A stretch of 64,000 bases of DNA. Source: Chiridota heheva. Lineage: Eukaryota > Echinodermata > Holothuroidea > Apodida > Chiridotidae. The notes beneath the pieces were generated by a model. The model was given only the letters and a program-made list of their open reading frames with translations, was not told where the DNA came from and did no database searches. This document shows, piece after piece, positions 1-64,000 of this stretch; positions within the stretch are counted from its first letter, which is position 1; every line of letters starts with the position of its first letter. A program made the translations under genes and the position numbers. Location of the stretch: NCBI GenBank assembly GCA_020152595.1, contig JAIGNY010004486.1, positions 1,266,001 through 1,330,000 of the forward strand, given 5' to 3'.

Positions 1-74
1 TTGAAATACTATTTGTTTGATTAAATATACAATATGGACAGAAATGACGATATACGTGAATTATGGCACATTAC

Positions 75-210
75 CTGTATCTAAATAACCTGGGACTTCG
101 TCTACGATCCCTTACATTGTGATACTGTGGGCAGGCATAGCCTTGTCTACAGAGTCTTGGTGGCCTTTTACAGGGTTCTGTTTTGTAATTTGCTAGAACA
201 TAAATTGTAT
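75..210 (-). CDS. unk: unk coding exon 4 (CCCH finger 4)
   Basis: The acceptor TTTGCAG precedes 210. The first two bases complete Asp207. It encodes [20 protein letters not shown] and on to finger 4 (C220, C227, C233, H237), then the basic RDRRRSPR motif. The donor GTAA at 74-71 leaves a split Arg codon. The remaining exons lie outside the window. Confidence 0.93.
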
Positions 211-3200
211 CTGCAAAGATAACCAAAAGAGAAATAATATCAATGAGCAGCAATTATGAGAGATTCAACTTCAGCTTATTAATTAATATAATATACACAT
301 TTGATAAGCAATATGTAAACATTTAAACCCTTTGACGGTAGCCACGTACTAATGATCTTGTCTATACACAACCACTGTTTGAAAGGGGTTATGTTATTAA
401 CCATTTGATAGTGGACACACAAAAGAGGGTTCTACAAATATTAATGTGCGCCTGGCCCCACAGGACAACCAAATATCTTATCTGGGCTACAATGATATTT
501 ACTTGACCTGCCTGGACAGACAACTTATGTTTTCATTTTTCAGCAACATTTACATTGCATGTATACAACAAAATTACAAGGGTAACATTATTTACTTCAC
601 CACAATCACAAATTCATGTATCCCCACCCAACGGTAAGTAGTTGTTGATTTGTCAATTAACCAGCCACCTACAACAATAGCCAAGGGAGTAAAGATAAAG
701 CAATCAACCAATGTATTAAAGTTTAAGAATAGTTAACAATTATGAGGGTATGCTTTTATTCTATGTCAATATGTGCAAATAATGCATAAATAAATACACC
801 CCATGTGTAGAAAATAACTTGTCATAATGTAGTTCTCCCACGCCAATAAGAAGGAACTAAGATTACAGAAATAGGATATAATCGAAAACTATTGAAAGGG
901 AACCTTGAGGGCGATCAAATATTCCACAAAAACTTTTCTCAAGTACAAAGGTAAACATTTTCATAACGATTGAGGTGGGAAGTACTACTTATGACAAAAG
1001 TGTTTTTTTCTCATTATGACAACATCTTTCACCTGGGAAACAATTCATAATTTGATCTGATTCTGCTTAATGCTTGCAACAGTCAAGTATCATTGGTATT
1101 ACATGATGTACAGTGCATTTCTTACACTGTTACATTGTTATCACATAAAAAGTTGACATGTTGATATGACGAGCACAGTACTGATCTTAATAAGCTGGTT
1201 TGCATGTAATGTGGGTAGATTGATATTTTACATCCCGTGCTCAACACTTAATGTTGTCCATGGCTGTTAATGTTGTCCATGGCTGTTAATGTTGTCCATG
1301 GCTGTTAATGTTGTCCATGGCTGTTAATGTTGTCCATGGCTGTTAATGTTGTCCATGGCTGTTAATGTTGTCCATGGCTGTTAATGTTGTCCATGGCTGT
1401 TAATGTTGTCCATGGCTGTTAATGTTGTCCATGGCTGTTAATGTTGTCCATGGCTGTTAATGTTGTCCATGGCTGTTAATGTTGTCCATGGCTGTTAATG
1501 TTGTCCATGGCTGTTAATGTTGTCCATGGCTGTTAATGTTGTCCATGGCTGTTAATGTTGTCCATGGCTGTTAATGTTGTCCATGGCTGTTAATGTTGTC
1601 CATGGCTGTTAATGTTGTCCATGGCTGTTAATGTTGTCCATGGCTGTTAATGTTGTCCATGGCTGTTAATGTTGTCCATGGCTGTTAATGTTGTCCATGG
1701 CTGTTAATGTTGTCCATGGCTGTTAATGTTGTCCATGGCTGTTAATGTTGTCCATGGCTGTTAATGTTGTCCATGGCTGTTAATGTTGTCCATGGCTGTT
1801 AATGTTGTCCATGGCTGTTAATGTTGTCCATGGCTGTTAATGTTGTCCATGGCTGTTAATGTTGTCCATGGCTGTTAATGTTGTCCATGGCTGTTAATGT
1901 TGTCCATGGCTGTTAATGTTGTCCATGGCTGTTAATGTTGTCCATGGCTGTTAATGTTGTCCATGGCTGTTAATGTTGTCCATGGCTGTTTCATCATGTG
2001 ATTAACATTTGCAAGCCTATCAACTTTTTAAATCACAAGTGTCAAGATCATGATGCATGCCTCTGTTTGGAATAGACACTTTTTTCTATACCACCTTAAT
2101 CTTTGAGCTAATGAAGTTAGAATTCATTCAAAATTCTGAGGCTAGAATTTTACCGGAAGGTTGTAACAATTCTGCCACAACAGTACACACCAATTATTAC
2201 ACAAACAACTGAATATAAACTTCTTGTTTTGAGTCTTGCGGCTTATGTTTTTAAGCACACCCACTTATTTATCAAATCTGCTTGTGCTGTATTGTTTAAA
2301 CAGCTTTGCTCATACCAAAAAGCTTTGCTGGTGACACTACAGTATGTGTAATGTGTATACAGCTACATGTAGGTGTGATTAGCAGGTGTTGACTATGGAA
2401 TAAGTTTCTCTTTTAAAGAACCTTTAAAACAACATTAAGTTTTTTTTCTAAATCTGCCTTTAAAGCACCTTAAGTTGTTTTTTCATTGTGTCATGCACAA
2501 GTTGGTGCTATATATGAATATTGTTATCATTATCATAAAAGAAGTATGTACAGCATAAAAGTACCACCAAACCCTGGGATAAATCACAAGATATTTAAAA
2601 CAAAGTACAACCACAGACAAACCCCTAGCTTGCTTTAAAAAGGGGAAGGTGCTAGATTTGTTGAGGGACACATTAATGCGTTTGCAAAGTGCTGCACCTT
2701 TTCAGCGTGGGGTTCAGGAGCCCCTCTTAAGGCTCAAGCCCCTCGTGAAATAATCATACCTAAATGAACTATTCTGACTCATAAGATCCATTTATGAGTC
2801 AAATGACAATTGCTTACTATGCTATCATTCTGTGTTCTGTATCCATGTAAAGTATTTCATTTATGAGTTTAATTAAGAATATCAACTTTTTAACGAAACC
2901 ATTTTTTTTGTAAGGGGCAGGGTGAACCGAAAAGGGGGTGGGGAAGGCCAATGGAGGGGCACGATGGGCCGCCCCTCTGAAACAGCAAAGCTAGGGCACT
3001 GACAGACTTATGCAAATTTTGAAAAAAGTTTCCAAAGAAGGAAGCAAAAGTTTATTTCCACTTTGTAGAGACAATTCCTCACTGTACAAGTCGATTTACG
3101 AACATGAAAATCCATATCCAGGTTGTATTTTCGGAACCAGGTAGCAACACAATCGGTCAGGTGTAAACACTATATAAAGCCACGTAAGTGGATAAGATAT

Positions 3201-4458
3201 TGATTTTGGTGCAATTAAGGAATTATTACAAGACATTCTGAGTATAGTTTTCACTATTAAAAAGTGAGTAAGTGGTGGACAGGATAACATTGCTGCCATC
3301 GGCAAATAGGTCTAGCATTGTTTGTAACAATGATTAGGCCTAGCACACTGTGTATTGTGCTGATGACTTTTTGAGTTCCTCACAACGGACAAATCAAAGT
3401 TATTCATGTTGTAAAGGAAAAAATATTGATTTTCTTTGAATAATTTTATTCTCAAAGTGAATGTTTAGTGGTTGATATACGGGGAATGGTTTGAATTAAA
3501 GTTCTCCACAATAATCAATACGTAATAGAGCCATGTTGTGACAGCACTATTAATTATTGTAATGTTAAACAACAGTAATGATTGTTTATCGGTTAACCGA
3601 TAAACGGTTGGATCCCTACAATGGATTCACATTGGAGCTATTCTGCTGATGACATCACAAATTTGTTTTAAATACTTCATAAATATGTTTTAAATACTGC
3701 AGCCTGATAATGAACAACCCTCGTGGGGTTATAGGGTTAAGTACATTTTTTGTTCGTCCGATTTTGAGCATGTGTGATTTTTTCAAGATGTGTAACGAAT
3801 GATTAATTGTTCTTCAGTATTTTAAAGAAAGGATATTAGACATTAATATGCAAATTGGTTTACCAAAATAAACACAATGGATAGCCTGCGCTCTTATAAA
3901 CTTGTATCATATAATTTTTCTGTTGAACCTTGTGTTATACTGTATTTGACGTATTAAGCTCTCGGGGCGTTTACAAAAATATAATTGCACCACCTTTTAG
4001 GCAGAAAGTCTTAATAAGCGCCCATGCTCCGGAACACGTAAGGCATGCTGTTAGAACTGTATTGTGTGAAATGATTATATACCGTGTACTAGGCCCACAA
4101 TAATCACCCAAAAAAAGCGTGACCGTGTGGTACAAAATAAGCAAATAATGTAATAAAACTTATTTTAAGTCTTTAAATTATTCAAATAAATCATGCTAAC
4201 AGTAAAAAAATGTTGGGTGGACGCTTATTAAAGTAGGGGCGCTTAATACATCGCATACTGTTTCTATAAAGCAGGCTTATTTGTGAGCACTTTCTGCAAA
4301 ACTTGGGTGCATCCTTAAAAATTTAAGTCCATGAAGGGCGTGATAAGAAAACCCTCATGCACCAAGATTTTGCAAGTACTGTAATATAGAAGAGGGTCAT
4401 TGCCCTGGTGTTAATGAAATAAGACATTTAAGATTATACCTTAGTAGTAGTGGTAGTG

Positions 4459-4512
<54 letters not shown>

Positions 4513-7500
4513 ATGGTAGTATTATTATTATTATTATATTAAAATACCCAGATGTCCAACATTTTAAATCACTTTTGTCTTCTGACTTGAAGAACCTTGG
4601 TAATTCTGTTTCATTATTTATTTTGCATGCTATAAAAGTCTATAGACAAATATAATGTTCTGTGCCCGACTAAAAAGCATTTTTAAACCGTATTGATAAA
4701 TGGTTTTTGCAATAATTTTATGTTCGTGCTACAATTTTGTACATGATACTTGTGTTGACCAACCACTATGCACTATATTCATGTTTTATACTTTCTGACA
4801 AAGGCCAGTGGCTTAGTTCAATTGAATGAATTGAATTAATAATTCATGAAAAAACGAACAGAAAACAGTAACAAGTGTTCCATAATACCAAACCTAATTA
4901 ATAGCATTCCTAAGGGAATAATAACAAACAGCTAACAAGACATTATATTTCTAAAAGTGTTAACTAATAAAACAACTCTCACTCTTCCTGAAAGAAAATC
5001 ACAGATTCGAGGTCATTTGATTACACACCTTTTTGAACGAAATGACTTCTCTTAAAAGATAACACAGGAGGGTGTGAAATATAAGCCTAAAGCCTTAATG
5101 CCTATCAGCCTAACAAGCTTCAGCCACATGTCTGCTGCAGAGCAACGAACTCTGTACATGGAATATGTGCGAGGAAAAGAATGAATGCAGTGTTCAAACA
5201 AAGGTTCAAAATTTGGGGGAGGTATGAGGGAGGGGGGGGGGGTATTTTCCCCACCGCCCCTCTTTTTGGGGGGCTGTGGATTTTGGAGCTTGAAATGCTA
5301 AAATTTCCCAATATACAAAGTTTTCTTTGACGTCATTACTTGTTGCTAAGCAATTCCCTCACTCTAATGTTTTTAATGAAATCAGAAAAAATCCCATCAT
5401 GGGAAAAACAGGTTCATAGTTAATGCGTGTATCATGCAAAAGACAAAGAAAAGTTAAAAAAATACGCAAAACTAAAGGTAATAGGCCGTGGGACGTACCT
5501 CGATTTCGTTTCATTCCATGCAACAACACTGGGGGACCACACACTTATAACTGGATAATTATGAAAACATTATTGTGCATTGAAAACTTATTGTCCCACA
5601 GCTTGGGCGATATATCGATATTTCAATATTATTCAATATTGACCCATATCCATATGGTCACTATTGAGTTCAAGGGTCATATCAATATATCGATATGATG
5701 TTTTCCACCGATATTGTACTATACATGAACTAATAATGAAGTTAAAATGACAACCAAGCACGCACTTCTCCCCACTATACAGCCACAAAACGTTTGTAAT
5801 TTGTAGTAACATAAAAGTTGCAGGTAGTCTAGAGTTGATTAAGTCATCAATATTTTGATAAATATTACCTAAAATTATGTTCCACAGGGCTGCTTAATTC
5901 CGGACATACAGTACTGTACTCTGTATGTACAGGCCACTATGGACTAAGCTTGGGTGATAAATCGATATTTCAATATATTTTGATTTTGACCTATATCAAT
6001 ATGGCCGATATAGAGTTCAAGAGTCGTATCGATATTATGTTTTTTAATAATTCACAATACATGAACTATTAAAAAGCTACACAGGACTATCAAACATCCA
6101 AGTTTTTTTTTATTAAACAGCAACAAAAAGGTAATAAATTTCATTAATATCAAAGTTTTAGGCAGTCAGTTATGAGAAAACTTTATTAAAACATTAATAT
6201 TGTGATAACAATTACCCAAAAACCACTTGACTCGGGAGTACAGAGGCATTGCGCAATACTTCAACTTTATACTAAATGGCTTACGATGTTCAGACAACAA
6301 AAATCATAAGATGTTGAATCCTCAAACATCGTGTTAAGTTTCCTCAAAAGGAATACTGAATGTGAATTTTTATATCAAACAGTCATTAATTGACAAATTA
6401 CTGACAAAACTATGAGGTTTTTTTTCACTATTTTGTTTGTTCAGAAAGTCTAAGTAAAAGTGACAGACTGGTTTTGCCAGATCGATCAGATAATGTACAG
6501 TGCAGTATTAAACTACATACACACAGTATCAACTGTGCAGTACTTTATGTACAAGCATACCATCTACCACTGTTTCTTTTGAGTGACAATACTCGTGCAA
6601 TGATTGAAGCAGACTAGAAATTGGATATTATGCATTATATATGGACTTCTGAATGTCTAGAAGTCCATAAAATGCTACCAAAATAATGCTTTTTCAGTAG
6701 AACTTTCATAAGAAGTGAGTAATAACATTTTAAGAAGAATTGAGCTGATTTTTGAAAGGCATACAATGTAGGCGCAATACCAGTTCCACAACATTTTTAT
6801 TATCTTAAAGAATATGCTGAGGCCTAAACTTTTTCAATGTTTCTGTGATTGATCTTTTGAGATAGAAACCATGTAAAGAACATTTTTAAACATAGTGGGT
6901 GTTTATTTGAAGATGATATGATATGTATATATTTTGCAGTGATTTCTGTTAATTTGTACAAAACGTTTTACTTGACTTTTTTTGAGCCGAGACGAGATTA
7001 CCTTGCCCAGAACAGTACATACGACTAACGTATGATGTCCTATAATTTGCATATCGATATTTCGATATTATCAATATTTTTCAGGCGATATATCAATATT
7101 GCATAAAGTTCAATATCGCCCAAGCTTACTATGGACATTGCGCAATAATATAAGTTGATTTTCAAGATTTGTGATGGTTGAGCAATTGCAATCAATTAGA
7201 TTTTAAATCCTTAAACATGGCATCTAAATTCCTCAAAAGGAATACCACATCCCCCAATTTATGTGGAAAAGCCCTTAATTGACACCTAAAAGTATATTTT
7301 ATCCTCAAAACTGTAAGATTTCATCCTCAAAACTAAAAGACATTTAACACTAATTTGTCCATTCAAATATCAGACCTGAGATCTGTACAGTAAGCAGCAC
7401 AAGTACAAACAATGTGTGTAGATTTCTGGGCCCACTCGTCCGATTTTTAGTAGCAGAGGACATTTTCTATAAATAATTATTGACTTTTGAATGTCCAGGT

Positions 7501-10500
7501 TTTTAAAAAAGAGTGCAAAAATGATGCCCTTTTAGGACCTAGCATTTAAAGATAAAGTTGGTCCATTTTTATTAACAAAAAAGCTATATACCAGTTCCAC
7601 AAAAATAGTGAAAAAATGATATCTTTAAACTTATGGAATTTCAATGTTTCTGTGATATATTTTTTAAGAAAAAGACAAATGTAAAAAATGATTCCTTTCA
7701 GAATAATTGGTGTTTATTTGAAGATTTATGTACGTACTTCCCTTTCAATTCTGTAAATCTACTTTAAAAATTTGTACTTTCAATTTTTTGTTCTGGATAT
7801 TACCTGGTACAAAACAGTTATATTATTTCAATGTGACATCTTGCAATTTGCATATCGATATTTTGATATTATCGACATATATCCAGCGATATATCGATAT
7901 TGTCTGAAGGTGAATATCGCCAAGCTTATTAGTCCCCATGCTCAGTACTTACACATTTTTTTATCAATTTGCAAGAAATCTATCACAAAAACGGCACTTC
8001 AAATGTTCTAGTTTGTGGTTTATTTATGCCGACAATTGTTTAATCATAGCCTTAAATGTTTAATCAGGGAGTTGGAATTTGCAACTCTCTGGGTTCAATG
8101 TGGATAGATTTCAATCAACTTACCAATCACAGCAAACGTAAATTATTACATACAGATGGCAAAATGGCCACATCTACGAGTGCTGGCATCGACCGAAAGT
8201 CACTCAAAAACTTATGCATTATGCACCTGAAGGAGAGTTCTAAATCAAAATTTAATGCACTAACAGTCGAATCATTAGCAAAATTTCAGAAAGTCGCAAT
8301 TGAGTGATGTAAATTTGATTGAATCAAGGCGGAAATAGCTAGAAATTCAGCACAGACAATCGGCTTAACGCTAGGGGATCCGGACGGTGTAGGAAACTTA
8401 AATTGCATGGGCTACCATTACTACTAACGTTACAGAAAATTTTGCAACTTTATTAAGATCAATTGGGAGAAATGTTCAAACGAGCTACAAAACACACTGC
8501 AGGTACAGTATGTACAACATACTGCAGGTACAGTATGTACAACGTACTGCAGGTACAGTATGTACAACGTACTGCAGGTACAGTATGTACAACGCACTGC
8601 AGGTACAGTATGTACAACGCACTGCAGGTACAGTATGTACAATGCATTGCAGGTACAGTATGTACCAATTGGATATTTTAAAGCTAAAAGATTTTGTAGA
8701 AACATCTCCAGACTTATGGCTCCTTTTAGGGAAGGCTAGGTTATAACTTACTTAACTTGATGTTGTGGATAACAATAAGCCCAAAGCTCCAAATAATTAT
8801 CGCAGCGAGCCTGCTACTGAAAGTTTAATTTATCTCCAGGCATAAATCTGCTTGATATCTAAACCATTCTAAAGCTTTCAAAAATCCCTGTAACCAAAAT
8901 TGTTCCCTGTACGTTTTGGAGTGCAAAAAGTAACTTGTGTGACTACTGGCCCTTGAATCTAGTAGTATGTTAGAAATAAATCTATAGCCAGGCCCTTGAA
9001 TCTAGTAGTATGTTAGAAATAAATCTATAGCCAGGCCCTTGAATCTAGTAGTATGTTAGGAATAAATCTATAGCCGGGCCCTTGAATCTAGTAGTACTGT
9101 ATGTTAGGAATAAATCTATAGCCGGGACCTTGAATCTAGTACTATGTTAGAAATAAATCTATAGCCAGGCCCTTAAATCTAGTAGTATGTTAGGAGTAAA
9201 TCTATAGCCGGGCCCTTGAATCTAGTAGTATGTTAGGAATAAATCTATAGCCGGGCCATTGAATCTAGTACTATGTTAGAAATAAATCTATAGCTGGGCC
9301 CTTAAATCTAGTAGTATGTTAGGAATAAATCTATAGCCGGGCCCTTAAATCTAGTAGTATGTTAGGAATAAATCTATAGCCGGGCCCTCAAATCTAGTAG
9401 TATGTTAGGAATAAATCTATAGCCGGGCCCTTGAATCTAGTAGTATATTAGGAATAAATCTATAGACTGGCCCTTTAATCTAGTAGTATGTTAGGAATAA
9501 ATCTATAGCCGGGCCCTTGAATCTAGTAGTATGTTAGGAATAAATCTATAGCCGGGCCCTTTAATCTAGTAGTATGTTAGGAATAAATCTATAGACTGGC
9601 CCTTTAATCTAGTAGTATGTTAGGAATAAATCTATAGCCGGGCCCTTGAATCTAGTAGTATGTTAGGAATAAATCTATAGCCAGGCCCTTGAATCTAGTA
9701 GTATGTTAGGAGTAAATCTATAGCCAGGCCCTTGAATCTAGTAGTATGTTAGGAATAAATCTATAGCCGGGCCCTTGAATCTAGTAGTATGTTAGGAATA
9801 AATCTATAGCCGGGCCCTTGAATCTAGTAGTATGTTAGGAATAAATCTATAGCCGGGCTCTTGAATCTAGTAGTATGTTAGGAATAAATCTATAGCCGGG
9901 CCCTTAAATCTAGTAGTATGTTAGGAATAAATCTATAGCCGGGCCCTTGAATCTAGTAGTATATTAGGAATAAATCTATAGACTGGCCCTTTAATCTAGT
10001 AGTATGTTAGGAATAAATCTATAGCCGGGCCCTTGAATCTAGTAGTATGTTAGGAATAAATCTATAGCCGGGCCCTTGAATCTAGTAGTATGTTAGGAAT
10101 AAATCTATAGCCGGGCCCTTGAATCTAGTAGTATGTTAGGAATAAATCTATAGCGGGCCCTTAAATCTAGTAGTATGTTAGGAATAAATCTATAGCAGGC
10201 CCTTGAATCTAGTAGTATATTAGGAATAAATCTATAGACTGGCCCTTTAATCTAGTAGTATGTTAGGAATAAATCTATAGCCCCCTTGAATCTAGTAGTA
10301 TGTTAGGAATAAATCTATAGCCGGCCCTTTAATCTAGTAGTATGTCAGGAATAAATCTATAGACTGGCCCTTTAATCTAGTAGTATGTTAGGAATAAATC
10401 TATAGCCGGGCCCTTGAATCTAGTAGTATGTTAGGAATAAATCTATAGCCGGGCCCTTGAATCTAGTAGTATGTTAGGAATAAATCTATAGCCAGGCCCT

Positions 10501-13500
10501 TGAACCTAGTAGTATGTTAGGAATAAATCTATAGCCAGGCTCTTGAATCTAGTAGTATGTTAGGACTGGCCCTTTAATCTAGTAGTATATTAGGAATAAA
10601 TCTATAGCCGGGCCCTTAAATCTAGTAGTATGTTAGGAATAAATCTATAGCCGGGCCCTTGAATCTAGTAGTATGTTAGGAATAAATCTATAGCCGGGCC
10701 CTTGAATCTAGTAGTATGTTAGGAATAAATCTATAGACTGGCCCTTTAATCTAGTAGTATGTTAGGAATAAATCTATAGCCGGGCCCTTGAATCTAGTAG
10801 TATGTTAGAAATAAATCTATAGCCGGGCCCTTGAATCTAGTAGTATGTTAGGAATAAATCTATAGCCGGGCCCTTGAATCTAGTAGTACTGTATGTTAGG
10901 AATGAATCTATAGCCGGGCCCTTGAATCTAGTAGTATGTTAGGAATAAATCTATAGCCGGGCCCTTGAATCTAGTAGTATGTTAGGAATAAATCTATAGC
11001 CGGGCCCTTGAAACTAGTACTATGTTAGAAATAAATCTATAGCCGGGCCCTTAAATCTAGTAGTGTGTTAGGAGTAAATCTATAGCCAGGCCCTTGAATC
11101 TAGTAGTATGTTAGGAATAAATCTATAGCCGGGCCCTTGAATCTAGTAGTATGTTAGGAATAAATCTATAGCCGGGCCCTTGAATCTAGTAGTATGTTAG
11201 GAATAAATCTATAGCCAGGCTCTTGAATCTAGTAGTATGTTAGGAATAAATCTATAGCCGGGCCCTTAAATCTAGTAGTATGTTAGGAATAAATCTATAG
11301 CCGGGCCCTTGAATCTAGTAGTATATTAGGAATAAATCTATAGACTGGCCCTTTAATCTAGTAGTATGTTAGGAATAAATCTATAGCCGGGCCCTTGAAT
11401 CTAGTAGTATGTTAGGAATAAATCTATAGCCGGGCCCTTTAATCTAGTAGTATGTTAGGAATAAATCTATAGACTGGCCCTTTAATCTAGTAGTATGTTA
11501 GGAATAAATCTATAGCCGGGCCCCTTGAATCTAGTAGTATGTTAGGAATAAATCTATAGCCGGGCCCTTGAATCTAGTAGTATGTTAGGAATAAATCTAT
11601 AGCCAGGCTCTTGAATCTAGTAGTATGTTAGGAATAAATCTATAGCCGGGCCCTTGAATCTAGTAGTATATTAGGAATAAATCTATAGACTGGCCCTTTA
11701 ATCTAGTAGTATGTTAGGAATAAATCTATAGCCGGGCCCTTGAATCTAGTAGTATGTTAGGAATAAATCTATAGCCGGGCCCTTTAATCTAGTAGTATGT
11801 CAGGAATAAATCTATAGACTGGCCCTTTAATCTAGTAGTATGTTAGGAATAAATCTATAGCCGGGCCCTTGAATCTAGTAGTATGTTAGGAATAAATCTA
11901 TAGCCGGGCCCTTTAATCTAGTAGTATGTTAGGAATAAATCTATAGCCAGGCCCTTGAATCTAGTAGTATGTTAGGAATAAATCTATAGCCAGGCTCTTG
12001 AATCTAGTAGTATGTTAGGAATAAATCTATAGACTGGCCCTTTAATCTAGTAGTATATTAGGAATAAATCTATAGCCGGGCCCTTAAATCTAGTAGTATG
12101 TTAGGAATAAATCTATAGCCAGGCCCTTGAATCTAGTAGTATGTTAGGAATAAATCTATAGCAGGCCCTTAAATCTAGTAGTATGTTAGGAGTAAATCTA
12201 TAGCCGGGCCCTTGAATCTAGTAGTATATTAGGAATAAATCTATAGCCGGGCCCTTGAAACTAGTACTATGTTAGAAATAAATCTATAGCCGGGCCCTCA
12301 AATCTAGTAGTATGTTAGGAATAAATCTATAGCCGGGCCCTTGAATCTAGTAGTATATTAGGAATAAATCTATAGCCGGGCCCTTAAATCTAGTAGTATG
12401 TTAGGAGTAAATCTATAGCCGGGCCCTTGAATCTAGTAGTATATTAGGAATAAATCTATAGCCGGGCCCTTGAAACTAGTACTATGTTAGAAATAAATCT
12501 ATAGCTGGGCCCTTAAATCTAGTAGTATGTTAGGAGTAAATCTATAGCCATATCCAGATGTTAGTTGGCTCATTTTTATTAAAAGAAATAACCAAATGAA
12601 ATATTTACTACAATAGTTCATATCTCTTTTACTATCTGTGTACAGTATGTGCATTTACCAGATAAGAACCAATTAAAAAAAAAATATTAGCTTATCACCC
12701 TCACAAGCATCAGTTTTGGGACAATCCCAGATTTGTCTTTAAATACCATATTTTTTTCTCGGATCATTTATTCAGTATTCGTACCTCCGTTTCTTTCTGT
12801 GAAAGATATTCTTACAAACGATTGATTCAGATGTTTTTCAATATTTATTACTTTTATGTCGTTGACCCGATCCGAAACGCTGTAAATAAATTAAATTATT
12901 AGGTTGAGATCAACAAAACTCACACATGCATCACTTTTCCAACTGGGTTCAGGTGATAACCTCATATTTTTTAACGAGGCCTTACTATACATTCTAGTAT
13001 TAGGCAGTGTTGCTTCTGTTACAAAAAATGATTTTATTTTTAGATTAGTAGATAGGTAAATTACTCAAATTTCGGCGAAATCAAAGTGCATAATATCCCC
13101 ATTCATTGGTGATTACTGCGCATTTGTGCTTCGCACATTTAAAAATAATTATGCTAATCGGCTTTACAGTTTGTAAAAAGTAATTTATTGGAATTTTGTC
13201 AGCCGAATGTGTGTGATTTGAATCATGAATATTGATTTTCGACGACAAGACACTATGAAAAACGATTACTCGCAATGAAGTATTTAGTAAACGTTTACAA
13301 GATTTGTGAGCGTGTAGCGTGTACACGCTAAACGGTCACAGCTCTAGTGTGTATATAGTATTAATAAACTCATTCATAAAATTCGAAGAACTGTTCTCAT
13401 AGGATAAATGTGATGTATGTGTTTTAGACCTCGTGGCTACCCCAGGTGTGTGTATATAGTATTAATATACTCATTCATAAAATATGAAGAACTGTTCTTA

Positions 13501-16500
13501 TTGGATAAATATGATGTATGTGTTTTATACTGTGGCTACCCCAGGTGTGTGTATATAGTATTAATATACTCATTCATAATATCTGAAGAACTGTTCTTAT
13601 TGGATAAATGTGATGTATGTGTTTTAGACCTCGTGGCTACCCCAGGTGTGTGTATATAGTATTAATATACTCATTCATAAAATATGAAGAACTGTTCTTA
13701 TTGGATAAATATGATGTATGTGTTTTATACCTCGTGGCTACCCCAGGTGTGTGTATATAGTATTAATATACTCATTCATAATATCTGAAGAACTGTTCTT
13801 ATTGGATAAATGTGATGTATGTGTTTTAGACCTCGTGGCTGCCCCAGGTGTGTGTATATAGTATTAATATACTCATTCATAATATCTGAAGAACTGTTCT
13901 TATTGGATAAATGTGATGTATGTGTTTTAGACCTCGTGGCTGCCCCAGGTGTTTGTATATAGTATTAATACACTCATTCATAAAATATGAAGAACAGTTC
14001 TCATTGGATAAATGTGATGTATGTGTTTTAGACCTCGTGGCTGCCCCAGGTGTTTGTATATAGTATTAATACACTCATTCATAAAATATGAAGAACTGTT
14101 CTCATTGGATAAATGTGATGTATGTGTTTTAGACCTCGTGGCTGCCCCAGGTGTTTGTATATAGTATTAATATACTCAATTATAGAATCTGAAGAACTGT
14201 TCTCATAGGATAAATGTGATGTATGTGTTTTAGACCTCGTGGCTGCCCCAGGTGTTTGTATATAGTATTAATATACTCATTTATAGAATCTGAAGAACTG
14301 TTCTTATTGGATAAATGTGATGTATGTGTTTTAGACCTCGTGGCTACCCCAGGTGTCTGTATATAGTATTAATATACTCATTCATAAAATCTGAAGAACA
14401 GTTCTCATTGGATAAATGTGACGTATGTGTTTTAGACCTCGTGGCTGCCCCAGGGTTGCTTTTTCCTGGAAGTTGAATCCAACCAGGGATACTTTTATAG
14501 ACGTTATCACAATTGATGTTTGCATGAAAACTTGCGCAGTGGGTTATGTTTTTGAGCAATGTATACACAGATCTTTGTTTTTTGTTTTTATTTCTTTCGC
14601 ATTCAACAAACATCGATAAAATCATGATCACTTACAGTAAATATAAAACACGTTTTCAATAACAAAATTTTATGGAAGGAAAATACAACTTTGGATTTTC
14701 ACGGTTTAACGGTTTTTGAAAAAACGTAAAATCAAGTATATTTATAAACATAAGTAGCCGATTAAAACCGGTCTACCGTGAAACTTTAGGTAGACGACAC
14801 ATGTGCCATACCAATAAATACAAGCAAGACAATGTAGCAGGCAAACACTTAATAGTGAAATTAGAAAGATGTGAATTGGTTAATGGAGGCCAGTTGTTAG
14901 AGGCAGCACAGCAGAAAGGGAACTGCTGCAGCAGATAAAAGGTGAAGATTTGGTAGCCTGTGAACTACAATATCACAAGAATTGTTTTCAGGATTATACA
15001 CGATTCCTTGGCAAGACCAGTAAGTCAATAACTGACATAGAGAATGGCTCCCTTAAACAGTACCTCATGCCAAGTTACATGAATGTACACCATTCATAAC
15101 TTTAAGTTATGAAAACTTTAACCAAAACTTTAACCCGACAAATATTTTCATTGTTATGCAAATACATTAATTAGTATGCACACACAACCTTCCAATCATG
15201 CTCATTTGATCAGTACCCATGTCCTCTGCCACTGTGCCAAGTCACATGAATGTACACCATTCAAACCTTAACCCGAAGTTATATAAATGATTGGTGAGTG
15301 ACTTTTGTTGTTTTTCCAACCCTGACCCAAACAAAGCACAGTAACAGCTTGAATTCCATCATTGACTTATACTGTTATAGAAACCTGGTTTAGGACACCC
15401 AGTGCTAAATATCAAAACAAACTTACCATTCCAAACAGGGTCGTCAATTATAATTTTCTCTTTCTCCACACTAGTACCACTAGTTGTAATAGGACTTGTT
15501 CCAGCTGCTATACTACCATTTCCGTTCGTAGGAGGTGGTTCAACCACAGCGGCTGTGGGTGGTGGCTGGGGAGCAGACATCTCTCTGATGTCATACACGG
15601 GTTGACGAAGATCATGCGGGCCATGTGCAAAGGCGCAATGTGGTCCATTCTTGACACAATGGCCCCGTGCATCTGTTTCATGTACACAGGTTCCTGTTTT
15701 GTAATACCTTAAGTGATAACGACGCTCTGTGTCTCCAGTGTTGCGGTGTAAATATTGACATCTGGAAAGAAAAGATAGAATACACAACAAGATGCATTAT
15801 TTTCCAATCAAAAGTATTTTTTATTTTCTTAACAAAATTGCTTTCAGATATCTTTGTATTTTATTTTAAATATCATGAAGCATACATTCCAAATTTATTT
15901 TAACTCTACAAAAAACATATAATACCGGTCTTCAAATATGGGTGGGCAATAGGTAGTGGACTAAACTTTATATGTAAGGCTAAGAGCGAGCACCCTGCTC
16001 ACACAAACACTGTCTCTATTGTTCAGACACTCCCAAGACTCACTTCTCCATTGTGACAAAAACCATAAATGAATTCTCTTATTCCTCCAAAAAGTTGTTC
16101 TCTATTACTACCCAAAGGACAACCTTAATGATCAAAACACTTGCTCTCTATTACTATCCAAGGGACAACCTTGATGATCAAACAGTTGTTCTCTATTACT
16201 ATCCAAGGGACAACCTTGATGATCAAACAGTTGTTCTCTATTACTATCCAAGGGACAACCTTGATGATCAAACAGTTGCTCTCTATTACTATCCAAGGGA
16301 TGACCTTGATGATCAAACAATTGTTCTTTATTACTATCCAAGGGGCAACCTTGATGATCAAAACAATTGTTCTCTATTACTATCCAAGGGGCAACCTTGA
16401 TGATCAAACAGTTGCTCTCTATTACTATCCAAGGGGCAACCTTGATAATCAAACAGTTGTTCTCTGTTACTATCCAAGGGACAACCTTGATGATCAAACA

Positions 16501-19500
16501 ATTGTTCTCCATTTCTATCCAAGAGACAACCTTGATGATCAAACAGTTGCTCTCTATTACTTTCCAAGGGACAACCTTGATGATCAAACAGTTGCTCTCT
16601 ATTACTTTCCAAGGGACAACCTTGATAATCAAACAGTTGCTCTCTATTACTTTCCAAGGGACAACCTTGATGATCAAAACAGTTGCTCTCTATTACTATC
16701 CAAGGAACAACCTTGATGATCAAACAGTTGCTCTCTATTACTATCCAAGGGACAACCTTAATGATCAAACACTTGCTCTCTATTACTATCCAAGGGACAA
16801 TCTTGATGATCAAACAGTTGCTCTCTATTACTATCCAAGGGGCAACCTTGATGATCAAACAGTTCTTCTCTATTACATCCAAGGGGCAACCTTGATGATC
16901 AAACAGTTGTTCTCCATTACTATCCAAGAGACAACCTTGATAATCAAACAGTTGTTCTCTATTACTATCCAAGGGGCAACCTTGGTGATCAAACACTTGC
17001 TCTCTATTACTATCCAAGGGACAACCTTGAAGATCAAACAGTTGCTCTCTATTACTATCCAAGGGACAACCTTGATGATCAAACACTTGCTCTCTATTAC
17101 TATCAAACAGTTGCTCTCTATTACTATCCAAGCAACTTTGATGGACAACCTTGGACAAACACCTCAAACACTATTACTATCCAAGGGACAACCTTGGATC
17201 AAACAGTTGTTCTCTATTAATGATCAAACAGTTGCTCTCTATTACTATCCAAGGGACAACCTTGATGATTACTATCTATTACTATCCAAGGGACAACCTT
17301 GATGATCAAACAGTTGTTCTCTATTACTATCCAAGAGACAACCTTGATGATCAAACAGTTGCTCTGTATTACTATCCAAGGGGCAACCTTGATGATCAAA
17401 CAGTTGCTCTCTATTACTATCCAAGGGACAACCTTGATGATCAAACACTTGCTCTCTATTACTATCCAAGGGGCAACCTTGATGATCAAACAGTTGCTCT
17501 CTATTAATATCCAAGGGACAACCTTGATGATCAAACAGCTGCTCTCTATTACTATCCAAGGGGCAACCTTGATGATCAAACAGTTGTTCTATATTACTAT
17601 CCAAGGGACAACCTTGATAATCAAACAGTTGTTCTCTTTTACTATTCAAGGGACAACCTTGATGATCAAACAGCTGTTCTCTATTACTATCCAAGGGACA
17701 ACCTTGATGATCAAACAGTTGCTCTCTATTACTATCCAAGGGACAACCTTAATGATCAAACAGTAGCTCTCTATTACTATCCAAGGGACAACCTTGATGA
17801 TCAAACAGTTGTTCTCCATTACTATCCAAGGGGCAACCTTGATGATCAAAACAATTGTTCTCTATTACTATCCAAGGGGCAACCTTGATGATCTCGCAAA
17901 TATGCCAATGTGAACAAAATACAACTTTTGAAGAGAAGTCTTTTAATTTTGCAGGAAGTTATATATTTGGTTTCTGAAAGCTCCAAGATTGATCTCTCAT
18001 CATCTGTGACTTTGTAATGCCTATTATCTTAATTCCATTGTTTGACGATTAACTGATGGTGTCAGTTGTACTGCTTTAGAGTCCAGAAGTATTTATTGTA
18101 CAGCATCAGATATATAGACCTAGAATTGTAAGGTAAAGATGTACTTATCTATTGCTATTGAATTAGCTTTTTAAGTTGACATTTTTTAATTACAAGAACA
18201 AAATTTTAGCATAAAATTAGGAACCGAAACGAAATTTTGTAACACATTCTCATCATGTTCAAAATATAAAATTTAAGTGACTAATCAGAGCCCTAGGAAA
18301 CTAACAAATATACAAATATAGCCAAACCAAACTTCACATATCATAGTATGGCATGTTACATTCTGTGTTAAACTTTTGGACGGCTTGGTCCGTTACATTT
18401 TCTATGGCAAGAAAAGAGTATGATATACAAAGTTGAAAATATTTCTTGTTCTTGAAACATACATGGCTTCACTGTCTATCTAACAAATAAGGCTCTTGAG
18501 ACCATTGATGTAATTTTGTATGTCCTTTGTGAGAATGATTATAAAACAACACACCTTAAAGTTGTTTGCAAAAAGTTTGAAAGTTTTTTTTTACTAATTT
18601 CAAGACTATACTGTGATTGGTATTATATGTATCCTCAACATAATGAACAATGTTTAAAGTCATGCTATGTTTTTTCAACCCTGTAGAACAATTCTTGTAG
18701 GTAAGTTTCTTATCAAACAAATTTGAAAACAAGTAAACAATTTTAATTTCATTTTCACATTCAAAATAAATTAAATAACTTTATTTAATGTAATGCAACC
18801 TTAGCATAGAACAATACACCATGCACACAGGGTTGGAAAAACCACTCACCATGTAGGCGAACAAAAAATCATTGTGGCGCGGTACTCGCCACACTTTATA
18901 CATCCCCCCCAAGTTTGGCTCATGACCTTTTTTGTATTTTTTTGTATTATTTTCCAATCCTGCATGCACATGAAAAGTTAAGCAGGAAGCAAACAATCTT
19001 GAATTCAATTGATGTTTTAAGATAAATACACAGATCTAAAGATTAATACCACATTTCCCTACAACTAAAAAAAAATATATATATTATTATTTAATACATT
19101 TGATAAATCAAAATGTATCCTTTACATTCAATCATGAGGGTATAGTACACTATCTTATCAAATGAATAAATCAAAGTACATTTCTGGCTGGGAATAGATT
19201 TGGAAGAAATTTTCCTCACAATATTTTAGAGTTTCATGACCTAGGGTCGGAGGATTTTCAAGAAAGAAGAAAAAATGAACAAAATTTAAGGATTTGCAGC
19301 TTACCAATAATAACCCCTATAGTTCTAATGGCTTACACCTCAATGCAGGTTTCTGTACATTAATGAAAGATGATGATAATGATGTCTTCACCTAAAAAAA
19401 CAAGTCTTTGCAACTGTTTCTGGCCAGGCCTACATCAACGATAATGCCTGCTACGTGGATTCCAACAATTTATCAAAATGTGCAGAATTAGTCAACACAA

Positions 19501-21672
19501 CCCGAACTAATGATAGTTTTATTAAAAAGCACAAAAAAAATTTGGATACAAGATAACAAATTACTTGGTAAATTAATGAATAGCACACAAAGATGTGAAA
19601 CAAGTGATATTTAAAAATAGATATGGCTAATGGGCTATGGAAAATTATGCCATCGTGATAAATTATTTCAAATCTCTTAATTGAATTTGTGACCACTGGT
19701 CAAGTATGTAAGTATGTATGTTACGCCGAAAATCTTCTGCATGGAGCCTAACTAGTTTGACGAAATTTGGCGTATTTTTCTCTCAAATTTATAAAGAAAT
19801 ACATTAAAATGATACAGTGGTATGAACAAAACTGAATGAATAACAAGGTTTTTAAAAGTTCTGGCATAGATCTTTGGAGTGGAGAAAACAAACTTTCCAC
19901 TGTGCCCGCTTTTGTGGCTTGGTACGAAATATGTTGCATCTGGATACCATATTACAGCATCCGGATACCAAAATTCACATTTTCCCGATTTGTACCTAAG
20001 GAGAAATTCGTTTTTGAACGTTTTTTGCAGAGAATGGATTGTTAAGGAATTTTTCTTGCAATTTTTGTAAGTTTCATGACCAGCAATGCAAGAATCAAAC
20101 TTCAACAAAGTTTGAGGTTTATAGGCCATACTTGAAATGTCAACTATAGTAGTCATTAGTGTTAGCCTGCATGGGAAAAGAAAAAAGAGAAAAAATGGAA
20201 AAATTTGAAGCCATTCTAAAAGCCGTGATGGACTTTAACCCTTACTCTACCAGGGCTTTAAAAATAGCGACCCCAATTTTCGTAAAAAAAATTTCATATG
20301 CATTTTTGACAACTTTCCTTTCATTTTCTTTCGATACAAGTTTGGTTGGAATAGATGCTAAGATATTTATCTTTTGAGTAATTAAAACCAATTTAGGAAA
20401 TATTGGACAAAATTATGCAAATTAAGCAATTTTTGGCTAAATTTGGTCAACAAATAGTTAATCTTTGCAGAAGTATAACTTCTTGTCAGTATTGAAAACA
20501 GAGATTTGTGTAACATATTTAGATTCTTTTTCAAATTTCCTTTCTAATGATACTAATCTATAATTTTTAGAAAGAAAGGAAAGATGAAAACACATCAAAA
20601 ATGATAAAAGTCAAACATCCCCTGGAAGCTGCAGCATAAAAATAATTAGGCAGTGGTCACGGCGAGACTCGAACCCAGAGTGCTCACACGCTAGTCGCGT
20701 ACATTTCCCCTGCACCACGTCATCGTTCAAATTGGATAGGTGTAATTTTATTCTTATTCGATAGGTTCTAAATAGAGAGGGGTATGCCTTTATTCATATA
20801 TCAAATGAAAGGAAATTTAAAGTGCTTTCGAGCGGCGGTTCAATAAAGCATGTGTGATGTACAGTTTGGGTTACGCAATTTTTTGGAAAAAACGGGTCAA
20901 AAATGGCAGAAATTCTTGAAGTTTTGAAGAATTTTCTCCAGAACAAAAGATTTGCCGCAGGGATTATAAAAATTATACCAGAAACCAATACTATCATGTC
21001 TTAGGACTTGCTTGTTTGATTTTGAAGCAAAAATGTGATCTTAAAATTATCGTAAGATGTAAAAGAGAAAAATAAAAAAATTGTAAATTTTTCAGCAATT
21101 ATTGAGTTTTACCTTTTTTCGATGTAATTTTTCAATAAATTATGTAATATGACCCCTATGAAAAAGTTTCATTTTGTGAAAAAAATATCCGAGTACTTTA
21201 AAATGATACCAAGATTACTCTTATAGGACTGTGGTAAAGTCCCGATTTTATTTTTAGAAAAAGGTGGTTTGAAAACGGCGATACTATCGCCGCGTGGTAG
21301 AGTAAGGGTTAAAGCACTGCCATTTATTTGCATCCATCAAATTCATTGTCAAATTAAAATTAAATGATTGCTTGGTACCAAGCCACAAAAGTTATCTGGC
21401 AACCCTGTATTGATGTGCTTCTTCATGACGTCATTGTGGACATTTCTGTTTTTTTGCAAATTGCTGGGCTTCGCATGTCTATTGGGGTGACAATTAATTG
21501 CTTGTACATCTCATCAGAAAAAAATTAAACATACCGTAGCTTATAAAGAAAGATGGGAGACTGTGGCATGTGAGTTGAGTAAAAAATGTGATTAAGATTC
21601 GCAAGTGGTCAAAAGATGAATTTTCATATACGATTCGGGAATCGCGCTGGGAAAGTGACCCACGTTGTTATA

Positions 21673-21744
<72 letters not shown>

Positions 21745-21787
21745 GTATGTATACATACATACATACATACATACATACATACATACA

Positions 21788-21848
<61 letters not shown>

Positions 21849-24800
21849 TAGTATATAGGTTGCCATAACGCTGGGAACGCCTAAGTATGTGTTCACATAC
21901 CCAAACAGATAAGATTTCCTAATATACCAATTAGGGTATGTATCCATGTTCACTGAAAAAGTTGCACCACCCACTAAACAAAAGTCAATGGAATTTAACA
22001 CGTCTCCAAAAAAGTTCCTAGATTTTTCTGGGAGACTTTATTTTCGATATCAAAATCAATCCCCTTCTCACTGAAAATTTAAACACACTTACTTCAGTTT
22101 GTTTCCAATTGCAGTTGTTAATATCGGACAAAAACAACAACGATAAATGGTCAAAATTCAAAGGAAAGGAGAAAAAGACAACTTTTTCCTCCGTTTTTTC
22201 AAAATCGTGAAACGCTCTGAACAATACATGTAATGCCGGCGTATGTACATGTGCGTGCACAAATAAAATGTATTACACCTCTAAATTAGCATGAGCACTA
22301 TCTTAAATATCGTACCCTCGTGGCGCGTATGTACACATATGGCATTACACGCATTGGAATTGTAATGCTCAAACAGTGCAATCCAATTCCTGTGCTTTAT
22401 ATACGCCCGTGAAAAAAGCCAGTAAGTTGTTCTTTCTCTAATTCGCGTACGAGCAACAATGCTTAGTGTAGAAAATTCAATTCTATGCAGGAATTTGACT
22501 GTAAAAGACCACTGAGCCAAAACAAAAGAAAATAAGGTTTTTGACCCATTTCTAGTAATAGGTTTTACTCAGTGATATCATTTGATTCAGGGGTCGTCTC
22601 CTTAATATGGAGGACTAAATTTTTCGTGTTTACAAGGTAAGGAAATAAGTTGGTAGCCATTGGAAGTAAAATTTTGTTGTTTCAGTGACATTACATATCC
22701 GTTGCATAATGGCCCATAGCACTGTATTGACTAGTTATTATACACATCCTTCAGTACAGGTTGACATTGAGATTGCCGTACGAGGGTTGTTATAAATTAG
22801 GTACAATTTGTTTTTTAATTCACACACAGTAGAATATTGATGATTGAAAAAAACTTACTTTTTGGATATTCTTAGACCAATTAGTCTAAATAATACACTT
22901 TTCCAAAAAACTATACCTAAATCTTTACCTATTTAACACCACGACAAGATTAAGTTCTACGATTCGATGTTTTGGTCGCCATCTTTCTTAGTCATTGCAT
23001 GTTTGTGATCAACTATTCAAATGTCCGCAAATAAGTTTTAGGATGTTCCAATAAACTGCAGGTTGATTTTTCGCTGACAATTATTTTGGTTCCTATAATT
23101 TTATTAAAGTTTTAGTATAAAAACTGTGCGAAAACAAATAAAACACCAAGAAATGTTTTGATTATATACTTGTACTTTAAAAGTATTATCTTAAAAAAAA
23201 ATTCTCAAATAATCTAAAACATATTATCTTAATTTTTTTCCTCAAATAATCTAAAACATATTACCCCTGTTAAAATGTTATAGCCCTGATAGCAGTGTTC
23301 TGAACTTTGGAGAGCTTGTCAGAAGATTTTTACGGAATGTAGAGTAGCCCAGTAAATACTTTGATAAAAGTAACTAAATCAACGTTAAAAACAGTTTTTG
23401 AAGAAATAGATGGGCTTCAAACATAATGAATAAGCATTGTGGGCGAAAAAAAAGAGGTAAAAATGGTTTCGTTTTCACAAAAATCTTAAAAATAAGATTT
23501 TCCTGTTTCAACTCGAGCCAAGGCTTACAGCAGGGTAGCTTATATGTTTTTGTAGTATCCTCGGACGGCCAGCAATCACTTACGGCAGCCATACTAACAC
23601 GGCTGTCATCAGTCCGACAGTACTACGGGGGAGTATAGTAACTAAATCTAATTTTGGGCACCCCCTAATTTCCTGCACTACATAATATGTTCGATTCCAC
23701 CTAGTTTAGCAACCAATTTCAAACAATCTGACTTACGAGCTAAAACTTACATTCAAAATCGTAAAAGTGACGCTTCCTGGGGTAAGGGAGACAAATATTT
23801 CTTACTTAAAATGCAATATAACTCACATCCTAAAAGATATTTTCCATTAAAAAATTACTGGTCCAGTTGAGCCAATAAAAACAGCAATTTTTTCTTCTCA
23901 CTCCAACACACACATCCATCTGCTATCACTGACGTTAGGATAAAGGACGTTTTATTATGTAATGATGGCCTAAGCTATGAAAAATAGTTTAAACAAAGGT
24001 CACATCGGGTTCAAAACTGATGAATATATAAGAGCTTAAACTTTAACCTAAGGCTATGACAATACAAAGGTTCATTTCCATCCCGCGATAGGGGTTAAAT
24101 TTGTATATTTTCTTATAGTATTCTTACTTAAATGAATAATATGTAAGTGTTAATGCACAAAAAAAAGATATTAAAGAAACAAATGAAAGGTCTAGGTAGA
24201 TTCTTTTTACCAGATATCACTAAAAATGAGTTATTGAATCAGAACGTGTTTTAGTGAGATTGCTTGTTGATCTTTTCCCCCTATTGTAAAGACTCGGAAG
24301 AGTGATTTTTGATCTTTTTTTTTGACGTTTTATTATTTTATATATGTTAACTGTTTGAAAACAACATTTTGCATACTGCTTTAGAAGGACTTCAAGTTTT
24401 CCTTATTGATAATAGCAAAAGCCAAAGTGCGCCATTGGATTTTGGAGGTCGGGGATCCGGGAATCTTGTGGTGCACGGCGACGTAACAATGCTTTTTTGA
24501 AGATCTCAAACTTCAGTCAAAACAAACAGTCAGTTACCATTGCAGTCAATGGGAAAAAAAACTTCTTTTTTTTCCATTTTTTAACAAATACTGGACAGAA
24601 TTTATTTTTCTTCACAAATGTTGTGTATAAATAATAGTTTCCAACATATATGAGTACCATTAATTTTCGCTGACTGGCTAAGGCGACAGAAGTTTTCATA
24701 AAAAAATATCGCATAAACTGTAATGATAAAATTTCCCCTCCCAACTTAGCAAAACCGTACTGAGCCCGTACACGGTTACGTCTCTCCGACCTCGAGAATG

Positions 24801-25571
24801 CACAAAATTAGGAGACCCTCAAACAAGTTAAATAAACACGCTCAAGTTTTGTTATAATTTGTTTTTGTATAACTTTTTCATGGAAAGTTTCTTTTTTATT
24901 TATCACCATTGGTACGTTAGTATACAAAGATGAGAAGTTTAGTGACACCTTCAAAGTATTTTTTAAGGTAAATTATCGTTTAAAAAAAAAAAAAAAATCG
25001 CCATTTTCTTTCTTAAGTGCACGAAATTAGGTTTCCCCATGCTGCTAGTGCTATGGTGGCTCACTAGAATTAGGAACGCCTGTGCTCCACAGTACGTGCC
25101 ATTGTACTAGTTTCACAACACTGCTGCAACACAGAAACAAATATGGCGTCATGGTTTGTAAACAAAACAAAATTGCAACAAACAGATAGTACTCACTCAT
25201 CTCCATCAGGGCATATCCCGGTGGTGTCATCATACTTGGTGCAGTACACATCGGGACTGTAATTAAATGTTCCACCACGTTTCCGTATGGGTCTTCGTCT
25301 CCGTTGGTTTAGAAAATGCCAGTGAAAACATGTAAAAGGTCTGTGGTTCGGACATTTGTGTTGTAGGAAATCCTGACACTGCTGTGTACGAAACTCTTTC
25401 AGGTACCTTTCGGGAAAATATAAATTAAAAGCTAATTTCATTGTGTCTCCACTAGAATTACCTACCAAAATACGTAAAAATTATTGCATGAACTTACGTG
25501 TAATGAAATGGCTTTTCAGGTTGTGTAGTTATTCCAGTTAAGGCCGAATTTCGCTGCTGTTCCGAAGGCAT
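75..25571 (-). CDS. unk: Unkempt homologue (CCCH zinc-finger RNA-binding protein), 5' part of gene; exons join 25571..25498, 25406..25197, 15761..15427, 210..75
   Basis: Unkempt proteins are cytoplasmic CCCH zinc-finger proteins that bind mRNA and repress translation during neuronal development; this role is family knowledge. The four exons give the first 251 residues plus two bases, all in phase (ends 2, 2, 1, 2). Visible CCCH fingers are C35-C43-C51-H55, C80-C90-C96-H100, C120-C130-C137-H141 and C220-C227-C233-H237. Diagnostic stretches are [60 protein letters not shown] and [20 protein letters not shown]. Family members have six CCCH fingers and a C-terminal RING; the last two fingers and the RING lie beyond the left edge. 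The start ATG at 25571-25569 begins a short N-terminus ending QPEKPFHYT, as in vertebrate UNK. Introns 2 and 3 are 9.4 and 15.2 kb and full of minisatellites. Identification is strong; the 3' end is missing. Confidence 0.93.
211..1248. other. unk intron 3, left part, before the first array
   Basis: AT-rich intron sequence with only short accidental open frames. No exon with flanking splice sites or recognisable protein was seen. Confidence 0.6.
1249..1990. repeat. Near-perfect 19-bp minisatellite, about 39 copies
   Basis: The unit ttaatgttgtccatggctg repeats without visible substitutions for about 740 bases inside unk intron 3. Each unit contains an NcoI-type CCATGG palindrome. Such uniformity implies recent expansion or active homogenisation, or an assembled consensus. 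Confidence 0.98.
1991..5589. other. unk intron 3 sequence without recognised genes
   Basis: AT-rich sequence. The short open frames have no family resemblance. It contains a GTA/ATT microsatellite near 4450 and a poly-G tract at 5229-5241. Confidence 0.6.
4441..4538. repeat. Trinucleotide microsatellite (TAG)n then (ATT)n
   Basis: About 70 bases of TAG repeats with a few TGG interruptions run directly into a short ATT tract. Confidence 0.95.
5598..7928. mobile_element. Older hAT-like non-autonomous element, split by a later insertion of the same family
   Basis: The left end (CAGCTTGGGCGATATATCG near 5599) and right end (AATATCGCCAAGCTTA to 7928) are inverted copies of one terminus. The flanks 5590-5597 (ATTGTCCC) and 7929-7936 (TTAGTCCC) match at 6 of 8 bases, consistent with an old 8-bp target duplication. 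Sequence on both sides of the inner element resembles the inner element's own interior. No transposase frame was seen. Confidence 0.65.
5945..7128. mobile_element. hAT-like non-autonomous element with exact 8-bp target duplication, nested
   Basis: The termini are TAAGCTTGGGTGATA (5945) and TATCGCCCAAGCTTA (ending 7128), with identical CTATGGAC flanks at 5937-5944 and 7129-7136. An 8-bp duplication is typical of the hAT superfamily. The 1184-base interior is AT-rich, with subterminal ATCGATATT motifs and no transposase. Confidence 0.75.
8056..8307 (+). pseudogene. Unrecognised open frame, possible exon relic on the strand opposite unk
   Basis: The frame reads through [14 protein letters not shown] and on to [18 protein letters not shown], with ordinary amino-acid composition unlike the repeat-derived frames around it. 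A GTGATG after the penultimate residue could be a donor. I do not firmly recognise the family. It may belong with the coding relic at 14823-15099 on the same strand. It lies inside unk intron 3, so it would be a nested gene or a transposon-borne fragment. Confidence 0.3.
8495..8665. repeat. 25-bp minisatellite, about 7 copies
   Basis: The unit contains actgcaggtacagtatgtac. It is rich in GTAC self-complementary pieces. All overlapping open frames here are products of the repeat. Confidence 0.95.
8949..12549. repeat. 43-bp minisatellite array, about 84 copies, with higher-order structure
   Basis: The unit includes ctagtagtatgttaggaata then aatctatag followed by ccgggccctt or actggcccttt. Variant types (ccgggccc versus actggccc, tgttagg versus tattagg, aataaa versus agtaaa) recur in blocks, so units expanded as multimers. 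The 3.6-kb array is inside unk intron 3. Confidence 0.98.
12550..13342. other. unk intron 3 between arrays
   Basis: AT-rich sequence with no recognised gene or element. Confidence 0.55.
13343..14455. repeat. 101-bp tandem repeat, about 11 copies
   Basis: Each unit runs from gtgtatatagtattaatata through gaagaactgttct to gacctcgtggctaccccagg. Copies differ by scattered substitutions and a small deletion near 13531. The right edge breaks into unique sequence after gctgccccaggg. Confidence 0.95.
14823..15099 (+). pseudogene. Frameshifted coding relic with [13 protein letters not shown] motif
   Basis: The plus strand reads [18 protein letters not shown] through LLEAAQQKG, then after a one- or two-base frame change near 14917 continues [36 protein letters not shown], and stops near 15099. 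The pattern (helix, acidic-LVA-x-E-x-x-YH-x-x-C, aromatic) resembles a multicopy domain I recall from repetitive invertebrate and transposon-associated proteins; this recollection is not verified. It lies antisense within unk intron 3, just upstream of exon 3. The frameshift and isolated position suggest a decayed gene or mobile-element fragment. Confidence 0.45.
15427..15761 (-). CDS. unk: unk coding exon 3 (end of CCCH finger 2, finger 3, low-complexity linker)
   Basis: The acceptor TTTCCAG ends at 15762 and the donor GTAAGT occupies 15426-15421. Residues 96-206 complete finger 2 (C96, H100) and carry finger 3 (C120, C130, C137, H141), followed by [16 protein letters not shown] Pro/Thr/Gly/Ser-rich linker follows and ends IDDPVWN. 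The linker is where family members diverge. The exon ends in phase 1. Confidence 0.93.
16090..17893. repeat. 45-bp minisatellite, about 40 copies
   Basis: The unit contains ctctattactatccaaggga, caaccttgatgatcaaac and agttg. Because 45 is a multiple of three, several frames on both strands stay open for 100-310 codons (for example [11 protein letters not shown] or [15 protein letters not shown]). A disturbed patch with shortened units lies at about 17100-17280. It is in unk intron 2; coding use is unlikely. Confidence 0.97.
17894..19908. other. unk intron 2 without recognised genes
   Basis: AT-rich. A small possible foldback element lies around 18822-18975: a gcacacagggttggaaaa-type end and its approximate reverse complement. 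Nothing else was recognised. Confidence 0.5.
20239..21308. mobile_element. piggyBac-like non-autonomous element with TTAA flanks
   Basis: The termini CCCTTACTCTACCA and TGGTAGAGTAAGGG are exact 14-base inverted repeats. They are flanked by TTAA at 20235-20238 and 21309-21312, the target duplication of piggyBac transposons. The 1070-base interior has no transposase, and includes a tRNA-like promoter segment. Short relatives occur at 48415-48514 and 48660. Confidence 0.8.
20648..20725 (-). ncRNA. tRNA-derived SINE-like head with A and B boxes
   Basis: On the minus strand an A-box-like TGGTGCAGGGG is followed about 40 bases later by a B box GGGTTCGAGTCTC (plus 20664-20676). The acceptor and anticodon stems do not pair well, so this is not an intact tRNA. 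It is best read as a tRNA-derived SINE or pol III relic inside the piggyBac-like element. Confidence 0.42.
21671..21845. repeat. (AT)n, (TATG)n and (CATA)n compound microsatellite
   Basis: AT repeats surround a TATG run that switches to its complement CATA, making a large perfect inverted repeat able to form a cruciform. Confidence 0.97.
21846..25196. other. unk intron 2, right part
   Basis: AT-rich intron sequence. I found no convincing exon, RNA gene or bounded element. Confidence 0.55.
25197..25406 (-). CDS. unk: unk coding exon 2 (CCCH fingers 1 and most of 2)
   Basis: The acceptor CGAAAG precedes the exon. Its first base completes Thr25, restoring HYT-YLKEF as in the family. It encodes residues 26-94 with finger 1 (C35, C43, C51, H55) and the first two cysteines of finger 2 (C80, C90). 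The donor GTGAGT occupies 25196-25191 and leaves a split Glu95 codon. The acceptor is weak, with only a short pyrimidine tract, but the frame and homology are exact. Confidence 0.93.
25498..25571 (-). CDS. unk: unk coding exon 1 (start codon)
   Basis: Encodes residues 1-24 plus two bases of Thr25. The ATG is at 25571-25569. The donor GTAAGT occupies 25497-25492 on the minus strand. The peptide starts MPSEQQRNS and ends QPEKPFHY, matching the end of the N-terminal segment of other unkempt proteins. Intron 1 is only 91 bases (25407-25497). Confidence 0.88.
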
Positions 25572-26959
25572 TTTGGACTTAGTCAGAGCCCGCGAAACGC
25601 ATATTTGCATAAGAAACGTAACAAATTCTACACTCTTGGTTAACAATTACCATGAAGAATTCATACACTCAAACACTTTTAGCAATTAAGAAATAATTCA
25701 AAAAGTATAAATTGAAGTAAAGTATTTATCTTGTTAATATTGAAAAGTTTAAATCATTCAAAGCGTTCGAATAAGGGTAAAAATATAATATTTTTTGTCT
25801 TTTTGAGAACGTAAATAGTATTATTGGGTATGTGATTTACATTGCTCGTAGCGCATTCGCTGCAACAAGTGACGTCACTCTTCTTGACAGGTGAATGAAG
25901 GTCACGTGATTTATTCAGGGAATCCCCCTTATTTTGTTAGTCATAGAGAAGCATTTAATCCTAAACAGATGATAACATTTCAGACACAAAAAATGATTGT
26001 AAGGTTGGTATATCATTGTATGATAGATACGCGAGAGCGAAAAGGTATCTGGTACCAAAAATAATGTCACCCAGTGAACAAAATTCTAAGCCTTTATAGG
26101 TCCCAACTATTTATGTTTTTTAGCAAAAATTCAATGGCAGAATTCAGAATTTGTATCATGTCTTTCAGTGCAACTTGAAAAAAGAGGTTAAAACCGCATG
26201 CACCAATGGGCACGGGAAGAATTAAGTTTTTTTAATGATATTATGTTGGAGGAGGATTCAAATAAACTAATCGAATTCTCTGGTTACACAAATGTTTCGT
26301 ATCATAGTGAGTGGCTATTTTATATGGTTGGTGTTATTTTGAACACAAAGCAAAAATACAATTTAGATACAATTTGGGCCAGTGAAAATCAAACGAATAG
26401 GTAAACAAGCCTAAATCATCGGAATAATTGAAATTCATTGTCTGAATCAGGGTCAAATGGAGTCATGGCTAAATGAATTTTCGATAAAGCACTCAACAAA
26501 GTATTTATGTCGATGAAGTTTAAATCAGGGTTAACGTTGGTAAATCTTCCAAAGCGTGAAAAGCCAAATCAGTTTGGAAAAGCCAAATTAAACTAAAAAA
26601 GCCGAATAAGTTGAGAAAATTTAAAATTTTGAAGAAATCAGCCACTTACAGGTCCAGAGACTCTTCTACGTTCGAGAGGTAAAATGGTAAAATGTACTGA
26701 AAAGCAAAAGTAACATGCAAAATATTACATAAAAGTCAGTAGAAAATAAATTGATCAATATTTTCATTTTTTCACTCTCTTTTTATTCTCTATCATAGTT
26801 TTTGAGAAAGGGCCAGAAATAAGCCAAATTAGATGCTTTACAGCCAAGAAAGTCTCGAAAAAACGTTAACAACAAACCAAAAAAGCCAACTGTTATCAGC
26901 TTATTGAACTTATCAAAAAAGCCAAATGATAGTTTTGCAGCCAAAGAAATCTCAAAACA
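25572..26959. other. unk upstream region
   Basis: Holds the CRE/E-box pair and a 68-codon open frame at 26198-26404 (starts MHQWAREELSFFND) that I do not recognise and that has no clear splice context. Confidence 0.45.
25870..25910. promoter_or_regulatory. Candidate unk upstream sites: CRE palindrome and E-box
   Basis: A perfect TGACGTCA palindrome (CREB/ATF-type) lies at 25870-25877. A GTCACGTGAT with CACGTG core (USF/MITF-type) lies at 25901-25910, about 300-340 bases upstream of the unk start codon. The motif matches are exact, but function and transcription start are inferred only from position. Confidence 0.4.
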
Positions 26960-29095
26960 AGCATTTATTCAATTCGTCTTGTACAGCTCTAACGAGCCAA
27001 TACACCACCCATGTCATTCACGATAATTCGGCTTCTACAGTTCTAACAAGTCAATACACCACCCATGTCATTCAAGGTACTTCGTCTTCTACAGTTCTAA
27101 CAAGTCAATACACCACCCATGTCATTCAAGGTACTTCGTCTTCTACAGTTCTAACAAGTCAATACACCACCCATGTCATTCAAGGTACTTCGTCTTCTAC
27201 AGTTCTAACAAGTCAATACACCACCCATGTCATTCAAGGTACTTCGTCTTCTACAGTTCTAACAAGTCAATACACCACCCATGTCATTCAAGGTAATTCG
27301 GCTTCTACAGTCAATACACCACCCATGTCATTCAAGGTACTTCGGCTTCTACAGTCAATACACCACCCATGTCATTCAAGGTACTTCGGCTTCTACAGTT
27401 CTAACAAGTCAATACACCACCCATGTCATTCAAGGTACTTCGTCTTCTACAGTTCTAACAAGTCAATACACCACCCATGTCATTCAAGGTAATTCGGCTT
27501 CTACAGTCAATACACCACCCATGTCATTCAAGGTAATTTGTCTTCTACAGTCAATACACCACCCATGTCATTCAAGGTAATTCGTCTTCTACAGTTCTAA
27601 CAAGTCAATACACCACCCATGTCATTCAAGGTAATTCGGCTTCTACAGTCAATACACCACCCATGTCATTCAAGGTAATTTGTCTTCTACAGTCAATACA
27701 CCACCCATGTCATTCAAGGTAATTCGTCTTCTACAGTTCTAACAAGTCAATACACCACCCATGTCATTCAAGGTAATTCGTCTTCTACAGTCAATACACC
27801 ACCCATGTCATTCAAGGTAATTCGGCTTCTACAGTCAATACACCACCCATGTCATTCAAGGTAATTCGTCTTCTACAGTTCTAACAAGTCAATACACCAC
27901 CCATGTCATTCAAGGTAATTCGGCTTCTACAGTCAATACACCACCCATGTCATTCAAGGTAATTTGGCTTCTACAGTTCTAACGAGCAAATACACCACCC
28001 ATGTCATTCAAGGTACTTCGGCTTCTACAGTCAATACACCACCCATGTCATTCAAGGTACTTCGGCTTCTACAGTCAATACGCCACCCATGTCATTCAAG
28101 GTAATTCGGCTTCTACAGTTCTAACAAGTCAATACACCACCCATGTCATTCAAGGTAATTCGGCTTCTACAGTCAATACACCACCCATGTCATTCAAGGT
28201 AATTCGTCTTCTACAGTTCTAACAAGTCAATACACCACCCATGTCATTCAAGGTACTTCGGCTTCTACAGTCAATACACCACCCATGTCATTCAAGGTAA
28301 TTTGGCTTCTACAGTTCTAACGAGCAAATACACCACCCATGTCATTCAAGGTACTTCGGCTTCTACAGTCAATACACCACCCATGTCATTCAAGGTACTT
28401 CGGCTTCTACAGTCAATACGCCACCCATGTCATTCAAGGTAATTCGGCTTCTACAGTTCTAACAAGTCAATACACCACCCATGTCATTCAAGGTAATTCG
28501 GCTTCTACAGTCAATACACCACCCATGTCATTCAATGTAATTTGGCTTCTACAGTTCTAACGAGCAAATACACCACCCATGTCATTCAAGGTAATTCGGC
28601 TTCTACAGTCAATACACCACCCATGTCATTCAAGGTACTTCGGCTTCTACAGTCAATACACCACCCATGTCATTCAAGGTAATTTGGCTTCTACAGTTCT
28701 AACGAGCAAATACACCACCCATGTCATTCAAGGTACTTCGGCTTCTACAGTCAATACACCACCCATGTCATTCAAGGTAATTCGGCTTCTACAGTTCTAA
28801 CGAGCCAATACACCACCCATGTCATTCAAGGTAATTCGGCTTCTACATTTCTTACAAGCCAATACACCACCCATGTCATTCAAGGTACTTCGGCTTCTAC
28901 AGTCAATACACCACCCATGTAATTCAAGGTAATTCGGCTTCTACAGTTCTAACGAGCCAATACACCACCCATGTCATTCAAGTTAATTCGGCTTCTACAT
29001 TTCTTACAAGCCAATACGCCACCCATGTCATTCAAGGTACTTCGGCTTCTACAGTTCTTACAAGCCAATACACCACCCATGTCATTCAAGGTACT
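26960..29095. repeat. Two-length minisatellite, 54-bp and 44-bp units, about 43 copies
   Basis: The core tacaccacccatgtcattca plus aggtaattcggcttctacag is followed either by tctaacaagt (54-bp unit) or directly by the next core (44-bp unit). Runs of 54-mers at the left give way to mixed patterns and longer repeated blocks to the right. Runs of pure 54-bp units keep an 18-residue frame open (SQYTTHVIQG), which is a by-product. Confidence 0.97.
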
Positions 29096-31663
29096 TTTCT
29101 GTCTTTCTAAGCAAGCTGTGTCGAAAAGTGAGGGCGTATTTAAGTTGAGTCTCATAATTAATCGAATACTTTTATTGCACACAGCGGTACAGAATATCAT
29201 ACACATTACTAAATTCCGACGTGCGTACTTGAAACTTGTATGTTTTTTTCCCATCTGCCCATCGACTTTTTTTTATTTGTTCGCGCGCGCGCGATGAGTC
29301 AAAATTTCTTTAAAAACAGACCATGTGATGCGACCTCTGTCGCCGGGTTAAATTCTACATAAAATGGTAAAAACTAACGCTATGACTTTTCGACCGCCGC
29401 CCCCTTCAACTGAAACAAGTCGATATACTTCACGAGGGTGGGACATTCATGGTACGACATTCGCCGCTGAAACGAATTGGGTTCAATATTTCTTATATTT
29501 CTTAATCTAAATTCATATTTACTTCATATATAGGCTCATGACGACTGAAGCTATTGAGGCATTTTACAGGTCGACAGGTCGGAGGCTAGCAGACTATAGT
29601 CCTCAGAATTCAAAATCTTTCTTTGATAATCACTGAGGCAACATATTGATTTATTTACTTATTTCAACAATCATATGGCTTGTCATCGGTCATGTCGGTG
29701 TAGCAATTGGCACATAACAGCATAATATATATATATAATTTACATAATAAGATTTATGATTATAGACCTGCAATGCAATGGACAGTATGAATAAGATTAA
29801 TGGTAAAAGGACCAAGCTGCAGAAAACATTAAACACGATTCAGCTATAAATAAAAGAAAGCAACCTGTATATTAAACTCATATACTCGAAGACTGAAGTT
29901 TATTCTCAGATTCCCGAAACAAGTTCCAAATTAATCATTTTTATTAAACTGCCGCTAAAGCGGGAAATATATTAACCATGAATTTAATCAACCTCAGGAT
30001 GTAATTGCGGGGTGCGGGGGAACTGTACAATTCTCAAAAGAATGCAATACTTCGATTTCACTGAGGATTTAGGATGTGCATCATTCTGACTGTTAAAAGA
30101 GGGAATCCCTTCTCAACTGCTCAAGATTATTCACTCGTAACCAATAAATCTGATATATTAGCAACGTCACTTCCGCGACGGTAATTGTCGGGATTGTGGA
30201 AATATTTCGACCAATCAGAAACGCAAGTTGATCGTAGTGTCATGCATGTTTATCTCGTATATGGCCTTTAAGGTCTGTTGTTGTATTGTGGGGTGGGGGT
30301 AGGAGGAAGGGGGTATCTATGCCAGGTTGAATATCGGGAAGATCTCTAATTTCAGACCAAAATAATGACACAAATAAGCAAATCACGTCTTATTCACATA
30401 AATGTAAGAGTGCGCGTATACACGACTCCCTTTCAATATTGGGCCTTTCGGAGCTTATGTGGTTATACAACTTGAAAATGACAACGTTGAAGAGGGGAGT
30501 TTGATTTATGGGTAAACATAGTAAGCAATATGTCTCGTAAATGATACAGGCGATTAACTCTAATTCGAGTAATTTCAAATAAACTGGGCATTACTTATAA
30601 ACTGGGCATTACTCTGAATCGTTATACCAATCAGAAATCAAACATGTGTTCGAGGTTATTATTAATAAATAATAACCATCAGAAGAAATTAGAAATTGAA
30701 CTTATATGTTCAATTGGACAAGCTCATCTTATATAAAAGAAGACATAGTAAAGTAACTGTAACAGGAACGTAAGTACCGGGGGTGTGGGGTATCACCCCA
30801 CCTCCCCCAATTTTTGAGAATCGTCGGTAAAATGTGAGATCAATCAGTAAATCTAGTATCACTTCGGTAAAACTTTGGCTGATTGAATATTAATTAAAGT
30901 TTTTAATTAATCTGTATGCGATATACTGTACACAAGGATATTTCGGTTTTTCTTGCATCGAAATCGTGGTATATATATGCATATGTATCGCACACATAAA
31001 CGTGCGTGCTGGCCGTTCTTAAAGCCGAAATGGCTCCTATACAGTCCAAAGAAACTAAGAAGCGCGCAAATCTCTTTAATTTCCCTACAATGTTACCAAA
31101 ATTATTCTATAATTTCCCCAATTTAACCTCCCAACCGAAAAGTAAGCATACAACCTGACAACCGATGAGAAATCCACCCTAGCTGTCTGTTATCAGTTTT
31201 CCCAGGGAAATGTCTTTCACATTCGTGCAATTTTATTTTATTTCATTTCAATATTCGGTAAGTTTCCTCCAATTTCAAAAAGTTTTTGCCAATTTTCGTG
31301 ATTTTTTTGGAAAATTGTTGCCAACTTTTTCAAAAATTTCAAATGATATTAAAAAAATTCTTCAGTTTTACTAAAAATATCATCCAAATTTGACCTCTAA
31401 ACCAAGAAGAAATGATACAACCGAGGTGAAAACCTCTCAGGTATCAGTTTCAACTGGAAACTCATATTTTCGGGAAATTTTCTTTAATTTCGGAATTTTG
31501 TTGTAAAGCTTTGAAAAAAAATTCATTTAATTAAGGGATTTTTGGGGGGTCATTTTTCGGGAATTTAACATTTCTTAAATTCTTCAAAAATTTCCAATTA
31601 CTTTAAAGCAACATTTCCTTCAGTTTTACCAAAACAATATCTTTTATCTATTTCAGCTAAAAT
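29096..31663. other. Intergenic region between the 44/54-bp array and the inverted-repeat element
   Basis: No gene recognised. The stretch about 30930-31640 contains degenerate TTTCCxxAATTT-type simple sequence related to the 34.5-kb array, and a 5' part similar to the sequence at about 60735-60800. Confidence 0.5.
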
Positions 31664-32786
31664 GATTCGGCCCTCCATGCAGTCACTTTACTGGTGCACC
31701 GCTTTTTTTTTGCTTTTTTTTTGCTTTTTTTTTTTGTGGTATATAAATAGGCTCCACACTTAAATAGGCAACCATAGCGGTCATTAGTGTTAGGCTGCAT
31801 AGGAAAATTCTGGCAGATTTTGTTGATCTTTGCTTCTTACTTTCAAATTCTTGCATCCCTGGTCATAAAACTCTTAAAAATCGCAAGATAAATTCCTCAA
31901 AAATCCATTCCTTGCAAAACATGTTTAAAAACTTTCCTCCTTAGAGGCAAAATCGGGGGAAATTTTAAAGCTATTTAAAAAGCCATGTTGTACGTTAGAC
32001 TTCAAAACAACTCAGTGTTTGATTGCAGTCTCTGTCAAGTTTATCAACATAACTAATTAATAAATGATGACTTAATAACAGTCAATATATTTTTGGAATG
32101 GTATTTGCATCCCATATTTGGTATGTTCATGATCAAATGTGTAGTTTGATTTAACTTCATTTTGTTATTTGAAGCATCATTTTGAAGGCCTCAAAAGCGT
32201 CTAAAAATAATGTTCCTGTTTTTGCACTCAACTGTTCAAGGAGGTAACTTATTAAATCGGTTTTTGCAGGGTGTGGATTGTTAATAAATTTTTCTTCCCA
32301 TTTTTAAAAGAATTTCATGACCAGGGATGCGAGAGTTTTTGAATAATAATAAAAACAATACAATTTGAGGTTTTTTCTATAGGCAGCCTAGCAATAGTGA
32401 CCGCTGGTTGCCATTTCAAGTGTGATCTATACTTAGGGGTGTAGGAAGCTTTCGAAAAGTGGGGGCATGACCTCTTAGGGGCCATTCCGAAGTCAGAATA
32501 AATGAGCCCAAAACAAAAAAAAGTAAAGTAAAAGGCCTTTTCCAATGGGGACACATTCCTCCCGTATAATCAGATGATGGGACTGACAAAAGTCGCCAGT
32601 TTCCTATTGGGACAGTAATTGAGGGGCACTTTTCATTTTCAAAGGGGCGTTTTTGTCATTTTTTGGAAAAGTAAGGGCATGTGCCCCCAGTGCCACCGGT
32701 TCATACACCGAAGCCTACACTTAAGACCACAACTTTTGGTAACAAACTTGTGCGCCAAATGAAGTGACTGCATGGAGGGCCAAATC
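31664..32786. mobile_element. Long inverted-repeat (foldback) element
   Basis: GGCCCTCCATGCAGTCACTT at 31669 has an exact inverted copy ending near 32781, and similarity extends to about 36 bases. Inner arms (about 31775-31935 and 32265-32410) are diverged inverted copies of each other, both with CATGACCAGGGATGC-like text. No target duplication or protein was identified. Confidence 0.6.
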
Positions 32787-33677
32787 CAATTCTAACTAAA
32801 AAGGTATTTCAATCATTTTTAAGAGACAGAGATTCAGGAAATAGATGTAAAGAAATAAATACAGATTTTGAGATGTCCACCCGCTTATGCATCACAAATT
32901 TATCATAAATTAAAGATTGAGATTCTAACTTAAAAGAGTTGTTTTCAAACATCAAAAACTGATCTGCTCTCTAAAATATTTTGGTGTAATGAATGATTTC
33001 AATTATGTTTCTTAAACAGTAAAAATGTCTAAATAATACCATTCTTTATATCACTTTTTAGACCTGGCTATTAAAATATTGGATTGGCACCGGAAGTTTT
33101 CGCTCAACGTTGCCAATTTCCATTGCGAATAAAAACAACGACATAAATTTCTGTAATCAGCCTTCCTGAATTTGATTGTAGCATATATTCTTTTCATTGA
33201 ATACAATTTAAAATATAGTTCTTAATTATAAGATGGCGGTTTTGAGCATGGAGTCTACAATACTAGGCCTGTCGCGCCCGAGGGCCACAACAGATTGAGG
33301 ACCACGACAGAAAAATCCAAGTTTGTCATGGATATATACGAAACATAGAAATTGTGGCATCTCTTGTTATATAACAGCCTTATACTGTGAAGACATCTCT
33401 GTTGCTTGTCAAAATTGATAAGATTGTTTTCATTCCTTTATTAGATTACGTAATTTACTATTTGTAAACATTCCCACGTGCATATCGCGTAAGTTTCATT
33501 TGGGCATACTTCAGGCTTAGCTTATGAGCGCGTGTCTTTTCTGCTTCATTTGTGTTTTGTATACGCAGTGCTTGTATCAATAATTCGCTCTCCACTTGTA
33601 ATACAGTAATATCAACATACCTAAAGTGTGATAGTGTGTATATTTTGACGGAGATAACAGACAAACAGAAAGGAGAA
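32787..33677. other. TRAF6-like 5' flank and presumed 5' UTR
   Basis: No TATA box was placed with confidence. The palindromes noted at 33446-33480 are here. The frame open upstream of the start codon has no AUG. Confidence 0.45.
33446..33480. promoter_or_regulatory. Candidate promoter-proximal motifs of the TRAF6-like gene
   Basis: The palindrome TTACGTAA (PAR-bZIP/C/EBP type) lies at 33446-33453 and CACGTG at 33475-33480, about 200-230 bases upstream of the start codon. The matches are exact; function is inferred from position. Confidence 0.28.
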
Positions 33678-33892
33678 ATGCCTCCTTCCCGCTATAATTC
33701 TACAGAAAGCCAGCCAGAAAATGTTAGTCGCAATACTAGGCATGAAACCTTTAATGGTTTTGAGGCCGAGTTTGATCCCTGTTTAGATAAGAAGTACGTC
33801 TGCCCTGTTTGTTTGGCTGCTTTGAGAAACCCTGTGCAGACGAAGTGTGGACATCGATTCTGTAAGGCTTGTATCCTTCGAGCATGTAACGG
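33678..33892 (+). CDS. TRAF6: TRAF6-like exon 1 (N-terminus and most of RING)
   Basis: ATG 33678 is the first in-frame AUG and begins [11 protein letters not shown]. The reading frame continues upstream to about 33552 without an AUG, so the upstream part is read as 5' UTR. It encodes [20 protein letters not shown] and CKAC, that is RING ligands C42-C65. The donor GTAAGC at 33893 leaves a split Gly72 codon. Confidence 0.9.
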
Positions 33893-36800
33893 GTAAGCGA
33901 CTTTGTTTTAACTTCTGAAGTAATTATTTTCATATCTTGAGGCCTAGATAAACAACACAAGTAAATTTCAAGTTGATGCATCAAACCACCCGCTTATGTT
34001 AACAACAAAACAACCTCGTTGATGGGGTGGGGGAGGGGCACCCAAAATGGCAGCAAAAGAGGTGTTTAGGAAAATCGGAATGTGTTAATCAAGTTTATGA
34101 AATTGTATTATGATTGATATATTATTTCAGAATCCATGCCCTGCAGAAATTTGAGATCTTAATCTAAAGTTAGATAATGTGGAACGACGCAGGAACGTTT
34201 TGAAAGTAGGAGGGGTAGGGTGTGAAGGGGGGGGGGATTTGTTTTGGTGTGGAGTCCAGGAACGGGGCAAAACTGCCTAAGATGACTTGCAAGGGAAATT
34301 GAGAAAGTATTATAATCATATTAAAAAAAGGAAAATTTGGTAATATTTTAGGGAATTTTGAGTAAAATATGGCAACATTTTCTGATAATATAGTAAAATT
34401 TCCCAAAATATCAACAAAACTGCCTGAAAATGAAGAAATTTTTACTAAAAGTGAAAAAAATGTTTGGAAAATTATAGAAAAATGCCCGGAAATGAAGGAA
34501 ATTTCCTGAAATTTGAAGTATTTCCCGAAAATTGAGTATTTCCCGAAAATTGAAGAGTGTTTTCCGAAAATTAAAGTGTTTCCCGAAAATTAAAGAGCTT
34601 TTCCCGAAAATTAAAGAGCTTTTTCCGAAAATTAAAGAGCTTTTCCCGAAAATTGAAGAGCGTTTCATGAAAATTGAAGAGCGGTTCCCGAAAATTGAAG
34701 AGCGGTTCCCGAAAATTGAAGAGCGTTTCCCGAAAATTGAAGAGCGGTTCCCGAAAATTGAAGAGCGGTTCCCGAAAATTGAAGAGCGTTTCCCGGAAAT
34801 TGAAGAGCGTTTCCCGGAAATTGAAGAGCGTTTCCCGGAAATTGAAGAGCGTTTCCCGGAAATTGAAGAGCGTTTCCCGGAAATTGAAGAGCGTTTCCCG
34901 GAAATTGAAGAGCGTTTCCCGGAAATTGAAGAGCGTTTCGGAAATTGAAGAGCGTTTCGGAAAAGCGTTTCGGAAATTGAAGAGCGTTTCCGGAAATTGA
35001 AGAAGGCGTTTTGAAGAGCGTTTCCGGAAATTGAGCGTTTCCCGGAAATTGAAGAGCGTTTCCCGGAAATTGAAGAGCGTTTCCCGGAAATTGAAGAGCG
35101 TTTCCCGGAAATTGAAGAGCGTTTTCCGGAAATTGAAGAGCGTTTTCCGGAAATTGAAGAGCGTTTTCCGGAAATTGAAGAGCGTTTTCCGGAAATTGAA
35201 GAGCGTTTTCCGAAATTGAAGAGCGTTTTCCGGAAATTGAAGAGCGTTTTCCGAAAATTGAAGAGCGTTTTCCGAAAATTGAAGAGCGTTTTCCGAAAAT
35301 TGAAGAGCGTTTTCCGAAAATTGAAGAGCGTTTTCCGAAAATTGAAGAGCGTTTTCCGAAAATTGAAGAGCCCGAAAATTGAAGAGCGTTTTCCGAAAAT
35401 TGAAGAGCGTTTTCCGAAAATTGAAAGCGTTTTCCGAAAATTGAAGAGCGTTTTCCGAAAATTGAAGAGCGTTTCAGGAAAATTGAAGAGCGTTTCAGGA
35501 AAATTGAAGCGCATTTTCCGAAAATTGAAGCGTATTTTCCGAAAATTCAAGAGTGTTTCCCGAAAATTCAAGAGTGTTTCCCGAAAATTGAAGAGTATTT
35601 CTCGAAAATTAAAGAGTATTTCCTGTATTTTCTGACATGGAATTAAAGACTTTTTCGTGGTTCAGATCCTCATTAAAAATCCTAAATGAAAAAGTTCCAT
35701 CACTGGAGTTTCTGCCACTGATAACATTGGGTACAGTGGGCGGGATTTGCATACCCAGTGGGGGAGGGGGGGGACAAATTCAAAGTGGAGGGGGCAAAAC
35801 ACAAAGCTATGCCAAGATAAAAAAAAAAAATCAAGTTCTGTAAAAAGGTGAGTGGTGGGTGCCCCCCAAATCAAATTCTGTAAAAAGGTGAGGGGTGCCC
35901 CCTCAAATCCCACCTATGTCGGGTACCATGGACAAGTCTGTTCATAATTAAGGTCTATTGGTTGAAGCATTGATTCAACTCGGTAAAAAGTAGATGGAAA
36001 TATCCAAAGGATGGAAATATTGCTGCCTGAGATAATCTTCGACACATTTATTCTTTTAAATTCTATGATATGAAATAAGGATTTTGTCTCCTTATTGTTT
36101 TTCACTCCTGCAAATCTTTGTTTATTTGATTTGATTTGATTTGATTTGAGATATTATGGCTTTAAAACCATTGAATGTCAGAAGAAGTAAAACATTTAGA
36201 AGTAACTTTTTTCTAGCATAATTTGTTATTAGACCTGAATTATAAATGGTCAATTCTTAGAATATGGCTTTCACAAATTTCTTCAAATTTCAAAATATTT
36301 TAAAACTGTATAAGAAAAACTGCTCTATACATGCCTATAACTGCTCTATGCGTACCTATAACTGCTCTATGCGTACCTATACTGTATGTAGTTTCTGTTT
36401 TTTGCTGACCCCTGATCAAACTTTTCTGACGATATTCCAATTTGTATTTTTGTAATGTTTGCTAATAGTGAAAAATGTTGAACAGCAAGTTTCTTAAAAA
36501 AAACCTTGTAATAATTGTAATAAACAGGCACCAAACATGGTCAGAGACCCCACCCACTAGTAGACCAGTGCAAGTAATTGAAACAGTAATTGTACTGGTT
36601 AATGTTGAGACATTCATGTGCATCCTGTTTTTCTTTCCACTTTCTTGATTGGGACAAAAACACTATTCTCCTGATAGGACAGGTTCTCAGGGTCACAGGC
36701 ATGATTTGGAGTGAAAGGGGGCATACCCCAAAAGTTTTCATATTTATATATTTTGTATGGTGATTTTTCAAATTGTACCTGACTGATTCTATGATTTGGA

Positions 36801-39800
36801 CCCACCTCCTCCTGCCCCCCCCCTCCCCTCCCCCCCCCTCCCATACAAACTTTTGGTGGGCAAATCCAACCCATATTCAGGGGCCAGGGCACATACAAGA
36901 ACAAGGGTTCAAAGAATCCCAAGAACCAAGTTACATTTTCAAAAGCCTACATATCATATCTATTGTACAGATCCCGTCAGCAAGGCAAGTGCTCTATCGA
37001 CAAACTCATTTCATATCTATTGCACAGATCCTGTCGGCAAGGCAAGTGCCCTATTGACAAATTCATTTCATATCTATTGTACAGATCCCGTCAGCAAGGC
37101 AAGTGCCCTATTGACAAACTGACGTTTGATGTGAGAACCGAGGTAAGCTCAAGTCCTTCATATTTTCCTACCTGGACAGTCGTGGTATAGTTTCCTACCT
37201 GGACAGTCGTTGTGTATTTTCCTACCTGGACAGTCGTGGTATAGTTTCCTACCTGGACAGTCGTTGTGTATTTTCCTACCTGGACAGTCGTGGTATAGTT
37301 TCCTACCTGGACAGTCGTTGTGTATTTTCCTACCTGGACAGTGGTTGTGTATTTTCCTACCTGGACAGTGGTTGTGTAGTTCTTAGTATCTTCTGTGCAG
37401 AGCATTTTTCCTCCCAATACTTTAGCTTTTTGTGTAGGAAGATTTAGAAGAAAATCTCAGGCAGGGAAATGTTTCTGCCAGCTTTGTGGTTCGTCAGAAA
37501 TAATATAATTAATGTTTATTATGAGGAAATAGTTTACAGAGGTTATCTGACAATTGCCATCTTCATACCATAGCCTTTTTAAGACATCTGGATTGGGGAG
37601 GGGGCTGCGCTGGGGGGTGACATGCAGAAGGGATATATCATCTCCACACAATTTATAAAGTCGGCGGCATAGGAAGATATTTGACATAGGGGAGTGGGGG
37701 GGGGGGGCAAGTTTTTGTCTCAAACCTTGAAAGTATACTTAGAGTATAAGTCTCTGTCTAAAAACTTATTTTTAAAGGGGGTTGTAAAATTATTGAAAAT
37801 TTTGGAAATTTTCAAAGAATTAAAAAAATTAGAAACTTCCAAAAATTGAAAATTTCCAGGTGATTAAAGCAGATTTCACAAAAAATGAAGGAAATTTCCC
37901 GAAAATGAAGCAGATTTCTTGCAAAAGGAAGGAATTTCTCCAAAAATTGAAGAAAAAAACTTCCCAAAAATGTACAAATTTCCTAATATTTTAAAGTAGA
38001 TTTCACGAAATGAAGGAATATTGAAGAAATTTTTTTTTCTAATGGAAGGAAATGTTCCCAAAATGAAAACAAAATTTCCTAAAAATGAAGGAATTTTCCT
38101 GAAAATTGAGAAAACTTCCAAAAAATTGAATATCTCCAGAGAATGAAGGAAATTTTCACAGACTTCAAGCAGATTTTACGAAATTGAAGGAAACTACCCA
38201 AAAAAAGAAAGCAACTTAAATTCTCAAAAAAGGAAACTCTGAATATTGAATAAAAATCTTCCAAAAAATTGAAGAAAATGACAAATTTCTTGAGAATTAA
38301 AAGTAAATTTCACGAAAATGAATGAAAATTGAAGAATTTTAAAGAAAATTTCCCTAAAAGGAAGGGAATTTCCCAAAAATGAAAGCAAAGGTCCAAAAAG
38401 GAAGGAAATTCTTTAGAGAAAAAAAATTAAAGCAAATTTCCCAAAAAGGAAGAAAATTTCCTAAAAATTTGAAGAAAATTGAAGAAAATAAAGCAAATTT
38501 TACAAGATGAAGGAAAATTAAATAAATTTGAGGGAAATTTCCTAAAATGATTTTTTTTTAGAAAATAATGGATTTTTTCTGAAAACTGAACTTCCTGAGT
38601 CTGTGTTGACTAATTGAGTTGATCTTAATTATATCATCTTAGATATGTTTAATTTCAAAGAGATTATTTTGTTAGGGTCAAAAACTCACGACTGGGGGGG
38701 GGGGGGGGGATGGGAAGTGGGGGAATTTTCCCCAATTAGTATGTTAAAAAAGGCTATTTATTCACTGCTTTGTGATGAAATTTGGATCCCATTGTGGATA
38801 GTCTCTTTCCTGTGGTAGTTTATTGACTATACCCTGCAGCCTTTTGTATGATTTCTTGGCAAACTTAATTTCGACCGAATAAAACGGGTTATAATATCGA
38901 CCATATAAAACGGATTATAATTTTGACCATATAAAACGGAATAAATTTTGACCATATAAAACGGGTTATAATTTTGACCATATAAAACTGGTTATAATTT
39001 CGACCATATAAAATGGGTTATAATTTCGACCATATGAAACGGGTTATAACTTTATGGAGAGTTGCATCCTGATTAAATAGCATAATAATTTGTTTTCATT
39101 ACGAAGGTTTTCTGCACAAAATGGTATAAAAAAAGTCTAAATTTGTAATTTCGGTTTCTTTATCACTCATGTCATCACAATCACAAGTTGACATGGACAA
39201 ACATCTGTTCTCTTCCCATCACAAAGCTCACAAAGGTTTTGGTAGCAGCTGTAGGGGATACTTAAAATTAGAGGTATCGTTGTGAGAAGTAGAGTTGGTC
39301 ATGCTTGAGAATGTTGCCTGAAAAAGGGGGATGGGGAGAATTTTTATCTTTTTTTAAGTCGCCAGCAAATTGAAGTCTCTTTCTTTCTTCAGTTGTTTGA
39401 AGATGTAGCCTTTAAGAGAGAGATTCTGTCACTAACGGTTCTCTGTGGCAACAAAGAAGACGGCTGTGTGTGGAATGGAGAGCTGAGAGAGCTGGAGGTA
39501 TTGTTATAATATTGCATATGCATTGTCAATTGTCTTGTAACAGTCAGATCAGTTTTACAGACCAAAATAGTTCTTATTGTATACCAGATGTGCCCATCTA
39601 CTGAAACCCTGTTGAAAAATGGCAGTGTTTAAAAATAAACCTGCTTCATAAAATACAACAGGATTCATCTACATCTGGGGGCACAAGGTTGGAATTGTTT
39701 GCAACTTGTGTCAATCTAAGCACTGATCATAAACTTAGGGGATAAACTTAAAGTGAAAGGGGATTAGTCAGGGGAGGGGAAGCAACTTTCTTAATCTGAA

Positions 39801-42800
39801 ATAGATGGAAATTGGGTAAAATGGACAACAACAAAAAAGGCAGAGAAAGCAGTCAACGGACCGTGAAGAGGAACACAAAACTGGACATCTACTGTATCAC
39901 TTCTTCCTGCAAATAGCCACTTTCCACACAAAAAAGTGAAAAATGGCCAAAACATTTTTGAATTTGAAAATTATATTTGCACAAAACAATTCATAACCCT
40001 ACAAAATTGGGCTTAACACCTGTGCCTAGGTGGGTCTGATTTTCATTTTTGTCTCATAATTTGACGGGTAATATACAGTAAGCTATATTACTCAACATCC
40101 TCAATATAACACATGCAATGTCTGACACTGCCATGGATTGTGCAAAGGTTTCTTTAAGAAAATTATTTGAAATGTTCCAAAAAATGTTCTCCATTGTTTC
40201 GTGTTGTGAAATTTAAGCCCTCCTGTGCTTATTTGAATTGAAAATCAGTGATTTTTTTGTTTGAATTGAAAGTTAGTGCATTATTTGTTTGAATTGAAAA
40301 TCAGTGCATTATTTGTTTGAATTGAAAATCAGTGCATTATTTATTTGAATTGAAAATCAGTGCATTATTTGTTTCTTTCAGGATCATGGGAACCTTTGTT
40401 TGTATGCCATTGAAGTTTGTGCTAATAATGGTTGTGAAAAGAAATTTGTGAGGAAAGACAGTGTATCCCACCAATCAGAATGTTTGCTCAGATTCATGAA
40501 CTGCATGCATTGTCAGGAGCAGGTCATCTTTAAAGATCTGACGGTAAGGGAACAAAGTGACAATTTTGCTGGGGATGGAGGATTTCAAAAAAATCTTCCC
40601 ATGTGGACCCAGCACTGCATGTGCTGGGTACATCATGTATGTGCAGCGTGCTGCCCATTTTTTCCTCACCCCTTGTTTTTTCCCTTAAATGTAACACGAA
40701 GTCGGACGTAATCCTTATTTCATATGATAGAAATATAAATAACTAATTTTCTGATTAAATTTCATACCTCCCAAAGCAATCCTGATTTTTTGTAATTATT
40801 AAGAACTTTAATGCTAACTATGTTAGCTGCCATTTTGATTTGAAAACATGCAGGAAATGATGTCATTAGACCAACACAGCATGTTGCAATGCTTTGTATA
40901 TTTTTATAATTTATCTCAAGTTTTTAAGCTTATGAAAATTGTTTTTCTTTTGTTAAGGGTCAAGGACATATTTTGTGTACATATGAAATTATCAAAACAT
41001 GCTGTTGAAAGTGTGTGTCACACCATATTGGAATAAAAGATTCAAAACAAATTGATTAAAAAACACATTATAATCATGCACATGATTTCAGCACAGAATT
41101 AAAATGGCAGCCTTGATGTGTTGACTTCAAACATATAAACAAGAAAGCAATCCATGGAGCGGCTGATCTCATCACCTTAAGGTTATACATAGTGGGGGAA
41201 ATAGTTAACATAGCTCTTGTGACTTTTGGCACAAAAATGTACCAAATAGTACATAATTACCCCCTAAAATCATGTATTTGACCTTGGACCCTTGACCCTA
41301 ATTATTGAAACAACCTAAAAATGTTCACATTTATTGTACCCTACTGTATGACGTCATTCATGCTCACGTACCATTCCATAACTATAGGGGAAAAAGGTGA
41401 GAAGTGGTCAATAGTTCTTTGACCTTTTGACCCCGGAGTATACGAGACACAATTTCAAGTATTAAGGCATGGGTGTAGCCAGCCTCTTGGAGTGGGGAGG
41501 GGGGGGGGGAAGGTCGCCAAGCGAAATATTTGTACCTTTTAGCATATTTTCTTGACCTTTTTACCATTGCCATTTTACTTCTTCTTTTTTTTTTTTTGGG
41601 GGGGGGAGGTCACAGACACTGTCAACCCCCCTCTTGGCTACACCCATGCAAGGTATAATGGTACAACAGAGTTGGTATAGATAGGTCTTGTACTTTTTTA
41701 GCTTAAAATGCTGCAAAATTTTGCAACTTCTTTGACCTTTTGACCTCACAATTATTTTTAATTTTTGTTAGAATGTTAAACCTTAATGTAAAGGTAACCA
41801 AGTAATTCCTTTAAAAGATACAACGATCACCAAAAATTTGACCAGTGACCTTTGTATCCCAAAACCTTGGAGACATAATTACCCCCTAAAATTGCTTATT
41901 TGACCTTTGACCCTAACCACCAAAAACAACATCTGATTTTTTTTGCTATTTATCTTACTCTACTATATGACATGCTTCGCCCGTGCTCAGATCACTCTTA
42001 CCATTCCAAAAATATGGGGGAAAATAGTTAAAGGGGATCAATAGCTCTTTGACCTTTTGACCCCAGACATTATGGGACACAAGTTCATGTACCACAGTAT
42101 CATGATAAAAACATAGGATTGGTATAGGTCTTGCCCTTTCAGAATTTAAAGTGGCACAAAAATGTACAAATTAGTACATAATTACCTCCTAAAATCACAT
42201 ATTTGACCTCTGACCTTGACCTTAATCACTAAAACAACTGAATTTGTTTTACATTTATCATACTCTACTGTATGATACCATTCATGTAGGGAAAATGTTG
42301 AACAGTGGTCAATAGCTCTTTGACCTTCAGTTTTGACCCCTACGGGACCAAGGTATCATGGTACAACATAGGGTTGATATAGGTCTTGTACTTTTTGAGT
42401 TTAAAATGCCGTAAGATTTTGCATAAAAACATTTTTTTAACCTTTGACGCATGACTATTGACCTTTTGACCTCCAAAACCGTGTCCCATTTGACCCTGTG
42501 ACCTTTCAACTTTGTATCGCAAAACATTGGAGACAAAATTTCCGGGCCAGGGGTAAATTCGTCCACCAATTTTGGTTCATGTGTGTATTACAATTTTTGA
42601 GTTATAAGCGACACAAAATAAATTGTTGCATATGCACACATGCACACCGCAAACACACGGACAGATGTAAAAATTACCAAATTTTGCCCCGTTCCCCAAA
42701 CTTATGACCCCTAATATAAGGTCACCATATGAACCACCTGGTGGGCCCCACCAGCCCCCTATTATAGTGTAATTTCATGTAATGTAGGAGGCATAGGCAG

Positions 42801-44628
42801 TTATTTGCCTATACAGCAGTGACTACAACATCTCATCCCCACAATGTATATATGGGTGATGAGATAATAACTTGAGACAGAAATAAGATTTTGACTTGCT
42901 CTTTCTGGCAGTTGGTTAATATGGGGGATGCACACAGGGTGCAGGCCCCCCCCTCCCCCTCCCCTTTCAGACCACATTTACTCCCACACTAGTCTCCTTT
43001 TGCTAAAAGTTTCCATTTTTATTGATATCTCCGTAAGTCTAAAGCTAGAGTTGTGAGAAGAATAACGTCTTTGCAACCACATGCACAACAGAACAAAGGT
43101 TAGTCAGATCTTATGGGCATGTCGCCCCTTTCGGAAAATCATGGCTCCATACCTGAATATTGTTATCTTTTATCTTATGAAATAATGATTGTATCAGACT
43201 TATAAGTCCCCTCCCCCCCGCTAATCCCAAACCACACTATTGAGCCTGCACATTGGCTTACAGATATATTTGATTGATAAGTGAAAGTGATATGGCATTA
43301 GTTTGCAGTTCATCGTATAAATGCCGGCAGCTTTCATGATAGACAAGCTTCACATTTTTGGGTCATAAACTAGGATAACTTGGTAACCTGGTTACATTTG
43401 TTGTCTATTACAGCAACACCACCTTAACATCTGTAAGCGCTACCCGGTGGATTGCAGCCAATGTGGCAAAACAGGGTTACTGAGAGAGCAGGTGAATAAG
43501 ACTATTTATTACATTAAAGCATTAGTTCAGGGGTCCAGGAAGTCTCATCTTATATGAAAGAAGACTTCAAAAGAAACCAAATGGTGAAGGAAGTATTTCA
43601 AAATCTTATTCTGTTAAGGAGATATCAAGTTTAAAGGTTGGTATAATTTGTGTAGAAACGACTGAAATCAGACTAGTTGTGACATCACAGCCTCAGATTC
43701 TTCAAAATCTTTATGTATTCTGTCATATTTTGTCCTTTGGTTTTTTTACTTAAAAACCAAGGGATATGTCACAAAAATAGTAAAACAGCATCTTTTAGGG
43801 TAATTAAAATTTACTACCTGAAGAAAGTTTGAGGAAAATTAATTCAAATACATAAAAAGTTAAACAAAATTTTCTTAATACATTAACAATTGTTAAGAAT
43901 GTGAGAAGGGAAGATGGCACTTGGATTAATGGAATAAGGTATTGAAGTAGTTTCTTCACCATTTTGTTTCTATTGAAATCTTCTTTCATATCAGATGGAT
44001 TTGCTTGACCACTCAACTAATCCTTTAATAATGTATGTGTTGATTACATGTAGTTTTAAGTGGGGGAAGTGGCATAGCTGGGGCCGTGGGGTGATTGGGG
44101 CCGGCTATGGTATATAGATATAATGAAATATTTTTGTCACAGGCCAACTCATCATGGAGGAGGCTTCCCCCTGCCCCACTCAGTAGGGGTCTAAGGAAGA
44201 CCCAAAAATCGGGATTTTCTTAAAAGGGCACTAATGTTCATAATGGGACACATAGAATTTTCCAATCCCCCTCCCCTTCCCCTCACGTTTTTCTTTAGTA
44301 GCAAGCAAAGTGGATCAATGATGGACCAATATTTGTTGATGTAATTACACTAGCATGTAGGAACTGCAAGTTTGTGTAGAGGATTCTTATAGTCCTACAC
44401 TGAAAGAAGCTTCATTTGTGAATATATATATATATATATAAATATTTTATTTTTTTTGGAGGAGGGGGGCAGGGTTCCCCTTTCCCCTCCCCCTCACGGT
44501 TTTCTTTAGTAGCAAGCAAAGTGGATCAATGATGGACCAATATTTGTTGATGTAATCACACTAGCATGTAGGAACTGCAAGTTTGTGTGAGGATTCTTAT
44601 AGTCCTACACTAAAAGAAGCCTCATTAG

Positions 44629-44666
<38 letters not shown>

Positions 44667-47356
44667 TTTTTGGGTGGGGGTAGTGGGGTGCCTTACCTGG
44701 CTCAGAAATTTGGAAGAAGAAAAAATGGCCCAAAACTTGTTGATTGACTCTTTTCTCTTTGATCTCATGTGGTCATGATTGGGTAATACATATTATTTTG
44801 GGGAAATTTAGATCTATGCCCCGTAAAAGTCGAGCTCATACTATTTAGAATATGTGCAATTTTGTTTTGAAGTTTAACTGTGTTGTCTTCATTTTTTTCA
44901 GTTATCAAGCCATCTTGATGCCACTGATGGAGATTGCACAGAAATCATTGTTCCATGCGTCTTCCAGGGAATAGGGTGCAATGAACTGGTGATTATCTTG
45001 AGGCCTTTCTTTACATATACCAGTCACTTTATTTGGCCCACCACTTTTTCAGAAATTGTGGTACTGGTGGGCCAAAAATTCATTTTTGTAATTTTTCACC
45101 CTCGGAAGCTTTGAAAAGCAAAACAAGGTTCACTAGCAATTTCTATATGATTTGGAGGAAAGAGATTAATTAACCTGTCTGAGTTAGACGATTGTCAGCT
45201 TTTTCAACCAATCACAGCATGAATTTGCCTAGCAACAAAATCTGCATAACTAAGTGGGGCAAACATCCTACGCGGTACTGATGCAGTACAACTAGTTAGC
45301 TGCACGCACTCATGTAGTCAATGCAAGTTACACACGAGATGGAGTGACTGCAAATTGGTGAACAAAAATTGCACTTACAAAGCTGCGTGCTTTGTAAATT
45401 TGATTGCTGTTACCCAGAATACATAGCAAACTGAATTTTGTTTATCCCTTGTCCTAAAAACTCATAAAGATCCGGACAAGTGCAATAAATTGATCAAAAC
45501 TTGCGAAAAACCTCGCCAACATCTAAATATCAATGCATTGGTAATGCACGATTGGTTTGTTTGCTCCACCTAATTACCGCATTGCTATGGTGGGTGTGGC
45601 TTATTTCGTAACTCGGAGACATTAAATCCAAGGGGTACGTTTATCCATTTGTCATTATTATGTTATTAAAATAAAACAAATTGTCTCTCCCAGAAGAACA
45701 CCCTCCTTCTCCAAAACACCCGGTGGCGCCAAAGTTTTTACTTGCTTTTCAGTCTTAATTTGTAGGGAGGGGGGAATTTTGAGTGTCTGGCGGGCACGCA
45801 CCACCACCAAAAATGTTTGGCAATGGCCATTCATGATACCTGGGACTATGCCCAACATTTGGCTTCAAAGGTATGAAAAAATACATTACAAAATTATCAC
45901 TATGATTGCTGGTTTTACAGGTGCTCAGAAGAAACATGGCTGTTCACAAAGAGGAAGCGCAGGTCTTCACTTCCATCTAATGTTCACATACATCACCAAA
46001 TTGAATGGCCTACTGACTGGACAGGAAGCGGTACTTCGTGAAACTCAAGAGACTTGCAACCAGCTCATTTGTGAGCAAGCTGATCTGGCAAGGTATGATA
46101 AGCTATACACTTTAACAATAGATCCCTTCCTAGATACTTATTGGCATGGTCTGTCTGAGAATAGGGGCAATGGAGGAAAATATACCCCAAAAGAATTGCT
46201 AATGATCAGAGAATACGAACTAAAATTCTCATAGCCACCATCAGCCACGCTCCATGAGAGTTCAGAGATATTTCAGTTTTAAAAGAAATGCTGGGGCCAC
46301 ATTGAAGGCAATGATGAAGAGATGATTGCTTAAATTTGAAAGTGGAATCCAATGTACAGGGTGAAGGGGGTATTGGTGGGTGGGGTATGGGTGGGGGTGA
46401 TTTCAATCTGAAATGTTGAGACCTTTTAGCTACTAGATTTGTTTTAATTTGTGGATACTTCAAAGGAGAAATCAGATATTTTTGTATTGGGTACGGTACG
46501 CTAGTTAATATTTATTTTATCACATTTGTGATTTCTGTGTTGGTTGGCTGTTTATTGAAGGGACTATCAGTACTTGGTGGTGTGGATTACATGATTATTC
46601 CACAAACATTTTTAAGATCTGACAAATTACATTTTCATGAAAAGTACTGCTGGAGGAAAGAACATTTCCCCATAATTTAAGAAAGGGGAGGGTGGGGAGG
46701 GGGTGGATTTCCTGTCGACTTAGATCACTTTTGGTAGGAAATAAGAAAATTGGTTCATTTTCTGTTATTTCAGACAACTGATGGAGAAGAATGAGCTGCT
46801 TAGCATTCAAGGAGATCAAATTGCAGAACTTAAAGCGACAAGTTACACAGGGGAGCTACACTGGAAGGTAGCTTTGCCAGCCCAAAATTACAGCACTCCC
46901 ATCTTAAGTCCAGTGTTTTACACCAGTTGTCCAGGGTACAAATTTCAGCTGTGTCTTGAGCTTCGAGGTCATGTGGCCCGGAATGAAACTCATGTCTCGT
47001 TGTATGTGATGCTTTGCCATGGCGACCATGATGAACAAGTGTTTTTTCCATTCAACGGATCATGCAAAGTGACGCTTTTCAACCAGTCCCACCGCGGTGG
47101 CCACTCCTCCAGTGCAAGTGAAGAGAACGAGAACAGGAATCACGTTACCTCTATCGGGTGTTTCAACATTCCACGCGTGGAAACTGCCAGCAGTCAGAAT
47201 CAAAAAAGAGGGCGCCTGCGCTACATGAAGACTGATGATCTCACAAAGGGAAAATATTGTCATAATGGGGTGTTGTACTTCAAGGTGGAAATTTCTAACA
47301 GTGGTCTGCAAGCAACCTGGAAGCCGATGAGTGTGTGCAACTCTCACTCTTTGTGA
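33678..47356 (+). CDS. TRAF6: TRAF6-like RING/TRAF-zinc-finger/MATH adaptor E3 ligase, complete; exons 33678..33892, 37085..37142, 39393..39497, 40382..40543, 43414..43491, 44902..44988, 45929..46092, 46774..47356
   Basis: TRAF6 is a cytoplasmic adaptor and K63-type ubiquitin ligase linking Toll/IL-1 and TNF-family receptors to NF-kB and MAP kinases (family knowledge). The eight exons total 1449 coding bases, 483 residues, against about 520 in vertebrates. RING ligands are C42, C45, C57, H59, C62, C65, C79 and D82; the final Cys-x2-Asp is typical of TRAF6. Five TRAF zinc fingers follow: C109/C116/H128/C132, C139/C144/H156/C160, C167/C170/H183/C187, C194/C197/H210/C218 and C225/C232/H249 or H251. 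A short helical linker (about 252-312) precedes a MATH domain (about 316-472; [24 protein letters not shown]). All junctions are GT-AG and in phase. Exon 2 carries an unusual triplicated acceptor region. A phylogeny is needed to separate TRAF6 from other invertebrate TRAFs. Confidence 0.92.
34400..35635. repeat. 21-bp minisatellite in TRAF6-like intron 1, about 50 copies
   Basis: The unit gaagagcgtttcccgaaaatt varies as cccgaaaatt, cccggaaatt, ttccggaaatt and ttccgaaaatt in successive blocks, then fades into degenerate flanks. The 7-codon period opens frames on both strands, including a 386-codon one, all repeat-derived. Confidence 0.96.
35636..36952. other. TRAF6-like intron 1, middle
   Basis: No exon seen. 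It holds a short TTGAT repeat (36123-36150), a triplicated ACTGCTCTATRCRTRCCTAT motif near 36320-36370, and a C-rich tract at 36812-36842. Confidence 0.5.
36953..37126. repeat. Three tandem 57-bp copies spanning intron end and exon start
   Basis: Each copy contains TCATATCTATTGYACAG followed by ATCCYGTCRGCAAGGCAAGT and TGCYCTATYGACAAA. Spacing between acceptors is exactly 57 bases twice (36971, 37028, 37085). Only the third copy continues into the unique exon end and donor. Confidence 0.95.
36971..37084 (+). CDS. TRAF6: Possible alternative 5' extensions of TRAF6-like exon 2 (two further in-frame copies)
   Basis: Two more copies of the exon start, each preceded by a TATTGYACAG acceptor, begin at 36971 and 37028. 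The 57-base unit is 19 codons, with no stop from 36971 through 37142. Use of the upstream acceptors would add 38 or 19 residues containing GKCSIDK and GKCPIDK, each with its own Cys-x2-Asp pair. Whether they are spliced is unknown. Confidence 0.4.
37085..37142 (+). CDS. TRAF6: TRAF6-like exon 2 (RING end; constitutive choice among three tandem acceptors)
   Basis: A 58-base exon is needed because joining exon 1 to exon 3 directly gives a stop. The acceptor CAG ends at 37084; the first base completes Gly72. It encodes [19 protein letters not shown] and ends at donor GTAAGC (37143), in phase 0. C79 and D82 supply the last RING ligands, matching the family pattern KCPxD. Equivalent acceptors 57 and 114 bases upstream (exon starts 37028 and 36971) would extend the exon in frame. 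Confidence 0.85.
37164..37379. repeat. 27-bp minisatellite beginning 21 bases after the exon 2 donor, 8 copies
   Basis: Units TTTCCTACCTGGACAGTCGT plus GGTATAG or TGTGTAT alternate, giving a 54-bp dimeric period. Each unit contains a pyrimidine-rich acceptor-like CTACCTGGACAG. Confidence 0.95.
37380..38874. other. TRAF6-like intron 2 simple-sequence region
   Basis: From about 37785 to 38590 the plus strand is a degenerate GAAATTTCC/GAAAATTGAAG mixture like the 34.5-kb array. G-runs occur at 37694-37708 and 38694-38709. No exon seen. Confidence 0.55.
38875..39055. repeat. 26-bp minisatellite, about 7 copies
   Basis: The unit is ccatataaaacgggttataa plus tttcga with minor changes, in TRAF6-like intron 2. 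Confidence 0.93.
39393..39497 (+). CDS. TRAF6: TRAF6-like exon 3 (start of zinc finger 1)
   Basis: The acceptor TTTCTTTCTTCAG ends at 39392; 35 whole codons begin [19 protein letters not shown]109 and C116 belong to zinc finger 1. Donor GTATTG. The pattern FxxREIxSLxVxC is characteristic of TRAF6. Confidence 0.93.
40259..40371. repeat. 28-bp minisatellite abutting the exon 4 acceptor, about 4-5 copies
   Basis: Unit tttgaattgaaaatcagtgc plus attatttg. It ends at GTTTCTTTCAG, so the repeat may supply branch-point sequence for exon 4. Confidence 0.93.
40382..40543 (+). CDS. TRAF6: TRAF6-like exon 4 (zinc fingers 1-3)
   Basis: The acceptor TTTCTTTCAG ends at 40381; 54 codons end at donor GTAAGG. 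It carries H128/C132 of finger 1, finger 2 (C139, C144, H156, C160) and C167/C170 of finger 3. The 28-bp minisatellite just upstream (40259-40371) abuts the pyrimidine tract of this acceptor. Confidence 0.92.
41230..42530. repeat. Diverged direct repeats rich in TGACCT half-sites, about three copies
   Basis: Blocks starting near 41230, 41860 and 42150 share the order AAAATGTACAAA, TAATTACCCCCTAAAAT, TTGACCTTTGACCCT, CTCTACTGTATGA, GGGGAAAA, GGTCAATAGCTCTTTGACC. TGACCTTTGACC, a perfect DR1-type site, is at 41901-41912; DR2-type TGACCTTTTGACC recurs near 41410, 41733, 42050 and 42462. Confidence 0.8.
41467..41649. mobile_element. Small MITE-like element with 15-base inverted termini
   Basis: GCATGGGTGTAGCCA (41467-41481) has a perfect inverted copy at 41635-41649. 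The 183-base element contains G-rich tracts and sits between two of the TGACC-rich repeat blocks. The immediate flanks are both AAG, possibly a 3-bp duplication. Confidence 0.55.
43414..43491 (+). CDS. TRAF6: TRAF6-like exon 5 (zinc fingers 3-4)
   Basis: The acceptor TATTACAG ends at 43413; 26 whole codons start [18 protein letters not shown] and end LLREQ. Residues H183 and C187 complete finger 3; C194 and C197 begin finger 4. Donor GTGAAT. Confidence 0.9.
43516..44030. mobile_element. Foldback MITE with long inverted arms in TRAF6-like intron 5
   Basis: The left arm (TTAAAGCATTAGTTCAGGGG onward) and the reverse complement of the right arm (ending CTCAACTAATCCTTTAA) align for well over 100 bases, including ATGAAAGAAGACTTC and AAATGGTGAAG. 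A related copy is at 58622. Confidence 0.65.
44275..44665. repeat. Tandem duplication of about 211 bases ending in AT tracts
   Basis: The segment TTTCTTTAGTAGCAAGCAAA through CCTACACTGAAAGAAGC and an AT run occurs twice, offset by about 211 bases, with few differences. Confidence 0.9.
44902..44988 (+). CDS. TRAF6: TRAF6-like exon 6 (zinc fingers 4-5)
   Basis: The acceptor ATTTTTTTCAG ends at 44901; 29 whole codons read [12 protein letters not shown] and then [16 protein letters not shown]210 and C218 finish finger 4; C225 and C232 begin finger 5. Donor GTGATT. Confidence 0.9.
45034..45076. repeat. 12-bp perfect hairpin
   Basis: TTTGGCCCACCA and TGGTGGGCCAAA are perfect inverted copies separated by a short loop, just after exon 6. 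It may be a terminus of an unidentified element. Confidence 0.5.
45929..46092 (+). CDS. TRAF6: TRAF6-like exon 7 (end of zinc finger 5 and linker)
   Basis: The acceptor GTGCTCAG ending at 45928 is chosen because the AG eight bases upstream (ending 45920) would lead to a stop after 19 codons. Residues [16 protein letters not shown] supply H249/H251, then a polar helical linker ends ADLA plus a split Arg290. Donor GTATGA. The true acceptor is slightly uncertain because two AGs compete. Confidence 0.78.
46774..47356 (+). CDS. TRAF6: TRAF6-like exon 8 (MATH/TRAF-C domain, stop)
   Basis: The acceptor GTTATTTCAG ends at 46773. The first base completes Arg290, then [20 protein letters not shown], a short heptad-like helix. 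The MATH domain follows, from about W320 to residue 472, with the segments [37 protein letters not shown] and [10 protein letters not shown]. The TGA stop is at 47354-47356. The domain mediates trimerisation and receptor-tail binding in the family. Confidence 0.95.
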
Positions 47357-47635
47357 GAGACATTTTGATGAAAGTTTTATGATTTATGTTACATGATGGG
47401 AGGCTGCTACATCATCTATCAAGGAATTCTGTGGATCCGAGTCCATTTCTTGCCCATCCTGATATGGCGGAATTGTATCAAGAGTATCTTGTGACAGCTT
47501 CCTTACGTCGTATAATATCCAATAATTTGATTTGAACCTTTTGTTTTAAGGTACGCGAAGAACGGATCTATTTAGATGTCCCATTTTTATATCAAGATCA
47601 TTTCTAAGTAAAATTTGTATGTGTAAAGTTGTTTC

Positions 47636-47641
47636 AATAAA
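47636..47641 (+). terminator. Polyadenylation signal of the TRAF6-like gene
   Basis: A canonical AATAAA lies 280 bases after the stop codon, followed by a T-rich stretch. No earlier canonical signal was seen in the 3' UTR. Confidence 0.6.
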
Positions 47642-47659
47642 TTTATGTATATTTGTGAA

Positions 47660-48410
47660 TTTTTAATTGAAATATAAAGTTACAGGCCTAAGTATTTTTA
47701 TAAAATCTCTCTCGTTTGTTTTCATATTGATAACAAACAATTTTGGCAGAAGTTGTCGTAAAAAGCAGGCAAGCCATATCCCCCCCTCCCCTACCTAAAA
47801 AAAGTATTTGCTTCTTTGCTCTTGCTTATAATTTTCTTATTTTGTGTAACAATGAATACTATTTTGAACTGTTATAGTAATACCTCTTTGGCAAGTTTAC
47901 AGTATAGTAATTTAGGGACATAACAATTTGTTTTAAATTGCCACTCTTTAAATATTTATTTTGAATAACGCTTGACTGTACACAAGCCTAAAAATAGGGG
48001 GATGGGGTAGGAGAACTTGATGGGTCTTTTAGCCTGTTTTGGTTGCCAATGTGTTGGAGAAATGGGGAAGATATTTTGCAAACTGACCAACAGTGGTTTG
48101 GCGGCCCCACAAAACGGTAACAAATAATCAAGATCTTGTTACTTGCCATTGCCCCCCCCCCCCCCTCCCTTAATTTCAAACCAGTGTCGGCTTCTGTTTG
48201 GGTTTTCACTTTGCATAATCAACGATGGCCTAAAGTGATATGGCACACTTGTAACCATAGGTGTAGGAAGCAGGGGGGGGGGGGACTATTCTTACCCCAC
48301 TATCCCTCCCCTCTAACCCTATCCCTCATCCCTCCCCCTGAGAAGAACTCACTTCCAGGTTTCATGCTTCTTGCCTAGTTGCTGGTTGGTTTCCAAAAAT
48401 TTCCCCCAAA
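47660..48410. other. Region downstream of the TRAF6-like gene
   Basis: No gene recognised. Includes a long C-run at 48154-48166 and a G-run near 48273-48284. Confidence 0.5.
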
Positions 48411-48414
48411 TTAA

Positions 48415-48514
48415 CCCTTACTCTACCAGAACTTTTTGAAAATGCGCTCAGGAGGCGGAGTCAAAGATTGGGCACCTAAAACGGCGATAATATTGCTGCA
48501 TGGTAGAGCAAGGG
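48415..48514. mobile_element. 100-bp piggyBac-type MITE
   Basis: CCCTTACTCTACCAGA at the left and TGGTAGAGCAAGGG at the right, with TTAA at 48411-48414 and 48515-48518. The internal AACGGCGATA matches the end of the 20239-21308 element. One terminal base differs between arms. Confidence 0.8.
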
Positions 48515-48659
48515 TTAATCAAGGGCTGATTGTTGGAGGGTCCTTTTGTCTTCCAAGCAGCAGAGTCTGGCTCGTTCTGCTTCATTGACCCGCTGGGCCG
48601 CCCACCGGGATGGTGCTGCATATATTTTTGAGTTGGCACACTTGCCGCGAGTTGATTAG

Positions 48660-48706
48660 CCCTTACTCTACCAGCACTTTTTTGAAAATGTGCTTGGGAG
48701 GCTTGC
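48660..48706. mobile_element. Truncated piggyBac-type MITE end
   Basis: CCCTTACTCTACCAGCACTT followed by TTTTGAAAATGTGCTTGGGAGG matches the left half of the 48415-48514 copy. No right end is seen and the flank is TTAG. Confidence 0.6.
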
Positions 48707-50525
48707 CTTCCTCATCCCCTCCCCTCCCCCCTTAACCCGCCCTCAACTCCCCTCAACCCACCCTCTATTCCCCCTCAAACCCCCCTCCCTCAACCCCCCT
48801 AAAAAACCCCTCACCCCCCAATATATCAATTCTAACTACGCCACTGACTTGAACATTTATAGAAACTTAATTTACCAGTGCATTTTTTACGATTGTATGA
48901 TTTGCTCCAACTTAATACACAATGCATAAAATCAGACGGATGGTGGAAAATGTTTAAATCTGGGTAGAAGGGCGCAGGATTTAAGGGGCACTTTCCGACT
49001 AACATTTTGAATTGCATACGACAGCATACTGCTTTCACAGGTCAGAAATTTACTGCATGGTGTTGGCCATGATGTCAATGATATAACAAGATACTTGTGG
49101 CAAAATAAAATTTGGGAGGAAAAGGACCTACATCTACGAAACTGGGGAAATTTATAGGTCCTTAGTCAATATAATGTGTATATATGTACAGTGTATATGT
49201 CTGTATGATTCACGCACGGTATGGGACTCGTACAAAAAATGTTTCAAGTCGCACGTATCACTCGCGTGTTGTACATGAAGGTAATGCGCACGCGTATTGC
49301 TGCTTACAACATTTCTCAAAAGAACTGCAGCTGGTTGGTTAAGTAACAAAATGGGAAAATTCCCCCAGCAGTTAATTGGTCGACGAGATTCACAATATAT
49401 TGTCTTAAACATTTTATACCTTGCATAGATTGTTTGAATTTCCTTATTGGGTATATGAATTGATTTTTAAGCAAATTCTATTGCAAACTTTTTAAGTCTT
49501 GACAGTCACACTAAAACATCCTCACCCAACCTCCCAACTTTTGCTCTTCCCCTGTTTTCAGTAAGGTTTTTTTTTTTTTTTTAAATCCAGGATCCGCCTT
49601 TGCAACTGTGCAAGGGGCGTAACTTAAGGGAGTGTGGTGGTGTTACAACCCATATTTTTTTTTCATTGAGCAATTCCAATTCTGACCATTTTGTTGGAAA
49701 AAATGGCAGTTTTGAAACAAAATTGTAAGATATTAATCCATATGGTTATACCCTTAATGTTTGTATTCTTTTGCAAAAAGACACTTTTGAATAGGTTCTG
49801 GATAACAATAGATTGTTGTTACTTTCATGGCCGTTGGAGAACCGCCTCCTAGCCCCCTCCCACCCTACGTTGGCCGAAAACCGATCTTATCCGTGCAGAA
49901 ATGTAGAATGTTGGGTGGACTTGTATCCTGGTATATTAGAATATGATAATCTCAGTCTTTGCTTGCAGCTAGAAATCTCCGAATCTTATCCTCCCGACCG
50001 CCGACTCGGCACATGATGCTGACAACACCATAGCCTACTTGAGCACTTAAGTCGTGCAGGATGTATTGTTTTAAATCGGATTACATCTCAATCATGCCTG
50101 AATCGTTATATCGAAATCGTGTCCTGACTCAACATCATGCGCTGACAACATCATACTTGATAGGGCAGAGATTTATAATGTTAGATGTCTGTATGTTCTG
50201 TTTAATTTAAGTGTTAAATCTTAAATCATGCCTGAATCGTCTATATCAGAATTATCTCAACTCGACTCTGCATCATCAGATGATGCTTATTGGCATGGGT
50301 GACACGACCTAATATTCAGATATTTGAGAATGAAGAAAATTCGGGGGAAATGGTCAAAAAATTCGGGGAAAATGTGTAGATTCTTGAAAGAGCTATTCCG
50401 AAAACTTAATCAAACTTCCTGATTTTTCCGAATCGTAGTCTTAAATTAACAGGGTTTTTTTTATATCCGGTTTTAAAATTCCTCGATTTTTGCGAATCGG
50501 GTCATAATGTTTCCCGATTTTTCCA
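48707..50525. other. Intergenic region before the LINE fragment
   Basis: C-rich low complexity at 48714-48820, then AT-rich sequence. A CTGACAACACCATA/TGATGCTGA-like motif repeats around 50005-50290. No gene recognised. Confidence 0.5.
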
Positions 50526-51264
50526 ACTAAATATGGATTGCATAATATCTCACTGCAAGTTGGCACGGTTGTAGTCCCTGGATCTGACCATATCAGGAAC
50601 CTTGGGGCCTATTTTGATAGCAGTTTATCAATGTCTAAACATGTGAATCAGGTGTGCAGCAGTGCCAACTTCCACTTATGGCAGCTGCGTAAGATAAGGC
50701 CTTATCTTACTCATGATGCATGTAAGTGTGCTGTTCAATCACTGGTGATCAGCAGAATTGATTATGCTTCTGGTTTACTGAGTGGTTTGTCAGGTGGCCT
50801 GTTAAACAAACTTCAACTTGTTCAGAATATTGCTGCAAGACTGATCTCTGGCATAGGTATAAGATCTCATATTACTCCTATAATTTCCCATTTGCATTGG
50901 CTCAGAGTACAGTCACGAATTAGGTTTAGGCTTTATGTTCATCTTTTCAAAATTCTACATGGTCTTGCACCAATTTATCTGTCTGAATTAATTCATCTGT
51001 ATGTCCCAGATCCCAGACTTAGGTCTGCCTCTAATGGCCCACTGATAAGGAGACAGTATGGCAGCAAACAAGTAAGTCGTTACAACTTTGCTGCCACTGG
51101 ATCATCTCTTTGGAATGAGCTGCCTGTCCACATCAGATCTGCAAGTGACATCAATTTCAAGAAGCAATTGAAAACACACCTTTTTAACCAATAATGTAAA
51201 GCACTTAGTTTTGTTCTCAATATAAGCGCTATATAAGCATCTACATAATAATAATAATAATAAC
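50526..51264 (+). mobile_element. 5'-truncated L2/CR1-type LINE, reverse-transcriptase C-terminus
   Basis: An open frame to 51194 encodes about 215 residues of the C-terminal part of a non-LTR retrotransposon polyprotein. Signatures are GSDHIRNLGAYFDSSLSM, SRIDYASGLLSGL, LQLVQNIAARLI, SHLHWLRVQSRIRF, FKILHGLAPIYLSELI and a C-terminal LWNELPVHIRSASDINFKKQ. The catalytic part of the RT is missing on the 5' side. The 3' end is a short ATAAGCGCTATATAAGC tail followed by an (ATA)n microsatellite, typical of this LINE group. The frame is uninterrupted, so the insertion is fairly young. It lies within degenerate TTTCCGAATC-type simple sequence. Confidence 0.88.
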
Positions 51265-51489
51265 TCATGATCTTAATTTCTGCTAAGTTTCCGAACCAGA
51301 TGATAGAAATTCCCTATTTTTTTAAGTCATGATATTGAATTTTCCAATTATTTCCGAAATGGTGTGAATTCTTGAAAGAGCTGTTCCGAAAACTCTTATC
51401 AAACTAATCGATTTTAATTTCTGCTGTTTCCCAACCTTACCTATCTTCTTCGTGCCAAGTGGCACATAAGATCTCAACAGAGCAGTCAT

Positions 51490-54470
51490 TTGCTGTGTTC
51501 CGCGCATCGTTCCAGGTCTTCCAACCTGCGCGGCTCATCTCTTTCTTTTACAAGTCCTTCGCCATGTCGCTTTGGGGCATCCTTTCTTCCTTCTGGTGTC
51601 CCATGTCAGTGCAATGTTGCTGTCATTATTAGGTTCTTGTCTGAGCACATGTCCAATAAACTTCCACATCCTCTTCTTTATTTCTGCACTCGGTGGTTTT
51701 ATTTTGGCCCGCTGTAATAACTCTTTGGTGTTCACCCGATCGTGCCATTTTATCTTCAGGATTTTCCTGAAGTATTTGTTCTGGAAAATATCTAATTTCT
51801 TCGCATCTCCCTTGTTTACCTAATGTCTCACACCGGGCCATATAATAAGACAGGAAGTAGGAAGTATGAGTGTCTATAAAGCCTTAGATTCGTTCTTTTC
51901 ACTATATTCGGGCTCCACATCTTACGTAGTCTGATAAAAATTTCCCCTGGCCTTCATGATTATGTTTTTCATATCGTTCGTTCCACCTCCTTCTTTGGAC
52001 ACCATCGCACCTAATTAAGTAAAACGGTATACGTCTTCTATCTCTACATTTCCAATGCGTATTTTCCCTAGGTTTCTTGCATTTATTCCCATCACCTATG
52101 TCTTCTGCACATTTGTTTTCAGATCTGTTTTGCCTGCCTCTTTTTCAGTTTAATCTATGTGTTTTATTCTGAATTTGATGGTGGGTTGTGGACATTAGTG
52201 CAACATCATCTGCAAAGTCTAGATCGTCTAATTTTGTCATAATCTTCCACCTTATTCCATTAGATCCATCCGATATTGCTCCCCTCATCACCCAGTCCAT
52301 TGCTATAAGGAATAGGAAACCTGACATTACATCCATGTTTGACCCCTGTTTTAATATCAAACCATTCTGATGCCTCTCCTTTGTCTGCTACTGCACATTT
52401 GAAATCTTTGTAGAATACCTTAACAATGTTCACGATCTTCTCTGGTATTCCATATTTGGCCATTATTATCCATAGGCTCTCGTCGTGTATAAATTCGAAA
52501 GCCTTTTCAGTCATTGAAATTCATATACATTGTTGCCTGCCACTTATTTGCTTGCTCAATGATATTTCTGAGGGCAAAAATCTGTTCAGTGATGCTTCTG
52601 CCTCTTCTAACTCCTGCTTGTTTCTTCCTCAGCTTGTGAAGAGTTCTATTACGTATTCTGTCTATTACAATTCTGCTAAGAATTTTACTCGTAACAGACA
52701 GCAGCGTGATGCGCCAGTTCTTGCACTCAGTCAAGTTGCCTTTCTTTGGTATAAGTTAATGATGAGTCCTTTCTTTCATTCTGATGGTATCTTCTCATTT
52801 CGCCAAATCTTTCCAAGTAGGGTCAGGACTTTACTAGCAGTAAAGTCTCTGTCAGCTTTCAGTAACTCGGCGGTAATCTAATCTACTCCAGGTGCTTTCA
52901 GTAACTCGGCGGTAATCGAATCTACTCCAGGTGCTTTCAGTAACTCGGCGGTAATCGAATCTACTCCAGGTGCTTTTCCATTGTTGAGTTGCTTTATTGC
53001 ATCTTTAACCTCAGTCAGACTTGGTTCCACAATATTCATCTCTTCTATTGGGTTGTTGTTACCATTGTTTTCAGTTATTGGGTTTGCTGGTTCTGGTCTA
53101 TTGAGAACTTCTGCAAAGTGCTCTTTCCATCTCCTGTTGATTTCATCCTCTCCACTGACTAGGTTACCATCTTTGTCTCGTATAGCAACACTCTCTCTTG
53201 GCCTTTCATTGCAGAGCATTTTGGTTAATCCATACAAAGTTATCGTATTCTGATTTCTTGCCGCTCTTTCTGCTTCACTTGCAATATCATCCACCAATTC
53301 TCTCTTGTCTCTTCTAATTCTACTCTTTACTTCTCTGTCTTTATCTCTATATCTAATCTGTAGATTTGTCTTAATTCTTTCAGATTTTGTATTAATTATT
53401 CTTGTTTTGATTTTATGCCTTTGATCTACCATTGTCCATGACTCTTCACTTATCCATGGCTTCTTCTTCAGCCTCTTTTTTCCTCAGCACCTCGGCTGCT
53501 TCTGTGTACACCTCCATTTGTCTATGATCTCTATCAATGTCATCCGTTTCGTTGCCCCACTATCATTACCATCATTTTCTTGTTCATCAAGTGCTTGATA
53601 TATGTTCTTCTAAAGAGCTCTTTGGTTCTTTACTGTCAGTGCAAACTTCTTCCTCACTTCCTCATTTCTCAGCTTGTCTGTGTCATATCTGGTTCTCAAG
53701 TTTGTTGCCTTCTTTTGGACCTTTTTCAGTCTTAACTTGATGGTGGTGCACACAAGAAAGTGGTCACTTCGGCAGATCTCGTCACTCTGGTATCGTAAAC
53801 TGAGGTCCTGAATCTCCTCTTATCCGTGTGTGATCTATCTGGTTTTGCGTTCTCCTGTCTGGAGACACCCAAGTAGCCTTGTGGATTTTCTTTTAAGGAA
53901 AGAGTGTACGTGTAATCACAAGGTCATTCATTTCACACAGTACGCACAGTCTTTCTCCGTTTTCATTCATCACGCCTGTCCCATGCCTTCACATGACTAT
54001 TTCGCAGTGATCGTTGTTGTCACCAACTTTTGCATTCATGTCACCCGTCACAATTAGCATGTCATGTCTATGCACCTTCACTCCTTGTAGCCTGGTGTAA
54101 AAGTCATCCTTGGTCTCTTCTTTTGCATTTGCTGTGGGTGCATACACATAGATCATCGTGTTTGGATTATAATCTAATTTTGATAATTCTTTCATTTACT
54201 GGTTGCCGGTCAATAAGGGCGCTTTCTGTCACCTTGGACATCATAATTGCAACCCCTTGCCTGTGGTTGTCGTCATCTCTTCCAAATTAAGGCACAGTTT
54301 TACCACTTGCAAGTCTCATCCTTCATTGCCCTGTCCAGTGACTCTCACTGATCCCCATGATTTGTATTTTATTTTATATTCATCTCCCTTACTGCTTGGG
54401 ATACGTTCCCACTTTGATACAACGTCCTCACATTCCAATTCCCGATTCTCATCTTCGTTGTTTGATTTAC
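51490..54470 (-). mobile_element. Degenerate endonuclease/reverse-transcriptase LINE (RTE-like or related clade)
   Basis: Read on the minus strand from about 54460: an APE-type endonuclease start (MRIGNWNVRTLYQSGNVSQA), the endonuclease segment YVYAPTANAKEETKDDFY and VTGDMNAKVGDNND (about 54000-54190), and a linker ending LNNGKAPGVDSITAELL. Next come RT blocks WRITLLSVTSKILSRIVIDR and KKQAGVRRGRSITEQI (about 52600-52730), the catalytic LDFADDVALMS (about 52210), and the C-terminal FIGHVLRQEPNNDSNIALTW (about 51590-51660). Frameshifts and stops break it into at least seven frames, so it is inactive. The clade is uncertain; the endonuclease resembles the CFDP2/BovB-type. Sequence to about 54750 may be its 5' UTR. 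Confidence 0.87.
52857..52976 (-). repeat. 39-bp in-frame triplication within the LINE
   Basis: Three copies of a 39-base unit encode KAPGVDSITAELL repeatedly on the minus strand, at a normally single-copy RT motif. Differences between copies are one or two bases. Confidence 0.93.
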
Positions 54471-54749
54471 ATTCGGCTTATGAGCGTCCTCTCGGCTTTG
54501 GCCCAAACGCGTCATGATTGCTCCTCTGGCTGTCTGGCGGAAGCTGCCACAATATCATCAAGGTTTACATTTGTTGAATTGCTCTGTTTATGGTTTCTGT
54601 AATCATAAGTGATTTACAGTGTGGAGGGATTAGCCCCACGACTTACCCCAACCTGGAGGGCCAGGGTTTTGCTGCAGGGGTCTCCTTCCCTTAGACGACT
54701 CAATCTGCACAGGTTTAATAAAATACTGGTCTGGGTTGTTAACCAACTA

Positions 54750-57330
54750 CCAACCAGGGTTTGAGGTCAGAGTTTTCCTTCTCCCAGACAAGTTGCCTAC
54801 CAGGGCTAACAAGACTTGTGTCTCGGAGTTTTTTGGTTTTCCATCCATACCCAAACCCCTGTCAGTTGCTCTAGTTGCATAGCAGTTAGTACCACGAGAA
54901 GGTCGGGTTGAGTTGTGAATAGAGAGGCGATAATGGACAGGCAGACTGACAATACTGCAAGCTGTACATACAGCTGGGACAGTGTAGAATGAAAAACAGG
55001 ATGAAAAAGGAAGGGAAGGCATGCAGGACGAGAAATGTTAGGCAATGAGTAGCAAAAAGGCAAACAAGCTGAAGTTACGCATCTACACAACATTTACTCA
55101 CTGTTTTTGAACCAGATTATACAAATTCCTGATAAGTCATGATATCAATGAACTTTTCCGATTATTTCTATAATGTTGTTGAGTTAACTTTCACATTTTT
55201 CGGAATTATAGTCTTAAATCATTCGTTTTGTCAATGTTTCCAAATAATTGTATAAATTTTAAGATTATTCCACAAAATGATAATACTTTTCCCATTTATT
55301 TGAATCGTTATCTTAAACTTGTTAAAGTTCCTAACTTCTATTCTGAAGAATGATATCAAATTTCCTACTTTATTTGAAACATAAATGAAGCTTTTCAGTA
55401 TTTCTGAAACATGTCACTGTAACTTTAATCCTGATTGTTCAACTTCGTTATCATACATGTAGGGGTGGATACGGGAATTTTGAAGGGAGGGTGGGGTGTT
55501 GGCAAGAACAAGAGCATATAGCCCACGGAAGACCAGTGGTGTCACAATAAGATTTTTGTAGTGGTGGGGGAGAAGGTACAACAGCAGCGTAGTAATAGAG
55601 GCATGGGGAGAAATTCCACCCTGGCCGATTTTTATCTTTAAAAATTTAGAACATGTGCGAAAGAAATCGAACAAATCGGGAAAATTTATGTACATTTTCC
55701 GAAAAATCTGCCATGCATAATTATCATTTTTAAATGGTTAAGTTTTCAGAATAATTATTAACTTTACAAAAATAATAATAAAATCGGTTTATTTGCTCAA
55801 AATTTTGCTCAATTTTTCAAAAATAGGTCCAACAAATTGACTATTTTGGGCTAGTATTCGGAAAATTTGGGTAAAAAGTTATGCTTTTCGGAAATTTCAC
55901 TAACTTTGTTCCACTGGCTGGCTGGCTGGCTGGGGCACAGCAACTTCTCGAACTACATTGGTCATGAGAGTCTTCGAGCAGGGAGCAATGGCAAATTTTC
56001 TGTAATATAGCTCACATTTGGTAAAAATGCACAAAATTTGGTTAAAAGTCAACCAATGTTGTTTAAAATAGTACAAATGACGTTAAAAATCGCTTAGATT
56101 TAATAAAAATTTGCCTAAATTTCCCGAATTTTGTTAAAAATTGCAGAAATTTAGTTTAAAATGGCCCAAATTTGGTTTAACTTAAAACATCGTCCATTAT
56201 ATATCAAATTGGTAGCGATTACCTTGTTTTAGTTTGTTCGACATCAGTTAATATTGATTAAGTCAGATTAAAAAGTCATATTTTTTGGCACTTTTGGCCA
56301 CCTCTGGCACCGAATGCTGGATACACCATGTACCACTGCCCATAAGGGGCCATGGTAAAACTCCGGAAACTGCGATTTTAGCTTTTGATCAGCTCACTTT
56401 GAAAGGGAAAATCGCATATCAAATTCTAGATTTAAAATATGCGTTTATATTAGGTGGGCATCGGGTGGGTGTGGGGAACAGGGATAGGAGGTTGGGCACG
56501 GCACAATGACAAACATACAACTGTACAAGGGCACATTTTAGGTAATATTAGAGGACCTTGCCATCGAAGGCGGAGTGTACAACCCCGGTATACCACCCTT
56601 TGGATCCGCCCGCCATTTATTTTCTTTCAAATAATGATCACAAATTTCATTTAAAAGTCTAGACCGCAATTTTGAAAAGCAAATAGATAAATGAAAAATT
56701 AAATTGAAAAAGAAAACCACACACACTCAGAAAAAGAGGCTATAGTTCGCAGCCCTGCGCCTCATCTTCATGCCACCTTTCAAACACTTCAAAATACTTC
56801 AATTGGAACTGCAAATATTAATATGTATGTGAAAGCCATATGTTACCGAAAATTCGGGCACTTTCAGAAAAACCGGGCAAATTTAGTTGACACCCCCCCC
56901 CCCCTCCCACAAGGTGTGAACGTTTGCGACGCCTCTGCAGACTGCGCTCGGATTAGGCAACTGAAGGGCAAGTATATATGAAAAATGACCGCACACACGT
57001 TTAAAGTCAACATCCCTGATGATCATGGGCCTTTTTTGAGCACCAAAAAGCTAGAAATCTTCAAAGGGCTCAGAGCTGCATCCACGAATCCAAAAATTGT
57101 GGCCGAATATTATGCTTTTATGCAATTTCATTGTGGCCGAACATATCGACGACATTCCAGAGGGTGACGAAAATTGCGCAAATAATCTATTGTTCAATAA
57201 CTGGGTGGCGCAGTTCAAAAAAATTCCACGATGATCTCAAACAGTGAGTCATGGTGATCTTCTCGATTTGGAACATTATAAGATTAATGACAATACTTCT
57301 AAAAATATAGTCAATGATATCATTGAGGAC
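54750..57330. other. Intergenic region right of the LINE
   Basis: About 55130-56200 is degenerate ATTTxCCGAAAATT-type simple sequence. At 56980-57170 a frame reads FLSTKKLEIFKGLRAASTNP then KIVAEYYAF, and after a frame change AEHIDDIPEGDENCANN, possibly a decayed transposase. No intact gene. Confidence 0.4.
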
Positions 57331-57665
57331 TACGCCCTGCTGCGCCCTGCTGCGCCCTGCTGCGCCCTGCTGCGCCCTGCTGCGCCCTGCTGCGCCCTGC
57401 TGCGCCCTGCTGCGCCCTGCTGCGCCCTGCTGCGCCCTGCTGCGCCCTGCTGCGCCCTGCTGCGCCCTGCTGCGCCCTGCTGCGCCCTGCTGCGCCCTGC
57501 TGCGCCCTGCTGCGCCCTGCTGCGCCCTGCTGCGCCCTGCTGCGCCCTGCTGCGCCCTGTTGCGCCCTACTGCGCCCTGCTGCGCCCTGCTGCGCCCTGC
57601 TGCGCCCTGCTGCTCCCTGCTGCGCCCTGCTGCGCCCTGTTACTCCCTGATACGCCCTGCTACGC
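57331..57665. repeat. GC-rich 10-bp minisatellite, about 33 copies
   Basis: tgcgccctgc repeats almost perfectly, then degrades at the right end (tgctccctgc, tactccctga). The 10-base period makes all three plus-strand frames encode the same cyclic peptide (LLRPAAPCCA). The GC content is far above the surroundings. Confidence 0.98.
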
Positions 57666-58621
57666 CTATTTCTTAAAAAAAGAACTTGCAAATTATCTAG
57701 ATAAGCAGCTGGTTTCATTAATATTCTCGAGGTTTCATCAATTTACAATTAACTGTGTCTTCTTGTCTTACATCGAGAATTGCCTTCATTCATTCAGTGT
57801 GTGAATATATATTAAATTTAACTTAAATTTTCGTTGACTGCTGCTTGAGGAACAAATTATCACAGAAAATCTTTAACTTTAACTTTCTGCCGATATAAAT
57901 CTTAAAGTGGATCTATATAACTGTTATAAGTCTTTCAATGAGCTCATAAACTCCGACGGTTTTAAAACTTTGAGAGAAATCATCGCATTGATCAATGTTA
58001 TTATTGTCGCGGAACTGCATCATTGACATCTTGGAATAATAAAGGACATAGGCCTACCTAAATATTTATCATCGTGTAAACCTCCGAGTATAAACCAGAG
58101 TTACTATAAAATTGTATAACTCCGGAATATCGGGGTTACTATATAAATTTTGGGTAACAGGACTAAACATGAGACCCACCTAATTGCAGATATGATGATT
58201 CCAAATAGGTTGAATGATTGCCCATTTAATAGGCAAGAATATAAGACACAGAGAAACTAACATAATTCCAAATATATACCAATAGAATCAATTCGTAGCT
58301 CAATTAAATCAGACTGGAAAATATCATTAAGAGGATACTAAATTCAATAGACCACAAGCATGAAAATATTCCTTGACTTAAAAGTAGCAATCAACAGTTA
58401 CAATAACTATCCCTTGCTATAAACTAAGTAAACTTATTGGCCAATAAGAAATGTTTAACTTACAAGTATTCAAAACGTGCAACACACATCATCACCCCAC
58501 CACAGTCCACAAGCTTCTCCCCTTTCAAACATACACACAACCCCGTAACAGTTTATTATTTTATTAATGCTAGTAACGTTTCTGTTATTACATGTATTAC
58601 GCCCAAAATATATTTTCAATT
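57666..58621. other. Intergenic AT-rich sequence
   Basis: No gene, RNA or bounded element recognised. Confidence 0.5.
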
Positions 58622-58990
58622 TAAAGGATTAGTTCAGTGGTCAAGCATGTCCATCTTATATGAAAGAAGACTTCAAAAGAAACAAAATGGTGAGGAAAGC
58701 ATTGCAAAATTTCATTCCGTTAAGGAGGTATTCAAGTTTAAAGTTTGGTATCATTCCTGTAGAAACGACTGAAATCAGACTAGTTGTGATGTCACAGCCT
58801 CAGATTCCTCAAAATCTTTATGTATTTTAAAGAAAGTTTATTTAATTTGTTCACTATTTAAATCATTTTCCCTCAAACTTTCTTCAGGTGGTATATTATA
58901 AACACCATTCAGTTTTACTACTTTTTTGACATATCCGATGGTTTTTAAGCCACAAAATCACAAGACAAAATACGATAGAACACTTAAGAC
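58622..58990. mobile_element. Second copy of the 43516 foldback MITE family
   Basis: TTTAAAGGATTAGTTCAGTGG, ATGAAAGAAGACTTCAAAAG, GAAACGACTGAAATCAGACT and GATGTCACAGCCTCAGATTC match the 43.5-kb element closely. The interior after 58830 runs in the opposite orientation relative to that copy, so the family has a rearranged centre. Confidence 0.62.
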
Positions 58991-59179
58991 TTTGAGGATT
59001 CTGATGGTAGGCTAACTTTGAGATTATTGTTTTTAATGTACCATTAGATTATCATTTTAAAGAAACCACTTGAAGTTTGAACATTCTGTTTAAAATTTAA
59101 AGTCATTGATCTTGTTTTTGTCTTTTGGAATTATTCTGTTACTTTTCTATTTTTGGTCCATAACAGCTTATGACTTTAG

Positions 59180-60225
59180 GAATTAAAAATCGCCTCTTTT
59201 CATCATTTACATTTTGCATCCAACAATTGTAGCCGAACTTTATGCTTATCTGTCAGTGAGTATATTTTAACATTATAATTTGAAATTGACCTCTTTTAAT
59301 CACTTACATTTTGGAAATTTGTGTTTATTTTGATTTTAATTCAAATATTCAGATCATTTAGGACTTCGCCACTGGGCCCATTTTCAAGGTTTATATTCAT
59401 CAATTACATGTCGGATTTTAGTGTTGATTTTAATCCACTTTAAGACAAAAAAAATTCTTTAGACCAAGACTTCACTCTTGAGCTCCATAAATTTGCAGGA
59501 AATTTTTCAATTTTTATGGGAAATTTCTCGTTTGCCTGTTGAGAAATGGTAACCCAAATGCTTATCAGATTCTAACATTTGAATTTAAAGTTGTCTTCTT
59601 TTTATCAATAACATTTTGGAACTATGTCTGTTTGTGAACGTTTTCAGCCATTTTGGGGCATGAAAAACAAGTCTACATCTTCAGACAATGTCGTCACCCC
59701 TGCACAGTTATGCCCGAATTCCTCAGTTTTAGGGGAAATTTCTCCTTAGAAATGGTAAACATATAATGCTTATCTAAGTAGATTTTAGTATGAAAATTTA
59801 AAATTGTATTGTCTTCTTATCATCACTTAGATTTTGTTTTTGTTTATTTTCATACATTATAGGGCATCAAAGACAATCTTCAGAGCTTCCGGGGTTTTCA
59901 CCCTTCCAAGAGACCCGGAATTCTTCTCCTCGACTCTTGCTTTGCCCGCACACCCCACCATTTACATTTTGGAACTTTGCGTTGATTTTCAGCCATTTTG
60001 GGGCACCAATAACAATAAATCTTCAGACCAGGGCTTCGTCCATGAACCCCCACAAGTTTGCCAAATTAACTCAGTTTGCAGGGAAAATCCCTCCTATACT
60101 CTCCTATGCCAGTTTAGAAGCTCCTTGCCCAAACGTCAGTTATCTGAGTAGATATTAACATTCGAATATGAAATTGTACTCTTTTTATCACTTACATTTT
60201 GGAACTTTATGTTGATTTCAAATGT
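59180..60225. repeat. Diverged tandem repeat with period of roughly 200 bases
   Basis: TCACTTACATTTTGGAACTTT, GTTGATTTTCAGCCATTTTGGG and CTTCAGACCAGGGCTTCG recur about five or six times with many substitutions and indels. No consistent protein frame. Confidence 0.65.
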
Positions 60226-60361
60226 TACATATCACTTACTTGCATTTGTTCAACCAATAAAGGTCGGATGACCGAAACGTCTTGCTTTTAAAAGTTTTTA
60301 ATAAAGTTGCTCTAAGGAGTGGTTGGAAGTTGTATTTTCTTTCTTTCTGCAATGTATTACA

Positions 60362-60655
<294 letters not shown>

Positions 60656-63600
60656 TTTTTTTTTAATAAGTCGGATAAATGCAAATTTTCATCCGGCAAA
60701 TTTGTCTTACCCCCTCCTCCACACCCTCCCCAGTTTTTCTTGCATCTATATCGTGGCATATAAACCTGCGTGCTGGCGTTCTTAAAATCAAAATGTCTCC
60801 TACAGCATAGTCTTACGGCTATAAAGAAATTCGCAAATTGCTCTATTCTAAATGTTGTGGCTAATCAAAAAATCTTCTGCAATTTTCGAGATATGTTGAC
60901 AAAATTTCCAGTGGTTTTACCACAATTCCTTACAAGTTGGCAACTTTATTCTAAAAATTCCCCAACGTGGAAGAAAGCATACAAGCGGAAAATAATCCTT
61001 CCAGGTATTTCCCTCATTTTTGGGGAATCTTCTTTGATTTTCTTTCAATCAAAAAATTCAAAACTTTCCACTAATTTTACAATTTTGCTTCAATTTTACC
61101 AATTTCTTTTCAATTTGACCTTCCATTTAACATTTAACCCGGACATAGGAATTCATTTATTTTATTTCGTTCCCGAGAACATCTTGTTCCCGCTCGTCTC
61201 GTGGGAACAAGATGATAACTCGTGGGAACGAGATATTATCTCGTGGGACGATGATCAATGTATTGTGGGAACAATATCTCGTGGGAGATACTATCTGCTG
61301 GGATAATATCTCGGTATATAAGCGTCGTAAAAAATTCTCTCATTTTCGGGCAATTTCCTTTTATTTTCGGAAAAATTTTCTTTAATTTTGGGAAGTTTTT
61401 GTATAAAATTTCGGGATTTTTTCTTTAATTCTTAAAAGATTTGCAATAACTTAAAAAAGCTTTTCCTTTAGTTTTACTACTCGTTTAATTTAAATTACAT
61501 CTTAATGTGGCCGGGAAGATGAAATGCAGTCCAAATCAGGCAGTCAGCAAATCTTATATTCCTCCTCCCCCCAGTCAAAATGGTACATTAATCCCCCCCC
61601 CCTCCCCCCCCCTAGTCAAAATGGTATATTATAACGCGCCTGGATGATGGGGAATCACAATTGGAACATAGGCCTACTGGGCGGCATAAAAGGAGGGAGT
61701 CGGAGGGGGAGTTTCCTCTACGAGGCTAGCCTTTTTCCTTTATGCCCCACCTGAAATTATGTTGTTGAAACATGTAAAATAAGTCACTTGTGCAGCATAA
61801 TTTGATCAAAAATAACCTTTGTAAATATGGAAATTCTAAAAGATCCCAAACCCAAAATTTCGTAAAACTATTGGAAATTTTGAAAAAAAAATCGGCAACA
61901 TCAAAAACGTTTCCGAAAAGTGAAGAAAATTTTCCGAAAATGAAGGAAATTTCTCGACAATGAAAGCAAATTTTCAAAATTGAAGGAAATTTACAAAAAA
62001 AATGATCTCTTTGGAATAAAAAATACGAGAAAGTAATCTGACTCGGGATACAACTCTTCAACAAAAAAATTGTCAGACCTTGACATTATGTTGAAGGGCC
62101 GCCCCCCGGACTCTAGTCGCCCACCGTGTATTGGAGCTTTAATATTATTTGAACAGTTGAATATGTGAAACTTGTTTTTCAAGTATATAAGTCTAAAAAA
62201 CTTAAGCCTCAACAGCAATACGATGCAAATTTTATGTTTGCTTTTGAGGGAAATTGAAATATTAAACACACATACTAACAGCAAAATACTGTTGTATAAA
62301 ATCAAGACGGGTTCAACTAGGGGACCACTTGCTGTTAGTGTTAAAAAAAGGCCCTGGGTCAATTCGCAGATCCCATGCCTCAAAACTCGCAATCGTGCAT
62401 ATGTCTGTATGTTGGGACAAAATCTCTCAAAATGTTTAAACCCTAGCTCTATGTTATGCGCCAAAATCCGAAGAGGGGGAACTTCATACTAAAAGTGGTA
62501 GGGGTATGCATCCCGCCAACCGAAAAATATACCCACATGACATATTTTTTGGTATGCAGTATGAAATTATACAATTTCGATACCAGCAGTATAAAAGAAG
62601 TCAATTTTGATACCTGCAGTATGAGTATTCAACGAACACATTGTAAAAATGGACCAGCAGTACAAAATTAACACAGTAAAACCTTATTTTTAGGGACCTG
62701 CACTACGAAAATGATGAGAAAAAAAAAAGAGACAATTTTTTTAGTACAATTTGATTATTATTATTTTTTTCATAGTAAAAAAAGACAACTGCACTACGAA
62801 CATGGTGCAAAAAAGGCACCTGCTTTGGCGGCTTATATACCTCACATGTGGAAGTACGTGCCAAAAATTGTACGAAGAATGATTTGACCGGTTGGATCAA
62901 AATTAATTATTTGAATCTAAATGATTGTCACATAAGGACTTAATAGAAGTGACAATCAATCATTTAATTACCATCTAATAAGAACTTTTTAGCATTTTTG
63001 TCCCATTTGACGTTCCACACCGTGCATGGCATTCATATATATCTGAAACATACAGTAAACTTGTAAACATTGTATTTGACTGTATACTACACACAGTACA
63101 GCTGGTACATTGTGTGTGTAAAATCAGAAAATGGTCTTATGAATATTTAATTTCCACCAATAAAAATAAAGAAAATTTTGGGTACTTGACCAATCACTAG
63201 ATGGCTATTATAAAAAAAATATCGAAAATACTTCCGCCAATCAAAGTTTCTGTTAATATTCTTTTTACAACCAATCAGGTTACACGAAAAGCACATTTCT
63301 TCATGCAAGGTAATAAATTAAACTGTTCATTCATTATTTCGCGCGGTAGAGAGAAGACTTGTGGTATTTTTAACAGCATTTTCCACTGCTAATCAACAAA
63401 AAAGTTAGTATGTTTGTTCTATTATTTACTTCAAATTATCAAAATCACTTCATCCAAACTTTCATTTTCCTCATTTATTTTATTATCTATCTTTGGTTTA
63501 GCAAAAACTCGTATTATTACATTTCTAACGATTAACAAACAATACAATTTTATACAGTAACGGTTAATTTTGTCGCGGAACATGATTTGGTAAGTCATAT

Positions 63601-64000
63601 AAGTCCGGCTGCAGGCAGTGTTGTGACAATGCTACGTTAACATACGTTTGTTTTAAGCGATTTTCATTGGTTTACATTTTAGTTCAAAAATAAAATAGGG
63701 CCTACATTTAAAGCTATTTAGGCATATATTTTTTGTCTTGATTTTGAAATACGTAGGCTTGGTAATCAAGCTGTTCCATTTTAATTCATGTCATTCATTT
63801 GTGGTTGAACTTGCAAGTAACCTAGGCTTTTATGCCATGGAATCCATTTTCCATTGTTTAGCCGTAATTTCTTTCACTTTAACCCGTTTATGTATACTGA
63901 CATTGTGTCATTGCTGGTGTTTACAGATCTGCAACCGCACGAAGGTTATGGTTTTTCCTATGCATGCCTTTGGAATTAAAAGACAAACTTCTGGCAGAAC
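60656..64000. other. Right end of window, no recognised genes
   Basis: The stretch 60735-61480 resembles 30930-31640 (shared GTGCGTGCTGGC, GTTCTTAAA and TTTTCGGGAA-type text). A TCTCGTGGGAAC motif repeats at 61195-61310. C-runs at 61591-61612. The region from 62500 is AT-rich, with no convincing exon. Confidence 0.5.

Follow-up and report, generated by a model that had tools for sequence, protein, structure and literature searches.

A TRAF6-like gene of the holothuroid Chiridota heheva carries three direct copies of a 57-bp segment that spans the end of its first intron and the start of its second exon, and each copy supplies an acceptor from which the reading frame runs on unbroken. We consider it probable that this array is a young, nearly neutral, minisatellite-like expansion over a conserved intron-exon boundary, with the upstream acceptors giving rise to minor or noise products. 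The analysis concerns a window of 64,000 nucleotides (positions 1266001-1330000 of its contig, in an assembly of 1.10 Gb and 3,744 contigs); all coordinates below are counted from its first letter.

The gene lies on the + strand at 33678..47356 and is made up of eight coding exons:

33678..33892, + strand: exon 1, from the start codon into the RING, ending in phase 2 at GG|GTAAGC (translation, donor and match to the TRAF6 RING)
37085..37142, + strand: exon 2 in its canonical extent of 58 nt, donor GTAAGC (translation and match to the TRAF6 structure)
39393..39497, + strand: exon 3, the linker helix and the first part of zinc finger 1
40382..40543, + strand: exon 4, zinc fingers
43414..43491, + strand: exon 5, zinc fingers
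44902..44988, + strand: exon 6, zinc fingers
45921..46092, + strand: exon 7, with a frame problem
46774..47356, + strand: exon 8, the end of the coiled coil, the MATH domain and the stop codon

TRAF6-type E3 ligases combine an N-terminal RING, with C3HC3D zinc ligands, and the TRAF zinc fingers that follow it. The encoded protein contains the zf-C3HC4, zf-TRAF and MATH families, all above the Pfam cut-offs, and its RING-zinc-finger part upholds the identity proposed by the first-pass annotation: the best seven of 55 matches to solved structures in the PDB are all TRAF6 (3hcs, E=1.6e-31), and the next match after the TRAF6 entries is TRAF5 (2e-20). With an N-terminal RING and TRAF zinc fingers most like those of TRAF6, the product would thus be an E3 ligase of the TRAF6 type. 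In the 3hcs alignment the linker retains the KREILSL motif, while RING ligands six and seven stand 13 residues apart, two more than in 3hcs. The MATH domain is recognized by PF21355 (63.6 bits); this part is divergent and the frame of exon 7 is disturbed, and here TRAF5 and TRAF2 come first among the PDB matches (from 5.5e-10) with TRAF6 behind them (2.3e-8). In exon 7, an acceptor before 45921 completes a zf-TRAF finger (46.6 bits, to the end of the profile) and meets a stop after 19 codons, while an acceptor 8 nt later, before 45929, gives a frame that is open into the MATH exon and loses the end of the finger (39.8 bits). The frame may truly be broken here, or the cause may be an indel of the assembly or a shift of the acceptor. 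Elsewhere in the window, reading frames with CCCH-type zinc-finger spacing occur on the - strand (15362-15796 and 25196-25480), which resemble an unkempt (UNK) gene, and the reading frames on both strands at 50508-53483 are presumably remnants of LINE-type reverse-transcriptase genes.

The array at the start of exon 2 occupies 36950-37120, where TRF reports a period of 57, 3.0 copies, 90% matches and no indels. Its unit joins the final 21 nt of intron 1 to the initial 36 nt of exon 2, and comparison of the copies gives the following units:

36950..37006, + strand: repeat copy 1, exon start 36971, with the ligand pair CSID
37007..37063, + strand: repeat copy 2, exon start 37028, with CPID and four private changes
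37064..37120, + strand: repeat copy 3, exon start 37085, with CPID, equal to the three-copy majority at 57/57 positions

Copies 1 and 2 differ at 7 of the 57 positions, copies 1 and 3 at 3, and copies 2 and 3 at 4, and the intron end TATTG[T/C]ACAG sits at an identical offset in all of them. These are direct repeat units each holding a 3' intron end and an exon start, that is, a tandem duplication of a splice acceptor. No stop interrupts the frame between 36971 and 37142, and starts at 36971, 37028 and 37085 add 38, 19 and 0 residues, respectively (hereafter the +38, +19 and +0 forms), with the frame kept into exon 3. All three acceptors are in frame, as the unit length of 57 is a multiple of three and the repeated piece of intron holds no stops. 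In the +0 form, residues 72-94 map to exon 2 (37085..37142) in a protein search of the genome. As a DNA sequence, the triplicated segment has one match in the 1.10-Gb assembly, namely the window itself.

The first-pass annotation had described three 57-bp copies of the intron end and exon 2 start, an open frame that any of the acceptors would preserve, and a last zinc-ligand pair repeated in each copy; TRF and the copy comparison, the translation of all three starts, and the Cys-x2-Asp pairs encoded by every copy (CSID, CPID and CPID in copies 1, 2 and 3) agree with it on these points. Its further proposal of three potentially equivalent acceptors, giving 0, 19 or 38 extra residues, likewise fits the sequence. 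It had, however, placed these residues between the RING and zinc finger 1. Their sizes hold, and their place needs refining: in each form it is the Cys-x2-Asp pair of the first included copy that holds the normal RING spacing, the gap from the previous Cys being 13 in all three. The surplus of the +19 and +38 forms is made up of the repeated RING end and translated intron (ISYLLY/ISYLLH), and is placed before the linker helix.

Several features favour copy 3, with its start at 37085, as the true exon start. The intron is in phase 2 and falls between RING ligands six and seven, the exon starting six codons before ligand seven. The same position and phase recur in other TRAF-like loci on different contigs, seen from the donor side in one (L010, 1580-1720) and from the acceptor side in another (L006, 1440-1620), which makes a great age of this RING intron position within the TRAF family probable. 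In L006, the 181 nt read at the acceptor hold one copy only. The +0 form has 26 residues between the last RING ligand and the first cysteine of zinc finger 1, as against 25 in L006 and 25 in the solved TRAF6 by alignment; counted from the first ligand pair, the distance becomes 45 in the +19 form and 64 in the +38 form. Hence, judged by sequence and alignment, the +0 form alone would keep the spacing of the compared TRAFs (the solved TRAF6 and L006). Likewise, 3hcs aligns in one piece with the +0 form (112.7 bits) and in two pieces with the +19 (102.1 bits) and +38 (101.0 bits) forms. Private changes number 3 in copy 1, 4 in copy 2 and 0 in copy 3. Among those in the exon-derived parts of copies 1 and 2, four alter an amino acid and one is silent (five against one if a translatable intron-derived change is counted), and copy 1 has lost the proline of the C-P-x-D motif of the RING, reading C-S-I-D. 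Copies 1 and 2 thus show no sign of coding constraint, though counts this small would still be compatible with function. The sparing of copy 3 has a chance probability of 0.059-0.088, which is not significant, and is suggestive only. Full yUnAy branch-point-like motifs without an intervening AG number three upstream of 37085, two upstream of 37028 and none upstream of 36971; this is a weak test, given that four of six other tested acceptors of the gene (39393, 40382, 43414 and 45921) also have no full AG-free motif.

The surroundings are rich in repeats. Tandem arrays with a period of 15 or more, 30 of them after merging, cover 19.7% of the window. Two further arrays found by TRF adjoin exons of the same gene:

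37161..37378, + strand: 27-bp tandem array, 8.1 copies, beginning 19 nt past the end of exon 2
40232..40374, + strand: 28-bp tandem array, 5.1 copies, ending 8 nt before the start of exon 4

At 8948-12549, the window also holds an array with a 43-bp unit in 84 copies. For comparison, 20 stretches of 10 kb, each placed at a round coordinate, were taken from contigs that had come up in the analysis; three of the stretches contained N, one of them wholly. Arrays cover 23.2% of the 182.5 readable kb, with a median of 9.5% per stretch; the former figure is lifted by other parts of the contig that holds the window, where arrays make up 70% of four readable 10-kb stretches (40 kb), and on the remaining contigs, with 15 stretches and 142.5 readable kb, coverage is 10.0%. 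At these densities, between 1.4 (other contigs) and 2.8 (window) of the gene's 14 splice sites are expected inside arrays and one is observed, the probability of at least one being 0.77-0.95 from total coverage. This coverage is owed largely to long arrays, and when only arrays of up to 300 bp are counted the expectation falls to 0.29-0.47 sites and the probability to 0.26-0.38, a range that spans the window, all 20 stretches and the 15 others (the five own-contig stretches alone give 0.13). With such a probability per gene, a gene of this kind is therefore ordinary in a genome of thousands of genes. Given a 57-nt unit, 0.59 of random 21-mers from the gene's introns read open (19,130 trials), and with one in three lengths divisible by 3 a unit that is open and preserves the frame would arise with a chance of about 0.2. 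The array itself is beyond chance; its position on a splice site is not clearly so, and the mechanism of its origin is ordinary for this genome.

On the account that we consider probable, a 57-bp stretch spanning the intron 1 end and exon 2 start would have been amplified to three copies by a minisatellite-type process, and we infer that this amplification was nearly neutral. The main mRNA would most likely be spliced to the last acceptor (37085), giving the normal TRAF6 arrangement of RING, linker and zinc finger 1, while the upstream acceptors, being of near-equal sequence, probably yield isoforms longer by 19 or 38 residues, present as minor products or noise and tolerated for keeping the frame. 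Against exclusive use of 37085, the acceptor cores hardly differ among the three copies and first-AG scanning would favour 36971, and substantial use of the upstream acceptors would be compatible with the sequence. Against regarding the upstream copies as a by-product, the Cys and Asp ligands are kept in all three, and the chance of a short array falling on one of the 14 splice sites is just 0.26-0.38 per gene. Pfam RING models accept the +38 form, with 33.5 bits for PF00097 (34.8 for +0) and 32.4 bits for PF15227 (31.7 for +0). In an alternative, 36971 or 37028 is the constitutive acceptor, and the TRAF6 of this species has a RING-zinc finger 1 linker that is 19 or 38 residues longer, the Cys-x2-Asp pair of the first copy completing the RING and the rest forming a loop. 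Such an arrangement draws on the upstream AGs being met first by a scanning spliceosome, on the scores of a RING completed by the proximal copy and on the open frame. We nonetheless hold it to be unlikely, as copy 1 reads C-S-I-D rather than C-P-I-D, the spacing would grow to 45 or 64 residues where 25-26 are found elsewhere, upstream signals are weakest at the acceptor before 36971, and the private changes are confined to copies 1 and 2. An assembly artefact, in which the repeat was collapsed or falsely expanded, seems quite improbable: the frame problem in exon 7 of the same gene makes local base errors conceivable, but simple assembly stutter would not leave 3 to 7 differences per 57 bases between copies, and a single place was found in the assembly. 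That single DNA match, the window itself, also gives no sign of a haplotype duplicate in the assembly. In a protein search of the genome with exons 1-4 as the query (80 candidates scored), at least 32 matches were listed, four of them inside the TRAF6-like gene; no spliced retrocopy, from which the natural junction could be read, was found among the other 28 listed, where matches of more than 70 residues reach at most 35% identity and shorter ones 46%, and no second close TRAF6 relative stands among these matches.

The first-pass annotation had gone on to suggest a built-in tuner of an innate-immune ubiquitin ligase, in which a regulated choice among the three acceptors would set the distance between the RING and zinc finger 1 and hence the ligase activity. 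The exact frame and the retention of the ligand pair in each copy speak for it, as does the functional importance of the TRAF6 linker helix and zinc finger 1 (PMC5702613). This suggestion does not find support in our analysis: the tandem-repeat background can account for the triplication, the translatable private changes of copies 1 and 2 (five amino-acid-changing against one silent) look unconstrained, translated intron makes up part of each insertion, and the +0 form alone keeps the spacing. A regulatory role of acceptor choice is accordingly unlikely to judge from the sequence, and the tuner as proposed very unlikely; 19 or 38 residues between the RING and the helix should loosen the arrangement, making a weaker ligase likelier than a finely tuned one. 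Similarly far-fetched is the idea that the array is a length-variable repeat on a coding acceptor, in which differences in copy number from one individual to another, and the choice of acceptor inside each, would together set the number of RING-end units before zinc finger 1 and produce quantitative variation in innate immune signalling. The birth of an intron by tandem duplication, with AAG|GCAAGT of each copy serving as donor to a later copy's acceptor and 43 or 100 nt being excised, has the least to recommend it, and we give it next to no credence. The motif AGGCAAGT, which we take to be the GC-type donor consensus, does occur three times on the + strand of the window (36983, 37040 and 37097), once per copy and nowhere else; its use would leave a 14-nt mini-exon and shift the frame, and an animal intron of 43 nt would be very short. 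A scan of the 57-bp unit for two donor motifs, AGGCAAGT and GTRAG, yielded no donor that keeps the frame, the GTRAG matches within 36960-37160 (37131 and 37143) both lying after the array. We thus rejected intron gain through a donor and an acceptor supplied by the unit, even with the precedent of a new intron in a potato gene from tandemly duplicated intron-exon structure (PMC4974935).

If the upstream acceptors are used, the gene would offer a natural experiment on how much separation between the RING and zinc finger 1 TRAF6 tolerates before ubiquitin transfer fails. With the minisatellite-like expansion that we favour, it would clearly illustrate that in-frame alternative acceptors can arise by accident where repeats abound in a genome, and would warn against taking preservation of the frame for design.

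Among the papers listed on TRAF6 isoforms and invertebrate TRAF6, no invertebrate TRAF6 of like structure stood out. Among solved structures, the TRAF6 RING-zinc finger region (PDB 3hcs and 5vo0; PMC5702613) is the nearest point of comparison: the RING, KREILSL linker and zinc finger 1 of 3hcs align whole to the +0 form, whereas the 13 residues between RING ligands six and seven are a difference, and with the possible +19 and +38 forms the alignment falls into two pieces. For the DNA arrangement, a close parallel is the potato RdRp gene, where tandem duplication of an intron-exon structure activated a cryptic donor and created a new intron (PMC4974935); that paper attributes the tandem-duplication model to Rogers 1989 and refers to Gao & Lynch 2009 for internal duplications being common. 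There, as here, the duplication copied a branch site, pyrimidine tract, 3' splice site and exon sequence; the potato gene, however, gained an intron, whereas the present array has three copies that offer alternative acceptors only, no frame-keeping donor having been found. A second parallel is the VNTR in intron 18 of human ABCA7, whose units carry a donor and whose longer arrays accompany more skipping of exon 19 (PMC5954066). Both are minisatellites with splice signals in their units near an exon, but the ABCA7 units contain a donor while those described here contain an acceptor and part of a coding exon. By analogy, the triplicated acceptor would seem to be a further instance of these known kinds, tandem intron-exon duplication and the splice-altering minisatellite.
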